Shown in pieces: positions 1 to 64,000 of a DNA stretch of 64,000 nt. Below the pieces are notes generated by a model. It did no database searches. It had not been told where the DNA came from and saw nothing but the letters and a program-made list of their open reading frames with translations. Every line of letters starts with the position of its first letter. Position 1 is the first letter of the stretch. A program made the position numbers and the translations under genes. Origin of the DNA: Hoeflea marina (GTDB lineage Bacteria > Pseudomonadota > Alphaproteobacteria > Rhizobiales > Rhizobiaceae); contig NZ_QGTR01000004.1 of the NCBI RefSeq assembly GCF_003182275.1, positions 115,811-179,810 of the forward strand, read 5' to 3'.

Positions 1-4
1 GCAC

Positions 5-1171
5 TCATGCCGCCGCGCCGGCGGCCTTGAGAATGGCTCGGACTTCGGCGGCGCCGATATCGGCGTTCTCCCCGAGCGGCAGTTGTCCGGCCTCCTCAAG
101 GTGCTGCACGACCTTATCCGGGCTGACGGCCAGTCCCGGCACATCGCGAACCGCGACCGGGCAGTTCATCCGGCGGAAGAAGTCCTCCGTCCGGGCGATC
201 GCCAGGTCGGCGGCAGCCCGGTCGTCGGCTTCGGCCACGCCCCAGACGCGTCGGCCGTAGCGCGCCAGCATGGCGACCTTGTTCGGCATCCGGTTGCGCA
301 TCAGATGCGGCATGACCAGCGACAGCGACCTCGCATGGTCGAGGCCGTGCAGGGCGGTCAGCGCATGGCCGATCATGTGCGTCGACCAGTCCTGCGGCAC
401 CCCGGCTCCGATCAGGCCGTTGAGCGCCTGGTTGGCCGCCCACATGACGTTCTCCCGCGCCTCGTCGCTGTCCTCCACCAACAGGCGCGGGCCCCATTCG
501 AACAGCACCGCCAGCAGTGCCTCCGAGTAACCGTGCTGCACCGGCGCGTTGACCGGCAGCGTCAGATACTGCTCGAGCACATGGGTGACGGCGTCGACGA
601 CGCCGTTCTCCAGTTGCCGGCGCGGCAGCGACTTCATCGTCGACGGATCGAGGATGGCAAAGCGCGGCCGCGCAGCTTCCCGCTTGAACGGCAGCTTCAA
701 CCCGCGCGCGGTCCGCGAGATCACCGAGACCGGGTTGCTCTCCGAACCGGTGGCCGGCAGCGTCAGGATGGCGCCGCTCGGCAGCGGCTCCGGCAGGTCT
801 CTCCCGCCCAGCATCCGGTCCCAGGCGTCACCCCCACCGATCGGCGCGGCGCAGGAGAGGAACTTGGCCGCATCGATCACCGAGCCGCCGCCGACGCCGA
901 GGATGAAGGTCACCTTCTCCTCGCGCGCCAGAACGGCCGCCCGCATCACGGTCTCGTATTCCGGATTGGGCTCAATGCCGCCGAATTCGGTGACGACATG
1001 ACCGGCAAGCGCCTGCCTGATCCGATCATGAACGCCGTTGCGCATGATGCTGCCGCCGCCATAGAGCAGCAGAACCCGCTCTTCCGGCCCGATCTGCGAG
1101 GCGAGCTCGTCGATCATCCCCTCCCCGAACAGGATCCGCGTCGGGGTCTCCAGTGTGAAGGTCATCGTCAT
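5..1171 (-). CDS. Iron-containing alcohol dehydrogenase, YqhD/BDH-like (copy A)
   Basis: 388 aa. A cytosolic NAD(P)H-dependent group III dehydrogenase that would interconvert an alcohol and an aldehyde or ketone. The dinucleotide-binding GGGSVIDAAK motif lies near residue 95. The metal region has HVLEQY followed by the HMIGHALTALHGLDH stretch, giving the histidines expected of the Fe/Zn site and resembling YqhD/BDH more than glycerol dehydrogenase. The ATG at 1171 is preceded by GGAAG eight bases upstream. It is the last gene visible in the leftward liv/BKACE operon, 38 bases after the BKACE stop. The gene with its ribosome binding site is repeated exactly at 10387-11565. Family is certain; substrate unknown. 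Confidence 0.93.
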   Translation of the reverse strand: MTMTFTLETPTRILFGEGMIDELASQIGPEERVLLLYGGGSIMRNGVHDRIRQALAGHVVTEFGGIEPNPEYETVMRAAVLAREEKVTFILGVGGGSVIDAAKFLSCAAPIGGGDAWDRMLGGRDLPEPLPSGAILTLPATGSESNPVSVISRTARGLKLPFKREAARPRFAILDPSTMKSLPRRQLENGVVDAVTHVLEQYLTLPVNAPVQHGYSEALLAVLFEWGPRLLVEDSDEARENVMWAANQALNGLIGAGVPQDWSTHMIGHALTALHGLDHARSLSLVMPHLMRNRMPNKVAMLARYGRRVWGVAEADDRAAADLAIARTEDFFRRMNCPVAVRDVPGLAVSPDKVVQHLEEAGQLPLGENADIGAAEVRAILKAAGAAA

Positions 1172-1183
1172 GGTGTGTCTTCC
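5..1183. repeat. Exact 1179-bp direct repeat, copy A
   Basis: Bases 5-1183 match 10387-11565 without a visible difference (offset 10,382). The repeat begins at the first base of the TGA stop (read on the minus strand) and ends just beyond the GGAAG ribosome binding site. The flanks differ at once on both sides, although only four bases of left flank lie in the window. Encoded proteins and all alternative-frame translations agree, so synonymous sites are identical too. Confidence 0.93.
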
Positions 1184-1209
1184 AGCATCAATCGCTCCGC
1201 TGCTCCACT

Positions 1210-2118
1210 CTACAGTCCGAGGATGGACCGGGCCTCTGTCGGGGTGGCGATATCGATGTTGAGCGCGGACAGGATGCCGGTGATCTTCTCAACCTGGTGG
1301 GCGTTTGACCTGAACGGAACACCGGGCCTTTCGAACAGGTTGTCTTCTTGGCCGATGCGAATATGCGTGCCCATCATCGCCCCATACGTGGCTGCCTTGA
1401 TGTTTCCGGTGCCGGTGCCATGCGTGAAGAGTTCAACAGCATCGCCGAAGAGCCTTTCTGACGTCCGCTTGAGATGCACCAGATGATCGATATCGGACGG
1501 AATACCTCCAAGGATTCCGGTGAGAAACTGCAGGATGATCGGACGCTTGACGTTTGGCTTGCGGCGGAGATGGTGGTCGAGAATGTACAGGTGGCCGACA
1601 TCGTAGCATTCGAACTCCATGCCGATTTCATGCTCCAGCAGAATGTCCATCATCCGGTCGATCGTGGCGAAGCTGTTCTGCGTGACAATCTGATAGCTCT
1701 TTTCGCCGAACGCCTCCTGCTCCCAGGTCTGGGCGAACTCGTTGACGCCCTGGTTCCTCGCCTTGTTGAACAGACCATAGTTCATCGAGCCGACGATCAC
1801 CGTGGCGACATCGGGCTTGAGTGCCAGCACAGCTTCGAGCCGTTCTTCCGCCGTCTTGCCCAACGATGCCGACATGTTGATGATGGCATCGGTCTCGCGG
1901 CGGATCGGGGTGATGAACTCCTCCCAGATCGCCGTCTCATTTGTCGGACGACCGTCTGGAAGGCGGGCATGGGCATGGATGATGGCCGCGCCGGCCGCCA
2001 CGGCCTCGATAGACTGATCCGCGATCTCCTTCGGAGAAACGGGAAGATGGGGCGACATGGACGGCGTGAGCGATGCTCCGGTTACGGCGCAGGTGACGAT
2101 GGTCTTCTTGGACGACAT
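1210..2118 (-). CDS. Beta-keto acid cleavage enzyme (BKACE/DUF849 family)
   Basis: 302 aa, normal length for 3-keto-5-aminohexanoate cleavage-type enzymes, which condense a beta-keto acid with acetyl-CoA and split it into acetoacetate and a CoA thioester. The zinc-binding HAHAR motif is at residues 48-52 and the C-terminal THIRIGQEDN segment matches the family's conserved acid-bearing end. The start at 2118 has AAAGGAG seven bases upstream. It sits between the MBL-fold gene and the iron alcohol dehydrogenase in a leftward operon driven by a branched-chain-type transporter. The family is clear; which of the many BKACE substrates it uses is not readable. Confidence 0.92.
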   Translation of the reverse strand: MSSKKTIVTCAVTGASLTPSMSPHLPVSPKEIADQSIEAVAAGAAIIHAHARLPDGRPTNETAIWEEFITPIRRETDAIINMSASLGKTAEERLEAVLALKPDVATVIVGSMNYGLFNKARNQGVNEFAQTWEQEAFGEKSYQIVTQNSFATIDRMMDILLEHEIGMEFECYDVGHLYILDHHLRRKPNVKRPIILQFLTGILGGIPSDIDHLVHLKRTSERLFGDAVELFTHGTGTGNIKAATYGAMMGTHIRIGQEDNLFERPGVPFRSNAHQVEKITGILSALNIDIATPTEARSILGL

Positions 2119-2153
2119 GGAAATGCTCCTTTCGAGCAGCTTCTGCAGTTGAT

Positions 2154-3047
2154 TCAGTTGAATTGCGGTAGATCCGGCTCGCTCGGCTGGAAGGCGAAGC
2201 CGTTATCGGTGCGATTGACATATCCGCAATGCGGTGGACCAAAATGGCATGGCAGGATGAGAGTCCCGGTGTCGGCGACCCGCTCCAGGAATGCCAGGCG
2301 TGTCTCGCGGGCTGTTTCGGGGAGGACACAGAATGCGGTATTGAGGTCCGGGTTGGTGATCTGGAGCGGATGATGGAAAAGGTCCGCACAAAAGACGGCC
2401 TGTTCGTCCTTGCGACGCAGCCAGTAGTTCATCTGGCCCGGTGTATGACCGGCGGCAGATTCGGCGGTCAGGCAGCCGGCCACCACGTCACCCGGCTCCA
2501 CGAACCGGGCAAGACCGGCGGCGACAACCGGAAGAACGCTGTCGCCGAATGACGGATCGGCGGCGGGATTCGTTTCATGCAAGGCCTTGAAGTAGTCGAA
2601 GTCCCGGCGCGGGATGAAATATTGGGCATTGGGAAAGGCGGGAACCCAGCCTTCGCTGCCCGGGACCGTGTTCCAACCCACATGATCGCCGTGCAGATGG
2701 GTCATGACGACATGTGTCACCTGCTCGAACGAGGCATCGGCCGCCGCCAGCCACTGCGGCACAAGACTGTTGAGCATGTTCATTCGAGCAGCTGCACGCG
2801 GCTTGAAATTACCTACGCCGGTATCGACCAGAATGACCTTGTCATCGACGTGGACAATCCAGATCTGGATAGCCACCACCAAGCGTTGAAGGTTTTCATA
2901 CCAGTGGGCATTGCTCAACCAAGACCGATTGAGGTCGATGACGGAAGGGTCAAAGTCGGGATACAAGGCGACAGGGTCATGGGTTGGCGCGAAATACTCA
3001 ACCAGATTGGTCAGGCGGACGTCACCGATGGTGCGCGTGTAGATCAA
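2154..3047 (-). CDS. Metallo-beta-lactamase-fold hydrolase
   Basis: About 297 aa with a TTG start at 3047 preceded by CGGAG seven bases upstream; an ATG at 3098 would overlap the upstream GST gene by 32 bases and has a poorly spaced GAGG. The metal-binding THLHGDHVG (HxHxDH) motif is in the middle of the protein, with further metal histidines in the AGHTPGQ and CHFGPPH segments. This is the pattern of soluble MBL-fold hydrolases such as lactonases and glyoxalase II relatives. The operon suggests hydrolysis of a lactone, ester or thioester intermediate. Substrate unknown. Confidence 0.85.
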   Translation of the reverse strand: MIYTRTIGDVRLTNLVEYFAPTHDPVALYPDFDPSVIDLNRSWLSNAHWYENLQRLVVAIQIWIVHVDDKVILVDTGVGNFKPRAAARMNMLNSLVPQWLAAADASFEQVTHVVMTHLHGDHVGWNTVPGSEGWVPAFPNAQYFIPRRDFDYFKALHETNPAADPSFGDSVLPVVAAGLARFVEPGDVVAGCLTAESAAGHTPGQMNYWLRRKDEQAVFCADLFHHPLQITNPDLNTAFCVLPETARETRLAFLERVADTGTLILPCHFGPPHCGYVNRTDNGFAFQPSEPDLPQFN

Positions 3048-3066
3048 CAGTTTGCTCCGATCACGG

Positions 3067-3708
3067 TTAGCGGATTTTCCCGGCCAGTGCGGGGGCATTG
3101 TCCTCGAGCCGATTGTCACGGAGCGAGGGGCGAAGGTTGATTTCGCGATGCCAAGCCGACAGCCCCGGCCGGGTGGTGGACCATGCGAGATCCGCAAACC
3201 GGAACTCGATGTAGTTCAGCGCCACCGCCAAGCCCAGGGTCCCCAGGGTGACCCCCTCTTCGCGCAGGACCTCGGCTTCGGTGTCCAGATGATCGAGAAC
3301 GGCGGCGATCTTGATCTCCGAGGATTTGACGACATCACCCCATTGCATCGACTGCGGTTTGGCCAGTTCCACCAGGCGGAGGATCAGGAGATCGATCAGC
3401 CCGGTGGCGAGGGCCTGCCGCTGCAGCACGGATATCCGTGCCGGAAAATCAGCAGGCAGAAGATCGGTACGTCCACTCTTCCAGACCAGGAATTCGCAGA
3501 TGACGCGCGAATCGAAGATGCACCGTCCGCTGTCGTCGATCAGGGTCGGCAGTTTGTTCAGTGGATTGAACGCCATGACTTCCGGGGTGTGGGCGGCGAG
3601 GTGAACGGTGTGCAGTTCCAGAACGATGTCAGTTGCCAGGGCGGTCTCCGATGCCACCACCAGCACCTGTCGGACATAGGGAGAGCGAAGCGATCCAAGC
3701 AATTTCAT
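3067..3708 (-). CDS. Glutathione S-transferase family protein
   Basis: 213 aa. The N-terminal thioredoxin-like half has SPYVRQV at residues 9-15 in place of a classical catalytic Ser/Tyr context, and NPLNKLPTL near residue 50 supplies the cis-proline that binds glutathione. The helical C-terminal half follows from about residue 85. Its ATG overlaps the hydrolase stop as ATGA, so the two are translationally coupled. In this operon it may act as a glutathione-dependent isomerase or detoxification step; that is inference. Confidence 0.9.
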   Translation of the reverse strand: MKLLGSLRSPYVRQVLVVASETALATDIVLELHTVHLAAHTPEVMAFNPLNKLPTLIDDSGRCIFDSRVICEFLVWKSGRTDLLPADFPARISVLQRQALATGLIDLLILRLVELAKPQSMQWGDVVKSSEIKIAAVLDHLDTEAEVLREEGVTLGTLGLAVALNYIEFRFADLAWSTTRPGLSAWHREINLRPSLRDNRLEDNAPALAGKIR

Positions 3709-4520
3709 GCCGGCACCCGTTCGTTGGCCCGTTCCATGCGATCGAGAAACGCACCGATGTGCCGCGTGATGATCTCCGGCGCCTGATCGGGCACATGATG
3801 CGCCGCATCGACCTCGATTACCAAGTGCGCCCCAATCGTCTCGACCACCCGGCGGACATAGGAGGGGGGACGCAACGGATCATGAACGCCAGCCAGGCCG
3901 AGCACCGGAACCTTGATGGCTGAAAGCTCCGGAAACAGGTTCGTGGATGCCAGCATGCGGAACAACGCAGCCATGCTGGCCGGATCATTTGCAAGCCAAC
4001 GTGCACGGAATTCAGCGAAATGCGCCGGGTCGCGCAGACGGAACTGTTCGGGGTATCCCCCATCGAGCGATCCGGCTTCCACAGCCCGCAGCCCCTTTGC
4101 GCACAGCGTGGTTCCGCGAGCGATGAGGCCGTCACGGGCATCGGGTTCGGCGTCGATTGCCGGGTTGATCAGGATCAAGGCAGCGGTGCGTTCGGCGTAG
4201 TCCAAAGCAAAGCGAAGCGCTATGCCGCCGCCGACGGCGCAGCCGGCCAGCGACACCGGACCGGCGAGATCGAGCGCGTCGAGCAGCGCGGCGATATCGG
4301 CCGCCATCTGCCCCAGGCTCACCTCACCGACGATCTTCTCCGACATTCCCGCTCCGCGGGTATCAAAGCGGAGCACGCGTCGTGTTTTCGCCAGTTCCGG
4401 CGCCACCCGATCCCACGATTCAAGTGTCCCGCCCATCTCATGGATGAGCACCAGAACCGGCCCTCGGTCCCCAAGAAGTTGATAGCGCAGCGCCACGCCG
4501 TTGGCGTCAATCCAGTTCAT
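3705..4520 (-). CDS. Alpha/beta hydrolase-fold protein with alanine at the nucleophile position
   Basis: 271 aa, similar in layout to 3-oxoadipate enol-lactonase and related hydrolases. The oxyanion strand HEMGG is at residues 27-31, the nucleophile elbow reads LAGCAVGG at 91-98, the acid is Asp214 (GVHDPL) and the histidine is His241 or His242 (AAHHVPD). In the usual G-x-Ser-x-G elbow the nucleophile would be residue 95, which is Ala here (codon GCC); Cys94 is adjacent. It is encoded between livF and the GST gene. It may be non-hydrolytic, use a different mechanism, or belong to an Ala-elbow subfamily. Confidence 0.88.
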   Translation of the reverse strand: MNWIDANGVALRYQLLGDRGPVLVLIHEMGGTLESWDRVAPELAKTRRVLRFDTRGAGMSEKIVGEVSLGQMAADIAALLDALDLAGPVSLAGCAVGGGIALRFALDYAERTAALILINPAIDAEPDARDGLIARGTTLCAKGLRAVEAGSLDGGYPEQFRLRDPAHFAEFRARWLANDPASMAALFRMLASTNLFPELSAIKVPVLGLAGVHDPLRPPSYVRRVVETIGAHLVIEVDAAHHVPDQAPEIITRHIGAFLDRMERANERVPA

Positions 4521-4547
4521 AAGAGCACCCCATGCCGAGCCGATATT

Positions 4548-5246
4548 TCAAAAGTAGTTCCAAAGATTGATCTGTTCGGCCTCGGCCTTGCTGCCGTTGA
4601 AGACAAGTTTTCCGCTGTTGATGATCATGACATGATCGGCAATCTTCATCGCCGAGGCGATCTTGTGCTCCACCAGGATTGCGGAGATCGACAGCTTCTT
4701 GCAGATGTCGGACATCTTTCCGAACAACTCCTCGACGAGATCCGGCTGCAAGCCCACCGACGGTTCCTCCAGGAGCACGCACTTGGGCGAACCAAGCAGT
4801 GCCAGCCCGAATGCAAGCATCTGCTGCTGGCCACCGCTCATTTCCCCGGCGATGGTCTTTCGGCGGTCTCTGAGAACGGGCAGCAGATCGTAGACGTCGT
4901 CCGCCGATATCTTCGCGCCGTTGGGGTCCCTGTTGCTCTGCGAGACGATCTCGATGCTGTCCTGCACGTTGAGGTCGGGAAAGACGCCTTTCCCCTCGGG
5001 CAACAGCCGCAAGCCACGTTTGAGACGGGCACTGACCGTCAGATGTTCAATTCGCTCACCGTCCAGGAGGATTTGCCCCTCCTTCGCGGGCAACAATCCG
5101 AGAACGGCTTTCAATGTGGTGGACTTGCCGGCACCGTTGTGACCGAAGAATGCGAGGATCTCCCCGTCGGCTAGGTTGAAGGACACCTTTTCCAGTATCG
5201 ACTTGTCGCCATAGCCGGCGACCAGATTGCGTGCTTCCAGGGTCAT
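4548..5246 (-). CDS. livF: Branched-chain-type ABC transporter ATPase, LivF
   Basis: 232 aa, the usual LivF size. Walker A is GHNGAGKST, the signature is MSGGQQQ, and the Walker B region reads VLLEEPSVGL, so the usual magnesium-binding Asp is Glu while the catalytic Glu is kept. Start at 5246 lies one base after the livG stop. It would power uptake together with LivG, LivM, LivH and LivK. The Asp-to-Glu change is conservative and probably tolerated. Confidence 0.95.
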   Translation of the reverse strand: MTLEARNLVAGYGDKSILEKVSFNLADGEILAFFGHNGAGKSTTLKAVLGLLPAKEGQILLDGERIEHLTVSARLKRGLRLLPEGKGVFPDLNVQDSIEIVSQSNRDPNGAKISADDVYDLLPVLRDRRKTIAGEMSGGQQQMLAFGLALLGSPKCVLLEEPSVGLQPDLVEELFGKMSDICKKLSISAILVEHKIASAMKIADHVMIINSGKLVFNGSKAEAEQINLWNYF

Positions 5247-5247
5247 G

Positions 5248-6009
5248 TCAGGCTCCTGATCCGAAGTAGATCTTGCCGAGGTCCTCGTTGGCGATGATCT
5301 CGTCCGGCTTTCCCTTGGCCAGCAGCGTCCCGCGATGGAAGAACAGCACCTCGTCAGCGATCCGCTTGACGATCTTGGTGTTGTGCTCGACGATCAACAG
5401 CGTCTTCTGCTGATTTTTCAGGGCGTGAATGAGCTCGACCATGTTGTCGAGCGCGGCGGCCGCCAGGCCGGATGTCGGCTCGTCGAGCAGAAGCAATTCG
5501 GCGCCGGTTGCCAGAACCCGTGCAATGCACAGCAACTTCTTCTGGCCGTAACTGATGTTGGCAGCCTGATCGCCCGCCTTGTGGGCTAGACCCACCTGTT
5601 CCAGCAGCATCATGGCCGCCTCGCGCTTCCGGCGCAAAACAGCTTGCGTGTGAAACGGTCGGAAGACCGCGGAGAGCGGATCGTTCGCACCGTTGTCGCC
5701 GAGGCAGACGATGACATTGTCGAGCAGTGTCATGGTCTCAAACAGCCGCAGATTCTGAAATGTCCGGGCGATCCCGGCTTCAACCCGGTCATGTCGGCTT
5801 TCGGCGGTGATGTCCCGCCCCTTGAATTCTATCCGGCCGGTGTCGGCCGGAATGAAGCCGGTGATCACGTTGAAAATGGAAGTCTTTCCCGCGCCGTTCG
5901 GCCCGACGACGCAGGTTGTTTCCATCGGCCTGATGGAGAAGCTGCAATCGGTCAACGCGCGGATACCACCGAAACTCTTGTTGACGTTGGAGACGTTGAG
6001 ATAGGTCAT
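5248..6009 (-). CDS. livG: Branched-chain-type ABC transporter ATPase, LivG
   Basis: 253 aa. Walker A GPNGAGKTS, signature SYGQKKLL and Walker B LLLLDEPTSGL are all intact. The ATG at 6009 was chosen because it starts one base after the livM stop and has GGAAAGAG upstream; a longer reading would run into livM. It is the second nucleotide-binding subunit of the HAAT-type importer. Confidence 0.95.
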   Translation of the reverse strand: MTYLNVSNVNKSFGGIRALTDCSFSIRPMETTCVVGPNGAGKTSIFNVITGFIPADTGRIEFKGRDITAESRHDRVEAGIARTFQNLRLFETMTLLDNVIVCLGDNGANDPLSAVFRPFHTQAVLRRKREAAMMLLEQVGLAHKAGDQAANISYGQKKLLCIARVLATGAELLLLDEPTSGLAAAALDNMVELIHALKNQQKTLLIVEHNTKIVKRIADEVLFFHRGTLLAKGKPDEIIANEDLGKIYFGSGA

Positions 6010-6010
6010 G

Positions 6011-6871
6011 TTACAGGCTCTTTCCGGCAATGCCTTGCGGACGCCACAGCATGAAGGCAATCAGCAGCAGGCCGTAGATCAGCTGGCGGATCGGCCCCAC
6101 GAGTGTCGATGGAATGTCGATAAGGGTGAGCGCCTGCGGAATGGCCAGCAGCAGAAAGGGTCCGATGATTGAGCCGGCAAGGGTCCGGGCTCCGCCGACG
6201 ACCACCATCGTGACCACCAGAACCGAGACATGGATGTCGAAGGATACCGGATCGATAAAGCTGATATAGGCCGCGTACAGAGCGCCGCCGATGCCGGCAT
6301 AGGCGCCGGACACGGCCGATACGCCGATCTTGGTCTGCAGGACCTTCCGGCCGGATGCGACCACCGCGATTTCGTCCAGTCGGATCGCGTTCAGCATCAT
6401 CCCATAGGGCGAGCGGAGGATCAGCCAGAAACTCAAGGCGACAAGGCAGAGCGCCAATGTGGACAAGACGGCGAACTGGCTGGCAGTCACAAAGGAATAG
6501 CCAAACATGGTGGCGACAGGGATGCCGCTAAGGCCCGACGCTCCGCCGGTGAGTGACGACCAGTTTATGAAGACGGCCGTTGCGACAAGCTGCGTGCCAA
6601 ATGAGGTGATGATGAAGTAGTCGCCAGCGAGCCTGAGCGAAGGAAGCGAGGAGATGAGATTGACGCCGGCACACACGGCGATGGCGGCCAGCACGGCCAG
6701 GGGAAAGGGCACACCCATCATCACGAGAATGCCGGACGTATAGGCGCCAATTCCCATGATTGCCGCCTGGGCGACGGAAAAGATGCCGACGACACCCATC
6801 AGCAGATTGGTGGAGAAGGCGACGATGGAGAATATTTCCGCGAGCACCAGAAAGCTAAAGAAGTAATTCAT
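6011..6871 (-). CDS. livM: Branched-chain-type ABC transporter permease, LivM
   Basis: 286 aa, almost wholly hydrophobic with about eight membrane segments. It carries the LivM-type stretches LRSPYGMMLNAIRLDEIAV and the VVVGGARTLAGSIIGP coupling-helix region near the C-terminus. It lies 14 bases downstream of livH. It forms the inner-membrane channel with LivH. Confidence 0.94.
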   Translation of the reverse strand: MNYFFSFLVLAEIFSIVAFSTNLLMGVVGIFSVAQAAIMGIGAYTSGILVMMGVPFPLAVLAAIAVCAGVNLISSLPSLRLAGDYFIITSFGTQLVATAVFINWSSLTGGASGLSGIPVATMFGYSFVTASQFAVLSTLALCLVALSFWLILRSPYGMMLNAIRLDEIAVVASGRKVLQTKIGVSAVSGAYAGIGGALYAAYISFIDPVSFDIHVSVLVVTMVVVGGARTLAGSIIGPFLLLAIPQALTLIDIPSTLVGPIRQLIYGLLLIAFMLWRPQGIAGKSL

Positions 6872-6885
6872 GACCCAATCTCCCC

Positions 6886-7761
6886 TCAGATCGCGCGACT
6901 GAATTTGCGACGCACCAGGCCTTCGGGTCTGATGAGGATGAACAGCACGAAGATGGCGAACACCACGGCAATGCTCCAGCGCCCGGACACAAACGCCACC
7001 GAAAGGCTCTGGATGACCGCGAGAACGATCGACATCACGAAGGCGCCGCCCAGGCTGCCGATCCCGCCGGCGATCATGGCAATGACCGCGGTCAGAAGGA
7101 TGATGAGCGAGGTGTATGGCTGCAGCGCTTGATCGACTCCGACAAGAACGCCCGGAACGGCCACCAGCCCTGATGAGATCGCGATGACGTAGACGAACAC
7201 GCGCTGCGGGTTGAGGTGGGTGATTTCCGCCAGTCCCGGGTTGGAGGCCACCGCGCGAATGCGTTTGCCCAGCTTGGAATATTTCGAGAAGAGCACCACC
7301 GCCGCAAAAAGCCCGACGCTGGACAGGAGAATCAGGATCTGCGGAACGCTGAACCAGACTCCGCCAATGGTAAGGCTGTTCAATCGCCAGGGCAGATCAA
7401 ACTGCACGATGTTCGGTGTGAAGAAGATGGCAACAATGTTCTGCAGTGTCGTCAGGACACCTATGGACGCGATCAGCTTGACCAGGGGCGACGCGCCCTT
7501 GTTTTCCAGCGTCTGATAGAGAGTGACCTGGACGAACATTCCCACCAGCGCTCCACAGAGGATGCTCGCAATCAATGCCAGAATGAAAGGGATACCCAGT
7601 CCGGTCAGATACCAGGCGATATAACCGCACAGCGTATAGATGCCGGCATGGGCGACATGAAAGATGCCGGTTGTCGCGTAGAAATAAGCGAAGCTGACCG
7701 CCACCAGCCCGATGGCGCATCCCGTAACCACGCCATCGGCTATCAGTTGTACATACAGCAT
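6886..7761 (-). CDS. livH: Branched-chain-type ABC transporter permease, LivH
   Basis: 291 aa with about eight membrane helices. The LivH family signature is visible in the IRAVASNPGLAEI loop and in AVIAMIAGGIGSLGGAFV. It starts 25 bases after the livK stop, and no strong hairpin separates the two. It is the second channel subunit of the importer. Confidence 0.94.
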   Translation of the reverse strand: MLYVQLIADGVVTGCAIGLVAVSFAYFYATTGIFHVAHAGIYTLCGYIAWYLTGLGIPFILALIASILCGALVGMFVQVTLYQTLENKGASPLVKLIASIGVLTTLQNIVAIFFTPNIVQFDLPWRLNSLTIGGVWFSVPQILILLSSVGLFAAVVLFSKYSKLGKRIRAVASNPGLAEITHLNPQRVFVYVIAISSGLVAVPGVLVGVDQALQPYTSLIILLTAVIAMIAGGIGSLGGAFVMSIVLAVIQSLSVAFVSGRWSIAVVFAIFVLFILIRPEGLVRRKFSRAI

Positions 7762-7786
7762 TTGATCAGAGCCTTGAGATTTCAGT

Positions 7787-8911
7787 TCACTGAGCGGAGG
7801 AAGCTGTCGAGGTCGTTATGACCTTTCGTTCCTTGCCCTTGTATTGCTGAATTTCCACCGGCCGCGAGGCCGTGTTGGTATCGAAACGGATGTCAGCGAT
7901 GGGCGAATTGAAATCCTTGATCTTGAAAATGGCATCGCGAAGGGTGGTTCCGGTCAACGACGCGCCATCCTTGGTGACCAGTCTTGCCGCCTCGATGATG
8001 ATGTTGGTGGCGTTGAAATACTCACGGGCAAAAAAACCCATGTCCTCCGCATCGAACTGGGTCTTGAACGCCTCGAGGGTCGCATCGTCGGGGTAACCCG
8101 ACTGGATGGCTGTCTGGTACCAGCCTTCGGTGGATGCATAGCCGAAGAAGGGCCGAGAGAAGGTGTTCCCGATCGCCACGGGAAAGCCCGGCACCTGACC
8201 GACCTGATCGGCCATGGTCTCATGGCTTTGGGTAATGGCGATATAGACGAAATCCGGCTTGACGCTTGCGACCTTGAGCAGCGACGAGCGATAGTTTGTC
8301 TGGCCGAATTCCACCGGCTCTTCCGCCAGGATCTTGCCGCCAGCGGCCTCGAAGTATTTCTTGAAGTCGTCCCGGCCATCGATGCCGGCGGCGGCATTCT
8401 CATAAACGATGGCTGCGTTCTTCCCGATGTTGGCTGTCGCGTACTTGGCCAGCACCTGCGCCTCGTCCTTCACCAGCGGAATGGTGTTGAGCAGGTAAGG
8501 GGACGCATTCTCGAGCTTGTCTGTCTGCGCAGCTGGGTTGACGACCAGCAATTCACGGCGTGTGGCCAACGGCGCGATCGCCAGAGAAATCGAAGAGAAA
8601 GCGGTGATCATGGCGGGCACGTCCTGAAGGTCGGCCATCCGATTGAAGGCCAGAACAGCCTGGTCTGGCTTGCCCTGACTGTCGTCGAACACGATGCGCA
8701 CGGGCACGCCGTTGAGCCCGCCCTTGGCGTTGACCTGGTCAATGGCGAATTGCACTCCCTGTTGTTCCTCAATGCCGATCGGGGCCGCGGGCCCCGTCAG
8801 CGGCAACAGCGCGCCGAGGACAAGTTCACCGTCCGCGGCCATGGCCCAACCGCTCGCGGCCACCATCATCGTGCCCGCGAAAAGCGCACGCAGAGTTCCT
8901 GTCAGTGTCAT
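7787..8911 (-). CDS. Periplasmic branched-chain-type substrate-binding protein, LivK-like
   Basis: 374 aa from the ATG at 8911, which has a strong GGGAGGAG ribosome binding site; a TTG six codons upstream overlaps that site and is rejected. A Sec signal peptide ends near AMA|ADG at about residues 25-27. The mature protein has the Peripla_BP_6 hallmarks LGALLPLTGPAAPIG and DDSQGKPDQA. It is the first gene of the leftward operon and the likely target of the divergent LacI-type repressor. The ligand is unknown; enzymes downstream suggest an organic or keto acid rather than an amino acid. Confidence 0.93.
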   Translation of the reverse strand: MTLTGTLRALFAGTMMVAASGWAMAADGELVLGALLPLTGPAAPIGIEEQQGVQFAIDQVNAKGGLNGVPVRIVFDDSQGKPDQAVLAFNRMADLQDVPAMITAFSSISLAIAPLATRRELLVVNPAAQTDKLENASPYLLNTIPLVKDEAQVLAKYATANIGKNAAIVYENAAAGIDGRDDFKKYFEAAGGKILAEEPVEFGQTNYRSSLLKVASVKPDFVYIAITQSHETMADQVGQVPGFPVAIGNTFSRPFFGYASTEGWYQTAIQSGYPDDATLEAFKTQFDAEDMGFFAREYFNATNIIIEAARLVTKDGASLTGTTLRDAIFKIKDFNSPIADIRFDTNTASRPVEIQQYKGKERKVITTSTASSAQ

Positions 8912-8945
8912 CGATTTCTCCTCCCTCAAGGTGGCTCAACGAATT

Positions 8946-8957
8946 TGAACCGGTTCA
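8946..8957. promoter_or_regulatory. LacI-family operator O1, perfect palindrome
   Basis: TGAACCGGTTCA, a perfect 12-bp palindrome with the central CG typical of LacI-family operators, set in an AT-rich frame. It lies 35 bases upstream of the livK-like start, just downstream of the predicted transcription start, where a repressor would block transcription. A near-identical site is at 9251-9262. Confidence 0.75.
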
Positions 8958-8967
8958 TTTCTGGGCA

Positions 8968-8996
8968 ACAATGCGCATCAGGCAAACTGCTGTCAA
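8968..8996 (-). promoter_or_regulatory. Predicted leftward promoter for the liv operon
   Basis: Read on the minus strand, a perfect TTGACA -35 box (8996-8991) is followed after 17 bases by CATTGT (8973-8968) as a weak -10 box. The expected start of transcription near 8961 falls immediately upstream of operator O1. The -10 match is poor (three of six), so this is a candidate. Confidence 0.45.
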
Positions 8997-9250
8997 TGAT
9001 TTTTTTAAGCCAATATTGCCGAGATGCCCTCTGCCACCAGCCAGAAAGAGCGCGAAAATTAACCTCCACGGGAACAGCAGTATCAGCACGATCTGGATAC
9101 AATCAGATAAAAAACGGCCAAAATCAATGTTATCCAGCTGACTTCCGGAGCAGATGCATCGAATTCCACCCTAAACCAAGTCAAGACATCTCCAGGTCGG
9201 CGGCGGTCAGGAAACTGGCGGAAATGCGCCAGCCCGCTTGAATTATTTTT

Positions 9251-9262
9251 TGAACCGCTTCA
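9251..9262. promoter_or_regulatory. LacI-family operator O2, one mismatch from palindrome
   Basis: TGAACCGCTTCA, differing from O1 at one base, flanked by T and A runs. It lies 42 bases upstream of the regulator's GTG start and would allow autoregulation, or looping with O1 about 305 bases away. Confidence 0.65.
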
Positions 9263-9303
9263 TAAAAACGAACTGAAAGCAGGCTCAAAGAACGGGAAAA
9301 TGC

Positions 9304-10356
9304 GTGGCAAAGAAAGAACTCCCAGGCGTCGTGCGCAATCCCCGACACCTGCGCAAGGCAACAATCAATGACGTCGCCGCCCTGGCGGGAGTATCGGTGG
9401 GGACCGTGTCCAATGTCATCAACGGCCGCGGCAATGTGAGTGAACCTCGGCGCAAGAAGGTCCGCGAAGCGATCGCGACCCTTTCCTTCACTGGCAGCCT
9501 CCTTGCAAAGGGCATGCGTGCTCAGCGCTATCCGGTCGTCGGCCTTTGCGTTCCGAACAGCACGTCCTCCAACTTCGTCACGATGACCGACATCCTCGAA
9601 GAACACGCCACAGGTGCAAATTTCGAGCTTGTCCAGATCATCACCCGCCACGACCAGCAGCGGGAACATGATCGGATCGAGCGGTTGATCGCCTCGCGGG
9701 CGAGCGGTGTCTTGCTGCTGCCAACGCTTCTGGCGGAGCCGGTGCTGGAACTCCTTCACAGCTCCCAAATGCCGACGGTCATCATCAATCGCTTCGTGGC
9801 GGATGAGGAACGCTTTGATCAGGTTCTGGTGGATCACAGGAGCGCGTTTGTGGCCGCCACCCGGCAATTGCTCGAATGGGGCCACACCAGGATCATCGTG
9901 GCGACCCAATTTCCCAATTTCTCGGTAGTGCGGCAGAATATTGCCGGCATAAACGAGGCCATTGCGGACAGCGGCGCTGACGTCTCCTCTACCATCATGA
10001 AATGCGGTACAAACCAGGAAGAATTCAACCGCATGCTCGCCGTAGAACTGAGAGATGCAAGCCGCAAGACGGTCCTCATTGCCAGTTCGAGCCTGTTGTC
10101 GGCTTGGAGCATCGAGGCTTTCCGCGACCTCGGCCTCCGTTGCCCTGAGGACATCTCGCTGCTCGCTGCCGAAGAGCCCCACTGGGCGATGGCTGCGTGG
10201 CCCAGTCTCTCCTGCATCCAGCAGCCGACACGCGAACTGGGACGAATTGCCTGGGATTTGCTCAGCCGCCGCATGGCGGGCGGAAACGATGCCGCCGTGA
10301 CCATTCGGTGCGATGCGCGCGTCAATTTTCGGGGATCCGTGTCCCGTTCCACATGA
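9304..10356 (+). CDS. LacI-family transcriptional regulator
   Basis: 350 aa from a GTG start. The DNA-binding helix-turn-helix with hinge helix is at residues 19-45 (INDVAALAGVSVGTVSNVING), followed by a periplasmic-binding-protein-like sensor domain from about residue 75 to the end. It is divergent from the liv operon, and the shared region has two matching palindromes, so it is very probably the local repressor with a small-molecule inducer taken up or made by this pathway. It ends 30 bases before the second iron alcohol dehydrogenase, which is convergent to it. Confidence 0.93.
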   Translation: MAKKELPGVVRNPRHLRKATINDVAALAGVSVGTVSNVINGRGNVSEPRRKKVREAIATLSFTGSLLAKGMRAQRYPVVGLCVPNSTSSNFVTMTDILEEHATGANFELVQIITRHDQQREHDRIERLIASRASGVLLLPTLLAEPVLELLHSSQMPTVIINRFVADEERFDQVLVDHRSAFVAATRQLLEWGHTRIIVATQFPNFSVVRQNIAGINEAIADSGADVSSTIMKCGTNQEEFNRMLAVELRDASRKTVLIASSSLLSAWSIEAFRDLGLRCPEDISLLAAEEPHWAMAAWPSLSCIQQPTRELGRIAWDLLSRRMAGGNDAAVTIRCDARVNFRGSVSRST

Positions 10357-10386
10357 TTTGCAGTTTTCCCAAGCCGTTGCACCGAT

Positions 10387-11553
10387 TCATGCCGCCGCGC
10401 CGGCGGCCTTGAGAATGGCTCGGACTTCGGCGGCGCCGATATCGGCGTTCTCCCCGAGCGGCAGTTGTCCGGCCTCCTCAAGGTGCTGCACGACCTTATC
10501 CGGGCTGACGGCCAGTCCCGGCACATCGCGAACCGCGACCGGGCAGTTCATCCGGCGGAAGAAGTCCTCCGTCCGGGCGATCGCCAGGTCGGCGGCAGCC
10601 CGGTCGTCGGCTTCGGCCACGCCCCAGACGCGTCGGCCGTAGCGCGCCAGCATGGCGACCTTGTTCGGCATCCGGTTGCGCATCAGATGCGGCATGACCA
10701 GCGACAGCGACCTCGCATGGTCGAGGCCGTGCAGGGCGGTCAGCGCATGGCCGATCATGTGCGTCGACCAGTCCTGCGGCACCCCGGCTCCGATCAGGCC
10801 GTTGAGCGCCTGGTTGGCCGCCCACATGACGTTCTCCCGCGCCTCGTCGCTGTCCTCCACCAACAGGCGCGGGCCCCATTCGAACAGCACCGCCAGCAGT
10901 GCCTCCGAGTAACCGTGCTGCACCGGCGCGTTGACCGGCAGCGTCAGATACTGCTCGAGCACATGGGTGACGGCGTCGACGACGCCGTTCTCCAGTTGCC
11001 GGCGCGGCAGCGACTTCATCGTCGACGGATCGAGGATGGCAAAGCGCGGCCGCGCAGCTTCCCGCTTGAACGGCAGCTTCAACCCGCGCGCGGTCCGCGA
11101 GATCACCGAGACCGGGTTGCTCTCCGAACCGGTGGCCGGCAGCGTCAGGATGGCGCCGCTCGGCAGCGGCTCCGGCAGGTCTCTCCCGCCCAGCATCCGG
11201 TCCCAGGCGTCACCCCCACCGATCGGCGCGGCGCAGGAGAGGAACTTGGCCGCATCGATCACCGAGCCGCCGCCGACGCCGAGGATGAAGGTCACCTTCT
11301 CCTCGCGCGCCAGAACGGCCGCCCGCATCACGGTCTCGTATTCCGGATTGGGCTCAATGCCGCCGAATTCGGTGACGACATGACCGGCAAGCGCCTGCCT
11401 GATCCGATCATGAACGCCGTTGCGCATGATGCTGCCGCCGCCATAGAGCAGCAGAACCCGCTCTTCCGGCCCGATCTGCGAGGCGAGCTCGTCGATCATC
11501 CCCTCCCCGAACAGGATCCGCGTCGGGGTCTCCAGTGTGAAGGTCATCGTCAT
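10387..11553 (-). CDS. Iron-containing alcohol dehydrogenase, YqhD/BDH-like (copy B)
   Basis: 388 aa, identical to the protein at 5-1171. The ATG at 11553 keeps the same GGAAG ribosome binding site as copy A; an in-frame ATG at 11583 would add ten residues (MTQTSEGRHT) but lies outside the repeated unit and is less likely. It is the last gene of the leftward thiolase/TRAP/CoA-transferase operon, after the aldo/keto reductase. The presence of the same enzyme at the end of two different operons suggests each pathway makes an aldehyde or alcohol that needs it. Confidence 0.92.
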   Translation of the reverse strand: MTMTFTLETPTRILFGEGMIDELASQIGPEERVLLLYGGGSIMRNGVHDRIRQALAGHVVTEFGGIEPNPEYETVMRAAVLAREEKVTFILGVGGGSVIDAAKFLSCAAPIGGGDAWDRMLGGRDLPEPLPSGAILTLPATGSESNPVSVISRTARGLKLPFKREAARPRFAILDPSTMKSLPRRQLENGVVDAVTHVLEQYLTLPVNAPVQHGYSEALLAVLFEWGPRLLVEDSDEARENVMWAANQALNGLIGAGVPQDWSTHMIGHALTALHGLDHARSLSLVMPHLMRNRMPNKVAMLARYGRRVWGVAEADDRAAADLAIARTEDFFRRMNCPVAVRDVPGLAVSPDKVVQHLEEAGQLPLGENADIGAAEVRAILKAAGAAA

Positions 11554-11565
11554 GGTGTGTCTTCC
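10387..11565. repeat. Exact 1179-bp direct repeat, copy B
   Basis: Second copy of bases 5-1183, in the same orientation. The unit is exactly the coding sequence plus its ribosome binding site. Recombination between the copies would remove or amplify the 10,382-bp segment carrying the liv transporter, its enzymes and the LacI-type regulator. No insertion sequence or target-site duplication is seen at the edges. Confidence 0.93.
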
Positions 11566-11613
11566 CTCGCTGGTCTGGGTCATGCAGGGCGGCGTGTCGG
11601 ATCGGGCACGCCC

Positions 11614-12597
11614 TCAGCAGTAACGCTCCGGCCCGCTTGCCTGGCGGTCCGAATAGCGGTCGCCATGGGCAAAGCCCACCGGCAGCAATTCCTCGATGGT
11701 GGCAATGTCGGATGCGGTGAGCACCATGTCGGCAGCCGCCACATCCTCCTCGAGATGCTCGGCAGTCCGGGTCCCCGGGATGGGGATCGCGGCGCCGGTT
11801 CGATGCAACACCCAGGCGATCGCCAGCGCTGCCGGCGATCGGCCGGTGTCGCGCGCGAAAGCGTTGAATGCCTGGATGCGCTTGAGATTGAGGCTGTAGT
11901 TGGGCTCGATGAACCGCGGGCTGGCCTTGCGGAAATCGGTGTCGGCGAAATCCCTCGGATCGGGAATTCTGCCAGTCAGCATGCCGCGCGCCACCGGCGA
12001 GAAGGCGACGAAGGCCGTGCCATAGGTCTCGCAGGCCCGGATCAGACCCAGATCGGGCAGCCGCGTCCACAGCGAGTACTCGCTCTGCACCGCCGCAACC
12101 GGGTGGATCGCCTGCGCGCGCTCGAGCGTGCCGGGCGAGACTTCCGACAGGCCGATGGCGCCGATCTTGCCTTCCTGCTTGAGGCGGGCAAGCGTTTCCA
12201 TCACCTCTTCGATGGGGCGGTCGGCTTCGCGGCGGTGTATGTAGAACAACTCGACATGTTCCCGTCCAAGCCGTCGCAGAGAGTCCTCGAGGCTGGAGCG
12301 GATATGGGCCTCGGAATTGTCATAGCGCCTGACCGGCTGGTTGATGATCCCCGCCTTGGTCGCGATGACGAATTCATGTCCCGACCGGGCGATGTAGGCG
12401 CCAATCGTCTGCTCGGACACGCCATTGCCATAGATATTGGCCGTGTCCAGATGGGTGACGCCCAGGTCGTGGGCGCGCGCCAATGTCCGAAAGCATTCCG
12501 CCTCCGTGGTGGGACCGTAGGGGCCGCCAAAGCTCATGCATCCAAGCCCGATGGCGCCCACCATCGGGCCATCCGTTCCCAACTGCCGCTGTTTCAC
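11614..12597 (-). CDS. Aldo/keto reductase
   Basis: About 327 aa with a GTG start at 12597, which has GGAGAG upstream and gives the usual VKQRQLG N-terminus; an ATG at 12609 adds four residues. The catalytic tetrad is visible as Asp in LDTANIYG, Tyr in the same segment, Lys in ATKAG and His in YIHRREAD. The NADPH-binding IPIPGTRTAEHLEE segment is near the C-terminus. It resembles the AKR13/YajO-type cytosolic reductases. It lies 60 bases upstream of copy B of the alcohol dehydrogenase. Confidence 0.92.
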   Translation of the reverse strand: MKQRQLGTDGPMVGAIGLGCMSFGGPYGPTTEAECFRTLARAHDLGVTHLDTANIYGNGVSEQTIGAYIARSGHEFVIATKAGIINQPVRRYDNSEAHIRSSLEDSLRRLGREHVELFYIHRREADRPIEEVMETLARLKQEGKIGAIGLSEVSPGTLERAQAIHPVAAVQSEYSLWTRLPDLGLIRACETYGTAFVAFSPVARGMLTGRIPDPRDFADTDFRKASPRFIEPNYSLNLKRIQAFNAFARDTGRSPAALAIAWVLHRTGAAIPIPGTRTAEHLEEDVAAADMVLTASDIATIEELLPVGFAHGDRYSDRQASGPERYC

Positions 12598-12677
12598 TGC
12601 ACTCTCCATTCATTCGGTTGCATCGACTCGGTCGATCCGGATCCGGTCCATGGGACTGCTCCGGGCTCGGCCGCCGC

Positions 12678-13886
12678 TCAGCGGGTGGGCGCTGTTGCCA
12701 AAATCCCGTGGGCGACGAGGTCGTTGTACGTGGCTTCGTCCCGTTTGAGGAGATCAATCACGATGCGGCGATTGTCCTGACCCAGCGTCGGCGCCAAACT
12801 GCGCACCTGCAGCGGTCGTCCGTCGGTCGACCAGGGCAGGCCCTTGACCGGTGTGCCGTCAGGGCCGAGCACGACGGCAAGGCGATCCTGTGCCGGGTGG
12901 TGGGCATCCACCATGTCGGCAGCCGTCAAGGCGATTTCGGCCGCGCAACCCGCGGCGCGCAGCCCGGCGACCGCAATCGCGGCAGGCTGGCTGGCAATCC
13001 AGAGTTCCAGCGCGGCGAGCCCGCTGCCGCCCGTCAGGGCGTCGACCCTGGCCGGATCGGTCTTGCGGACCAGGGTTGCCGCGACCCATCGTCCGTCGGC
13101 ACTGGGGTAGATGCCCTGCCCGCCATGGAGCGCACCGCATTCGCAGGCGCCGCCGGCCGAATCGTTGACGCCGTAGGCGGCCGCAACGAGCTTCTCCCCG
13201 ATGAGGAACGCCGTCACCTCGCGTTGCGCGATGTCGACATGAAGGGCGCGTCCGCTGCGGCGAGCCTCGAGCACCGTCGCCATGATCATGCCTGCTGCAA
13301 ACAGCGACACCACCTGGTCCGGATAGTTCAGGGCCTGTCCGCTGATCATCGGCGCTTCGCCCGGATAACGCACCAGATCCGCGAAGCCACTGGAGGCCTC
13401 AAGCGTCGATCCGAAGGAAACCGCCGTCGCGTTCGGTCCGGTCGTCCCCTGGCTTGAAACCGAGCCGAGCACGATCCGGCTGTTGGCGCCGCGCAGCACA
13501 TCGAATCCGAGGCCCAGCCGGTCGAGCACTCCGGCGCGGAAATTCTCGATCACCACATCGCTGATGCGAACCAGGTCAAGCAGCAGTTCCCTGCCCGATT
13601 CGGATTTGAGGTCGACGCAGACATCCTGCTTGTTGCGGTTGGTGAACCGGAAATGCGGTGAGCCTTCCCACCACCCGGCCTCGGTGGATTCGCCCGCCCA
13701 ATGGCGAAAGGGGTCGATATACCCCGGTCCTTCCACCTTGATGACCTCGGCGCCCAGATCCGCAAGCATCGCCGATGTGCTGGCCCCAGCGGTGATGATG
13801 CCGAAATCGACGACCCGCAGGCCCTCAAGCGGTAGGTCGCCGCGGCTCTCGTTCGCCGGCGGCGCGCGGTTGACTGCACTGCCCAT
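12678..13886 (-). CDS. CaiB/BaiF family III CoA-transferase, large subunit type
   Basis: 402 aa. The family N-terminus LPLEGLRVVDFG is at about residues 18-29 and the LADLGAEVIKVEGP segment follows at about 42. The catalytic aspartate region reads VDIAQREV, placing Glu where Asp is common, a variant seen in many members. Its ATG overlaps the preceding gene's stop as TGATG. Two adjacent CaiB genes suggest a heteromeric enzyme that loads CoA onto the acid imported by the TRAP system. Confidence 0.92.
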   Translation of the reverse strand: MGSAVNRAPPANESRGDLPLEGLRVVDFGIITAGASTSAMLADLGAEVIKVEGPGYIDPFRHWAGESTEAGWWEGSPHFRFTNRNKQDVCVDLKSESGRELLLDLVRISDVVIENFRAGVLDRLGLGFDVLRGANSRIVLGSVSSQGTTGPNATAVSFGSTLEASSGFADLVRYPGEAPMISGQALNYPDQVVSLFAAGMIMATVLEARRSGRALHVDIAQREVTAFLIGEKLVAAAYGVNDSAGGACECGALHGGQGIYPSADGRWVAATLVRKTDPARVDALTGGSGLAALELWIASQPAAIAVAGLRAAGCAAEIALTAADMVDAHHPAQDRLAVVLGPDGTPVKGLPWSTDGRPLQVRSLAPTLGQDNRRIVIDLLKRDEATYNDLVAHGILATAPTR

Positions 13887-14872
13887 CAGTTCGTCCCTGC
13901 CCAGGTCGCCGGAAGCCGCGTCAGGCCGAAATCCGGACTGGATCGGGCCAGGTCGAGGAAATCGCGCGCCAGCATCTGCGGATCGGTCAGCAGGTCGGCG
14001 ACGCTGAGCACGGGACCGATCGGAATGGACAGCTCTCGCGCCGCCGCAACGATGTCAGCCCGGCTCTGCGTCCCGGCCCAGACGGAAAAGATCCCGTTGA
14101 AGACCTCGATATTCTCGCGCCGGCGGCCGACGGTGGCGAATGCGGCATCGTTGAGCCGGCCGTCGCCGGTCATCTTCGCCAGCTTGGCAACGTCCTTGTC
14201 CTGGAACACCAGCGCGATGTAGCCGTCGCGGCACCGCATCGTGGTCCAGTCCTCGGCGCGGCCGATCCCGGCGTGCGGATTGCCCATGTGGCAGGCGAGA
14301 TAGTGCTTCCAGTTGAGCCAGGTGGCGACATCGACGACCGAAACACAGCTCCGGCCGGCCGGGCGGAGGCCCGTGGACAGCAGCGATGCCATCAGCGCAT
14401 TGAATGCGGCGATGCCGGCTGAATAGCCGGCCTGATGGCCCGGCAGCGGCAACGGCGGGCGGCCCTCGCTGCCGTAAACGTCAAGCAGGCCGCTGGCTGC
14501 CAGAATGGTCAGTTCGCTGTGGGGCCGGTCATCGAGCATCGAGGAGCGGATGAGCACTGCCGCCGGACCTGGCCAGTTCCCGGCCAGCGCGCGGTCATTG
14601 GTCACCAGCAGCGCCCGGCGATCATCGACTCGGGCCGACCGGAGCTTACCCCGGTTGAGGAAGGTGGCGACGCTGCTTCGGCCGCCGGGCAGGATCGGCG
14701 CCCATGCGTCAAGCGGATCTGGCCCGTCGGGAAGAATCTGGCAGACCTCGGCGCCGAGATCGGCGGCAAGGCGGCCCGCAAAGGCGATCGAGATGCGCGT
14801 GACGTCGTCACAATCCGGGCACGGGTACTCTGCGATCCTCGTGCCTGAAAGCGGCCTCGGCGTCATCATCAT
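13886..14872 (-). CDS. CaiB/BaiF family CoA-transferase, divergent partner
   Basis: 328 aa, shorter than a typical 380-400 aa family member. The LAADLGAEVCQILPDGPDPLD and PLPGHQAGYSAGIAAFNALMA segments identify the fold, but the N-terminal PLSGTRIAEY is atypical and the catalytic region (VSVVDVATWLNW) is poorly conserved. It may be a non-catalytic partner of the neighbouring large subunit. The ATG at 14872 has AGGA eight bases upstream and is 27 bases after the TAXI protein stop. Confidence 0.85.
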   Translation of the reverse strand: MMMTPRPLSGTRIAEYPCPDCDDVTRISIAFAGRLAADLGAEVCQILPDGPDPLDAWAPILPGGRSSVATFLNRGKLRSARVDDRRALLVTNDRALAGNWPGPAAVLIRSSMLDDRPHSELTILAASGLLDVYGSEGRPPLPLPGHQAGYSAGIAAFNALMASLLSTGLRPAGRSCVSVVDVATWLNWKHYLACHMGNPHAGIGRAEDWTTMRCRDGYIALVFQDKDVAKLAKMTGDGRLNDAAFATVGRRRENIEVFNGIFSVWAGTQSRADIVAAARELSIPIGPVLSVADLLTDPQMLARDFLDLARSSPDFGLTRLPATWAGTN

Positions 14873-14899
14873 GTCGGTCTTCCTCGCGGGCCGTTCGGG

Positions 14900-15859
14900 T
14901 TACTTGATCAGGCCTTTTTCACGCAGGTAGCGTTCGGTGCCGGGGTGCAGTGGCGGATCGACGTCGAGGGTCGCATTCTCGATCGTGATCTGCTTGAACG
15001 CCGGGTTGGTCGGGCGCTTGCCTTCCCAATAGGCCTTGGTCGCGGTGTAGACCTGCTCCTCGTCGGCATCGGCACTGACGAACAGCACCTCCGGATAGGC
15101 GAACGTCATCACCTCCTCGGTCTGGCCGGGATAGGTGTTGGCCGCGATCGTCGTCCGCAGCATGGTGCCGTGATAGGCCTCGTTGATGCGGTCGAAGACC
15201 TCATCGGGGATCGGCAGCACATTGACCGCCGCCGAGGCCGCCAGTTGCTGGATCGAGCCGGACGGCAGCGGCTGACCGTTGCAGGTCGCGTCGACGACCG
15301 AGTTGCCGACCGCGTCATAGCTGCCGCTGGTGGCGATTTCCATGATCTGGAAGTCGTCCACCGACATCTGGAAGGCGGCGATCAGGTTGCGGTTGATCGC
15401 CTGGGTCGCCGTCGCCGGCACGTTGATGTTGAGCTTCTTGCCCTTGAGGTCGGCAAAACTCTTGATGCCCGAATCGGCGCGGACGACGCACTGGAAGGTG
15501 GCTGTGGTGACGGGGAACATGCGCCGCAGCGGCGCGAATGCCTCCTTGGCACCGGGCAGTGCTTCGAACTTGCCTGTGCCGCGCCAGGCATCACCGAGTT
15601 CGGACAGCAGCGTCAGGCCCGCATTGACTTGGCCCTGGGCCACCAGGTTGAGGTTGTCGTTGTAGCCCCCCGAGGTCTGCGCCGACACGTCGAGCATATC
15701 CTGGCTGGCGTTCATTGTCTCGGCGATCGCCGAGCCGATGATGTAGGGTCCGGAACCCGTGCTCGAGGTGGCGATGGACCAGCGCTCTTCGGCATGGCCG
15801 ACGGCCGGCATGATGGCGGTTGCGGTGACAAGCGCCAGGGTAAGGCTGCGGATAATCAT
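14900..15859 (-). CDS. TAXI family TRAP transporter solute-binding protein
   Basis: 319 aa. A Sec signal peptide covers about residues 1-23 (cleavage near GHA|EER). The TAXI hallmark STGSGPYIIGSAIAE follows directly, with the KSFADLKGKKLNINVPATATQ stretch in the middle. The ATG at 15859 overlaps the permease stop as ATGA and has GGAGG upstream. It delivers an organic acid to the fused TRAP permease encoded just upstream. The ligand is unknown. Confidence 0.93.
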   Translation of the reverse strand: MIIRSLTLALVTATAIMPAVGHAEERWSIATSSTGSGPYIIGSAIAETMNASQDMLDVSAQTSGGYNDNLNLVAQGQVNAGLTLLSELGDAWRGTGKFEALPGAKEAFAPLRRMFPVTTATFQCVVRADSGIKSFADLKGKKLNINVPATATQAINRNLIAAFQMSVDDFQIMEIATSGSYDAVGNSVVDATCNGQPLPSGSIQQLAASAAVNVLPIPDEVFDRINEAYHGTMLRTTIAANTYPGQTEEVMTFAYPEVLFVSADADEEQVYTATKAYWEGKRPTNPAFKQITIENATLDVDPPLHPGTERYLREKGLIK

Positions 15860-17790
15860 AATTTTCCTCCCGGATTCATATGGTCGATTGAGCCTGCGGT
15901 GAAGTGAACGGCGCGATAGCGTGCAAGCAAGACGCTGCCGGCGATGAGAAGCAGTCCGACGAGATCGGAGAACAGTCCGAAATAGACGAGGCAGATGGCG
16001 CCCGCTCCCAGCGCGATCCGCTCGGGCCATGACAACCTCCAGCCGAAGTGGCCGAGCAGGGCGCCGGCGATGGCGATGGTTCCGACGGTCGCCATGACCG
16101 AGGCCATCGCGATGTCCGGCCAACTGCCCTGGAAGAGGAGCTCCGGCGAATAGACGAACATGAAGGCGACGACGAAGCCGGGGATCGAATACTGGAAGGC
16201 CGAGACCGAGGTCTTCCACCAATCGGCTTCGGCGATGGTGGCCGCCACCACCGCGACGACCGCTACCGGCGGCGTCGAGCCGGACTTGATGGCGAAGTAG
16301 AACAGGAAAAGATGCGCCGCCAGGGTCGGCACGCCGACCGCCTCGAGTGCGGGCGCCACGAAGAGGGCCAGCAGCACATAGGCGATCGGCGTGGGCATGC
16401 CCATGCCGAGGATGGTCGCCGCCACCACGCTGAGGATCAGCGTCAGGATCATGGTGCCGCCGGTGCCCATGAGCAGGATCTCGGTGAGCCGCGGCGCCAG
16501 GCCGGTGGTAACGATGGCCTGCTGGATGAACCCGATGGCGGCAATCAGCGCCGCCACCGACGCAGTGCTGCGTGCGCCCTTGTCGAAGATCGCGATGAAC
16601 CGGGAAACGTTCAGGCGTGACGTGGCCCGCATCATCGCGACGGCTATGGAAACCAGGATGGCGATCATGCCGGCATAGCTCGGCGACAGCCCGCGTCCCA
16701 TCATCAAGTAGAACAGCAGCGCCGGTGGAATCAGCAGGTGCCAACCGTCCTTGAACACCTGGCGCGCATCGGGAATCTGCGACTTGTCGAGCCCCTTGAG
16801 GCCGAGCTTGACCGATTCGATGTGGACGACGGCGAAGATCGAGACGAAATACAGGATGGCCGGCAACAGCGCGCCCAGCGCAATCGTGGCATAGGGAATG
16901 CCGGTCATCTCCGCCATGATGAATGCGCCGGCGCCCATCACCGGCGGAAGGAACTGGGATCCCTCGGAGGCCACGGTCTCGATTGCTCCCGCCTTGTGCG
17001 CCGGCAGGCCGTTGGCCTTCATCAGCGGAATGGTGAACGTGCCCGTGGTGGCGACATTGCCGATCGACGAGCCAACCATCGTACCCAGCAGCGCGCTGGC
17101 GACGACGGCGGATTTCGCCGGGCCGCCGACCCGCCTGCCGAAATAGGCGTTGCAGATGTTCATGATGAAATCGCCGGTCCTGGTCTGCGCCATCGCGGAG
17201 CTCAGCAGCATGAACATGAACAGGTAGGTGGCCGCGACGTCGAGGCCGAAGCCGAAGACCCCCTCCTGGGTGTAGGCGGTCAGATAGATGAACCGGCGCA
17301 GATCCATGCCGGCGTGACCGAGGATGCCGGGAAGCCAGTTGCCGAAGAGAATGTAGAGAATGCCCATGACGCTGAGGATGAAGAATCCCACGCTTTCGCG
17401 CCGCGCCGCCTCCAGCACCACCAAGACGAGGACGGCGCCGAAGAACAGGTCGGCATTGGTCAGATAGGATGCGCCCCACGAGGCAAGGATGCGGTCGAGA
17501 TCGATGAGGATGTGGGCGACGGAGGCCAGCGTGCCGATGACGCAGGCCCAGCTGACGACCCGGCGCAGCAACGGCTGCGATTTCCCCCTGCCCTCGTTCT
17601 GCAGGAAGTAGAGCGTGAAGGAGGCGGCAAGGAAGATGGCGAGATGCACCAGCGTCGTGCGGTAGGGACCGTAGAGCGTCGCATAGATCATATAGACCGA
17701 AAACAGCAGCGCCAGGCAGGTCAGAGCCTTCTGAAAAAGCCCGGAGCTGGATGTGGGAGCCGCCTCGGCCGTCAATTCCGAGGTGCTCAT
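15856..17790 (-). CDS. TRAP transporter fused permease (4TM-12TM)
   Basis: 644 aa, the size of fused small and large TRAP membrane subunits that partner TAXI proteins. About 16-18 hydrophobic segments are visible; the large-subunit signature GTMVGSSIGNVATTGTFTIPLMK is near residue 230 and GMGMPTPIAYVLLA near 465. The start overlaps the enoyl-CoA hydratase stop as ATGA. It would use an ion gradient to import the carboxylate handled by the CoA enzymes in this operon. Confidence 0.94.
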   Translation of the reverse strand: MSTSELTAEAAPTSSSGLFQKALTCLALLFSVYMIYATLYGPYRTTLVHLAIFLAASFTLYFLQNEGRGKSQPLLRRVVSWACVIGTLASVAHILIDLDRILASWGASYLTNADLFFGAVLVLVVLEAARRESVGFFILSVMGILYILFGNWLPGILGHAGMDLRRFIYLTAYTQEGVFGFGLDVAATYLFMFMLLSSAMAQTRTGDFIMNICNAYFGRRVGGPAKSAVVASALLGTMVGSSIGNVATTGTFTIPLMKANGLPAHKAGAIETVASEGSQFLPPVMGAGAFIMAEMTGIPYATIALGALLPAILYFVSIFAVVHIESVKLGLKGLDKSQIPDARQVFKDGWHLLIPPALLFYLMMGRGLSPSYAGMIAILVSIAVAMMRATSRLNVSRFIAIFDKGARSTASVAALIAAIGFIQQAIVTTGLAPRLTEILLMGTGGTMILTLILSVVAATILGMGMPTPIAYVLLALFVAPALEAVGVPTLAAHLFLFYFAIKSGSTPPVAVVAVVAATIAEADWWKTSVSAFQYSIPGFVVAFMFVYSPELLFQGSWPDIAMASVMATVGTIAIAGALLGHFGWRLSWPERIALGAGAICLVYFGLFSDLVGLLLIAGSVLLARYRAVHFTAGSIDHMNPGGKL

Positions 17791-18575
17791 GGCTGTTGCC
17801 TGCCCTGGCCGGAGCTCTTCTCCCCGGCGCCGAAGCGCGCCAGCCCGCCACGCTGCGCGTCGGTGCGTTCGCGGATCGCGGCGTTGGTCAGTTCGCCGAA
17901 GTCGAATGCCTGCCGCCAGTCGCTGATCGAGGCCGGAACAATGTCGAGGGCGCGTTTGGAAGCGGCAAGCGCGGCGGGATCATAGCCGGCGATGCGTCTG
18001 GCCAGCGCCTCGGCGGTCGGCATAAGCTCGCCGGCGGGCACGCAGCGGTTGACGATGCCCCACTCCTCGGCGGTCTTGCCGTTGATCCGCTCGCCGGTCA
18101 GGATCATCCAGGCGGCGCGCTTTCGCGCCAATGACAACTGCGTCGACGGACCGGCCAGGCCGGGATAGGTGGCGAAGGTGATCTCGGGCATGCCCATCGA
18201 GGCGCTGTCGGCGGCAATGGCGAGGTCGCAGACATTGATCAGCGTCAGGCCTCCGCCCAGTGCGAAGCCGTTGACCGCCGCAATGATGACGGCCGGATGC
18301 TGGCGGATGGCGATGTTGACGTCGCGCCATTCGGAGTTGGCCGTCTGCACGCCCGCCTCCCGGTCGGCGGCCTGTTCCTTCAGGTCCATGCCGGCGCAGA
18401 ATGCCTCGCCCGCGCCGGTGATGATGATCACACGCGGACCGCTTTCGAGGGCGCGCAAGGCATTCAGCAGGGCGGCCCGGGAGGCGCGGCTCATGGCATT
18501 GCGCTTGGCCGGACGGTTGAGCGTGATGACGGCATGGTCGCCGCGGTCGTCGACAAGGACAAGTGGCTCGGTCAT
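17787..18575 (-). CDS. Enoyl-CoA hydratase/isomerase family protein
   Basis: 262 aa, a full-length crotonase. Oxyanion-hole elements are AFCAGMDLKE at about residue 60 and NGFALGGGLT at about 105; a candidate general base sits in MPEITFATYPG. The C-terminal 25 residues are polar and poorly conserved. It overlaps the DUF35 gene and the permease gene by ATGA junctions. It would hydrate an unsaturated CoA ester made after CoA transfer. Confidence 0.92.
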   Translation of the reverse strand: MTEPLVLVDDRGDHAVITLNRPAKRNAMSRASRAALLNALRALESGPRVIIITGAGEAFCAGMDLKEQAADREAGVQTANSEWRDVNIAIRQHPAVIIAAVNGFALGGGLTLINVCDLAIAADSASMGMPEITFATYPGLAGPSTQLSLARKRAAWMILTGERINGKTAEEWGIVNRCVPAGELMPTAEALARRIAGYDPAALAASKRALDIVPASISDWRQAFDFGELTNAAIRERTDAQRGGLARFGAGEKSSGQGRQQP

Positions 18576-18985
18576 CGGGTCTGTTCCGCCAGTTTGAACA
18601 CGGGCACGACGGCATCGCCGCGATCCTCGAATACCACCTCCACAAGCGCACCGACGGACAGCCGGTCATTGCCGCCGGAGACGTTGGTGAGCATCAGAGC
18701 CCCCTCGTCGAGCCGCACCAGGGTGACATTGTAGGGAAGTTCGTCGGCGAAACCGGCAAAGTAGTTGTGGTGGAACACCACCCATGACACGATTTCGCCG
18801 CGGCCGGAGCATTCCACCCATTCCCACGCGCCGCGCGGCGAATAGGGGCTCACGGGCGCGGGCGGATACCAGCACTTGCCGGTGTCGGCACAGCGCTGCA
18901 GGCGCAGTCGGTTTTCGGCGCAGGCGTTCCAGAAGGGCCGGTTCCACACATCGAGGATCGGTTTGGGCTTGGCAGCAACGGTCAT
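18572..18985 (-). CDS. DUF35 OB-fold protein with degenerate zinc ribbon
   Basis: 137 aa, the small partner protein usually encoded beside SCP2/archaeal-type thiolases. The rubredoxin-like zinc ribbon should carry two CxxC pairs before the YPP motif and after it; here only Cys32 is in place, and the other three positions read Thr or Ser (CADTGK, VSPYS). The C-terminal OB-fold segment with GRGEIVSWVVFH and the YNVTLVRLDEG strand is intact. It starts three bases after the thiolase stop. Confidence 0.88.
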   Translation of the reverse strand: MTVAAKPKPILDVWNRPFWNACAENRLRLQRCADTGKCWYPPAPVSPYSPRGAWEWVECSGRGEIVSWVVFHHNYFAGFADELPYNVTLVRLDEGALMLTNVSGGNDRLSVGALVEVVFEDRGDAVVPVFKLAEQTR

Positions 18986-18988
18986 GGT

Positions 18989-20107
18989 TCAGTCCCGGCG
19001 TAGGATGATGGAAGAGGATATCGGCGTCGCGGCGATGTACTGGATAGCGCGTGCATCGGGAATCTGCCGGTCGCCGCATTCGCCGCGCAGCTGGCGGACC
19101 GCCTCGGCGATCAGCGCCCATCCCTGCATATAGCTTTCCGACAGGTGCCCTCCGCTGGTGTTGGTGGGCCAGCGGCCGCGGCCGAGTTCCAGCATCCCAT
19201 TCTGGATGAACTGGCCGCCCTCGCCCTGCTTGCAGAAACCGAGGCCTTCCAATGCGAACATCACGGTCGGCGAGAAGTTGTCGTAGATCATCAGTCCGTC
19301 GATTTCGTCGCGGCTGATGCCGGCATTCTCGTAGACCTGGCTTTCGATCCGCTTGAGCGCCGGGTACCAGTAATCCTGGCGGGGAATGGATGCGGTGTCG
19401 AAGAGATCCTCGCGGGCGAAGCCCGACACATAGACCGGCTTCTGCCGGAGATCCTTGGCGCGCTCGGCCGACGTCATGATCCAGGCCACGCCGCCGTCGT
19501 TGATCAGGCAATAGTCGAGCAGGCGCAACGGCTCGGCAATCAGCCGCGAATTATGGTGATCCTCGAGCGTCATCGGCTTGCGCATCACGGCTGCCGGATT
19601 GAGGCCGGCATGCTTGCGGAACGCCACCGAGATATGCCCCAGATCCTCGGCCGTGGTGCCGAACTGGTTCATGTGCGACTGGAACATCATCGCATGTGAG
19701 GCGCCTGGCGAGGACATGCCCCACGGCGCCCATTCGCCCTCGTCGCCGCCGTAGAAGACGCGCTGCGAGCGGCCGTTGTTGGCGTAGACCAAGGCGACGG
19801 TCTCGGCGGCGCCCGTGGCGATGGCCTGGGCGGCCAGCATCAGCGACACCGCGGAGTAGCGTCCCGGCGCCTCGGTCTGGAGGCAGTAGCGCGGGTTGAT
19901 CCCCATCATTTCGGCGAAGCGTTCGTATGAGGGAATTCGATTGACAATCAAACCGTCGATGTCGGAAACCTGCAATCCCGCATCGTCGAGGGCCGACAGC
20001 AGGGCTTGCGAGCCAAGTCCGTAAGTATCGGTCTCAGGAAAATTGCCATAGTCGGTCGTGCCGATGCCGACCATACAGACCTTGTCTCGAATTGATGACA
20101 TAACCAT
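18989..20107 (-). CDS. Thiolase-like (SCP-x / nonspecific lipid-transfer type) protein
   Basis: 372 aa from ATG 20107 (ATG 20101 is an alternative two codons in). The fold is shown by KVCMVGIGTTDYG at the N-terminus, GLMIYDNFSPTVMFALEGLGFC, and the C-terminal GGHLSESYMQG with its active-site histidine. The stretch that would hold the nucleophilic cysteine (TEAPGRYSAVSLM, residues 78-90) has no Cys, as in many proteobacterial members of this branch. It is the first gene of the leftward operon and pairs with the DUF35 protein, perhaps for retro-aldol or thiolytic cleavage. Confidence 0.88.
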   Translation of the reverse strand: MVMSSIRDKVCMVGIGTTDYGNFPETDTYGLGSQALLSALDDAGLQVSDIDGLIVNRIPSYERFAEMMGINPRYCLQTEAPGRYSAVSLMLAAQAIATGAAETVALVYANNGRSQRVFYGGDEGEWAPWGMSSPGASHAMMFQSHMNQFGTTAEDLGHISVAFRKHAGLNPAAVMRKPMTLEDHHNSRLIAEPLRLLDYCLINDGGVAWIMTSAERAKDLRQKPVYVSGFAREDLFDTASIPRQDYWYPALKRIESQVYENAGISRDEIDGLMIYDNFSPTVMFALEGLGFCKQGEGGQFIQNGMLELGRGRWPTNTSGGHLSESYMQGWALIAEAVRQLRGECGDRQIPDARAIQYIAATPISSSIILRRD

Positions 20108-20279
20108 CTGTAAATCAAATCCTTTGCTTAGAATTTCTGGAGGAATGCGGCGCGTTCCGATGCCGGAGCCTTCGGGCCATGGCAGGATCGGGTCCCGGCT
20201 GTGCCCTCCTCCCGGACATCCGATGGAGGGAGATTGGCAAATACGATCGGAAGCGACAAACGACTTTTTGGAAAGGAAT

Positions 20280-20298
20280 GCATGAGCTATTCTCATGC
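20280..20298. promoter_or_regulatory. LysR-type operator candidate (T-N11-A palindrome)
   Basis: GCATGAG-CTATT-CTCATGC, a perfect 7-bp inverted repeat with five-base spacer that fits the T-N11-A LysR rule. It ends 18 bases before the chosen LysR start and 173 bases upstream of the thiolase start, within the divergent intergenic region. Confidence 0.65.
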
Positions 20299-20315
20299 GA
20301 AACGAGGAGATTCCG

Positions 20316-21224
20316 ATGCTGCCGCCATTGTCCGCCCTGCGCGCCTTCGACGCTGCCGCGCGTCACATGAGCTTTACCAAGGCCGCAGAGGAGTTGTTCG
20401 TCACCCAATCGGCGGTCAGCCGGCAGATTCGGCTGCTGGAGGATTTTCTCGACCTGCAGCTGTTCGAGCGCAAGCACCGCGCCGTGGTGCTGACGGCGGA
20501 AGGCGAACGCTACCGGCGCGATGTCGCAGGCGCTTTCTCGCAGGTCGACATCGCCACCCGCAGACTCCGGCGCAAGCAGGGCCGTGAGGTCCTCAACATC
20601 CAGACCTACACTACCTTCACGATGCGCTGGCTGATCCCACGGCTGAGCCGGTTTCAGAAGCAAAATCCCGAGATCGATGTCAGGCTCACCGCGTCGCTCA
20701 AGCCGGTCGACTTCAACAACTCCGACGTCCACGGCGCCGTGCGCGCCGGCGCGGGCGAGTGGCCGGTTCGCGCCGATAAGCTCTGCGAGACCTATCTCGT
20801 GCCGGTCTGCTCTCCCACCTACGTGGCGACGGACCTGCCGCTGCGGGGCCCTGAGGATCTCGACAAGGCCACGCTGCTTCACTCGCTCGGACGGCCGAAC
20901 GACTGGCGCGTCTGGCTGGAGGGCGCGGGACTTTCCCACGTGGATCTCGAGACCGGCCACCGCTTCGCCTCGTCGAGCATGGCCTACCAAGCCGCCCAGT
21001 GCGGCCTTGGCGTGGCGCTCGGCCAGCGCTTTCTGATCGAGGACGATTTGAGGGCGGGCTTGCTGGTGGCTCCCATCCAGATCCCGGTCCACTCCGACGA
21101 GACCTATTACTTCCTCTCCTCGCCACGGTACGCCGGTGTGCCGATGCTGGAGCTCTTCAGGGAGTGGCTGATCGCCGAAGCGCAGGCGACCTCGGACGCG
21201 TTCGGAATCGGCCTGACCGCATGA
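20316..21224 (+). CDS. LysR-family regulator (GcvA-like) of the thiolase/TRAP operon
   Basis: 302 aa. The ATG at 20316 is preferred because GAGGAG lies directly upstream; an in-frame ATG at 20295 falls inside the operator palindrome. The winged helix-turn-helix is at about residues 5-65 (ALRAFDAAARHMSFTKAAEE, TQSAVSRQIR). The substrate-binding domain has the GcvA-like WLIPRLSRFQKQNPEIDVRL segment. It is divergent from the operon starting at 20107 and most likely regulates it in response to the imported acid. Confidence 0.92.
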   Translation: MLPPLSALRAFDAAARHMSFTKAAEELFVTQSAVSRQIRLLEDFLDLQLFERKHRAVVLTAEGERYRRDVAGAFSQVDIATRRLRRKQGREVLNIQTYTTFTMRWLIPRLSRFQKQNPEIDVRLTASLKPVDFNNSDVHGAVRAGAGEWPVRADKLCETYLVPVCSPTYVATDLPLRGPEDLDKATLLHSLGRPNDWRVWLEGAGLSHVDLETGHRFASSSMAYQAAQCGLGVALGQRFLIEDDLRAGLLVAPIQIPVHSDETYYFLSSPRYAGVPMLELFREWLIAEAQATSDAFGIGLTA

Positions 21225-21460
21225 CTGGCCAATGACCTTGGTGGGGCAAATGACCTGGTGGTCCGCAACGTGCCAGGGCTGATGGGACGACAACTGGCAG
21301 CCTGCCCACGGATCCGCCTGGCACGCGGCAGCACCATGGTCGGCGCCTGGCATCCACATGGATGAGGTGTTACCACTGCTGGCATCCGCCGCCGGCTGCC
21401 CCTCCGCCGGCGAGCAACTTCACGTGCAGAGTTCCCTTTGAACGTATCACATTGTCCGTC

Positions 21461-21482
21461 GACGAGGTGAAATTCACTCGTC
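21461..21482. other. Hairpin between convergent genes
   Basis: GACGAG at 21461-21466 pairs with CTCGTC at 21477-21482, with further partial pairing inside (GTGAA/TTCAC). It lies in the 276-base gap between the LysR stop and the convergent PLP-enzyme stop. No T run follows on either strand, so it is at best a weak terminator. The rest of the gap (21225-21460) shows nothing recognisable. Confidence 0.35.
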
Positions 21483-21500
21483 GCAATGCTCCGTTTTCGC

Positions 21501-22571
21501 TCAGGAAACGGTTCCGCGGGCGTCGACGCCCACCCGGACCGGTTCGCCGCCGGGCTTGACGAGCCAGGCTTCGTCGAACAGGTTGGAGACGACGCAGACA
21601 TGGTTCGGGATCACCAGAATTCGCTGGCCGATGCGGTAGCTGTCGGCTGGGCCGTGATGCAGCACGCCGTGCTCCTCGCTGAGCGAGACGATGGCCGTGT
21701 CGGCAGAGCCTGCCACGTGGCCGAAGCCCTGCAACCCGAGAAGATCCGATGTCAGGCTCTTGGAACCCGCATCGATCACCGCGCGGCCGGGCGCCGGCAG
21801 GCTCACGACAGTGGCAAGCACGCCGAGCGCGCAATCCTGCCAGCCGCAGGCGCCGCGCTCGACCAGCGAACGGTCGTTGTAGATGTAGGTGCCGGCGCGA
21901 TATTCGGTGAACACGCCGAGGCGCGCCGCCCCGGACATGTCGGGCGAGCCGCCGGTGGAGACGACCGGGCAGTCGAGCCCGACGCCGGCGAGCCGGTCCA
22001 CCGCCTCGCGCATGAACCGAGCCGCGTCCGGGGCGCCGCCGACGGCCGGATAGGTCATCAGCCCGGCAAAGCGCAGGCCCGGGCTTGCGGCGATGACGGC
22101 CGCGAGGTCGCACGCCTGTTCCGGCGTCTGCACGCCGCAGCGGCCCGCGCCGGTGTCGCATTCGACCAGCACGTCGAGCGGCCGTTCCGCATCGGCGAAG
22201 GCTTCGCTCAGGCCCGTCACCGTGACCGTGCTGTCGGCGGTGACGGCAAGCCTCGAAACCCGCGCCGCGAGCCGGCGCAGGCGCTTGAGCTTGTCTGCCC
22301 CCAGAATGTTGAAGGTGATGAGGATGTCGTCGAGACCGCCGTCGGCCATGACCTCGGCCTCGCCGATCTTCTGGCAGTTGATGCCGACGGCGCCGGCATC
22401 CATCTGCGCGCGGGCGAAACCGACCATCTTGTGCGTCTTGATGTGCGGCCTAAGCGCCAGCCCGGCCTCGTTGCAATGATCCTGAAGCCTGCGGATATTG
22501 GCAAGCGCAATCGCCTCGTCGATGACGATGCAGGGCGTGTCTAAATCCTCGACCTTTTCAATCGACAGCAT
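21501..22571 (-). CDS. DSD1-type PLP enzyme (D-serine dehydratase / D-threonine aldolase family)
   Basis: 356 aa. The alanine-racemase-like barrel has the PLP lysine in RPHIKTHK at about residues 41-48 and the phosphate-binding VSTGGSPD region near 205. The C-terminal domain has NHVCVVSN, whose His and Cys are the metal ligands of D-serine dehydratase and D-threo-hydroxyaspartate dehydratase relatives. The start at 22571 has GGAGG upstream and overlaps the M81 gene by 14 bases. It would act on a beta-hydroxy D-amino acid, releasing an enamine or an aldehyde; which is not decidable here. Confidence 0.92.
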   Translation of the reverse strand: MLSIEKVEDLDTPCIVIDEAIALANIRRLQDHCNEAGLALRPHIKTHKMVGFARAQMDAGAVGINCQKIGEAEVMADGGLDDILITFNILGADKLKRLRRLAARVSRLAVTADSTVTVTGLSEAFADAERPLDVLVECDTGAGRCGVQTPEQACDLAAVIAASPGLRFAGLMTYPAVGGAPDAARFMREAVDRLAGVGLDCPVVSTGGSPDMSGAARLGVFTEYRAGTYIYNDRSLVERGACGWQDCALGVLATVVSLPAPGRAVIDAGSKSLTSDLLGLQGFGHVAGSADTAIVSLSEEHGVLHHGPADSYRIGQRILVIPNHVCVVSNLFDEAWLVKPGGEPVRVGVDARGTVS

Positions 22572-24036
22572 TGTGCGGATCCTCCACCCGCGGCCAGATG
22601 GCGCGCGTCAGGTGCCTGTATGGGTTGGTGACGGGATTGTTCGGATAAGGCCCGTCGATGGCAACATACAGGATCTCGCTGGCAATGTGCGAGAAGGCCT
22701 CCTGGAAATGGTTGGTCGATTTGACCACAAGCACCGATTTCGACAGCGGATCGATGCCGAAATTGGAGAAGATGTCGGGATTGAAGACCTGCGAGCGCAC
22801 TGTGTTGAGAATGACGTCGATGCCGCCGACCTCGATCCACACCGAGGCGCCAAGCGGCACGACGCTGTCGCCGAAACTCTGCAGCGCGGCGGCGCGGGTG
22901 CCGCGCACGATCACTCCGGCATCGAGCGGCTCGCCGCTGCCCGCCGACATCTTGCCGCCGAAACGGAGCTGCAGCCGGGCGCCCTCGCCCGCCGAAATGC
23001 AGGTGCGCACCGCGATCGGATCCCAGATCGAGGCGAGCGCTGCGTTCTTGACGCCGCGCTGGAGCATGGCGCGCAGGAGCACGGTGGAATCCCCGGGCAC
23101 GCCGCCGCCGGGATTGTCCCACACATCGGCGATGACCACGGGGCCGTCGGCGCTGGATTCGGCGCGCTCCAGCGCCTGTTCCGGGCTGAGGAATTCCGGC
23201 CGTGTTCTGCCGCGAAAACTGAACAACTCCTCGCCGAGTGTCCGAGCCAGGCGATCGGCAAGATCGGGATCGTTGTCGGTGACCACGATCACCTTGGTGC
23301 CGAGATCGGGAACATCGCCGGCCATGAAGCCGTGGATCACGGAAATCGACAGGATGCGGGGTTGCCGCTCAAGCTCCCGCATGCGATCGACGAAGCCGCG
23401 CATCGGCTGCCGCGAGGTGGGCAGCAGTTCGATCATGCGACAGTCGTGGACCGCGATCACGGGACGAACCTCGCCGGCAAGCGCGCGATTTGCAAGCTCC
23501 ACCAGGCGTTCGCCGGTCTCGGCGAAATCGGTGTGCGGAAATTCCTTGAACACTGTGACGATGTCGAGATTGTCGACGCGCCGCGAACTCAGGTGGCTGT
23601 GCGGATCGAAGCTGGCGCCGATCAATGTATCCGGCCCGACGATGCCGCGCACCGCCTCCAGCAGCTCGCCCTCGCAGTCGAGGCAATCCTGCGCCACCAT
23701 GGCGCCATGCAGTCCCAGCAGGACCGCGTCGAGCGGCATGGCGGCCGAAATCTCGGCCAGCAACTGGTCGCGCAGCAGCTGCCAGGTGCGGCTGTTGACG
23801 ATGCCGCCCGGCTCGGCCCAGGTGGCGGTGCCTTCGATCAGCTGCCAGCCATAGGCGTCGGCACGGGCGCGGGCTGCCGGGAAGACGGCGCTGCACAGTG
23901 TGGGTGTGAGCGGATGCTCGCCGGGAGGCGCGTAGAAGCTGTCCTTGAAGTCCTGCAGGTCGGTTATGAGCGGGGAGAAGGTGTTGGACTCGGTGGCGAG
24001 CGAACCGACATATACCCGTTTGGCATTGGTTTTCAT
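22558..24036 (-). CDS. M81 family metallopeptidase (MlrC-like)
   Basis: 492 aa, the usual size for microcystinase C relatives. The family N-terminus VGSLATESNTFSP begins at about residue 9; metal-site candidates include LLGLHGAMV and FDPHSHLS, and the DVWDNPGGGVPGDST segment is typical. The ATG at 24036 overlaps the ATPase stop as ATGA. Encoded inside an oligopeptide ABC operon and followed by a PLP enzyme, it probably hydrolyses the imported peptide or amide. True substrates of most M81 proteins are unknown. Confidence 0.93.
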   Translation of the reverse strand: MKTNAKRVYVGSLATESNTFSPLITDLQDFKDSFYAPPGEHPLTPTLCSAVFPAARARADAYGWQLIEGTATWAEPGGIVNSRTWQLLRDQLLAEISAAMPLDAVLLGLHGAMVAQDCLDCEGELLEAVRGIVGPDTLIGASFDPHSHLSSRRVDNLDIVTVFKEFPHTDFAETGERLVELANRALAGEVRPVIAVHDCRMIELLPTSRQPMRGFVDRMRELERQPRILSISVIHGFMAGDVPDLGTKVIVVTDNDPDLADRLARTLGEELFSFRGRTRPEFLSPEQALERAESSADGPVVIADVWDNPGGGVPGDSTVLLRAMLQRGVKNAALASIWDPIAVRTCISAGEGARLQLRFGGKMSAGSGEPLDAGVIVRGTRAAALQSFGDSVVPLGASVWIEVGGIDVILNTVRSQVFNPDIFSNFGIDPLSKSVLVVKSTNHFQEAFSHIASEILYVAIDGPYPNNPVTNPYRHLTRAIWPRVEDPHNAVD

Positions 24037-25025
24037 GCAAGGTCTTTCTGCAGGGCTTCGATGTGATGGCAGGCGCTGAGATGGCCGGTATCGACGGCGT
24101 GGGCCGGAGGCTGGGTCGTGCGGCAGATGTCGGTGGCGAACTTGCACCGCGGATGGAAGGCGCAGCCTGAGGGCGGCGAGGCCGCATTGGCCGGTTCGCC
24201 CAGGTCTTCCACCCGCTTGCGGCCGGGAACGATGCGCGGGATCGAGGACAACAGCAGGCGGGTGTAGGGATGCGACGGCCGATCGAAAATGTCGGCTCGC
24301 GTGCCGATCTCGACGATCCGGCCCAGATACATCACCGCGACCCGGTCACTGATGTGCCTGACCACGCCAAGATCATGGCTGATGAACAGCATGGAGACTC
24401 CGGAATCACGCTGCAGATCCTTGATCAGATTCAGCACCTGCGCCTGGATCGAGACGTCGAGCGCGGAGACCGCCTCGTCAGCGATGACCAGCCGCGGCTT
24501 GAGGATCATCACCCGGGCGATGCCGATCCGCTGGCGCTGCCCGCCGGAGAATTCATGCGGATAGCGTTCCATCACCTTGGGGTCGAGACCCACCAGCTGC
24601 AGCGTCTCGGCGATGAGCGCGCGAGCCTCGGTACGGGTTTGTGCCAACCCGTGAATGCGCAGCGGCTCGGCCAGCGTCTGCTCGATGGTCAGCCGCGGAT
24701 TGAGCGAGGCGAAGGGGTCCTGGAAGATCATCTGGATCTCGCGCCTGAGCGGCCGGAACTCGGCCTGGCTCAGCGACAGGATCTCGCGGCCATCCAGCCT
24801 GGCGGTGCCGCCCGACGCCGTTTCGAGCCGCGTCAACGTTCGGCCGACCGTCGACTTGCCGCAGCCGGATTCGCCGACCAGGCTCAGCACCTCTCCGGCG
24901 CCGATGGAAAAGCTCACGCCGTCGACGGCCTTGAGCAGGCGCCGGCCGGAGCCGAACGGCCGCGCCGTGCCCAGAAAGAAATGCGTCTTCAGGTCCTCGA
25001 CCTGCAACAGGGGAGCGGCGCTCAT
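24033..25025 (-). CDS. Oligopeptide ABC transporter ATPase, OppF/DppF type
   Basis: 330 aa from the ATG at 25025, which overlaps the OppD stop. Walker A is GESGCGKST, signature FSGGQRQR, Walker B RLVIADEAVSAL. The C-terminal oligopeptide domain has the CAFHPRCKFATDIC cysteine cluster. It powers peptide import with the OppD-type ATPase. Confidence 0.95.
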   Translation of the reverse strand: MSAAPLLQVEDLKTHFFLGTARPFGSGRRLLKAVDGVSFSIGAGEVLSLVGESGCGKSTVGRTLTRLETASGGTARLDGREILSLSQAEFRPLRREIQMIFQDPFASLNPRLTIEQTLAEPLRIHGLAQTRTEARALIAETLQLVGLDPKVMERYPHEFSGGQRQRIGIARVMILKPRLVIADEAVSALDVSIQAQVLNLIKDLQRDSGVSMLFISHDLGVVRHISDRVAVMYLGRIVEIGTRADIFDRPSHPYTRLLLSSIPRIVPGRKRVEDLGEPANAASPPSGCAFHPRCKFATDICRTTQPPAHAVDTGHLSACHHIEALQKDLA

Positions 25026-25996
25026 GCGGAATCCTCGCCGGGAAAATGGCAGCGGGCGGAGTGGCTGGGCGAAACCGCGATCGCCGCCGGGTCGATGTCG
25101 GCGCAGACCGGGCGCGCGCGGCCGCAACGCGGATGGAAGGCGCAGCCGGTGACCGTCTCGCCGATGAGCGGCACCCGGCTCGGGATGGCTTCGAGCCGGT
25201 CGACCTCGCGGTCCGTCACCGGGATCGAGGCAAGCAGGCCGCGCGTGTAGGGATGGGCCATATCGGCGAAGAGTTCGGCAGCGGGCGCGGTCTCGATGAT
25301 CTTGCCCCAGTACATCACGGCGACCGTATCGCAGGTCTCGGCGATGACGCCGAGATCATGTGAGATCAGCATGATCGCCATGCCTGTCTCGGCCTGCAGC
25401 TCCTTCATCAGGTCGAGAATGCGGGCCTGCACGGTGACGTCGAGCGCCGTGGTCGGCTCGTCGGCGATCAGCAGCTTGGGGTCGCAGGCCAGCGCCATGG
25501 CGATCATCACCCGCTGCCGCATGCCGCCCGAAAGCTGATGCGGGAAACTGTCGATGCGGCCCTCGGGATCGGGAATGCGCACCAGCCGCAACAGTTCGAT
25601 GGCGCGCTCGCGCGCCTGGGCGCGGGAGATGCGGCGGTGCTGCAGGATCGATTCGGTAATCTGGTCGCCGACCCGGTAGACCGGGTTGAGGCTGGTCATC
25701 GGCTCCTGGAAGATCATCGCCATGTCGGCGCCCATGACGGCACGTCGCCGCTCCGGCGGCAGCGCCAGCAGGTCCTGTCCGTCGAAGACGATCGAACCGG
25801 AGGTGATGCGGACCTGGCTGCCTTCGAGCAGACCCATGATGGCGAGCGACGTCAGGCTCTTGCCGCAGCCCGATTCGCCGACGATGCCGAGCGTTGTGCC
25901 CGCCTCGACCTCGAACGAGATGCCGCGGACGACCGGGACCAGCCGCCCGTTGATGGCGACGGCGATGGCGAGGTCTTTGACTTCCAGAAGGGCCAT
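25022..25996 (-). CDS. Oligopeptide ABC transporter ATPase, OppD/DppD type
   Basis: 324 aa. Walker [10 protein letters not shown], signature LSGGMRQR, Walker [13 protein letters not shown], and the C-terminal [15 protein letters not shown] cluster are intact. It begins three bases after the OppC stop. Confidence 0.95.
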
Positions 25997-25999
25997 CGG

Positions 26000-26851
26000 T
26001 CAAACTCCCGCGATGTCGTCTTTGAAGCGTGGGTCCATGCTGTCGCGCATGGCGTCGCCGACCATGTTCATCGAGAACACCGACAGGATGATGAGCAGTC
26101 CGGGATAGAGCAGCAGCCACGGCGCGCGGGTGACGTAGATCCGCGATTCGGACAGCATGTTGCCCCAGCTCGGCACTTCCGGCGGCAGGCCGAGGCCGAG
26201 AAAGTCGAGTGCGGCGGCCTGCAGCTGCGCGAAGGCGAAGATGAAGCTCGCCTGCACCAGCAGCGGCGAGATCAGGTTTGGCAGGATGTGCCGGAACAGG
26301 ATCGAGCCGTGGCCCGCACCTGAACAGACAGCGGCATCGATGAAGACCTCGCGTTTGAGCTTGAGCGTCATGCCGAAGAGAATCCGCGCCGTGGTGGTGG
26401 CGTAGACGATGCCGATGACGATGATGGTGTTGACCACGCTGCGCTCGAGCAGCGTCATCAGCACCAGCGCCAGCAGCAGCGCCGGAAACGCCATCAGCAC
26501 GTCGATGCCGCGCATCAGGAAGTTTCCGAGCCGGGTGAAATAGGCCGACAGCATGCCGACGGCGCCGCCGGTCACCAGCGCGAATGCGACGCTGCCGAGG
26601 CCGATCAGCATGGTCATCCGCGCGCCGTAGATGCAGCGCGAAAACGTGTCGCGTCCGTAATGGTCGGTGCCGAAGAGATGCGGCCAGCCCGGCTCCGTCA
26701 GTCGGTTGACCGGATCGATGTCGAGCGGATCGAACGGCGCGATCCATGGGGCGGCGAGCGCCGCGAACAGGATGACGCACAGCCAGATCAGGCCTGCCGT
26801 GCCCATGGCGCGGCCGCGGAAGATATCCCGGACGGAGTGGAGAAAACTCAT
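26000..26851 (-). CDS. Oligopeptide ABC transporter permease, OppC/DppC type
   Basis: 283 aa with an N-terminal OppC_N-like cytoplasmic region, HLFGTDHYGRDTFSRCIYGARM at residues 57-78 and about six membrane helices. It overlaps OppB as ATGA. Confidence 0.94.
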   Translation of the reverse strand: MSFLHSVRDIFRGRAMGTAGLIWLCVILFAALAAPWIAPFDPLDIDPVNRLTEPGWPHLFGTDHYGRDTFSRCIYGARMTMLIGLGSVAFALVTGGAVGMLSAYFTRLGNFLMRGIDVLMAFPALLLALVLMTLLERSVVNTIIVIGIVYATTTARILFGMTLKLKREVFIDAAVCSGAGHGSILFRHILPNLISPLLVQASFIFAFAQLQAAALDFLGLGLPPEVPSWGNMLSESRIYVTRAPWLLLYPGLLIILSVFSMNMVGDAMRDSMDPRFKDDIAGV

Positions 26852-27795
26852 TTCAGCGACACCCTCGGATCGAGCCAGGCATAGGCGAGGTCCACGATCA
26901 GGTTGATGACCATGTAGAGACAGACGATCACCAGAATGACCCCCTGGATGACGGGATAGTCGCGGCGCAGGATCGATTGCACCACCAGTTGCCCAACGCC
27001 CGGCAGGGAGAACACGGTCTCGGTGACCACCGCTTCCGATATCAGCGCGGCGAAGGTGAAGCCGAAGGCGGCTGCAACGGAGATCAGCGCATTGCGGAAG
27101 ACATGCTTGATCGCCACCCGGGCCGGGTGCAGCCCCTTGGCGCGCGCCGTGCGCACATGGTCCTCGCGCTGCACGTCGAGCATGGATGCCCGCACCAGGC
27201 GGATGATCAGCGCCGCGTTGGGCGCGGCCAGCGTCAGGCTCGGCAGCAGCAGGTAGCGCAGATTGAGCAGGCCGCCTTCCTCATGGATGGAGGGGAAACC
27301 GGAACTGGGAAACCAGCCGAGCCAGACGGCGAAGATGAGAATGAGATAGAGACCGAGCCAGAAGGTCGGCACCGAGGCAAACAGCATGGCCCCGCCGGAG
27401 GCGAGCTGGTCGACCCAGCTGCCGTGCCGGGTCGCCGACATGACGCCGATCGGGATGCCGAGGATGATGATCCAGATCATGGTCAGCACCGCCAGCAGGA
27501 TCGAGGTCTCGGCGCCGCCGGCGATCACGTCCATCACCGGGGTGCGGAAAAAAACAGAGGTGCCGAAATCGCCCTGCAGCGCATGGCCGAGCCAGATGAA
27601 ATACTGAACGTAGATCGGACGGTCGAGGCCCATTTCCCGCGACAGCCGCGCCACATCCTCGGGCGTGGCCGAATCGCCAAGCAGGACGGCGGCCGGATCG
27701 CCGGGGATGAGATGGACGAAGAGGAAGACCAGGACGGAGGCCGCCAGCAAGGTCGGAACCAGGGCGAGAAGCCGTTTGAACGTGTATGCGAGCAT
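26848..27795 (-). CDS. Oligopeptide ABC transporter permease, OppB/DppB type
   Basis: 315 aa. The DppB/OppB start (YTFKRLLALVPTLL) and the coupling region RTARAKGLHPARVAIKHVFRNA are present, with six membrane helices. It is separated from the binding protein by a 71-base gap that contains a strong hairpin. Confidence 0.94.
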   Translation of the reverse strand: MLAYTFKRLLALVPTLLAASVLVFLFVHLIPGDPAAVLLGDSATPEDVARLSREMGLDRPIYVQYFIWLGHALQGDFGTSVFFRTPVMDVIAGGAETSILLAVLTMIWIIILGIPIGVMSATRHGSWVDQLASGGAMLFASVPTFWLGLYLILIFAVWLGWFPSSGFPSIHEEGGLLNLRYLLLPSLTLAAPNAALIIRLVRASMLDVQREDHVRTARAKGLHPARVAIKHVFRNALISVAAAFGFTFAALISEAVVTETVFSLPGVGQLVVQSILRRDYPVIQGVILVIVCLYMVINLIVDLAYAWLDPRVSLK

Positions 27796-27824
27796 GGGGA
27801 TGACCAGGATTTCCGGTGGAGAGC

Positions 27825-27849
27825 CCCTCCCCGCGGATCGCAGGGAGGG
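27825..27849 (-). terminator. Intercistronic hairpin after the binding-protein gene
   Basis: CCCTCCC (27825-27831) pairs with GGGAGGG (27843-27849), and the inner bases can pair further to leave a very small loop. There is no T run on the minus strand, so it resembles a transcript-stabilising or partial-termination hairpin that would make the binding protein more abundant than the permeases. Confidence 0.55.
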
Positions 27850-27866
27850 ACCTTCGATGCTTCAGC

Positions 27867-29408
27867 CTACTTGGAGACATTCCAGAAGGCGGGCCAGATG
27901 AGCGTGGCGTCCGCCAGGCCCTTCAGCTTGGGCGAGGCGATGTTGTAGGTGTAGACGTCGCCGGTCTTCATGGTCGGAACCTGCTCGTAGATGAGCGCCT
28001 GGATTTCGGCCCAGATCTTCTCGCGCTCGGCCGGATCGGAAGAAGCGGTGAACTTCGCCTTCAGCGCCGCCTTTTCAGGCGTGGCCCACCAGCCCGGATA
28101 GCTGTCGTTCATCACCGAGATCAGGATCGGATCGGGCACGAAGCCGTGGTGGGTGAAGAACATGTCCCACTGGTCGGCCTTGCCGCGCTTGTCGATCAGC
28201 GTCGCCCAGTCATAGACCTGCAGGTCGATGTTGAAGCCGGCCTGGGCCAGTTGCTTGGTGTAGACGATGGCGGAGTCGTAATGGAACGGATAGTTGGTCG
28301 AGACCATGAACTTGATCGGCTCGCCGTTGTAGCCGGCTTCCTTTGCCATCGCCTTTGCGGCTTCGGCATCGCCCTTCGAGAAGTTCTCTGCACCCGCTTC
28401 GGTGTACCAGACATTGCCCTTGGGCATGAACGAGCCGTTGGCGCGCCACAGCTGATCGGGACCGATGGACACCTGCAGCGCGGGAACCTTGTCGATGGCC
28501 GTCTGGATGGCGCGGCGCAGGGCGAAATTGTCCTTGAGCGGGCCTTCCTTGGAGTTCATGAACACCAGGCCGAACAGCGGGCTGCCGTTGACGATGGTCT
28601 TGACCGAGGCATCGGCATCGAGATCGGCGAACAGGTCGCCGGGAATGCTCTCGGCATAGTCATAGTCGCCCGCGCGCACGCCGGCCACGCGGGTGCCGAC
28701 ATCGGCCACCGGAATGAAGTGCAGCGTGTCGAATTCGGCGACGCGCTTGCCGCCATAGCCGTCCGGCTCGCCTTCGGGAGAAACGTAGCCGTCATAGCGA
28801 ACAAGCTCGACGTAACGGTTTGGCTCCCACTTGGAGAACTTGTAGGGACCGGTGCCGATGTAGCTTTCCGGCGCGATCGGCTCCTTGCCGGCGCCAGCCA
28901 GCACGGAAGCCGGATAGATTGCCGGGCCGCCGTTGATGAAGGCCATCAGGTTCTTCCAGGGACCAAAGGGAGCCTTGAGCTTGATGGTGATCTCATGATC
29001 GCCAGTCGCCTCGATGCTCTCGACATTGTCGAACAGCAGGGCGCCGCGCGAACCGAATTCACCCCAGCGCTTGAGCGAGGCCAGTACGTCGGCGGACGTC
29101 ATCGGCTCGCCGTTGTGGAAGCTCACGCCCTCGCGCAGCTTGATGGTGATGGTCTTGCCGTCGGCGCTGGTCTCGTCGCCGGCGGCGAGAAGCGGAACCG
29201 GAGCGTTGGACGAATTGAATGTGTAGAGCCCCTCGAACATGTGGTGGGCGATGGTCGTGGCCAGATCCGAGGTAATGACCTGCTGGTCAAGGCTCGGCGG
29301 CTCGCCGACCGTGGCATAGCGCAGCATGCCGTCCGCCATCGCGGAGCCGGTGCAGGCCAGCAACGCGCCCGCCATCACCGCAGATTTCAACCAGGTCTTG
29401 AGTTTCAT
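27867..29408 (-). CDS. Peptide/opine ABC transporter substrate-binding protein (SBP_bac_5)
   Basis: 513 aa from the ATG at 29408, with GGGGA six bases upstream; the ATG at 29414 abuts that site and is less likely. A Sec signal peptide ends near AMA|DGM at about residue 26. The family 5 pattern is clear: ATVGEPPSLDQQVITS, VSFHNGEPMTSADVLASL and IGTGPYKFSKWEPN. It is the first gene of the operon that continues through the permeases, ATPases, M81 peptidase and PLP enzyme. Confidence 0.94.
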   Translation of the reverse strand: MKLKTWLKSAVMAGALLACTGSAMADGMLRYATVGEPPSLDQQVITSDLATTIAHHMFEGLYTFNSSNAPVPLLAAGDETSADGKTITIKLREGVSFHNGEPMTSADVLASLKRWGEFGSRGALLFDNVESIEATGDHEITIKLKAPFGPWKNLMAFINGGPAIYPASVLAGAGKEPIAPESYIGTGPYKFSKWEPNRYVELVRYDGYVSPEGEPDGYGGKRVAEFDTLHFIPVADVGTRVAGVRAGDYDYAESIPGDLFADLDADASVKTIVNGSPLFGLVFMNSKEGPLKDNFALRRAIQTAIDKVPALQVSIGPDQLWRANGSFMPKGNVWYTEAGAENFSKGDAEAAKAMAKEAGYNGEPIKFMVSTNYPFHYDSAIVYTKQLAQAGFNIDLQVYDWATLIDKRGKADQWDMFFTHHGFVPDPILISVMNDSYPGWWATPEKAALKAKFTASSDPAEREKIWAEIQALIYEQVPTMKTGDVYTYNIASPKLKGLADATLIWPAFWNVSK

Positions 29409-29470
29409 TGTCATTCCCCTTTTCTGATTCACTCACTGGGTCCGCCGGCGCCGCCTAAACCGCGCCTTCG

Positions 29471-29496
29471 TGAAAGAAATTTACATTTCAGTGAAA
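29471..29496. promoter_or_regulatory. Palindromic operator candidate between binding-protein and RidA genes
   Basis: TTTCAGTGAAA at 29486-29496 is a perfect palindrome, and TGAAA at 29471-29475 with TTTCA at 29486-29490 forms an overlapping inverted repeat. The site is in the 164-base divergent region and resembles TGAAA/TTTCA operators reported for RpiR-type regulators; the RpiR-type gene is two genes away. Confidence 0.5.
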
Positions 29497-29572
29497 GTAC
29501 GTCAATTGAAATTTGCATACCGCTCATCTTCAGCGTATTTTCTCGTAAGTTTTTTCCATAATGGAGTTTCCA

Positions 29573-29971
29573 ATGTCAGACGCTGCTCATCGGATCACCC
29601 GATACGAAACCGCCGACCTGGCCGCCGGCGGTCAGCGACGCCCATTTGCAAAGGCCGTTCGCGCCGGAGATTTCGTCTATGTCTCCGGCCAGGTGCCAGC
29701 GCTGGATGGCGAGATCGTCAATGGCGGAATCATTGTCCAGACCGAACAGGTGATGACCAACATCATCAGCGTTCTGGAACTGGCCGGGTGCGGGCTCGAG
29801 CATGTGGTCAAGGTCAATGTCTGGCTCGATGACCCGCGCGACTTCTCCAGCTTCAACAGCGTGTTCGAAAAGTACTTTCTCGACAATCCGCCCGCCAGGT
29901 CGACGGTACAATCGGCGCTGATGGTCGACGCCAAGGTGGAAATGGATGTAATAGCTTACAACCCTTTATAG
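29573..29971 (+). CDS. RidA/YjgF family enamine/imine deaminase
   Basis: 132 aa with the ATG at 29573, chosen because GGAG is six bases upstream (an earlier ATG at 29561 is part of that site). The substrate-binding arginine is in PPARSTVQSALM near the C-terminus and the FVYVSGQVPALDGEIV strand is typical. RidA proteins hydrolyse reactive enamines released by PLP dehydratases, which fits the DSD1-type enzyme in the divergent operon. Confidence 0.93.
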   Translation: MSDAAHRITRYETADLAAGGQRRPFAKAVRAGDFVYVSGQVPALDGEIVNGGIIVQTEQVMTNIISVLELAGCGLEHVVKVNVWLDDPRDFSSFNSVFEKYFLDNPPARSTVQSALMVDAKVEMDVIAYNPL

Positions 29972-29986
29972 CCAGGACAGCGCGGC

Positions 29987-30865
29987 ATGAACAAGGTCAT
30001 CGACATTATCCTGCAGATGCGGCGGCTCGACGGTGAGTTGCCCAAGCGCGAACAGCGGGTGGCCGACTTCGTGCTCGCCAATCTCGAGCAGGCCGCCTAT
30101 CTGCGCCAGTCGGAAATCGCCAGGGCGGCGGGCGTGTCGGACGCCACGGTCAACCGCTTCTGCATCTCACTGGGCTGCGAAGGCTTCCGCGACTTCAAGA
30201 TCAGACTCACGCAGAGCGTGGCCGTCAGTCTCCAGTATCTGGGTGGTCCGGGCAACGACAATTCGGTCTCCGACCAGCTGGTGGTGCAGGTCTTCGGCGC
30301 GCTGGTCGACACGCTCAACCTGGTGCGCCAGCAGCTCGACAGCGAAGCCATCGAAGCCGCCATCGACCTGCTCGCCGGCGCCCGAAGGATCGCTTTCTTC
30401 GGGGTCGGCGGCGGTTCCGCCAATGTGGCGCGCGAAGGCGCCAACCGGTTCTTCCGCTTGGGCGTCCCCGCCGAGGCCCATGCCGACGGCTACTTCCAAC
30501 GCATGCTTGCCTCGACGCTCGACAAGGGCGATCTGGTGTTTGCCATTTCGCAGAGCGGCTCGCCCGCAGAGCTGCTCGACAGTGTGGCGATCGCCAAGCA
30601 ATACGGTGTCAAGTCGATCAGCCTGACCAAGCGCGGCTCGGAACTTGCCCACGCCACCGACGTGGCGATCGAGATCGACATTCCCGAGGACCACGACATC
30701 TACAAGCCGTCGGCCTCGCGGCTGGCCTACATCGCCATCATCGACGTGCTCGCCGCGGGCACCGCACGCCGCAGGCCCGAACAGGTCAAGGAATATCTGC
30801 GCCGTATCCGCACCTCGCTGGTGCCGCTGTCGAGCGATCCTGGACCGAAGCCGATCGGTGACTGA
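29987..30865 (+). CDS. RpiR/MurR-family transcriptional regulator (HTH + SIS)
   Basis: 292 aa. The N-terminal HTH_6 domain is at residues 5-80 (QRVADFVLANLEQAAYLRQSEIARAAGVSDATVNRF) and the SIS phosphosugar-type domain covers about 125-260 (RRIAFFGVGGGSANVA, VFAISQSGSPAELLDS). It follows RidA by 15 bases in the same operon and is the obvious regulator for the divergent peptide-uptake operon. The effector is unknown; many rhizobial RpiR members bind non-sugar ligands. Confidence 0.93.
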   Translation: MNKVIDIILQMRRLDGELPKREQRVADFVLANLEQAAYLRQSEIARAAGVSDATVNRFCISLGCEGFRDFKIRLTQSVAVSLQYLGGPGNDNSVSDQLVVQVFGALVDTLNLVRQQLDSEAIEAAIDLLAGARRIAFFGVGGGSANVAREGANRFFRLGVPAEAHADGYFQRMLASTLDKGDLVFAISQSGSPAELLDSVAIAKQYGVKSISLTKRGSELAHATDVAIEIDIPEDHDIYKPSASRLAYIAIIDVLAAGTARRRPEQVKEYLRRIRTSLVPLSSDPGPKPIGD

Positions 30866-30912
30866 CACCCCGGCGCGGTCGGCAGCCCGGCCCCCGGCGC
30901 TGCGGATGCCAG

Positions 30913-32607
30913 CTACCGTCGGGCGGCGGCGTCCGCCAGGATGAAGGCGGCCGCCTTCTCCGCGATCATCAGCGTCGGCGAATTGGTGTTGCCGCTGGTG
31001 ATGGCCGGCATCACGCCCGCATCCACGACGCGCAGGCCGGCGACTCCCCTCACCCGCAGGTGGCTGTCCACCACCGCCATCGGATCGCCGTCCGCGCCCA
31101 TCCGGGTGGTGCCCACCGGATGGAAGATGGTGCTGGCAATGTCGCCGGCGAGCCTCGCCAGCTCCGCGTCGGTCTGGAACTCGACCCCCGGCTTCCATTC
31201 GACGGGAGAGTATTTCGCCAATGCCGGCTGCCCCACGATCCTGCGGACCTGGCGGATGCTGTCGGCGGCGATCCTGCGGTCGGCATCTGTGCTGAGATAG
31301 TTGGGCGAGATCGCCGGCGCGTCGCCCGGCCGCGGCGAGCGGATCTCCACCTTGCCGACGCTGGTCGGGTTGAGATTGCACACGCTCGCCGTGAAGGCAG
31401 GGACGCTGTGCAGCGGCTCGCCGAACGCATCCAGGCTCAGCGGCTGGACGTGATATTCGAGATTGGCATGGGGCCGGGCGGGATCGGACCGGGTGAAGGC
31501 GCCCAGTTGCGAAGGCGACATGCTCATCGGCCCGCTGCGGGTGAAGGCATATTCCATGCCGATTCTCATCCTGCCCAACAGGCTGCCGGCAAGGACGTTG
31601 AGCGTCTTGGCGCCGGTGACCCGGAACACCGACCTGATCTGCAGGTGGTCCTGCAGGTTCGCCCCAACGCCCGGCAGATCGACCGTGACTGCAATGCCAT
31701 GTGCGGCGAGCAGCGCGGCCGGGCCGATCCCCGACAGTTGCAGCAGCTTCGGCGAGCCGATCGCCCCGGCCGACAGGATCACCTCCCGCCGCGCCCGGAG
31801 CTCCAGCCGCCGGCCCTGGCGCATGACGATGGCGCCGACGCAACGCCGGCCGCCGTCCGCCCCAGGCTCGATGACCAGCCGTTCAACCTCGGCCTCGGTC
31901 CACACCGACAGGTTCTTCCGCCGCCTGGCAGGCCGCAGGAACGCCTTCGACGTGTTCCAGCGCCAGCCCGATCTCTGGTTGACCTCGAAATAGCCGACGC
32001 CTTCGTTGTCGCCGCCGTTGAAATCCGCGGTTCTCGGCACTCCCGCCTGCACCGCCGCATCGGCGAAGGCCTCGAGGATGTCCCAGCGCAGGCGCTGCTT
32101 CTCGATGCGCCATTCGCCGCCATGGCCGTGCATGTCGGAAAACCGGCCGTTGCCGCCGGTTTGCGGGTCGGCGCCGGCGTCCAGCCGGTAATGGTCCTCA
32201 TGGGCCTTGAAGGCGGGCAGGACATTGGCCCAGGACCAGGCGTCGTCGCCGGTGATTGCGGCCCAGTTGTCGTAGTCGCGGGCCTGGCCGCGCATGTAGA
32301 TCATGCCGTTGATCGAGGAGCAGCCGCCAAGAGTCTTGCCGCGCGGGTAGCGCAGGCTGCGCCCGTTCAATCCTGCGTCGGGCTCGGTGGTGTAGAGCCA
32401 GTCGGTGCGCGGATTGCCGATGCAGTAGAGATAGCCGACGGGAATGTGGATCCACGGATAGCGGTCCTTCGTACCGGCTTCCAGCAGCAGCACCCGGTTC
32501 GAGGGGTCGCGGCTCAGCCGGTTGGCCAGCAGGCAGCCGGCCGAACCGCCTCCGATGACAATGTAATCGAATTGCTCCACGCTCCCCGCGGCGATCGGGC
32601 CGCTCAT
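30913..32607 (-). CDS. GMC-family FAD oxidoreductase (choline dehydrogenase-like)
   Basis: 564 aa from the ATG at 32607; no strong ribosome binding site marks this start, but the FAD motif YIVIGGGSAGCLLANRL begins 15 residues in, as expected. The GMC signature RGKTLGGCSSINGMIYMRG is near residue 85, and the C-terminal active site has FHPVGTTRMG and SGNTNSPTLMIAEKAA. It oxidises an alcohol with FAD. It is convergent with the RpiR gene (47-base gap) and seems to stand alone. Confidence 0.92.
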   Translation of the reverse strand: MSGPIAAGSVEQFDYIVIGGGSAGCLLANRLSRDPSNRVLLLEAGTKDRYPWIHIPVGYLYCIGNPRTDWLYTTEPDAGLNGRSLRYPRGKTLGGCSSINGMIYMRGQARDYDNWAAITGDDAWSWANVLPAFKAHEDHYRLDAGADPQTGGNGRFSDMHGHGGEWRIEKQRLRWDILEAFADAAVQAGVPRTADFNGGDNEGVGYFEVNQRSGWRWNTSKAFLRPARRRKNLSVWTEAEVERLVIEPGADGGRRCVGAIVMRQGRRLELRARREVILSAGAIGSPKLLQLSGIGPAALLAAHGIAVTVDLPGVGANLQDHLQIRSVFRVTGAKTLNVLAGSLLGRMRIGMEYAFTRSGPMSMSPSQLGAFTRSDPARPHANLEYHVQPLSLDAFGEPLHSVPAFTASVCNLNPTSVGKVEIRSPRPGDAPAISPNYLSTDADRRIAADSIRQVRRIVGQPALAKYSPVEWKPGVEFQTDAELARLAGDIASTIFHPVGTTRMGADGDPMAVVDSHLRVRGVAGLRVVDAGVMPAITSGNTNSPTLMIAEKAAAFILADAAARR

Positions 32608-33007
32608 CGCAGCGATCCACGGCGCCGGGCAGGCCGGCGGTCCATCCCTGCGTATGTCCGATGCTGCATTGGGCCCCCTCATCCGGCTGCAAGGTAGACG
32701 CGAAAGCAGTGGGAAATCCAATGCAAATCGTCCGCAGCCGAATTTTAACGGCCACCATCTGTCCGTTCGTGGCGTGGCGATCCGCGCGCGACTGGAGAGT
32801 GGGCAGTCACGGCGCCCGCCGCCCCTCACCTACCCGCGGGGGGTGGAGCCACCGGACACCAGCCGGAGGCCCGATGGTTCCGCGACCACAGGAGAGCAGC
32901 CGACGCCGGCATTTCAGCGGCGCATGTCATATCGGCTTGCCAAAGGTGAGCGAAATCCTGTCAGATGCGATCACTGCTTTGAACCGCCTCAATCAGGGGT
33001 CACCGCC
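32608..33007. other. Intergenic region upstream of GMC oxidoreductase and DUF6916-like gene
   Basis: 400 bases between divergent genes. No known RNA or complete gene is seen. A TTGAACCGCCTCAA stretch near 32980 is only a loose relative of the LacI operator described above. It presumably holds both promoters. Confidence 0.4.
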
Positions 33008-33301
33008 ATGCCCGACCTGAATGATCTCGATCTCGAAACCTTCCAGCCGCTGATAGGGTCCGGTTTCACCACCGCCCTGCCGTGGGGAGCAGTCACGCTG
33101 GTTCTGCGGGAGGCGACCGCCATGGGCAGCGGGCTGCGTCACGGCGGCGCGTTCTCGCTCCTGTTCAGCGGCCCCGGCCCGGACCTGATCGGGCAAGGCG
33201 TCCTGCGCCTGACCAACCCGGAGATCGGCAGTGTGGACCTGTTTCTGGTTCCGGTGGCCCAAAGCGCGCACGGAGTGGACTACGAGGCGGTGTTCACCTG
33301 A
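33008..33301 (+). CDS. DUF6916-like small protein
   Basis: 97 aa with AGGGG eight bases before the ATG. It is predicted all-beta, without signal peptide or membrane segment. The pattern LETFQPLIG ... FSLLFSGPG ... LRLTNPEIGSVDLFLVPVAQ ... YEAVFT resembles the DUF6916 family found next to tail-collar proteins in other bacteria. It is convergent with the GNAT gene and the two overlap by 22 bases. Function unknown. Confidence 0.75.
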   Translation: MPDLNDLDLETFQPLIGSGFTTALPWGAVTLVLREATAMGSGLRHGGAFSLLFSGPGPDLIGQGVLRLTNPEIGSVDLFLVPVAQSAHGVDYEAVFT

Positions 33302-33759
33302 GGCGGTCGCCAGTCCAGGAGGTCATAGACTCCCTTGTCCTGCCGGACGGCAAATCCAAGCCGCCGATAGAGCCGCATCGCCGGGTTGGCCTTTTCGACA
33401 TGGATCCCAACCGCCACGCCATTGGATGCCGCGCCGTCCATCACGTCCCGGAGCAGGGCCTCGCCGAAGCCCCGCCCCCGCGCCATGGGGACAAGCGCGA
33501 CGTCGATGATCCGGTGTTCCTCGCGCCGGAACTCGAGGCAGAGCCGCCCCACGGGCTTGCCCAGGTGTTCGATGATCAGCCGAAGCGCGTTCGGGAAGTG
33601 CCGGGCGTAATGGCTGTGCTGCGCCCGAAACTGCATGTCCAGGAAGTGGGCCTTCTGCGCCTCGCTCCACGCCAGTGGCGCGAGTTCCTCCCCGCGGGTC
33701 GAAGCATAGAGCGCCGACAGAAATCCGAGGTCGTCCGCAGTCTCGCGCCGGAATTCCAT
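33280..33759 (-). CDS. GNAT family N-acetyltransferase
   Basis: 159 aa from ATG 33759 with GGAAG eight bases upstream; an ATG at 33843, one base after the propeller-gene stop, would add 28 poorly conserved residues. The acetyl-CoA pyrophosphate loop ARGRGFGEALL and the following VEKANPAMRLYRRLGFAVRQD (motif B with the conserved Asn and Tyr) are clear. It is last in the leftward tail-collar/propeller operon and might modify one of those proteins; that is speculation from position. Confidence 0.87.
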   Translation of the reverse strand: MEFRRETADDLGFLSALYASTRGEELAPLAWSEAQKAHFLDMQFRAQHSHYARHFPNALRLIIEHLGKPVGRLCLEFRREEHRIIDVALVPMARGRGFGEALLRDVMDGAASNGVAVGIHVEKANPAMRLYRRLGFAVRQDKGVYDLLDWRPPQVNTAS

Positions 33760-33844
33760 CCCCCGGGCTTCCGCTCGGCGGAAACCGGGAACCGGACCGC
33801 CATCGGCTTGGCCAGTGACTCCCTTGGCGTGCCGCTCGTCCATG

Positions 33845-35125
33845 TCAGCTTGTTGCCGGCGGCGTCAGGTCGCGGACGATCCCGTAGGTGAAGATGCCGT
33901 TGTCGGCCAGCATCGTCCAGCCCGCGGTCCAGTGGGTGGAGTCCGGAGCAACCTGGGAAATGAACTTCACGCCATCGATCCTGTTCTCGCCCTGGAAATA
34001 GCTCAGCGAGCCGTCGGCGTTGTAGTCCATCGCCGCAAGGCCGAATCCGGGCGCGACGCCGATCTGCTGCCAGCCGCTCCAGACCTGCCTCTGGACCTCG
34101 GTCTGGTAGTTGGCGTGCAGGCCGAGATTTTCATCCAGCGCCACGAGGACGATATCGCCATCTCCGTCAAACGCGGACGTCACGTTCACCACTGCGGCGC
34201 CGATCATGCTCACCTGATGCCAGGCGGACCATGTCGTGGCGGCGGGCTCGGTCTGCCGGATCTGAACGATCTGCGCATTGACGCCCACCATGAAGATGTT
34301 GAGGAAGCCCGCGCGATCAAGGACCGCGGTCGGCAGCGAGCCGGCGGTGCCGCTTGCCGCATTATCGATACGGGTCCAGCCGGTCCAGTCCGCCGCGGTC
34401 AGCGCGGTATCGGCCGTCTGGGCGTTGACATACACCTCGGCGGCCTGCGGGTCCTGGCCCGTGGCCACGATCGTGATGCGGCCGTTGACATCGTTGACCA
34501 CCGTCATCCTTGCAAGGCCGTCGCCCGGCAGCTGGGTCCAGGCGCTCCACGGCGTTACCGGTGGTGCCGGTACCTGCACATGCACGGTGATCGGAGTGGT
34601 GGATCCCGGCGGCGTGACCTCTTCGGTGATGTCGATGATTCTGGCCGGATTCTGGTAGATCCACCAGACACCGCCGGTGGTGCCGTCAACGCCGAAGATT
34701 TCGACCCGCCCATTGGCGTCGCGCTGCATGGCCAGTTGCACGAAACCGGTCACCCCGCCGGGAAGACCGAGATCCACCGGCCCGTTCCAGCGCTCCGCAC
34801 CGCCGGGACCCTGCTGTGCCTCATCGATGTAGTGCACCGTGGCCGGCGCCGACTTGGTCAGGGCCGCCATCGCGACACGGCCGTCCATGGTCGAGCCGGT
34901 GCCCAGCACCATATAGGAGTAGCTTTCGTTGACCGGCGCCCACGTCCCGCTCCACGGCCCGTCGGGACTGGTCTGCGCGGTCCAGAGCAGATGATTGCCC
35001 TGATTGGCGTCGATGCCCACCAGCATGAGCCGAGAGAGTTCTGCGAAGGGAACGATGGCCGGCTCACCGGAGGGAAGGCGAACATGGTCTTTCAATCCGG
35101 CCGCCGGTGTTGCTGTGTCGCTCAT
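33845..35125 (-). CDS. Predicted seven-bladed lectin-like beta-propeller (PLL/tectonin-like)
   Basis: 426 aa from ATG 35125, with AGGAG seven bases upstream. Seven Trp-centred motifs recur at about residues 58-62, 113, 193-196, 247-250, 299-302, 349-352 and 399-403, of the form WSxW followed by a short loop, each preceded by a strand such as GRVEIFGVDG, GRITIVATG or GSLSYFQGE. This is the pattern of tectonin and PLL fucose-lectin blades. There is no Sec signal peptide. It lies between three tail-collar genes and a GNAT gene. Sugar binding is inferred from fold only. Confidence 0.7.
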   Translation of the reverse strand: MSDTATPAAGLKDHVRLPSGEPAIVPFAELSRLMLVGIDANQGNHLLWTAQTSPDGPWSGTWAPVNESYSYMVLGTGSTMDGRVAMAALTKSAPATVHYIDEAQQGPGGAERWNGPVDLGLPGGVTGFVQLAMQRDANGRVEIFGVDGTTGGVWWIYQNPARIIDITEEVTPPGSTTPITVHVQVPAPPVTPWSAWTQLPGDGLARMTVVNDVNGRITIVATGQDPQAAEVYVNAQTADTALTAADWTGWTRIDNAASGTAGSLPTAVLDRAGFLNIFMVGVNAQIVQIRQTEPAATTWSAWHQVSMIGAAVVNVTSAFDGDGDIVLVALDENLGLHANYQTEVQRQVWSGWQQIGVAPGFGLAAMDYNADGSLSYFQGENRIDGVKFISQVAPDSTHWTAGWTMLADNGIFTYGIVRDLTPPATS

Positions 35126-35276
35126 GATCAAGCTCCTTTTGCCGGACGTCCACCCGGATCGCCGGCGTCACTTCGAACACGTCCGGGATGTCCCGGTTTT
35201 CTTCAACACGCCGCGGCTGGCCTTGGCGACCGATCACGCCGGCAACTGCTGCAGCCTTCTGTCCATCGCTGTCGTC

Positions 35277-35804
35277 TCAAGCGCGCGACGGGTAAATGCC
35301 GAGAAGCGCGATAATGAAGTTCAGCGCCAGCAGCGGCTGCACATTTTCGTGGGGCAGATTGCCACCGGCGGGCGACAGCGACTGGGGGGCCATGTCCACG
35401 ACGTCGCTGCCGGCGTTTGGCTCGTAGACCAGTCCCCCCTGGGAGCGGGAGAAGGCGGCCGTCACGGAAGGCGCGTTGGTGTTCGGCGGCGTGGTCGCCG
35501 CGTGGGCGAGATGGGTGTGCGCCGGCATCGTCGCCTGCGTGATGGTGACCTCCTCCGTGCCGGTCATCTCGCCCAGAAAGCGCTCGGTAAGGCCTGGCCC
35601 GCGGCCGGGATGCATCGGCGCGCGGCCCTGCATGTTCGGCAAGGCGGTGGTGACGCGGCCGTCGCCGCCGTAGATGTTCCCGATCAGCGAGAACAGCGTC
35701 GTGTTCTGCGCGATCGGCACCACCTGCCCATCGCAGAAGGCCCAGCCGCGCGGCGCGAAATCGCCTGCAAAGATGCGGATCTCCGCGATAAACGGTTCGG
35801 ACAT
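35277..35804 (-). CDS. Phage-tail-collar / microcystin-dependent (MdpB-like) protein 3
   Basis: 175 aa. The N-terminus MSEPFIAEIRIFAGDFAPRGWAF is shared in form with the two upstream paralogues. The collar motif NTTLFSLIGNIYGGDGR followed by LPNMQGRAPMHPG is typical of the tail-collar domain. The C-terminus ends in the shared IALLGIYPSRA form. Eleven bases separate it from paralogue 2. No signal peptide. Confidence 0.9.
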   Translation of the reverse strand: MSEPFIAEIRIFAGDFAPRGWAFCDGQVVPIAQNTTLFSLIGNIYGGDGRVTTALPNMQGRAPMHPGRGPGLTERFLGEMTGTEEVTITQATMPAHTHLAHAATTPPNTNAPSVTAAFSRSQGGLVYEPNAGSDVVDMAPQSLSPAGGNLPHENVQPLLALNFIIALLGIYPSRA

Positions 35805-35815
35805 GTCAGCCCCCC

Positions 35816-36340
35816 TCAGCTGCGGCTCGGAAAGATGCCGTACAACGAGACAATGAAGTTCACGCAGAGAGTCGGCATCATGTTGTCGTGCGCCTGATTG
35901 CCGCCGGAAATGCCGATCATCACCGATGCGAAGTCAGCGGTCGGATCGGTATTTGCATACATGCGGATGGAATTGGCCGAGGCGTCGGCAACCATCCGTC
36001 CCTGAGCCGCGGATTCGGTTGCCGCGGCAGTGTTGCCGTTGAAGTCGTGCGGGTGCGACGCCAGCTGGGCGACGGTCAGGGTGACCTCTTCCGATCCACC
36101 CATCGATCCCAGCAGTCGTGGGCTCAATCCGGGTCCATGCCCCTGGTGCAGCGGAATGCGGCCGCGCAGGTCCGGCAATCCGAACGTGACCTGACCATCT
36201 CCGCCATAGATGGTGCCGAACAGCGAAAACAGCGCATCATTTTCGCTGATCGAGAGCAGCTTTCCATTGCAGAACTCCCATCCGCGTGGTGCAAATGTGC
36301 CGGCGAACATGCGGATTTCACCTATGAATGGCTCAGACAT
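35816..36340 (-). CDS. Phage-tail-collar / MdpB-like protein 2
   Basis: 174 aa. MSEPFIGEIRMFAGTFAPRGWEF at the start, collar motif DALFSLFGTIYGGDGQVTFGLPDLRGR in the first half, and the closing YGIFPSRS. The middle part (residues about 95-150) differs strongly from its paralogues, as expected of a variable tip region. Eleven bases separate it from paralogue 1. Confidence 0.9.
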   Translation of the reverse strand: MSEPFIGEIRMFAGTFAPRGWEFCNGKLLSISENDALFSLFGTIYGGDGQVTFGLPDLRGRIPLHQGHGPGLSPRLLGSMGGSEEVTLTVAQLASHPHDFNGNTAAATESAAQGRMVADASANSIRMYANTDPTADFASVMIGISGGNQAHDNMMPTLCVNFIVSLYGIFPSRS

Positions 36341-36351
36341 GGTTCCCTCCT

Positions 36352-36852
36352 TCAGTTCCGCGACGGGAACACTCCCTGCAACGCAATGACGAAGCCGAGC
36401 GTTAGATAAGGCTGCATGTTGCTGTGTGGCTGGCTCCCGCCGGCGTTGCTGATCGTGCCCGGCCGCATGGCGGTGGACGTCGCCGGTTCGGGGTCCCGAT
36501 AGATCGCCGCGGCGCCGAGGAGCGCGCTCTGCGCAGCCGGTTGCACCCCCGCCAGTGACGACGCCCTGACCGCGTGGCTGTGGAGGGGAATTTCCGCCGA
36601 CGTCAGCGTGACCGTTTCAAAGCCGGACCTCGCCGCAAGGGAATAGGTCTGGTCACTGTGGATCGGCGTTCGCCCTCGCAGGTCCGGCAGGCCGAAGGTG
36701 GTGGTGCCATTACCGCCATAGTTCACTCCGAGAATTGAAAACAGCGCCTGGTTCTGCCCGATAGCGAGGATCTGGCCGTCACAGTAGGCCCATCCACGTG
36801 GCGCGAAAGTGAAACCGATCATTCTGATTTCGGCAACAAATGGCTCCGACAC
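36352..36852 (-). CDS. Phage-tail-collar / MdpB-like protein 1
   Basis: 166 aa, the first gene of the cluster. It has MSEPFVAEIRMIGFTFAPRGWAYCDGQ, the collar motif ALFSILGVNYGGNGTTTFGLPDLRGR and the closing LQGVFPSRN. It is preceded by an unusually AT-rich segment likely to hold the promoter. Tandem sets of such proteins occur outside prophages in many bacteria; their role is not known. Confidence 0.9.
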   Translation of the reverse strand: MSEPFVAEIRMIGFTFAPRGWAYCDGQILAIGQNQALFSILGVNYGGNGTTTFGLPDLRGRTPIHSDQTYSLAARSGFETVTLTSAEIPLHSHAVRASSLAGVQPAAQSALLGAAAIYRDPEPATSTAMRPGTISNAGGSQPHSNMQPYLTLGFVIALQGVFPSRN

Positions 36853-36960
36853 CGCGATCCTCCCGGATAACTATTTGATAATCCACACCGCTCAGCAGCA
36901 GAACATCAGACAGAAAGCAGTATGGCGGATTATATTCACGCAGAGATCTCACAAATACAT

Positions 36961-36975
36961 GATATATGCTATATC
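36961..36975. promoter_or_regulatory. Small perfect palindrome in AT-rich segment
   Basis: GATATA-TGC-TATATC, six-base arms with a three-base centre, about 110 bases upstream of the first tail-collar start. It may be a regulator site; no regulator gene is adjacent. Confidence 0.35.
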
Positions 36976-37287
36976 TTTACTTATGTATTAGCAAGAAAAG
37001 AATCGGTATCCAAGACGACCCGATCCGGATTTTCCTACCCCTCTGGATCCATTCGGCAATTTGGCGAAGCCGGCACGGCCGCACGGCTGGAAGGCGCGGG
37101 GCCAATCTGCGCTCGCCGCTTGGAGCTCGCACGACCCGACCACTGTCACCCCGCCAGTCCAGGGATCCCGTAGCATGCCTGCATCGCGGCGGTATCGCCG
37201 GGACCGGAAGGAAATTAAGCCATCGGGGAGAAACAGCCACGGCTTTCGGGCAGGAGGGTTGTCCCCGGGATCAACTCCCCGCGGCGC

Positions 37288-37327
37288 GTCGGAGTGTCGG
37301 AGTGTCGGAGTGTCGGAGTGTCGGAGG
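37288..37327. repeat. Octanucleotide tandem repeat, (GTCGGAGT)x5
   Basis: Four perfect copies of GTCGGAGT followed by a fifth ending in G instead of T. The unit length is not a multiple of three, and the tract is outside recognised genes, between the chemoreceptor stop and the tail-collar operon. Such tracts change copy number by slippage. Confidence 0.9.
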
Positions 37328-37472
37328 GTTATCGCCGACAAGCCGGAAACGGCAATTCCGAAGCTGAGTGCCTCCCACCCGGCAGGGTCAGCTCCGCTGT
37401 CGCGGTGACTGCGGCGGCAGCGCAATCATTCTGCCGGCGAATGCCGAACCGGCGCTCCGGCGGTGTCTGATA

Positions 37473-39272
37473 TCAGAACCCTGACCAGTCGCCGGGGCGG
37501 ACGGCCGCGCTCGAAGCCGCCACCATCTGCATCTGCCTCGACGGTGCTCTCGCGACGACGCGTCCGGCAGGCTTGGCCGGGGTGGCAATCCTGACTTCCA
37601 TCTGTTGCCGGGTCGTGGTCGGGCTGTTGGCGCTGCCGAGTTCGAACTGGTCGACGAGCCGGCGAAGCCCACCAGCTTCCTCTGCCAGCGCCATGGTGGC
37701 CGCCGTGCTTTCCTCGGCCATGGCCGCATTCTGCTGGGTCAACTGGTCCATCTGGTTGACCGCCGCATTCACTTCCGAAAGACCCGCCGACTGCTCGCGG
37801 CTGGACGTGGCGATCGCGTCCATGTGCCCGTTGATCGTGGCGATAAAGCCGCCGATCTGCGTGAGCGACATTCCGGTCTCGCTCACCAGCCTGACTCCGG
37901 AACTCACTTCCGCGCTTGACGTGACGATCAGGTCCTTGATCTCCTTGGCTGCCCTTGCCGAACGGCCGGCCAGTTCCCGCACTTCCTGGGCGACGACGGC
38001 GAAACCGCGACCGGATTCCCCCGCCCGAGCCGCCTCGACGCCGGCATTGAGCGCCAGCAGGTTGGTCTGGAAGGCGATCTCGTCGATGACCCCGATGATG
38101 TTGGAAATCTGCTTGGACGACTGCTCGATCCGGCTCATGGCGTTGACCGCATTGGCGACGATATGGCCGGAATTGGCCGCGTCCTTGTTGGCCTCCGTGG
38201 CGACGCTGCGCGCCTCCTCCGTGAGCTTTGTCGCATTGGCGACGTTGACCGTGATCTGGTCCAGAGCCGCAGCCGTTTCCTCCAGAGCCGCCGCCTGATT
38301 TTCCACCCGCTTGGAAAACGCGTTGGCGCTGGAACTGATCGCGTCGGTGTTACCGGTGATCGAGCTGACGCCGGCGAGAATCGCGGTCATCGTATCGGCA
38401 AGCCGTTCGATTGCGGAATTGAAATCGCCGCGCAACTTCTCCATGCTCGGGGAGAACCGCGTCGAGAGCCGCTGCGTAAGATTGCCGCCCGCCACGGCAT
38501 CCAGTCCCTCGGCGATGGCCGCAATCGCGGTCATGCGGACCGTAACGTCAGTGGCGAATTTGACGACCTTGACGACGGCGCCGCTGTCATCGAGGATCGG
38601 GTTGTAGGTGGCCTGGATCCAGACCTCGCGGCCGCCCTTGCCCAGCCGCATGAACTCGTCGGAGAGAAGCTTCCCGGCGCGCAGGTTCTGCCAGAACGCA
38701 CCATATTCGGGTGTCTCTGCATATACCTTGTCACAGAACATCCTGTGGTGGCGGCCGACAATCTCATCCGGCGCATAGCCCATGGCGTTGCAGAAATTGG
38801 CGTTGGCCGCAAGGACGACACCATCGGGGGTGAACTCGATGACCGCCTGGGACCGGTCGAGCGCGGTCAGCTTGCGGGCATCATCGATCGCCCTGTTCCT
38901 GGCATCGGTGATGTCGGTTGCGATCTTGACCACCTTGAAGGGCCTGGAGCCCCGGAAAACCGGATTGTAGCTTGCCTCGATCCAGATCTCGCGACCGCCC
39001 TTGGCGATACGCTTGTACTGCCGCCGCTCGAACTTTCCCTGCCGCAGATGCTCCCAGAATTCACGGTACTCGCCTGACGCCTGCTCGGACGCATCGACAA
39101 AAATCGAGTGGTGCCTGCCCTTGATCTCGGACAATTCATAGCCGAGCGTCTTGCAGAAGTTCGGATTGGCCGTAAGGATTTTCCCCTGCATGTCGAACTC
39201 GATCATGGCCATCGACTTGCCCAGCGCATCAAGAACAGAGTCGCAACGAAGCCCCCCGAGAATACCACGCAT
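37473..39272 (-). CDS. Soluble methyl-accepting chemotaxis protein with two PAS domains
   Basis: 599 aa from ATG 39272, with GAGAGG eight bases upstream. Two PAS domains cover about residues 8-120 and 130-245 (each with an NFC..(L/M)GY segment), then a HAMP-like part and a signalling domain with the hairpin tip [24 protein letters not shown] and adaptation helices. No membrane segment is present, so it senses a cytoplasmic signal or ligand bound by PAS. The last five residues are DWSGF, matching the xWxxF docking tail for CheR/CheB. No other che gene is in the window. Confidence 0.93.
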
Positions 39273-39548
39273 TGAACAGACCTCTCTTGTTGAAACGGCT
39301 CGGAAAGCCATGAAGATCCTGCAGTGACAGGCGCGGTTATTTGCGAAAATGCAGCATCAGGAAACAACAGGGAGAGTTAAGGGCGACTTAAGGAAACCCC
39401 CGGGATTTTAATGGATTTCTCATGTCGCGCTGCCGGACGAGCGAAACATCCCGGTGATGCGGCGACACAGCAGGCCGGGCGGAAATTCGCGCGACCGCGA
39501 GCCGCGTCGGTGCTAGGTTGGCGGCACAGCCTTCACCTTGGAGCAACG

Positions 39549-40499
39549 ATGCAAGACCACGGCATGGACGACACCCAACCGGTTCCCGAAGAAGCCGGGA
39601 TTCTCGAATTTCTCCGCTTGTGCGAGAGCTTCTATCCGGCCGACGCAGTCGAGGCGTCGGTCGAGCGGCAGCGGCTTTGGTATGATGCGCTCTGCGCGCA
39701 GTTCGACCGTCCCCTGCCCGACGGCATGACCGCCGTCGACGCCGCGATTGCCGGCGTGCCGACACGGCGCTACCGGCCGCAAGCCGTCACCGCGCGAACC
39801 GTGCTTGTCTACATTCACGGCGGCGGCTTCGTGGTGGGCTCGCTCGACAGCCATCAGGCGATCTGTGCGGAACTCGCCGAGTTCTGCGGGGCCGAACTGG
39901 TCGCGCTCGACTACCGGCTGGCCCCGGAACACCGCTGGCCGGCCCAGGGCGAGGACTGCTGGGCGGTCCTCCAGGAACTGCTGGCAGACGGCAGCCGGCT
40001 GGTCGTCATCGGCGACAGCGCCGGCGGCAATCTCGCAGCCGGTCTTGCCATCAGGGCGCGCGACGCGGGCCTCTCCGGCATCGTCGGCCAGGCCCTGGTC
40101 TATCCCGGCCTTGGCGGCGACCTCGTTTCCGGTTCCTATGTCGAGATGGCCGCAGCCCCGGGATTGAGTACCGCGGATGTCCGGTATTACCGCGAGATCC
40201 TCCAGGCCCCGCAAGGCGATCCGGTGGCCTTCCCGTTGCAGGCCGAGCGCCTTGGCGGCCTGCCCCCGGCGTTTGTCACCGTGGCTCATTTCGATCCGCT
40301 TCGCGACGACGGTCGCCACTATGCGGCGCGCCTGGCGGAGGCCGGGGTCGATGTGCAGTTCCGGGAGGAGCCGCAGATGGTGCATGCCTGGCTGCGCGCC
40401 CGCCACATGAGCGAGGGCGCCCGGGCCGGCTTTGAGGCGCTGTGCAGCGCCGTCCAGCGCATGATCCGCGAGGGTGAAGGCCCGGCAGCCGACGCATGA
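39549..40499 (+). CDS. Alpha/beta hydrolase, hormone-sensitive-lipase (family IV) esterase
   Basis: 316 aa from ATG 39549, with GGAG five bases upstream. The HSL oxyanion motif YIHGGGFVVGS is at about residue 95, the nucleophile elbow GDSAGGN at about 155, the acid in HFDPLRDDG and the histidine in MVHAWLRA. It is a cytosolic carboxylesterase or acetyl-hydrolase acting on short-chain esters. It is divergent from the chemoreceptor and not clearly in an operon. Confidence 0.93.
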   Translation: MQDHGMDDTQPVPEEAGILEFLRLCESFYPADAVEASVERQRLWYDALCAQFDRPLPDGMTAVDAAIAGVPTRRYRPQAVTARTVLVYIHGGGFVVGSLDSHQAICAELAEFCGAELVALDYRLAPEHRWPAQGEDCWAVLQELLADGSRLVVIGDSAGGNLAAGLAIRARDAGLSGIVGQALVYPGLGGDLVSGSYVEMAAAPGLSTADVRYYREILQAPQGDPVAFPLQAERLGGLPPAFVTVAHFDPLRDDGRHYAARLAEAGVDVQFREEPQMVHAWLRARHMSEGARAGFEALCSAVQRMIREGEGPAADA

Positions 40500-40971
40500 T
40501 CCGGGCCAAACGCGCTCACTGAGAGTTGGCTGTTCCGTGCCTGCGCCGCCGGAACGGCCGCCCGCGCCGCCTTCACGTGCCCGGGCGGCGTCCGGCGCTT
40601 GCAGACGAAGGGAAACCGGCTTCGCCGGTGGCGTCTGCGACAGACCGGCAACCTGGAGTGTCTCTGCGATGCGGCGGAGGGAAGAGGCGCTCTGAGACCG
40701 TCGCGTCGAATGCGCCCCGGGTGACACTGCCTGCGCCAGATCCCTCGCCACGCCGATCGTCTTCCGCTGACAGCTTGAGCATCCCGTTCGCCCGCTGATA
40801 GGCGAGAACTTCCGCTGCCGGCGGAGCAGTGTTGCCTTTCTGGCAATTTGCATGACGAAAATTTGATCTTTATTAGAACGCGTCCTTGCGCCATCCTTTC
40901 CCTGCGGCGCCTGAGAGCTGGCCGCGAGGCAAGAAACAAATCGCGGCCAAAGAGCCAGACAAGGGAACCAC
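40500..40971. other. Intergenic region upstream of the NMT1-like ABC operon
   Basis: 472 bases. The first 300 are GC-rich with no recognised gene. The last 140 are more AT-rich and hold a LysR-type palindrome at 40832-40846 and presumably the operon promoter. Confidence 0.6.
40832..40846. promoter_or_regulatory. LysR-type operator candidate upstream of ABC/FAD/CoA operon
   Basis: TTGCC-TTTCT-GGCAA, a perfect inverted repeat with a five-base spacer that fits T-N11-A. It is 125 bases upstream of the binding-protein start. A LysR-type gene is encoded within the operon it would control. Confidence 0.5.
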
Positions 40972-42006
40972 ATGTCTCATTTCACCATGAACCGCCGCCG
41001 CTTCATCTCGAATGCCGCGGCAATCGGCGGGCTCGCGGCCGCGTCCAGTTTCATCGGCATCCGCGCCGGCCTCGCCAGCGACGTCGCCACCGTCAAGATG
41101 CAGCTCGGATGGCTCGCCTCCAACGGCCTGCTTGGAGAGGTCGCCGCGCAGAAGATGGGGTATTTCAAGGACGAGGGCATCGAGCTTGAGATCGTCCCCG
41201 GCGGTCCGAATGTGGATGGTGTCGCCGGCGTCGCCGCCGGTCAGTCGACCCTCGGCCAGATCTCGTCCAGCCCCTCCGTGATGCTGGCCCGCTCGGCTGG
41301 CATCCCGGTCAAGGCCTTCCTGTCGGGCTACCGCAAGCACCCCTTCACCTATTTCTCGCTCAAGCAGAACGCCATCAGCACGCCGCAGGACATGATCGGC
41401 AAGACGATTGCCACCCAGCCGACCGCCTACATCCTGCTGCGCGCACTGCTGGCCAAGAACGGCATCGCCGAGGATCAGGTCAAGATCGTCAACATGGGCT
41501 CGGACATGAACCAGTTGCTCACCGGCCAGGCGGACGCGGTCACCGGCTGGGTCACCAACGCCAATGCGCTCAAGGTGCTGGGCGAGGACCGCGTCGACAT
41601 GATGCTGTGGGACGCCGGCCTGCAGCTCTACGCCAATGTCTACTACACGACAGACGAGCAGCTTGAGAAGCACCAGGACGTGCTGGTGCGCTTCACCAAT
41701 GCAGCCGCGCGGGGTTGGGGCTATGTCCGCGACAATCCGGAAGCTGCGGTGGATTACCTGGTCGAGGCCTATCCCAATCTCGACAAGGCGAGCGAACTCG
41801 AAGCCGTCGGCTCGGTTGTCGACTTTTCCTTCGGCGACAGCACCAAGGCTGACGGCTGGGGTTCGATGACCAGGGAGAACTGGGAGGCCCAGATCAAGGC
41901 CTATGCCGATCTCGGCCAGTTCAAGGGCGCTGTTCCCACGGTCGATGATGTCGCCAGTTTCGCGATTCTGGATGCGACCACCGAAATCCGCAAACAGGTG
42001 GGCTGA
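40972..42006 (+). CDS. NMT1/TauA-like ABC transporter substrate-binding protein, Tat-exported
   Basis: 344 aa. The N-terminus has a twin-arginine signal, NRRRFISNAAAIGGLAAASS, at residues 8-27. The mature part shows the NMT1/THI5-like pattern VKMQLGWLASNGLLGEVAAQKMGYFKDEGIELEI and a GQADAVTGWVTN segment. It precedes its ATPase by five bases. Relatives bind nitrate, taurine, pyrimidines or aromatic acids; the CoA enzymes downstream point to an organic acid. Confidence 0.92.
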   Translation: MSHFTMNRRRFISNAAAIGGLAAASSFIGIRAGLASDVATVKMQLGWLASNGLLGEVAAQKMGYFKDEGIELEIVPGGPNVDGVAGVAAGQSTLGQISSSPSVMLARSAGIPVKAFLSGYRKHPFTYFSLKQNAISTPQDMIGKTIATQPTAYILLRALLAKNGIAEDQVKIVNMGSDMNQLLTGQADAVTGWVTNANALKVLGEDRVDMMLWDAGLQLYANVYYTTDEQLEKHQDVLVRFTNAAARGWGYVRDNPEAAVDYLVEAYPNLDKASELEAVGSVVDFSFGDSTKADGWGSMTRENWEAQIKAYADLGQFKGAVPTVDDVASFAILDATTEIRKQVG

Positions 42007-42011
42007 TCCTC

Positions 42012-42832
<821 letters not shown>

Positions 42833-42836
<4 letters not shown>

Positions 42837-43660
42837 GCAATGCAGCCACATCCCTGCCCGCGACCCCGGACCGGCGCCTCGGCTCCGTGCTCGACGCAAC
42901 CGCCGGAGTGCTCCTCAAGCACATGCCGGCGATCAGCGCCGGCCTCGGGCTGATCGTTCTCTGGCAACTGATCGTCTGGTTCTTCGAGATTCCGACCTTC
43001 ATGGCGCCCAGCCCGGTCGATGTCTTCTTCGCCTTCCAGGAAAACGCCGGCATCCTCTGGGCCAATCTGCTGCCGACACTGCTCGAGGCATTCCTGGGCT
43101 TCGTGTTCGGAAACCTGGTGGCGATACTGCTTGCCATCTGGTTCGTGCACAGCCGGACGGCCGAGCGCGCCTTCTATCCGATCGCCGTCTTCATCAAGGC
43201 GATCCCGATCATCGCGATCGCGCCCATTCTCGTGCTGATCTTCGGCAACGGACTGGCACCGAAGATCATCATCGCCGGCCTGATCTGTTTCTTTCCGACG
43301 CTGGTCAACATGGTCCAGGGTCTGAAGTCGGCGAGTCCCGCCATGCTCGACCTGATGCGTGTCCTGTCGGCCAGCAATACGGAAATCCTGTGGAAGGTCC
43401 GCCTGCCGAGTTCGATGCCGTTCCTGTTCGCGGCGCTGAAGATCGCCGCGACCAGCAGCGTCATGGGCGCCATCGTCGCCGAGTGGATCGGCTCCTCGTT
43501 CGGTCTGGGCGCGCTGATCATCGAGGCCACCTACAATTTCCGCTCGCCCCTGCTTTACGCAACCGTCGTCATCGCCGCCGTCATGGCCGTCATCCTCTTC
43601 TTCCTCGTCTCCATCGTCGAAGCCAGGGTGATCCGCTGGAAGCCGGCCGCAAACCACTGA
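42833..43660 (+). CDS. ABC transporter permease (SsuC/TauC-like)
   Basis: 275 aa from the GTG at 42833, with GGAGG seven bases upstream and overlapping the ATPase stop; an ATG six bases earlier abuts the same site and is unlikely. Six membrane helices and the coupling-loop region LRVLSASNTEILWKVRLPSSMPFLF-type EAA motif are visible. It forms the channel of the importer. Confidence 0.93.
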
Positions 43661-43685
43661 GCCACGCGCTCCAGGAGTTAACCAG

Positions 43686-45044
43686 ATGCAACAGACAATT
43701 GTTCAGGCGGCGCGCAACGTCGCCGTGGTCGACCGTTCCGACGTCATCGTCGTGGGTGGCGGACCCGCCGGGATCTCGGCCGCCGTTTCCGCCGCCCGCA
43801 ACGGGGCAAAGGTCACCCTGCTCGAGCGCTACCCCTATGTCGGCGGCCTTGCCGCCGGCGGCATGGTGCTGGTGCTCGACGACATGATCAACGATCTCGA
43901 AATCACCGTGCGCGGCCTGTGCATGGAGATGATCGAGCGAATGAAGAAGTGGGACCTCTGCGTCACCCCGACCGGCCGCGACCGCGAGCTCGACATCCGC
44001 GAGACGCCTGAAGCCTGGCGCCGCTGGGCGAGATGGGGCCTGTTCGACTTTCACACCCAGTCGATGCCGCATCCCATCTGCTTTTCGGCCGCCTTCGACC
44101 CCGACGGCTTCAAGCGCGCTTCCTATGACATGCTGACCGAGGCAAGCGTCAAGCTCAGGACCCACAGCTGGTTTTCCTCAGCCATCATGGAGGGCCGCAC
44201 GATCAAGGGCGTGATCTCGCAGACCAAGTCCGGTCTCGAGGCGGTGCTGGGCGACGTCGTCATCGACACCACCGGCGACCTGGATGTCGCTGCCAATGCC
44301 GGCGCGTCGCACACCGAATCCAACTTCATCCTCACCACCGTGTCGCGGTGGGGCGGCGTGGACACCGACGCCGCCGAACGCTTCGAAGCCGAGGAGCCGG
44401 AGCGGTTCAAGAAGCTGGACCACGAGGCCAAGCGTCTCATCGGCGGCTGCTGGTCGTTCTGGTGGCTGAAGACGCCGCTGCCAGGCATCGTCTGGCTCAA
44501 CTGCCCGCACATGCCCAACCTGTCCGGCCTGAAGACCGAAGACCTGACGCGGGCCGAAATCGAAGGCCGCGGCCGCATCGCCCGGCTGCTGGATTTCGCC
44601 CGCGAGAACATGCCCGGCTTCGAGAAGGCCTATGTCGTCGACTTTGCCCCGCAGACCGGCGTGCGCCAGACCCGGCTCCTCGATGGCGAATATGTGGTGA
44701 CCAAGGACGACGTCACCAACCGGGTGCATTTCGCCGACACGGTCTGCCGCGGCCGCGACTACTACACGCCCTACCGCGCCATGCTGCCGCGCGAGGTCGA
44801 CCAGTTGATCGTTGCCGGCCGGCATTATTCGGCGACGCCGCAGGCGCAGAAGTCGAGCCGCGAGATTCCGCCCTGCATGGCCATGGGCGAAGCCGCGGGC
44901 ATCGCCGCCACCGTCGCGCTCAATGCCGGAACAACCGTCAGGCAGGCGGATGTGGCCCGGATTCAAAAACAGATGCGGGCGCAGGGCGCCGACCCGGGCG
45001 ACATGCCGTCGGGCAACGCGACATTCCTGGAGGCCGCCGAATAA
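43686..45044 (+). CDS. FAD-dependent oxidoreductase (FAD_oxidored family)
   Basis: 452 aa. The FAD Rossmann motif DVIVVGGGPAGISAAVSAARNG is at about residues 19-40 and the second flavin segment LIVAGRHYSATPQAQKSSREIPPCMAMGEAAG near 390. Such proteins oxidise or reduce small organic acids and are often annotated fumarate-reductase-like or dehydrogenase. It is flanked by the transporter and a CoA-transferase whose ATG overlaps its stop (TAATG). Confidence 0.9.
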   Translation: MQQTIVQAARNVAVVDRSDVIVVGGGPAGISAAVSAARNGAKVTLLERYPYVGGLAAGGMVLVLDDMINDLEITVRGLCMEMIERMKKWDLCVTPTGRDRELDIRETPEAWRRWARWGLFDFHTQSMPHPICFSAAFDPDGFKRASYDMLTEASVKLRTHSWFSSAIMEGRTIKGVISQTKSGLEAVLGDVVIDTTGDLDVAANAGASHTESNFILTTVSRWGGVDTDAAERFEAEEPERFKKLDHEAKRLIGGCWSFWWLKTPLPGIVWLNCPHMPNLSGLKTEDLTRAEIEGRGRIARLLDFARENMPGFEKAYVVDFAPQTGVRQTRLLDGEYVVTKDDVTNRVHFADTVCRGRDYYTPYRAMLPREVDQLIVAGRHYSATPQAQKSSREIPPCMAMGEAAGIAATVALNAGTTVRQADVARIQKQMRAQGADPGDMPSGNATFLEAAE

Positions 45045-46201
45045 TGACCCCACTTCCCCTCGACGGCATCCGGGTGATCGATTTCACCCAGGTCATGCTC
45101 GGCCCGTGCTGCACCCAGACCCTCGCCGATTACGGGGCGGAGGTCATCAAGATCGAAAAGGCGAAGATCGGCGATCTGTCGCGCTGGTCGCTGGGATCGG
45201 ATCCGGACGGACTCAACAATCCGGTCTTCTGCTCGCTCAATCGCAACAAGAAGAGCCTGGCGCTTGATCTCAAGCTTCCCGAAGCCCGCGATGCCGTCCT
45301 CGCGCTGATTGCCGATGCGGATGTCGTCGTCAACAACTTCCGGCCCGGCGTGATGGAGCGCATGGGATTCGGCTATGAGGATCTGAAGAAGATCAACAAG
45401 GGCCTGGTCTATGCCGTCGGTACCGGTTTCGGTCTGGAAGGCCCTTACCGTCACAAGGGCGGCCAGGACATTCTGGCCCAGGCGCTCTCGGGCGTGATGC
45501 GGCGCAAGTCGGACTCCAGCCATCCGACCTCGATCTATGCCACGCCGCTCGCGGACTATTCGGCCGGCATGCATCTGGTCCAGGGGATCCTGCTCGCGCT
45601 GCTGCAGCGCGGCAAGACCGGCGAAGGCCAGCAGGTGGCGGTCAACCTCTACAGCTCCATGATCGCCATGCAGATGCAGGAGGGCACGACCCACATGATG
45701 CGCGGCAAGGACCTCAACTGGGGCGCCTTCCCGCTGACCGGCGTGTTCGACACCACCGACGGCACGATCGTCATGGTCGGCGCCTTCAAGGCCAACCCGC
45801 TTCAGGACATCTGCAACGCCCTCGGGATCGAGGATCTCTCGGCGCAGGACCGCTACAAGGATTTCGACGCCCAGATGTCCAGGCGGCCGGAACTCCAGCG
45901 TATCTTCCGCGATGCCTTCGCAACCAACACTTCCGCCCATTGGCTCAGGCGGCTCGAGGAGGTCGATATCCTCTGCGCGCCGGTGCGCGATCTCGCCACC
46001 GCGCTCGCGGACGAACAGACCGTCATCAACCGGATGATCCTGGAGGCGGGTGAAACCGCTGCGGGTCCCGTGCGTCTCGTCGGTTCGCCGATCGACATGT
46101 CGGCCGCAACCGTGTCCGTGCGCATCCCGCCGCCATCGCTCGGACAACACAATGACGAGATCCTGGCGTCGCTGGAAGCCCGGCGCGGAGACGCGGCATG
46201 A
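45044..46201 (+). CDS. CaiB/BaiF family III CoA-transferase
   Basis: 385 aa. The N-terminus LPLDGIRVIDFTQVMLGP and the LADYGAEVIKIEK and NNFRPGVMERMGFGYE segments are classic. In the catalytic region, VAVNLYSSMIA, Ser204 occupies the place where most members have the nucleophilic Asp. Start and stop overlap both neighbours by 1-4 bases. It would transfer CoA onto the imported acid before the enoyl-CoA hydratase acts. Confidence 0.92.
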   Translation: MTPLPLDGIRVIDFTQVMLGPCCTQTLADYGAEVIKIEKAKIGDLSRWSLGSDPDGLNNPVFCSLNRNKKSLALDLKLPEARDAVLALIADADVVVNNFRPGVMERMGFGYEDLKKINKGLVYAVGTGFGLEGPYRHKGGQDILAQALSGVMRRKSDSSHPTSIYATPLADYSAGMHLVQGILLALLQRGKTGEGQQVAVNLYSSMIAMQMQEGTTHMMRGKDLNWGAFPLTGVFDTTDGTIVMVGAFKANPLQDICNALGIEDLSAQDRYKDFDAQMSRRPELQRIFRDAFATNTSAHWLRRLEEVDILCAPVRDLATALADEQTVINRMILEAGETAAGPVRLVGSPIDMSAATVSVRIPPPSLGQHNDEILASLEARRGDAA

Positions 46202-46974
46202 CGGTCGCCTTCGCCGTCGAGGACCGGGTCGCGCGGGTCACGCTCGACCGCCCGGACCGCATGAACGCCGTGGACGCCGCCACCGAGGCCGAACTCGAGT
46301 TGATCTGGCGCGAGATCGAGAGCCGCGACGACATCAGCTGCGTTGTCCTCTCCGGCGCCGGGCAGAAGGCCTTCTGCACCGGCGCCGACATGAAGGGGGG
46401 CGCCGGCAAGAGCGGTCTCGAATACTGGTCGGAAAGCCGCGAGAACGGCTTCGGCGGCCTTGCCTTCCGCCGCAGCCTCGACGTGCCGGTGATCGCGCGC
46501 GTCAACGGCTATGCGCTGGGCGGCGGCTTCGAGATGGTGCTTGGCTGCGACATCGTCATTGCCGCGGAGACCGCGAAGTTCGGCCTGCCCGAAGCCCGCG
46601 TGGGCCGCCTGCCGCTCGATGGCGGCATGGTGCTGCTGCAGCGCAAGATCCCCCACAATCTCGCCATGGGCATGATGCTCAGCGGCCGGCATTTCACGGC
46701 TGCCGAGATGCAGACCTACGGCATCGTCAATGAAACCGTGCCGCTCGAACAGCTCGACGCCGCCGTCGACCGCTGGGTTGCCGACCTCGTCGCCTGCGCT
46801 CCGCTGTCGCTGAAGGCCATCAAGCAGACGGTCAACCGCACGGCCCATCTTTCTCCGGCCGAGGCGCAGGCCCTGCGGACGCCGGCGCTGGTCCGGGCCC
46901 TCGCCAGCGAGGATTCGGTCGAGGGCGTCGCCGCCTTCCGGGAGAAGCGCGCGCCGATTTGGCGGGGCCGCTGA
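46198..46974 (+). CDS. Enoyl-CoA hydratase/isomerase family protein
   Basis: 258 aa. Oxyanion-hole elements are AFCTGADMKGG at about 60 and NGYALGGGFEM at about 105; the acid region is FGLPEARVGRLPLDGGM. ATGA overlap with the CoA-transferase indicates coupled translation. It hydrates or isomerises the CoA ester of this pathway. Confidence 0.93.
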   Translation: MTVAFAVEDRVARVTLDRPDRMNAVDAATEAELELIWREIESRDDISCVVLSGAGQKAFCTGADMKGGAGKSGLEYWSESRENGFGGLAFRRSLDVPVIARVNGYALGGGFEMVLGCDIVIAAETAKFGLPEARVGRLPLDGGMVLLQRKIPHNLAMGMMLSGRHFTAAEMQTYGIVNETVPLEQLDAAVDRWVADLVACAPLSLKAIKQTVNRTAHLSPAEAQALRTPALVRALASEDSVEGVAAFREKRAPIWRGR

Positions 46975-47009
46975 ACATGCTATGCATCAGCGGTCACCGG
47001 AGGCCGTAG

Positions 47010-47933
47010 ATGCACGCCAGCATACTGAAGTATTTCGTCGAGGTGGCCCGCGCCGGATCCATCCGCAAGGCATCCGAAGAGCTGCACGTGGCGACCTCCG
47101 CGGTCAGCCGCCAGATCCGGAAACTGGAGGATGAGCTTGGAACTCCGCTGTTCGAGCGCTTCTCCGACGGTCTTCGCCTGACTTCGGCGGGAAAAGTGGT
47201 GCTGCGCCACGCCAAGGAGACCATCCATCACTACGAGATCATGAAATCGGATCTCGGCGACCTGAAGGGCAAGAAGACCGGCCGGGTCCATATCGCCTGC
47301 CTCGACAGCCTCACCGTGCAGTTCCTGCCCGAATTCGTCTCCGCCTTCCACAGGAAGAACCCCGCGGTGGATTTCCGCATCCGGGCCGACAATTTCAACA
47401 ACATCTTTCGTTTCGTCGCCGATGGCGACTGCGATATCGGCGTCACCTTCGACCTGGCGCGCCCGCACGACATCAAGCTGGTGCACGGCGTGCGCATGCC
47501 GTTGATGGTGATCGTCGCGCCGCATCATCCCCTCGCCCGGCAGAAGAGCGTGACGCTGCAGGAATGCGCCCAGTTCAAGATGCTGCTGCAGCTCGACAAC
47601 GAGGTGATGAGTTCGATGATCGCCTTCGAACTGGCCTCGCTCGACCGCGTCGGGCGCACGCTGGTCGCCACCAACAACCAGATGATGCTCAAGCCGCTGA
47701 TCGTGGCGGGCGAAGGGGTCGCTTTCTTCACGCCGCTGGGTCTGCTGGAAGAGCTCAAGTCGGGTGAGGTCGTGGCCTTGCCGATCGCGGGATCGCGGCT
47801 GCAGGATCTGGAAGTCGGTGTCGTGGCCCCCCGCCATCGCCAGCTTTCCCGCGCCACCGAGGCCGTGGTGGAGGGCATGAGCATCGAGCTGGAGAAATAC
47901 AGCAAGCGCATCGAAGAGGTGATCAGCCGGTGA
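47010..47933 (+). CDS. LysR-family transcriptional regulator
   Basis: 307 aa. Winged helix-turn-helix at residues 1-60 (LKYFVEVARAGSIRKASEELHVATSAVSRQIR), effector domain from about 90. The ATG has GGAGG seven bases upstream. Its stop overlaps the amidohydrolase GTG, so it is embedded in the operon and may act on the palindrome at 40832-40846. Confidence 0.93.
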   Translation: MHASILKYFVEVARAGSIRKASEELHVATSAVSRQIRKLEDELGTPLFERFSDGLRLTSAGKVVLRHAKETIHHYEIMKSDLGDLKGKKTGRVHIACLDSLTVQFLPEFVSAFHRKNPAVDFRIRADNFNNIFRFVADGDCDIGVTFDLARPHDIKLVHGVRMPLMVIVAPHHPLARQKSVTLQECAQFKMLLQLDNEVMSSMIAFELASLDRVGRTLVATNNQMMLKPLIVAGEGVAFFTPLGLLEELKSGEVVALPIAGSRLQDLEVGVVAPRHRQLSRATEAVVEGMSIELEKYSKRIEEVISR

Positions 47934-49333
47934 CCAGCGACACGGAGATCCGGTTTCTGGGCCGGCCCGGACATGGAAAGGCCGAACGCGGCGCCCTGGC
48001 GCGCGCGGCGCTCGCCGCTCGCGGGCTGCCGGCGGAGCTGCGTCCGGGAGCCCTGGTGCTGCCGAGCCCGGTCAACGCCCATGATCACGGCTACGGCATC
48101 AGGCTCCTGGATTTCGGCAGCGTCGACGACGCGCTGGAGGTTTGGATCCCGACCATGCGGCTCAGACCACGCACCGATGCCTATCTCGAAGCCCTGGTGG
48201 CCTTCGGGCGGCTGGCGCTCACCGGTGTCGGCGCGACGATGCATTGCCACAACTCGCTCAACGCGGGCCGACTGGTCGATGAGGCTCTGGAGGTGATCCG
48301 CGCCGCCCGCGAAGTCGGCATCCGCCTGGCCCTCTCCTGTCCCCTGCTGGACCATGATCCATGGGCCTATGGCGGCGGTCCGGAACGTCTGCGCCCCTTC
48401 ATGGCGGCGGACGACTGGAATGCCCTTTCGCAGAGCGCGCCGCGCTATGCCCCGATTGCCGATCAGATCGCCGCCGTCGAGGCGATCGCCCATGCCAACG
48501 ACAACCCGCTGGCCGATGTTCAGTATGGTCCCATCGGCCCGCAATGGTGCTCGGATGCATTGCTCGAAGCCATTGCCGAGGCCTCGTCGCACCACGACCG
48601 CCGCATCCACATGCACCTGCTGGAGAGTCCGAGGCAGCGGGCCTGGCTCGATCGCCGCTTTCCGCAAGGCGTGGTGCGCCACCTCGACGCGATCGGCTTC
48701 CTGTCCCCAAGGCTCGCCGTCGCCCATGGCGTGCAGCTCAGGCCGGACGAATATGAGCTGCTCGCTGAACGCGGCGTGCGGCTGGTGTCCAATGCCTCCG
48801 CCAATCTCCGTCTGCGCTCGGGCATCGCGCCGCTCGCCGCGGCGGCAGGGCGCGGGCTTCGCTTCGCTGTGGGTCTCGACGGCAGCGCGCTTGACGATGA
48901 CCAGGATCTCTGGCGGGAGATGCGGCTGCTCTATCTGATGCATGGGGGCCGCGGTCTGGAGCGCGATTTCACCGCGGCCGACCTCTTCGACGCTGCAATC
49001 GCCACCGGGGCCGGCGTCATCGGCGCACCTGCCGGTGAGGACTTCACCGTCATCGACTATGCCGCGCTCATCGCCGACAGCCTGTTCGATGACCTCGACG
49101 AGGCGGAGGTGCTGCTGGCGCGCATGTCCGCCGCCCACGCCTCCGGCCTGCATGTGAACGGACGCGAGATCATGCGCGACGGCAGGCTCACGCAGGTGGA
49201 TTTCCCGGCGGCAAGGGCCGAGCTGCTGGCGCAGGCCAGAGCCGACCTGCCGAGGCTCGAAATCGAACGACGCAATGTCAGGCTGCTGTCGGCGGCGACA
49301 CGGCGCTATTACGAGAGCTGGCCTGCCGCGTGA
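47930..49333 (+). CDS. Amidohydrolase-superfamily metal-dependent hydrolase
   Basis: 467 aa from a GTG that overlaps the LysR stop (GTGA). Metal ligands of the cytosine-deaminase/TrzN type are visible: NAHDHG (HxH) near residue 50, HMHLLES in the middle, the AHGVQL histidine and the acid in GLDGSALDDD. It would deaminate or hydrolyse a cyclic or amide compound. Its last 25 bases overlap a convergent ferredoxin gene. Confidence 0.9.
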   Translation: MTSDTEIRFLGRPGHGKAERGALARAALAARGLPAELRPGALVLPSPVNAHDHGYGIRLLDFGSVDDALEVWIPTMRLRPRTDAYLEALVAFGRLALTGVGATMHCHNSLNAGRLVDEALEVIRAAREVGIRLALSCPLLDHDPWAYGGGPERLRPFMAADDWNALSQSAPRYAPIADQIAAVEAIAHANDNPLADVQYGPIGPQWCSDALLEAIAEASSHHDRRIHMHLLESPRQRAWLDRRFPQGVVRHLDAIGFLSPRLAVAHGVQLRPDEYELLAERGVRLVSNASANLRLRSGIAPLAAAAGRGLRFAVGLDGSALDDDQDLWREMRLLYLMHGGRGLERDFTAADLFDAAIATGAGVIGAPAGEDFTVIDYAALIADSLFDDLDEAEVLLARMSAAHASGLHVNGREIMRDGRLTQVDFPAARAELLAQARADLPRLEIERRNVRLLSAATRRYYESWPAA

Positions 49334-49659
49334 GCCGGCACGGGCACGGCCGCCACCAGCGGATGGTCGATGTCGCGTGATCGGCTGAGGTCCCAGCTGC
49401 CCGGCGAGCCCAGACCGGTAACCGCCGGCCCGAAATACTCCCGGTTGACGGGAATGAACAGGGCCTGGGCTTCCGTGGCGTTTTCGTCATAGACGATCGC
49501 GTCCACCGGGCAGATCGACAGGCACAGTCCGCAATTGATGCATTCGTCGGGATGAATGTAGTACATGCGCCCGCCCTCGTAGATGCAATCGACCGGACAG
49601 GCCGCCGTGCAGGCGCCGTCCTTGATGTCGATGCAAGGGGTGGTGATGATATAGGCCAT
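49309..49659 (-). CDS. 7Fe (3Fe-4S/4Fe-4S) ferredoxin with C-terminal extension
   Basis: 116 aa from ATG 49659. The first cluster has C-x7-C-x3-C-P (Cys9, 17, 21), the pattern of a 3Fe-4S centre, and the second is CINCGLCLSICP. The fold is like bacterial seven-iron ferredoxins (YIHPDECINCG). A 40-residue tail follows the cluster part. It is convergent with the amidohydrolase and the two overlap by 25 bases. It may pass electrons to the FAD oxidoreductase nearby, but no partner is proven. Confidence 0.93.
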   Translation of the reverse strand: MAYIITTPCIDIKDGACTAACPVDCIYEGGRMYYIHPDECINCGLCLSICPVDAIVYDENATEAQALFIPVNREYFGPAVTGLGSPGSWDLSRSRDIDHPLVAAVPVPAHAAGQLS

Positions 49660-49773
49660 GGATCGCCCGCCGTTGAAATTCGCCGCCAGCATCCCAGACG
49701 CAGGCGTTGCTGAGAAGCGCTGATTTTCGTTGTCGGCGTTCGACTTTCGGCAACGGCAAGCAACATACGCCAG

Positions 49774-50634
49774 TCAGGCGCGCAGCACCATCTCCAGCAG
49801 GAAGTCCAGCGCCCTGGGACGGCTGGAAACGCTGTGGCGCAGGAAGACCAGATCGCGGGCATAGTCCGCCGCGTCGGGGACGGGCACCAGGTGGAAACCG
49901 TCTGCCACCAGCCCCTGCCAGTGCGGCACGAGCGCGTTGCCGAGGCCGTTTCGGACCATCAGCGCAATGGTTTCCAGCGCATCGAGGTCGAACCGCACCT
50001 CGGGAAACAGGCCGGCCCTTGTCATGTAGTCCGCCGCCAGCCGCCCGCCCCAGGAGGACGGGTCGTAGCGGATGAAGGATTGGCGCGCGATCCGCTCCCC
50101 CACGCCCTCGCCCGAAAGCGGCTCGCGTGTCATCAGCATCAGTGGCTCGCGGCGAAACAGACTGGCCTTCAACCCTTTCGGCAGCGCGAAGGGAGGTGCC
50201 ACCAGGATCGCCGCGTCCAGCGCGCCGCATGCCAGTTGCTCGTAGAGATGCAGCGACGACCCCGGCACGAGTTGCAATCCGAGCTTCGGCGCCCGGCGGG
50301 CGGTCTCATCGAGCAATTGCGGCACCGCGCCCGTCAGCACCGTGGAGATGGCGCCGAGCCGGATCTCGCCGGCGATGTCGCCGCCCGCGACATCATCCTG
50401 GAGGAAGGCTGCCTCGCGGATCAGGTGCCGCGCCCGCGGCAGGAGCGCGAGGCAGGCCTCCGTCGGACGGGCCGAATGGGCCCCCCGCGCCAGCAGCGTG
50501 CAGCGGAGATTGCGCTCGAGCGCCTGGATGCGCTGGCTGACAGCCGCCGCTGTCAGGCCCTCGCGCCGCGCAGCCGCGGCGATCGAGCCCGCATCGACCA
50601 CGGCCACGAGGCTCTCCAGGAATCGGATATCCAC
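49774..50634 (-). CDS. LysR-family transcriptional regulator
   Basis: 286 aa from a GTG at 50634, with AAGGA six bases upstream. Helix-turn-helix at residues 1-60 (FLESLVAVVDAGSIAAAARREGLTAAAVSQRIQ). It is divergent from the VOC-domain gene, with a 130-base AT-rich gap that includes A- and T-runs around 50660-50685, and probably controls that gene. Confidence 0.92.
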   Translation of the reverse strand: MDIRFLESLVAVVDAGSIAAAARREGLTAAAVSQRIQALERNLRCTLLARGAHSARPTEACLALLPRARHLIREAAFLQDDVAGGDIAGEIRLGAISTVLTGAVPQLLDETARRAPKLGLQLVPGSSLHLYEQLACGALDAAILVAPPFALPKGLKASLFRREPLMLMTREPLSGEGVGERIARQSFIRYDPSSWGGRLAADYMTRAGLFPEVRFDLDALETIALMVRNGLGNALVPHWQGLVADGFHLVPVPDAADYARDLVFLRHSVSSRPRALDFLLEMVLRA

Positions 50635-50764
50635 AAGATTTCCTTATGCTCAGAAGTAAAAAAGACCTGTTTTTCTTTAGGGTATATCGCGCTACCAGAA
50701 GGTCAACCTGCCTCGCCAGCGAATTCGCTCCGAACGCAGCCCTGCAATCACTGAGGACGTCACG

Positions 50765-51178
50765 ATGAAATCGCTTTTCCACCTCGCCTACCACGTCACC
50801 GATCTGGACGAGGCCCGCCGGTTCTATGGCGACGTGCTCGGCTGTGCCGAGGGCCGCAGCACCGACACGTGGGTGGATTTCGATTTCTTCGGCCACCAGA
50901 TCTCGCTGCATCTGGGTCAGCCGTTTGCGGTCACCCGCACCGGCAAGGTCGGCGATCACATGGTGATGATGCCGCATCTCGGAGTGGTCCTGCCCCTCGA
51001 CGCCTGGCTGGAGCTGTCCGGGCGGCTCGAGGACCGCGGCATCGCCTTCGATATCCCGCCCGTCATCCGGTTTGCCGGCGAACCCGGCGAGCAGCGCACG
51101 ATGTTTTTCTTCGATCCCAGCGGCAACCCGATCGAAGTCAAGGGATTCAAGGATTTCGACAGCGTCTTCGCCCACTGA
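50765..51178 (+). CDS. VOC-superfamily protein (glyoxalase/extradiol dioxygenase fold)
   Basis: 137 aa, a single VOC unit. AYHVTDLDEARRFYGDVLGC starts the first beta-alpha-beta-beta-beta module, HQISLHLG gives a candidate metal histidine, and FFFDPSGNPIEVKG carries the C-terminal metal Glu. Enzyme type cannot be read from a single unit. It is divergent from the LysR gene and convergent with the zinc alcohol dehydrogenase. Confidence 0.92.
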   Translation: MKSLFHLAYHVTDLDEARRFYGDVLGCAEGRSTDTWVDFDFFGHQISLHLGQPFAVTRTGKVGDHMVMMPHLGVVLPLDAWLELSGRLEDRGIAFDIPPVIRFAGEPGEQRTMFFFDPSGNPIEVKGFKDFDSVFAH

Positions 51179-51225
51179 GACCGCTGGCCCGACCGCGCGG
51201 CGCCTCTGCGCGCCGCCGGGCCGGG

Positions 51226-52269
51226 TCAGACGAAACGGTCGATGATGCGGATACCGGTGTCCTGGGCCGTATCCATCGCCATCAGCGCCGGAACTGCGTC
51301 TGACAGGCTCAGCGATTGGCCGATAAGCCTCTGCGGAGAGAGTCGTCCCGACAGGATCATGTCGAGCATGGCATCGTAGCGCCACGCCTGCATGCCATGG
51401 CTGCCGTAGATTTCGAGTTCATGCGCGATCACCTTGCCCATCGGGATGACCGGATTGCCATGCTCGCCCAGCATCAGCCCCACCTGCACGTGGCGGCCGC
51501 GGCGGCGCAGATTGGCGATCGAGTTGAAACACGTGTCGCGATGGCCGAGCGCGTCGATCGACAGATGCGCGCCGCCGTCGGTGAGGTCACGGACCGCCGC
51601 CACCACGTCGGCGACCTCGCGGCTGTTGATGGTCAGCGCCGCGCCCATGCGGCGGGCCTCCTCGAGCTTGGCGTGGGAAATGTCGATCGCCACCACATTG
51701 GCGCCGAGCGCGGCACCGATCATGATCGCCGACAGGCCGACGCCGCCGCAGCCGTGCACCGCCATCCACTCGCCGCCCCTCACCCGGCCCTGGTCGACCA
51801 CGGCGCGGAACGAGGTGGCGAAGCGGCAGCCAAGGCTGGCCGCGGTGGCATGGTCGATCGAGTCCGGCAGACGCACGATGTTCTGGTCGGCATAGTCGAT
51901 GGCGACATATTCCGCGAACGAGCCCCAGTGGGTGAAGCCAGGCTGGAATTGCGCCTCGCAGACCTGCTGGTTGCCGGAATGGCACTCGCCGCAACGGCCG
52001 CAGCCGGAGACGAAGGGCACGGTCACCCGGTCGCCGACGCGATGGTTGCGGACGTCGCGGCCGACGGCGGCGATGGTGCCTGCGAATTCGTGGCCCGGCA
52101 CATGTGGCAGATGAATGTCGTCGTCATGGCCCTTCCAGCCGTGCCAGTCACTGCGGCAGAGTCCGGTGGCCTTGACCTCGATCACCACGGCCGAGTGTCC
52201 CGGCGACGGATCGGGAACGTCGCGCACCTCGGGGGGCTCCCCGAAACGTTCGTAGTACATGGCCTTCAT
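51226..52269 (-). CDS. Zinc-dependent alcohol dehydrogenase (MDR family)
   Basis: 347 aa. Catalytic zinc ligands are Cys in [11 protein letters not shown] and His in HVPGHEFAG; the structural zinc has four Cys in [15 protein letters not shown]. The NAD(P) motif is [18 protein letters not shown] precedes the ATG. It is downstream of the CocE/NonD gene on the same strand with a 54-base gap, so they may form an operon. Confidence 0.94.
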
Positions 52270-52323
52270 GGCGATCTCTCCTGTGTCGACGCGGCGACCG
52301 CATCCATCGACGCCCGCGGCGCC

Positions 52324-54321
52324 CTACATGAAGTCCCGTGCGACGGTCCTGTCAAACAGCTTGCGGAAGACTTCTTGCTCGCCCTCGAACGCCACCACGG
52401 ACGCCGCGATCACCCAGTGGGTGGCGGTGCAGGCAATCGTGGCGGTGCTGACCGTGCGCACCGACCAGCCCTCGCGCGCCATGTCGCAGGTCCAGATCGA
52501 TGTTCCCGTCATCGAGGTCGGATCATCGAGCGAGATCGACCAGACCTCGTCGCGGACCTGCCGGGTGGACAGGCCCGTGCCGGGGCGCTCGGACAGGCCG
52601 GTGTCCTCGTAGATGGCGTAGCTGGTGGCGTTGCGCGACAGATCGCGCAGCACCTGGCGCTGCGTCTCGCCGGGCGAATGCTGGACATAGACCGGCAGCG
52701 GGTTCGGATTGTCCGGTTGTTTCATCTCGATGGCGTCGTGCGCGCCGAGTTTCGGCAGGCCAAGCCGCACGGTTGCGGTGTCGATGGTGACACCGGGATC
52801 GCCCGGCGCCGGCAGCACCATCGGCCAGTAGGCGGTCGACAGCGACAGCCGGATGCGATGGCCGGGCCGGAAGCGATAGCCGCAGGCATCGAGCAGCACC
52901 GTCACCTCGACCTTGCCGTCCGGCATCGGCTTCGGGTCGCCGTTGCCGTCGCGATGCGCCAGGTTGAGCACCCCGAAGCTCACCCGCGTCGCGGTGCCGT
53001 CGGGATGCACGTCGACGATCCGGGCACAGAGATTGGCCCAGTCATCGGTGCAGGACAGTTGCAGCGACAATGTCGGCTGACCGAGAAATTCGTGCGCGTC
53101 ATCAAGCGGCGCGGTCTCGAAGCACAGCGATCCGGCGTCGTCGCCGCGCTGGTCGATGGCCATTTCCACGTCGGGCTTGAGCGTGAACCACTCGCCGGAC
53201 GCGGTTCCGGTGTCGAGCGGCGAGCGGAGATGGATGTCGCACTCCGCTCCGGACGTCGCTGCGGGACCTTCGGCCAGACGGCCATGGACATCGATGCCGA
53301 ACTCCAGCATCTCCGGCGAAGTCCACCTGTCCTTGGCGATCCAGCGGCCGGGGTCGAACTCACGCCTTGGCGCCGGCCGCATCCCGTCGAGGATATAGGC
53401 GCGAACCTGCGGCAGGGCCTCGACGCCGTTCGGCTCGTCGCGCAGCCAGCGGTTCCACCAGCCGATCGCCTCGCCGAGAAAATCGGCGCGCGGCTTGGGA
53501 AAGGCGAAATGCGGATATTTGTGCACCCAGGGCCCGATCAGCGCCCTGGCCTTGTCGCCCAGCCCCTCGACGGCCTTCAGCGGCGTGCTGCGATAGCCGT
53601 CGGCCCAACCGGCGATCACCAGCGCCGGGATCTTGAAGCCACCAAAATCCTCGCAGATCGAGCCGTGCTTCCAGAAGCCGTCGCGTCGCTGGTGCTCGAG
53701 CCATTCTTCCATGAAGAAGGGCTCGCCCTCGAGCCGCTCGAGCCACATCTCGCGCCAGCGCTCGCCGACCAGCGCCGGGTCCGGGGAGCGCGACTGGTAG
53801 GCGAGCATGGTCGCCGCCCACGACAGCTGCGCCGAGAGATGGCAACCGTTCTTGTAGTGGATGTCGTCATTGTAGCGGTCGACGGTGGAGGCGATCGAGA
53901 TCACCGCCTTCAGCGCAGGCGGGTTCAGCGCCGCCACCTGCAGGCAGTTGAAGCCGCCCCAAGAGATGCCCATCATGCCGACCGAGCCGTTCGACCAGGG
54001 CTGCGCCGCGATCCAGGCGATCAGTTCGCAGGCGTTCGCCAGCTCCAGCTCGGTGTATTCGCCGTCGATGATCCCATCGGATTCGCCCGAGCCGCGGATG
54101 TCGACCCGCACGCCGGCGATCCCGGCTGCCGCGAAGGCGGGATAGGTGGAATCATCGCGCGGGCTGGTGCCGTCGCGCTTGCGGTAGGGCAGGAATTCGA
54201 ACACCGCCGGCACCGGATCGGCCTCGGCATTGTCCGGCATCCAGATCCGCGCCGCCAGCCGCGTGCCATCGGCAAGCCGGATCCACTGGTTTTCGATGAG
54301 GGTGAAGGGGCGGGGGCTCAT
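52324..54321 (-). CDS. CocE/NonD family hydrolase (S15-like, X-Pro dipeptidyl-peptidase fold)
   Basis: 665 aa. The alpha/beta catalytic domain has the Ser elbow GMMGISWGGFN at about residue 120, preceded by GVRVDIRGSGES. The C-terminal jelly-roll domain typical of cocaine esterase and glutaryl-7-ACA acylase covers about 420-640 (PGHRIRLSLSTAYWP). It hydrolyses an ester or amide. No signal peptide. Confidence 0.93.
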   Translation of the reverse strand: MSPRPFTLIENQWIRLADGTRLAARIWMPDNAEADPVPAVFEFLPYRKRDGTSPRDDSTYPAFAAAGIAGVRVDIRGSGESDGIIDGEYTELELANACELIAWIAAQPWSNGSVGMMGISWGGFNCLQVAALNPPALKAVISIASTVDRYNDDIHYKNGCHLSAQLSWAATMLAYQSRSPDPALVGERWREMWLERLEGEPFFMEEWLEHQRRDGFWKHGSICEDFGGFKIPALVIAGWADGYRSTPLKAVEGLGDKARALIGPWVHKYPHFAFPKPRADFLGEAIGWWNRWLRDEPNGVEALPQVRAYILDGMRPAPRREFDPGRWIAKDRWTSPEMLEFGIDVHGRLAEGPAATSGAECDIHLRSPLDTGTASGEWFTLKPDVEMAIDQRGDDAGSLCFETAPLDDAHEFLGQPTLSLQLSCTDDWANLCARIVDVHPDGTATRVSFGVLNLAHRDGNGDPKPMPDGKVEVTVLLDACGYRFRPGHRIRLSLSTAYWPMVLPAPGDPGVTIDTATVRLGLPKLGAHDAIEMKQPDNPNPLPVYVQHSPGETQRQVLRDLSRNATSYAIYEDTGLSERPGTGLSTRQVRDEVWSISLDDPTSMTGTSIWTCDMAREGWSVRTVSTATIACTATHWVIAASVVAFEGEQEVFRKLFDRTVARDFM

Positions 54322-54407
54322 GATGGTTCCGATATGTGGTTATTGGATGCGATCGAAGATGAAGATAGCGGGGATAAGCTGTCGGAGTACGACTTTTCAG
54401 AGTGACG

Positions 54408-54854
54408 TCATCTTTCGGGCAGCGAGAGATACGGATTGAAGCACGGGGCATCCAGTATCTCGAAATGCCGGACATTGCGTGTGACCACTGTAAAGCCATG
54501 GGCGATCGCCGTTGCGGCGATGGCGGCGTCTTCATATCCTGGATCCCAACCGCGGCCATAAGCACGGTCCAGCAAGCGACCGGTCAGCCCCGCAGCTTCC
54601 ACCTCCAGCGACAGCATGCGGTCGGCATAGAGATGGGTGATGCCGGCCAGCCATTGCGTCAACGCTTGCGCCTTGCGTGAAGCACCTTGGCGCGTTGCCT
54701 TGGCGATCCCTAATTCCAGTTCGGAAAGGGAAACGACCGACAGAAAGAGTTGCGACGACTCTGCCTCAATCCAATCCTGGGCGGCGCGCTCGTTCAGTGT
54801 CTGAACAGGCTTCGGCGACAAGACCGAAAGAATGTTCGTGTCGAGCAAATACAT
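54408..54854 (-). CDS. VapC-type PIN-domain toxin
   Basis: 148 aa. PIN acidic residues are visible at Asp5 (LLDTN), Glu45 (SELELG) and Asp109 (YEDAAIAATA); the TRNVRHF motif has His where some members have a fourth Asp. These toxins are endoribonucleases. Its ATG directly follows the antitoxin stop with a one-base overlap. Intact and probably active. Confidence 0.93.
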   Translation of the reverse strand: MYLLDTNILSVLSPKPVQTLNERAAQDWIEAESSQLFLSVVSLSELELGIAKATRQGASRKAQALTQWLAGITHLYADRMLSLEVEAAGLTGRLLDRAYGRGWDPGYEDAAIAATAIAHGFTVVTRNVRHFEILDAPCFNPYLSLPER

Positions 54855-55099
54855 TAAACCAGGTCGTCCTTGAGTATCCGAGCCGGCTTTCTTTCCGGGA
54901 TATCGCCTTCTTCGAGAGGCGAATGGGTCAACAGCCAGCCGAAACTTGGGACTTCGGAAAGCCTTTGATAATCGTCGTACGAGATCAGCACAGCTTCCTT
55001 TCGGCCATGCCGCGTGATGATTGACCCGTTCCCGTTGAGGGCGTCATCGACCACCGAGGAAAGCTTTGCCTTCGCGTCCTTGAGCTGAATTTCCTTCAT
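54854..55099 (-). CDS. Phd/YefM-type antitoxin
   Basis: 81 aa. The N-terminal DNA-binding part (KEIQLKDAKAKLSSVVDDALNG) and the ITRHGRKEAVLISYDDYQRL segment are typical of Phd/YefM; the C-terminal part would wrap the toxin. The preceding GTG gives one extra residue. It overlaps the toxin by one base and lies just downstream of a palindromic operator. Confidence 0.93.
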   Translation of the reverse strand: MKEIQLKDAKAKLSSVVDDALNGNGSIITRHGRKEAVLISYDDYQRLSEVPSFGWLLTHSPLEEGDIPERKPARILKDDLV

Positions 55100-55110
55100 C
55101 ACTTCACCCC

Positions 55111-55127
55111 ATGACTACAGTAGTCAT
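55111..55127. promoter_or_regulatory. Toxin-antitoxin operator palindrome
   Basis: ATGACTA-CAG-TAGTCAT, perfect seven-base arms with a three-base centre, ending 12 bases before the antitoxin start. A TATTAT stretch adjoins it upstream on the minus strand and could be the -10 box. Position and symmetry fit autoregulation by the Phd-type antitoxin. Confidence 0.75.
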
Positions 55128-55152
55128 AATATGGTTCCGTGTCTTCTTTCTG

Positions 55153-56787
55153 TCAATTCCCGGCGCTCTCCATCTTGCGCGATGCGAGCGCCTTCTCGAG
55201 CCAGCCGATTTCCATCTCGGGCACGGATTTGAGCAAGAGGTCGGTGTAGTCGTCGAACGGCGGTGCCAGCACCTTCGACTTCGGCCCGAAGCGCACCAGT
55301 TTGCCCCGGTGCATCACCGCCACGCTGTCGGCGATGGCCCGCACGATGGCGATGTCGTGGGTGATGAACAGATAGGAGACCTGCGTCTCCGCCTGCAGCC
55401 GCAGCAGCAGGTTGAGAATGCCTTCGGCCACCAGCGGGTCGAGCGCCGAGGTGGGCTCGTCGCAGAGGATCAGCTCGGGCTCGGCCGCCAGCGCCCTGGC
55501 GATGGCGACGCGCTGCTTCTGCCCGCCCGACAGCTCCGCCGGATAGCGGTCGATGAAACCGGATCCCATCTCGATCTCTTCGAGCAGCTCGGCCACGCGC
55601 GCCCGCTTCTTCGCCCCGTGCAGGCCGAAATAGAAACTCAGCGGCCGGCCGATGATCTGGCCCACCGTCTGGCGCGGGTTCATCGCCGTGTCGGCCATCT
55701 GGTAGATCAGCTGGATGCGGCGCAGATCGTCGCGCGACCGCTGCTTGAGCGCCGGGGTGAGCTGCTTGCCGTCGAAGGTGATGCTGCCCTCCGAAGGCGG
55801 CAGCAGTCCGGTGATGACGCGCGCCAGCGTCGACTTGCCGGACCCCGATTCCCCCACGATGGCGAGCGTCTGGCCCTTGGGCAGGTGCAGCGACACGTCG
55901 AAGAGCACCTTGAAGCCGTTGGAATAGCCGGCGCTGACATTGTCGACCTTGAGCAGGGTATCGGTCTGGTCGGCGGCCTCCTCGCGCTTCTTCTGCCGGA
56001 CATTGACGAGCGCCCGGGTGTACTCCTCGCGCGGCGCCTCGATGATCTGCTGCGCGGTGCCGTATTCGACCATGTGGCCGTGGCGCAGCACCATGATGTG
56101 GTCGGAGATCTGCGCCACCACGGCGAGATCGTGGGTGATGTAGAGCGCAGCCGTGTCGGTTTCCTCGATGGCGTGCTTGATCGCCGCCAGCACGTCGATC
56201 TGTGTCGTCACGTCGAGCGCGGTGGTGGGTTCGTCGAAGACGATCAGCTGCGGGTTCGAGCACAACGCCATCGCGGTCATCGCCCGCTGCAGCTGGCCGC
56301 CGGAGACCTGGTGCGGAAACCGGTCGCCGAACGTGTCCGGATTGGGCAGCCCCAGCACCTCGAACAGATAGAGCGCCCGCTTGCGCGCCTCCGCCTCGCT
56401 CATCAGGCCGTGCGCCAGGGTCGCCTCGATGACCTGGTCGCCCAGCTTGTGCGCCGGATTGAAGGCGGCCGCGGCCGACTGCGCCACATAGCACACACGC
56501 GCCCCGCGGATGGTGCGGATGCCGCGCTTGCCGAGCGGCAGGATGTCCTTGCCTTCGAGCAGCACCTCGCCGCCGGTGATGCGCACGCCGCCGCGGCCAT
56601 AGGCCAGCGCCGAGAGCCCGATGGTGGACTTGCCGGCGCCGGATTCGCCGATCAGGCCGAGGACCTTGCCCTTTTCCAGGTCGAAGGAAATGCCCTCGAC
56701 GATGGTGATGTCCTTGGGCGGCTCGCCCGGCGGATAGCTGGTGGCTTCGATCTTGAGATTGCGAACCGAAAGAAGATGATCATGCAT
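55153..56787 (-). CDS. Dipeptide ABC transporter ATPase, DppD-DppF fusion
   Basis: 544 aa with two complete nucleotide-binding domains. Domain 1 (about 1-260) has GESGAGKST, VSGGQLQRAM and LIVFDEPTTAL; domain 2 (about 275-530) has GESGSGKST, LSGGQKQR and LILCDEPTSAL. The cysteine-rich oligopeptide C-terminal region is lacking. It overlaps the permease by eight bases and is the last gene of the leftward operon. Confidence 0.95.
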   Translation of the reverse strand: MHDHLLSVRNLKIEATSYPPGEPPKDITIVEGISFDLEKGKVLGLIGESGAGKSTIGLSALAYGRGGVRITGGEVLLEGKDILPLGKRGIRTIRGARVCYVAQSAAAAFNPAHKLGDQVIEATLAHGLMSEAEARKRALYLFEVLGLPNPDTFGDRFPHQVSGGQLQRAMTAMALCSNPQLIVFDEPTTALDVTTQIDVLAAIKHAIEETDTAALYITHDLAVVAQISDHIMVLRHGHMVEYGTAQQIIEAPREEYTRALVNVRQKKREEAADQTDTLLKVDNVSAGYSNGFKVLFDVSLHLPKGQTLAIVGESGSGKSTLARVITGLLPPSEGSITFDGKQLTPALKQRSRDDLRRIQLIYQMADTAMNPRQTVGQIIGRPLSFYFGLHGAKKRARVAELLEEIEMGSGFIDRYPAELSGGQKQRVAIARALAAEPELILCDEPTSALDPLVAEGILNLLLRLQAETQVSYLFITHDIAIVRAIADSVAVMHRGKLVRFGPKSKVLAPPFDDYTDLLLKSVPEMEIGWLEKALASRKMESAGN

Positions 56788-57607
56788 CGCCGCGGCCTCC
56801 TTTCAGGCTGGACGTCCGTTTCAACAGCCAGTCGACCACGAGATTGACGCAGATGGCGAGCGCGGCGATGGCCCCGCCCGGCACCAGCGCCGCAGAAATG
56901 CCGAAGATGATGCCGTCCTTATTGTCCTTGACCATGCCGCCCCAGTCGGCGGCCGGCGGCTGGATGCCGAGACCGAGGAACGACAGCGTCGACAGGAACA
57001 GGATCGAGAAGGCGAAGCGCAGCCCGAATTCGGCCAGCAGCGGGGTGAGCGTGTTGGGCAGGATCTCGCGGAAGATGATCCAGATCCGTCCCTCGCCGCG
57101 CAGCTTGGCCGCCTCGACGAATTCCATCACAGCCACGTCGAGAGCGACGGCGCGTCCGAGCCGGTAGACCCGGGTGGAATCGAGGACGGCCATCACCAGG
57201 ATCAGCACGATCAGGCTCTGCGGCAGCGCCGCCAGCACCACGAGCGCGAAGATCAGCGTCGGGATCGACATCATCAGGTCGTTGAAGCGCGAGAAGATCT
57301 GGTCGATCCAGCCGCGCGACACCGCCGCGGTGAAGCTCAGGATGATGCCCAGAGAGAATGAGATGATGGTGGCGGCCATCGCCACCGACAGCGTCGTGCG
57401 CGCGCCGAAGATCATGCGCGAGAGAATGTCGCGACCGAGATTGTCGGTGCCCAGGAGATAGGCGCCGCCCATCGGTTCCCAGACCCCGCCGACGATCTCG
57501 CGCTCGCCGAAAGGGGCGATCCACGGCGCGAAGATGGCGCAGAAGAAGGCCAGGAGGATCCCGAGGATGCCGATCCAGGCGGTGATGGATACGTCTCTCA
57601 ATCTCAT
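56780..57607 (-). CDS. Dipeptide ABC transporter permease, DppC type
   Basis: 275 aa. YLLGTDNLGRDILSRMIFGART near residue 50 and the EFVEAAKLRGEGRIWIIFREILPN coupling region are typical; six membrane helices. The start overlaps the DppB stop as ATGA. Confidence 0.94.
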   Translation of the reverse strand: MRLRDVSITAWIGILGILLAFFCAIFAPWIAPFGEREIVGGVWEPMGGAYLLGTDNLGRDILSRMIFGARTTLSVAMAATIISFSLGIILSFTAAVSRGWIDQIFSRFNDLMMSIPTLIFALVVLAALPQSLIVLILVMAVLDSTRVYRLGRAVALDVAVMEFVEAAKLRGEGRIWIIFREILPNTLTPLLAEFGLRFAFSILFLSTLSFLGLGIQPPAADWGGMVKDNKDGIIFGISAALVPGGAIAALAICVNLVVDWLLKRTSSLKGGRGDA

Positions 57608-58626
57608 CGCGGATGCCTCAGCCGGGGGTTGGCCACAATCGCGATAATGTCGGCGACCATGTTCAGGATGATGTAGAAGGCAGCGAAGATCAGGCCGCAG
57701 GCCTGAACCACCGGCATGTCGCGCACCGTCACCGCATCGACCATGTACTGGCCCATGCCGGGATAGACGAAGACCACCTCGACCACGACGACCCCCACGA
57801 CCAGATAGGCGAGATTGAGGGCCACGACGTTGACGATCGGGGCGATCGCGTTGGGGGCCGCGTGCTTGATGATGGCGCGCATGGCCGATAGCCCCTTGAG
57901 CTCCGCCGATTCCATGTAGGCCGACGACATCACGGACAGGATCGCCGCCCGGGTCATGCGCATCATGTGCGCCAGCACCACGAAGACCAGGGTCGCCGCC
58001 GGCAGCGCGATGGTCTGGAGCCGGTCAATGAACCCCATGCTGTCATAGACGGTGGCGGGAAAGGTCGCGATCCGCATGTTGACGGCGAAGAACAGGATCA
58101 GCAGGTATCCGATGAAGAATTCCGGCAGCGAGATGGCCGCCAGCGAGACGATGTTGATGATCTTGTCGGGGACGCGGTCGCGGTAGAACACCGCCAGCAT
58201 GCCCAGTCCGACCGCCAGGGGCACGGAAACGACGGCGGCGAAGAACGCCAGGAACAGCGAATTGCCGAGCCTTCGCCCGATCTGCTCGCTGACCGAATTG
58301 CCGCTGGCCCAGGAATTGCCGAAATCGCCCTGCACGGCGCCGCCGAGCCACTCGAAATAGCGGGTGACGATCGGCCGGTCGAGCCCGAGGTCGGCGCGGA
58401 TATTGGCCACGGCCTGCGGTGTGGCCGACTGGCCGAGATAGGTGGTGGCGAAGTCGCCGGGCAGCGCCTCGACGCCGCCGAAGATCAGCACCGAGACGGC
58501 GAACAGCAGCAATGCGCTCAGTCCCAGTCGCTGAAGAATGAGTGTGGCCAGCGGAAAGCGCTCGCCCAGCGAACGCCGTTGCGACGTTTCCGGCGGCAGC
58601 GCGCTCGTTTCAGTGGTGTCAGTCAT
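57604..58626 (-). CDS. Dipeptide ABC transporter permease, DppB type
   Basis: 340 aa with a 25-residue polar N-terminal extension before the first helix. The ALPGDFATTYLGQSATPQAVANIRADLGLDRPIV loop and six helices mark DppB. It is 102 bases after the binding-protein gene, and that gap holds two strong hairpins. Confidence 0.94.
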   Translation of the reverse strand: MTDTTETSALPPETSQRRSLGERFPLATLILQRLGLSALLLFAVSVLIFGGVEALPGDFATTYLGQSATPQAVANIRADLGLDRPIVTRYFEWLGGAVQGDFGNSWASGNSVSEQIGRRLGNSLFLAFFAAVVSVPLAVGLGMLAVFYRDRVPDKIINIVSLAAISLPEFFIGYLLILFFAVNMRIATFPATVYDSMGFIDRLQTIALPAATLVFVVLAHMMRMTRAAILSVMSSAYMESAELKGLSAMRAIIKHAAPNAIAPIVNVVALNLAYLVVGVVVVEVVFVYPGMGQYMVDAVTVRDMPVVQACGLIFAAFYIILNMVADIIAIVANPRLRHPR

Positions 58627-58659
58627 GGATGTCGTGCCCCCGGGTGAACCCTGCAGACC

Positions 58660-58687
58660 GGGGCCGGAGACAGATGTCCCCGGCCCC
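58660..58687 (-). terminator. Intercistronic hairpin 1 after the Tat-exported binding protein
   Basis: GGGGCCGG (58660-58667) pairs with CCGGCCCC (58680-58687), with an inner GACA/TGTC pairing. No T run follows on the minus strand. Likely a processing or stabilising element that limits expression of the permeases. Confidence 0.5.
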
Positions 58688-58700
58688 GAATCCGTAATGA

Positions 58701-58720
58701 CCGGGCGGCACGCCGCCCGG
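58701..58720 (-). terminator. Intercistronic hairpin 2 after the Tat-exported binding protein
   Basis: CCGGGCGGC (58701-58709) and GCCGCCCGG (58712-58720) form a nine-base perfect stem a few bases past the binding-protein stop. Again no T run. Together with the neighbouring hairpin it parallels the element at 27825-27849 in the other peptide operon. Confidence 0.55.
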
Positions 58721-58728
58721 CAGGTCGG

Positions 58729-60306
58729 TCAGGATTCGAGCCAGACGCGGGTTGCGACATAGCCGTTGGACATGTCGTTGCCGATGTCGTGCACGTAGCC
58801 CTTCACCGCGGTGGTGGAGGCGTTCACGAAGTCGTTGAACATCGGCAGGATCAGGCCGCCTTCGTCGCGGACCATCATGGCCATCGTGCGGTACATCTCC
58901 TTGCGCTTGGTCTCGTCGAGTTCCGAGCGGGCTTCGAGCAGGATCTTGTCGAAGTCGGGACGCAGGAAGCGGGTGTCGTTCCAGTCGGCGGTCGACAGAT
59001 ACGCGGTCGAGTACATCTGGTCCTGGGTCGGACGTCCGCCCCAGTAGGATGTCGAGAACGGCTGCACGTTCCAGACATTGGACCAGTAGCCGTCGCCCGG
59101 CTCGCGCTTGACCTCGATGTTGATCCCGGCCTTCTTGGCGCTTTCCTGATAGAGCACGGCGGCGTCGACTGCGCCCGGGAATGCAACGTCGGAGGTGCGC
59201 AGCAGCACCGAACCGTCATGGCCCGACTTCTTGAAGTGGAAGGCGGCCTTGTCCGGATCGTAGGCGCGCTGTTCGATGCCCTCGGGGAAGAGCGCATAGG
59301 TCTCGTTGATCGGGAAATCGTTGCCGACCTTGCCGTAGCCGCCGAGGATCTTCTCGACCATGGTTTCGCGGTCCATCGCGTATTTCAGCGCCAGCCGCAG
59401 ATCATTGTTGTCGAACGGAGCGGTGTTGGCATGCATGATGAAGACGTAGTGGCCGCGGCCCGAGGTGCTCAGGATCTCCACCGTCGGCGCGCGCTTGAGC
59501 AGGTCCACCGTCTTCGGATCGACGCGGTTGATGTAGTGCACCTGTCCCGACGACAGTGCCGCGATACGTGCAGTGGCATCGTTCATGCTGATGATTTCGA
59601 TCGAATCGACATAGCCGCGATCGGAACGCCAGTCGTTGGGGTTCTTCTCGAAGGTGGCGCGGACGCCCGGCTCGAAGCTCACGAGCTTGTAGGGGCCGGT
59701 GCCGATGGCCGCGTCCGGCTTGTCAATGCCGCCGCCCGGCTGGATGATGAGGTGATAATCGGTCAGAAGCAGCGGCAGGTCGGCATTGCCCTCGGTCAAC
59801 GTCAGCACCAGGTCGCCGCCGTCTTCCTTGATTTCCTTGATCGACTTCATCACGCCGAGCGCGCCCGATTCCGACTTCTCGTCGGTGTGGCGCTGCAGGG
59901 TCTTGATCACGTCGTCGATGGTCAGTTCCTTGCCGTCATGGAACTGCACGCCCTTGCGGATCTTGAAGGTCCAGACAGAGGCATCGGCCGACGGCGACCA
60001 GGATTCGGCCAGCGCGGGAACCGGCAGGCCGGTCAGCGGATCGGATTCCACCAGCATGTCGCCCCAGTTGCGGCCGGTGACGAAGGTGATCTGGGACAGC
60101 GATTTGGCCGGATCGAGCGAATCCGTCGCTGCTCCGCCCTGCAGGCCGAGCTTGAGATGGCCGCCCTTCTTGGGTTCGGCCGCCACCGCGGTATTGGCGA
60201 AAAGCGTGCTCGCGGCCGAGATCGTCAGGCCGGCGGCGATGGCGCGGCCCATGAATTCGCGGCGGCTGAGGCCTGCCGATGTGAGATACTTCGTGAATTC
60301 AGTCAT
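58729..60306 (-). CDS. Dipeptide-type substrate-binding protein (SBP_bac_5), Tat-exported
   Basis: 525 aa. A twin-arginine signal SRREFMGRAIAAGLT is at about residues 14-28 with cleavage near AVA|AEP at about 43. Family 5 motifs follow: GVQFHDGKELTIDDVIKTL and AIGTGPYKLVSFEPG. AAGGAA lies six bases upstream of the start. It feeds the DppB/C and fused ATPase encoded downstream. Confidence 0.94.
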   Translation of the reverse strand: MTEFTKYLTSAGLSRREFMGRAIAAGLTISAASTLFANTAVAAEPKKGGHLKLGLQGGAATDSLDPAKSLSQITFVTGRNWGDMLVESDPLTGLPVPALAESWSPSADASVWTFKIRKGVQFHDGKELTIDDVIKTLQRHTDEKSESGALGVMKSIKEIKEDGGDLVLTLTEGNADLPLLLTDYHLIIQPGGGIDKPDAAIGTGPYKLVSFEPGVRATFEKNPNDWRSDRGYVDSIEIISMNDATARIAALSSGQVHYINRVDPKTVDLLKRAPTVEILSTSGRGHYVFIMHANTAPFDNNDLRLALKYAMDRETMVEKILGGYGKVGNDFPINETYALFPEGIEQRAYDPDKAAFHFKKSGHDGSVLLRTSDVAFPGAVDAAVLYQESAKKAGINIEVKREPGDGYWSNVWNVQPFSTSYWGGRPTQDQMYSTAYLSTADWNDTRFLRPDFDKILLEARSELDETKRKEMYRTMAMMVRDEGGLILPMFNDFVNASTTAVKGYVHDIGNDMSNGYVATRVWLES

Positions 60307-60333
60307 TCCCTGTTCCTTCTCTGGTGTTCGCCG

Positions 60334-60359
60334 GTCCGAAACGGATGTCCGTTTGGGAC
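60334..60359. promoter_or_regulatory. 26-bp interrupted palindrome in leader of the dipeptide operon
   Basis: AAACGGA-TG-TCCGTTT with outer GTCC/GGAC pairing across a single G-G mismatch. It is 28-53 bases upstream of the binding-protein start and downstream of the predicted promoter, so it could be an operator or a leader hairpin. Confidence 0.55.
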
Positions 60360-60379
60360 CCGGTCATTATTTGAAGCGC

Positions 60380-60407
60380 ACTATAAGCATTTGCGTTTGT
60401 GTTTGAA
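60380..60407 (-). promoter_or_regulatory. Predicted promoter of the leftward dipeptide operon
   Basis: On the minus strand TTCAAA (60407-60402) is followed after 16 bases by TATAGT (60385-60380), four and five of six matches to the -35 and -10 consensus. The region is AT-rich. Confidence 0.5.
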
Positions 60408-60529
60408 CCTGCGATCTCAGATCCTTATCTTGCACTCCTGTCATCCGGCCCGCAACCGGCGGCCTTCCCGGCCGGTCGCGTGATCGTGAAAGCCCGGGCC
60501 GGCAGGACGTTGCCGCCGGTCAATCCATG

Positions 60530-60555
60530 AAAAAGCCGGCACTCGAGGGTGCCGG
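60530..60555 (-). terminator. Rho-independent terminator candidate on the minus strand
   Basis: Read leftward, CCGGCAC and GTGCCGG (60555-60549 and 60542-60536) form a seven-base stem with a six-base loop, followed by C and five T residues. No leftward gene ends here, so it may close an unannotated transcript coming from the right. Confidence 0.5.
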
Positions 60556-61118
60556 AAAAAATGTTGTGAATGAATGGCAATCGGCGCGCTTCCAACGCCC
60601 GTCCCGCGCGGGAGTCCGGCACCATCCTCCATGTGATGAATGGTGCCGCGGAAATCATGGCTGCGCCGGTCCGGCCACTGGCGGACGCATATGACGGGTC
60701 GCCTGCCTGCTGCAGACGGGCCTGACGACCGCCGGCCGCTGGCAGGTCGGTCCAACCGGGCCCGACGCCGGCATTTGCCTGGTTTCCATGCAACGGTTCA
60801 ACGCAGATAACCCTCCCCGTCTGGTCTGGATGCGCCAAATTGATCCCGGACCGCCCCCGCGACCGGAACCCAAATAATGGCGTCTTCCCGCCGCATTGCA
60901 GTGTCCACAGCGACATTATTTGCCGCTTCCGCGATGGGTGAACAGATTTGCCCATACCGCGGGCAGATGCCCATGCCGGCTCCGCACGCTGGCCGTGCAG
61001 CGCTGGCCGCCCGGTCCCCTGGCCTGCGTTGCAGGCTGTTGTTTGTGACAGTTGAACACCTTACCTATGCCCGGGCACGGGGTTTCGCCCCAGTCGAGGA
61101 CGTCACCTGGAGACGCCA

Positions 61119-61370
61119 ATGCCGCAAAAGAAGATCCGCAAGGTCTATGATGCGCTCATCGAGGGAGCCTACAGCGGCCTCGCCGACAGACAGCTGCACG
61201 ATTATGTCGTGGAGACCTGTCCCGAGGCCACCAGCCGTCGGATCGTCCGGGCATCGCTGCTGGCGCTGAGCGATCCGCATGTGCAGGACCGCAATGTCCT
61301 CAATGTCATCTATGCCCTGGCGATCAAGCACCGGCTCGACGGCGGCCCTGACTCCGACGAGGACAACTGA
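61119..61370 (+). CDS. Small conserved-looking hypothetical protein
   Basis: 83 aa with GGAG six bases upstream of the ATG. It is predicted mostly helical and soluble (KVYDALIEGAYSGLADRQLHDYVVETCPEATSRRIVRASLLALSD), ending in an acidic tail. No motif of known function is seen. It is convergent with phnN and stops four bases before that gene's end. The clear ribosome binding site and codon use support a real gene; function unknown. Confidence 0.8.
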   Translation: MPQKKIRKVYDALIEGAYSGLADRQLHDYVVETCPEATSRRIVRASLLALSDPHVQDRNVLNVIYALAIKHRLDGGPDSDEDN

Positions 61371-61374
61371 CCCC

Positions 61375-61974
61375 TCAGCGCTTCACCGCGCGGCACCCGG
61401 CCAGGAAATCCGCCAGCGTCCGCCCGGCGGCGTCCAGGGAGCCGGAATTGTCGATCCTGAGGTCCGGCTCGACTTCGGCGCAAAGCGCTGCGGCGCGATC
61501 GAGGCGGGCCTCGATCTCGGCTGCGCTTTCGCGCCTTCGCGCCAGCAGCCTCGCCTTCAGCGTTTCCCGGTCGGCGGTGATCTCCACCGCCCGCGCCTGG
61601 CCGAACACCTGTCGCATGGCGGCAAAGGCGCCGCGTGATCCGTTGACCACCGCAAGCCCTCCGCCCGCCAGGTGATCCGCCATGTTGCGCGGCAGGCCGT
61701 AGCGCATGCCGTTGGCAGCCCAGGAAAAGCAGAAGCGTCCCTCGTCAAGCGCCCGGTCGAATTCCGCGTTGCTGAAGCTGTCGTGGACTTCGCCGCCCGC
61801 CTGCGACGGGCGCGTGACCACCCGGCGGACGAACAGCACGGACGGATCACCGACCATGCGGGCGGACACCCAGTCGAGCAAGGTGTCCTTGCCGGCGCCG
61901 CTCGGCCCGAGAATGACGATCAGGGCGCCGGATTGCGGCTCCGGCGCCGTGGAGGCAGGGGCGAGATCCGGCAT
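61375..61974 (-). CDS. phnN: Ribose 1,5-bisphosphate phosphokinase PhnN
   Basis: 199 aa. A guanylate-kinase-like fold with Walker A GPSGAGKDT at about residues 23-31 and the RRVVTRP phosphate-acceptor segment. It makes PRPP from ribose 1,5-bisphosphate in the C-P lyase pathway. Its ATG overlaps the phnM stop as TGATG. Confidence 0.93.
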   Translation of the reverse strand: MPDLAPASTAPEPQSGALIVILGPSGAGKDTLLDWVSARMVGDPSVLFVRRVVTRPSQAGGEVHDSFSNAEFDRALDEGRFCFSWAANGMRYGLPRNMADHLAGGGLAVVNGSRGAFAAMRQVFGQARAVEITADRETLKARLLARRRESAAEIEARLDRAAALCAEVEPDLRIDNSGSLDAAGRTLADFLAGCRAVKR

Positions 61975-63113
61975 CAGGCCACCCGCCGGCCCTGCCGGTA
62001 GACGCTGCGCACCACCGGCACCGGCGCCTCGGCGCAGATGCGCACGATGTCGGCACGTTTTCCCGTTGCGAGGATGCCGCGGTCATCGAGACCCGCCGCG
62101 CGGGCCGGATTGCGCGCCACCATGTTGACCGCGTCGGGCAAGCTGATGCCCTCGACCGCATCGCCGAGGAAGAATGCCGCCTGCACCAGGCTGAAGGGAA
62201 TGTAGTCGGAGGAAAGAATGTCGAGGCAGCCGGCGGCGGCAAGTTCGCGCGCCGAGACATTTCCCGAATGCGACGAGCCCCGGATGACGTTGGGAGCTCC
62301 CATCAGCACCGCCATGCCGGCGCTGTGCGAGGCCTCTGCGGCCTCCAGCGTGGTCGGAAACTCTGCCACGCCGGTGCCCAGTTCCTCGGCCTCGCGCACA
62401 TGCTCGAGCGTCGCGTCGTCATGGCTGGCAAGCACGATGCCGTGCTCGCGGCAGAGCCTGGCGACCATGCGGCGGTTGGTGTCGGAATTGGCCTCCGATT
62501 CAGCCATCCGGGTGGTGCAGAACCTCGCGAACACCTCGTCGCTCATCTTCAGCTTGCCCTGGTAGTAGACGCTGTAGGCCTCCAGGCTGGCGAATTGGCG
62601 CTGGCCAGGCGCGTGGTCCATCAACGACACCAGCCGCACCAGCCCGAGGTCTTCGAAGCGGGAGAAATCGCTGGCGCAATTGGGCGACGACACCTCGCAG
62701 CGCAGATGGATGAGATGGTCGGCGCGCAGGCGGCCGGTGGCGTTGAGCCGGGCGATCGAGGCCGCCAGCACCGTCATGTCGTCGAAATTGATGTCGCCGT
62801 CGGTGTCGGTGCCGATCCTGAGCGCGTCGAACACCGTGGTGATTCCGGACGAGGCCACCTGCCCGTCATGGGCCTGCACCGAAGCGTCCGCGTTCCAGCG
62901 CACCTTGGGCCGCGGGGCGTAATGGCTTTCCAGGTGGTCGGTGTGCAGTTCCACCAGTCCGGGGATCAGGTGATCGCCCTGCATGTCCTCGCCGGCGGCG
63001 CTTGCGCCGGCAGAAATATCGGTGATGACGCCGTCGCGGATCTGGATGCTGCCCGTCAGCACGGAATCCTCCAGCACGATGCGGGCATTGCTGAGAATGG
63101 TTTCGGTTGTCAT
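61974..63113 (-). CDS. phnM: Alpha-D-ribose 1-methylphosphonate 5-triphosphate diphosphatase PhnM
   Basis: 379 aa, amidohydrolase fold. The metal-binding PGLVELHTDHLESHYAPRP segment near residue 50, the LCREHGIVLASHDDATLEHV region and the closing SSDYIPFSL pattern match PhnM. It removes pyrophosphate from the C-P lyase intermediate. It starts immediately after the DUF1045 stop. Confidence 0.94.
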   Translation of the reverse strand: MTTETILSNARIVLEDSVLTGSIQIRDGVITDISAGASAAGEDMQGDHLIPGLVELHTDHLESHYAPRPKVRWNADASVQAHDGQVASSGITTVFDALRIGTDTDGDINFDDMTVLAASIARLNATGRLRADHLIHLRCEVSSPNCASDFSRFEDLGLVRLVSLMDHAPGQRQFASLEAYSVYYQGKLKMSDEVFARFCTTRMAESEANSDTNRRMVARLCREHGIVLASHDDATLEHVREAEELGTGVAEFPTTLEAAEASHSAGMAVLMGAPNVIRGSSHSGNVSARELAAAGCLDILSSDYIPFSLVQAAFFLGDAVEGISLPDAVNMVARNPARAAGLDDRGILATGKRADIVRICAEAPVPVVRSVYRQGRRVA

Positions 63114-63821
63114 TCAGGCGGTCTTTCGTTGCTGGCCGATTGCGAGCGGCACACGGCTGTGGATTTCAAACGGAGCGCCGGGTTCGGGCTCGACAAACAG
63201 GGTGAGGGCGTCGAAGGCCACCGGCTTTCCGGTCACCGGCAGGAAGTGCTGCATCGCGGCCCTGAGCACCCGCCCCCTGTCGTCCTCGGGCAGATGGCTT
63301 GTGAGCGTCATGTGGAAGCGGAAGCAGTCGAACACATGCGGATAGCCCCAGCGCATCAGGTTGCGCAGTTCGGCGAGCGTCAGCCGCTCCGGATTGCGGC
63401 GCTCGATCTCGCGCTCGGACAGCGGCGCTCTCAAGGCATCGAAGGCGGTCACGACATCATTGGCCAGCGCATCGAGCTCCGGATTGGCACCATCGGGCAG
63501 CAATGCCAGGAACCCGGCGATCTCGCCCACCCTGAGCCCTGTGAGGTCGAAGCGTTGCCGGTCGGCGCAGAAGGCAACCATGCTTTCGACCAGGTCGCGT
63601 TCGCCGACGCCTTCGGCGAGATGAAACGGCGCCTTCAGCGTGCCGTGAAATCCGTAGCGTCGAGCCGGGCCCGTGATCTCGGCGAGTTCGTCGCCGCCCA
63701 GGCCCGTCAGTTCGGGTTGCGGCACCGGACGGCCGGTGGCGGCGTCGCGGCCGATCCAGCTGGCGGCGAGCATGGCCAGTGGCGTGGACCGCTCGGGAGA
63801 AAAGTAGATCGCATATCTCAT
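63114..63821 (-). CDS. DUF1045 phosphonate-operon protein (2H phosphoesterase-like)
   Basis: 235 aa from ATG 63821, which overlaps the PhnE stop as ATGA. Two H-x-T-L motifs, GFHGTLKAPF at about residue 56 and FHMTLTSHL at about 170, mark a 2H phosphoesterase fold. Proteins of this kind sit between phnE and phnM in many alphaproteobacteria and are thought to process a cyclic phosphate of the pathway. Exact reaction not established here. Confidence 0.9.
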   Translation of the reverse strand: MRYAIYFSPERSTPLAMLAASWIGRDAATGRPVPQPELTGLGGDELAEITGPARRYGFHGTLKAPFHLAEGVGERDLVESMVAFCADRQRFDLTGLRVGEIAGFLALLPDGANPELDALANDVVTAFDALRAPLSEREIERRNPERLTLAELRNLMRWGYPHVFDCFRFHMTLTSHLPEDDRGRVLRAAMQHFLPVTGKPVAFDALTLFVEPEPGAPFEIHSRVPLAIGQQRKTA

Positions 63822-64000
63822 GACACTTGCGCCTTGCCCATCAATGCCGCCCGCAGCCGCGACGATATCATGTCGAACAGAAAGACCACCATCAGGATCA
63901 GGATTACCATGTAGAAGACGTTTTCCCAATTCTGGTTGGTCCGCATCGCTTCCCACAGTTTCAGTCCGATCCCGCCGGCGCCGACCGCGCCGATGATGGT
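63818..64000 (-). CDS. phnE: Phosphonate ABC transporter permease PhnE, C-terminal part
   Basis: Partial: 60 residues before the stop, continuing past the window edge. TIIGAVGAGGIGLKLWEAMR and the final membrane helix (FYMVILILMVVFLFDMISS) are typical of the PhnE C-terminus. It overlaps the DUF1045 gene by ATGA and shows that the phosphonate uptake genes lie to the right. Confidence 0.9.
   Translation of the reverse strand, partial: TIIGAVGAGGIGLKLWEAMRTNQNWENVFYMVILILMVVFLFDMISSRLRAALMGKAQVS

Follow-up and report, generated by a model that had tools for sequence, protein, structure and literature searches.

Two identical iron-containing alcohol dehydrogenase genes in neighbouring catabolic operons of Hoeflea marina, at a break in the assembly

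Two neighbouring catabolic operons of Hoeflea marina carry, in the assembled sequence, the same iron-containing alcohol dehydrogenase (ADH) gene, present as copy A in operon A and as copy B in operon B. The pair looks like an ordinary gene duplication, a known kind of event. It is confirmed as sequence, with a caveat on exactness: the absence of any difference between A and B is not certified, as it rests on an assembly that is broken at the repeat. Our preferred reading, to which we give a probability of about 0.6, is that the copies are real paralogues, that B arose from A by local duplication, and that both are identical because the event was recent and/or because they undergo gene conversion like that of tuf genes.

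Two copies of one alcohol dehydrogenase gene

The window, i.e., the whole 64-kb stretch of DNA that was analysed, corresponds to C4:115811-179810 in the whole genome (G000, 5.26 Mb, 20 contigs). A direct comparison of copies A and B (Table 1) gave 0 mismatches in 1179 positions, as reported by the first-pass annotation, which was made from the letters of the window, and the match is not one of chance. The first mismatched bases outside the repeat are found at window position 4 (also 1 and 2) leftwards and 1184 rightwards. The edges lie where they had been placed before, at the stop codon and the ribosome-binding site: the left edge is the TGA stop of the minus-strand ADH ORF (complement of 5-1171, 388 aa), and the right edge lies 12 bp upstream of the ATG. 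The shared unit of both copies is the 12-bp leader GGAAGACACACC, which begins with the probable ribosome-binding site GGAAG, followed by the ATG and 388 codons through the TGA. With about 305 synonymous sites and zero changes, the divergence of A and B is below about 1%, provided that the assembled letters are correct.

The two copies have the same orientation and lie 10.4 kb apart; no other repeat family of 40 bp or more was reported in the window. That the DNA around them differs, as had also been claimed, was borne out by six comparisons of their flanks (60, 150 and 400 bp; 500 shuffles each), in which no similarity was detectable; the best was matched by 35 of 500 shuffles and the other five by 182-234 of 500. 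No remnant of the dhaK or BKACE flank was detectable beside copy B in these comparisons.

Table 1. Positions of the two repeat copies and of the genes around them in the window
Feature	Position	Strand	Basis or remark
Repeat copy A, 1179 bp	5..1183	-	95-N gap just outside the window, to the left on the + strand
ADH copy A, YqhD-like iron-containing alcohol dehydrogenase, 388 aa	5..1171	-	PF00465
Shared 12 bp upstream of start, GGAAG probable ribosome-binding site	1172..1183	-	Repeat comparison
Operon A beta-keto acid cleavage enzyme (BKACE)	1210..2118	-	PF05853, 8.1e-77
Operon A metallo-beta-lactamase-fold (MBL) hydrolase	2154..3197	-	PF00753
Operon A glutathione S-transferase-like (GST)	3067..3708	-	PF13417
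Operon A alpha/beta hydrolase	3705..4520	-	PF00561
Operon A branched-chain-type ABC transporter: two ATPases, two permeases, binding protein	4548..8929	-	
LacI-type regulator, convergent with ADH copy B	9304..10356	+	PF00356, PF13377
Repeat copy B, 1179 bp	10387..11565	-	Repeat comparison
ADH copy B from shared start, 388 aa; listed ORF starts upstream at 11583, 398 aa	10387..11553	-	
Operon B aldo/keto reductase (AKR)	11614..12609	-	PF00248, 3.7e-74
Operon B CoA-transferase family III (1)	12678..13886	-	PF02515
Operon B CoA-transferase family III (2)	13886..14872	-	PF02515
Operon B TAXI-type TRAP binding protein (about 14900-15865) and DctM-type TRAP permease (15856-17790)	14900..17790	-	
Operon B enoyl-CoA hydratase, OB-fold protein, thiolase	17787..20296	-	
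LysR-type regulator, divergent from operon B	20295..21224	+	PF00126, PF03466

The encoded protein is an iron-containing alcohol dehydrogenase (PF00465, E 3.5e-39, 134.5 bits at a gathering score of 31.3). It is similar over its full length to the NADPH-dependent aldehyde reductase YqhD (PDB 1oj7, 4qgs; 384.9 bits to 1oj7), and, with 429.3 bits at a cut-off of 645 in the YqhD equivalog model NF011717, it is not a member of that equivalog. Its residues D193, H197, H265 and H279, which we take to be the metal ligands, align with identical residues in the YqhD structure. The enzyme probably serves both pathways by reducing an aldehyde or oxidising an alcohol. A genome-wide search with the protein gave 860.6 bits for each of copies A and B and 60.2 for the next full paralogue, and there was no other strong match.

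The assembly at the repeat and the tuf pair as a control

Immediately to the left of window base 1 the contig has a gap of 95 N (C4:115716-115810), the edges of which overlap exactly: the last 100 bp before it match window bases 1-100 at every position (100/100), including 4 bases proper to copy A. As the same sequence stands on either side of the gap, the assembly must have broken at the ADH repeat. The extension of the left flank beyond base 1, which had been advised as a check, thus led into the gap, and behind it to the overlapping 100-bp edge and the dhaK flank of copy A. A 96-bp genome match at C4:115620-115715 that resembled a third copy was rejected, as it is the left edge of this gap. 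Copy B is contiguous with both its flanks, and all four flanks of the two copies run into ADH sequence without N. Since these four flanks are distinct, the two copies are probably real. The suspicion of an assembly problem was therefore justified as to a break at the repeat, whereas a collapse or a false copy is unproven.

The tuf pair of the same genome, found with TIGR00485, has the same shape. The two tuf genes are identical over 1181 bp (C1:286130-287310 and C1:305882-307062, 19.8 kb apart), from a leader of 4-5 bp to the stop codon of the ORF, and their flanks are unrelated. On its left edge the first tuf copy has a gap of 97 N; the sequences on both sides of this gap share an overlap of 98 bp with a single mismatch, at which the pre-gap edge has T and the post-gap sequence of copy 1 has C, the base of copy 2. 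This suggests that one consensus was used twice. Like the ADH pair, the tuf pair consists of copies of about 1.18 kb with ORF-limited identity, unrelated flanks and an N gap with overlapping contig ends at the repeat, a signature that shows a break, not a false copy. In the 2,079,810 of 5,255,740 bases read, no exact direct repeat of 150 bp or more occurs apart from tuf and ADH, as far as both partners of a pair lie inside these bases; the only two N runs are one each at tuf and ADH, and the longest inverted exact repeat, searched with 60-base seeds, has 79 bp.

The two pairs differ in kind. According to the available part of PMC6053082, tuf is widely known as duplicated in Proteobacteria, and is an essential and ancient pair in many orders, whereas the ADH is a catabolic gene whose duplicated state was seen only here. 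Unlike the ADH copies, tufA and tufB of Salmonella are 762 kb apart in inverse orientation. These Salmonella genes have 1185 nt and 12 differences between the copies (PMC5485169, in the text accessible).

Copy A and its counterpart in Rhizobium

The region of copy A is collinear with a locus of Rhizobium sp. Root482 (L031), in which lacI, the ABC transporter, hydrolase, GST, MBL hydrolase, BKACE, ADH and dhaK genes are found. The ADH protein is 75% identical to that of Root482 and 58-65% identical to those of the other fetched Rhizobiales loci, and the DNA of copy A matches the Root482 locus at 75% over 1297 bp, spanning the BKACE-ADH junction. At E<=1e-60, a single ADH was found in 6/7 genomes tested, Root482 included, and four diverged ones in Rhizobium sp. 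BK313; no ADH occurs in the 833 bp beyond lacI in the Root482 locus. As the Root482 operon is collinear and has one ADH, copy A appears to be the native gene.

A dhaK gene directly follows the ADH gene in 6 of the 80 fetched loci (L031, L032, L033, L041, L043 and L050), and the dhaK at the left flank of copy A is the flank expected from relatives. The GC content of ADH and dhaK (68.4 and 68.5%) exceeds that of the rest of operon A (57.5-64.0%), and with 61-68% GC in operon B the ADH is closer to operon B than to most of operon A. This hint at copy B as the source was rejected, because Root482 has the same step (65.8 and 67.9% in ADH and dhaK vs 60.0-64.6% in the rest of the operon) and because it is A that has the conserved context.

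Copy B and the relatives of operon B

Copy B is the last gene of operon B and converges on lacI. At 1e-120, the CoA-transferase of operon B was found in 1 of 394 genomes of the family, its own, none of the 393 others having a comparable gene; at 1e-60 it was found in 5 of 367 genomes of the order, its own included. Neither an ADH nor an AKR gene was detected at 1e-8 within the 20 kb read in the loci of the four relatives. Genes for a thiolase, an OB-fold protein and a second CoA-transferase lie close by in all four, and two of the four (L229 and L230) are collinear with operon B for five genes (thiolase-OB-ECH-CoAT2-CoAT1). With CoAT1 only 43-47% identical, these distant relatives show the operon core, not a recent empty site.

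The AKR gene is common (64/394 genomes of the family at 1e-90). In none of the 29 relatives' loci read was an ADH found near it, over a distance of up to 1.5 kb, and the remaining operon B queries and lacI had no match beside it either. ADH loci near CoA-transferases in Microvirga and at L048 were set aside, as their layout is unlike that of operon B.

Searches for further relatives and for mobile elements

The ADH DNA had a match of any kind at 1e-3 in 15 of 61 genomes, its own included, and the only long match outside its own genome was that in G018, about 700 bp at 67%. The protein was found at 1e-100 in 5 of 394 genomes of the family, again with its own. Plasmid records held no close ADH (best 63%), no long DNA match and no close CoA-transferase (best 35%), and no RNA families were found in the 64-kb window.

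Neither an inverted repeat pair nor a second direct repeat of at least 40 bp was reported in the window, and no transposase domain was found among the Pfam-scanned ORFs of window 1-31 kb; the copies thus have neither terminal inverted repeats nor a transposase in these searches. PF00872, the one transposase family searched genome-wide, had no match on C4. Outside the window, about 5-9 kb left of copy A, lie two Phage_integrase (tyrosine recombinase) genes (C4:107101-108243 and 110040-111098). The earlier remark that no transposase was visible therefore stands for the scanned ORFs, and has to be read together with these two genes. Both sit among porin genes.

Origin of the second copy

The same orientation of the copies, their spacing of 10.4 kb and a native copy A together suggest a local duplication. 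The source would be copy A within the operon lacI // ABC transporter - hydrolase - GST - MBL hydrolase - BKACE - ADH - dhaK, and the second copy would have been placed, as its final gene, at the end of the adjacent LysR-regulated thiolase/CoA-transferase/TRAP operon. The probable route would be a tandem duplication from the ADH stop to just past lacI, after which the co-duplicated genes between ADH and the following operon would have been lost. Identity may have been kept because the event was very recent, or by RecA-dependent gene conversion as for tuf. Direction, route and the way in which identity is kept are all three what we infer. A loss of co-duplicated genes that leaves the useful one is described, in the available part of PMC8763031, for segmental duplication with amplicon remodelling, but there for large amplicons in laboratory E. 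coli, whereas here it would be deduced from one end state with ORF-tight edges.

The first-pass annotation had proposed a very recent copying or gene conversion between two unrelated operons. Copying into the neighbouring operon is favoured by the context, which is conserved at A and absent at B. Recency and gene conversion are inseparable here; the tuf pair shows the same ORF-bounded identity. The copies are closer to each other than to orthologues (100% vs at most 75% of amino acids), as concerted evolution expects, but a recent duplication predicts the same. The limitation of identity to the ORF, another mark of concerted evolution, is seen in the ADH pair, whereas a duplication older than the species is not indicated by one ADH in most genomes tested, four diverged ones in BK313 and none at the operon B relatives.

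ORF-tight edges are not expected of blind breakpoints, and they fit homogenised older paralogues as well or better, as the tuf control shows. It is possible, if doubtful, that gene conversion from A replaced an older or independently acquired paralogue at B, or that it ran in the opposite direction, in a tuf-like manner. Several diverged ADH paralogues do occur in some genomes, such as the four of BK313, and in repair-proficient Salmonella the 1185-nt tuf genes convert one another at measured rates of 2e-8 to 1e-5 per cell per generation. However, none of the four relatives has a diverged ADH at the B site, and the same source, in the part accessible, has tuf conversion blocked by large sequence differences and aborted at gene ends (PMC5485169), so that agreement up to the final base takes at least two events, or luck.

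Local duplication has also to be weighed against explanations from the assembly and from mobile DNA. It is rather unlikely that two real copies with some base differences were given one consensus by the assembler: the gap at copy A with its overlapping edges and the tuf base shared with copy 2 would fit it, but the ADH edges agree in full, bases proper to copy A included, copy B is contiguous with both flanks, and the 96 bp of copy A on the left side of the gap, which were read separately, are identical too. A false duplication of a single ADH gene by the assembler, for which one could cite that the only gap in the stretch sits at the repeat, is very improbable, as four different N-free flanks are impossible from one copy in one clonal genome, tuf, a known duplicated pair, has the same signature, and the dhaK flank of copy A is as relatives predict. 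Carriage of copy B by a mobile element or a site-specific recombinase is extremely improbable; the two recombinase genes left of copy A would speak for it, but their place among porin genes and the results of the repeat and transposase searches speak against it.

Implications

An exact gene-sized repeat at the edge of the window was also the site of an assembly break, which calls for caution, and the tuf pair calibrates findings of this kind. In a replicon of Rhizobium etli, too, one gene, nifH, is present in identical copies, and recombination between these deletes the intervening DNA (PMC10932983, in the part available). There the gene is one of a symbiotic plasmid and the deletions are large, and no such deletion was seen at the ADH pair, between the direct copies of which recombination should delete the intervening 10.4 kb.

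In a quite improbable version, the gene and its ribosome-binding site alone would have moved to the end of the neighbouring operon, an ORF-exact copy that would be kept equal by gene conversion, so that two catabolic operons with LacI- and LysR-type regulators share one enzyme. If true, a lineage-specific catabolic gene would here be evolving in concert, beyond the mostly key and long-lasting cases published, as far as the available text of PMC6053082 goes. Provided that the identity is real, two catabolic operons of H. marina owe the same reductase to a recent or homogenised duplication, and both would have this aldehyde reductase/alcohol dehydrogenase at or near their end.

The tuf pair and open reading frames of the window

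The first copy of the tuf pair, the EF-Tu genes on contig C1 that served as a control for the alcohol dehydrogenase (ADH) pair, adjoins a 97-N assembly gap, the edges of which differ at one base. In Rhizobium sp. BK313, the match to the ADH locus was split in two pieces, and a stop inside this gene was reported by the search; the three further ADH loci of this strain were all diverged.

Among the TRAP transporter genes of operon B, the match to a TAXI binding protein was confined to the last third of a 983-aa ORF. As the DctM permease ORF overlaps it in a different frame, the first two thirds of the 983-aa ORF are probably non-coding. Elsewhere in the window, genes for an MlrC-type metallopeptidase, a dipeptide-type ABC transporter and an RpiR-type regulator form a single cluster.

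Coordinates of the features in H. marina and of the split in the BK313 match
Feature	Location	Position
97-N gap	C1	286033-286129
Split in BK313 ADH match		~10858-10867 (locus L053)
983-aa ORF	window	14900-17851
DctM permease ORF	window	15856-17790
Peptidase/transporter cluster	window	22558-30865
Tandem repeat	C3	607575-608048
Porin_2 (n=3) and Phage_integrase (n=2) genes	L004	4091-11098 (C4:104091-111098)
20-bp inverted pair	L004	5250-5269 / 5841-5860

Repeats outside the window

The tandem repeat has a period of ~250 bp, with 148 bp exact. In L004, the region of contig C4 left of the window, the Porin_2 genes form inverted pairs, 77-96% alike, with two Phage_integrase genes interleaved among them, and the 20-bp inverted pair, which is perfect, lies between the two that are divergent. 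This region is possibly a recombining porin cassette.
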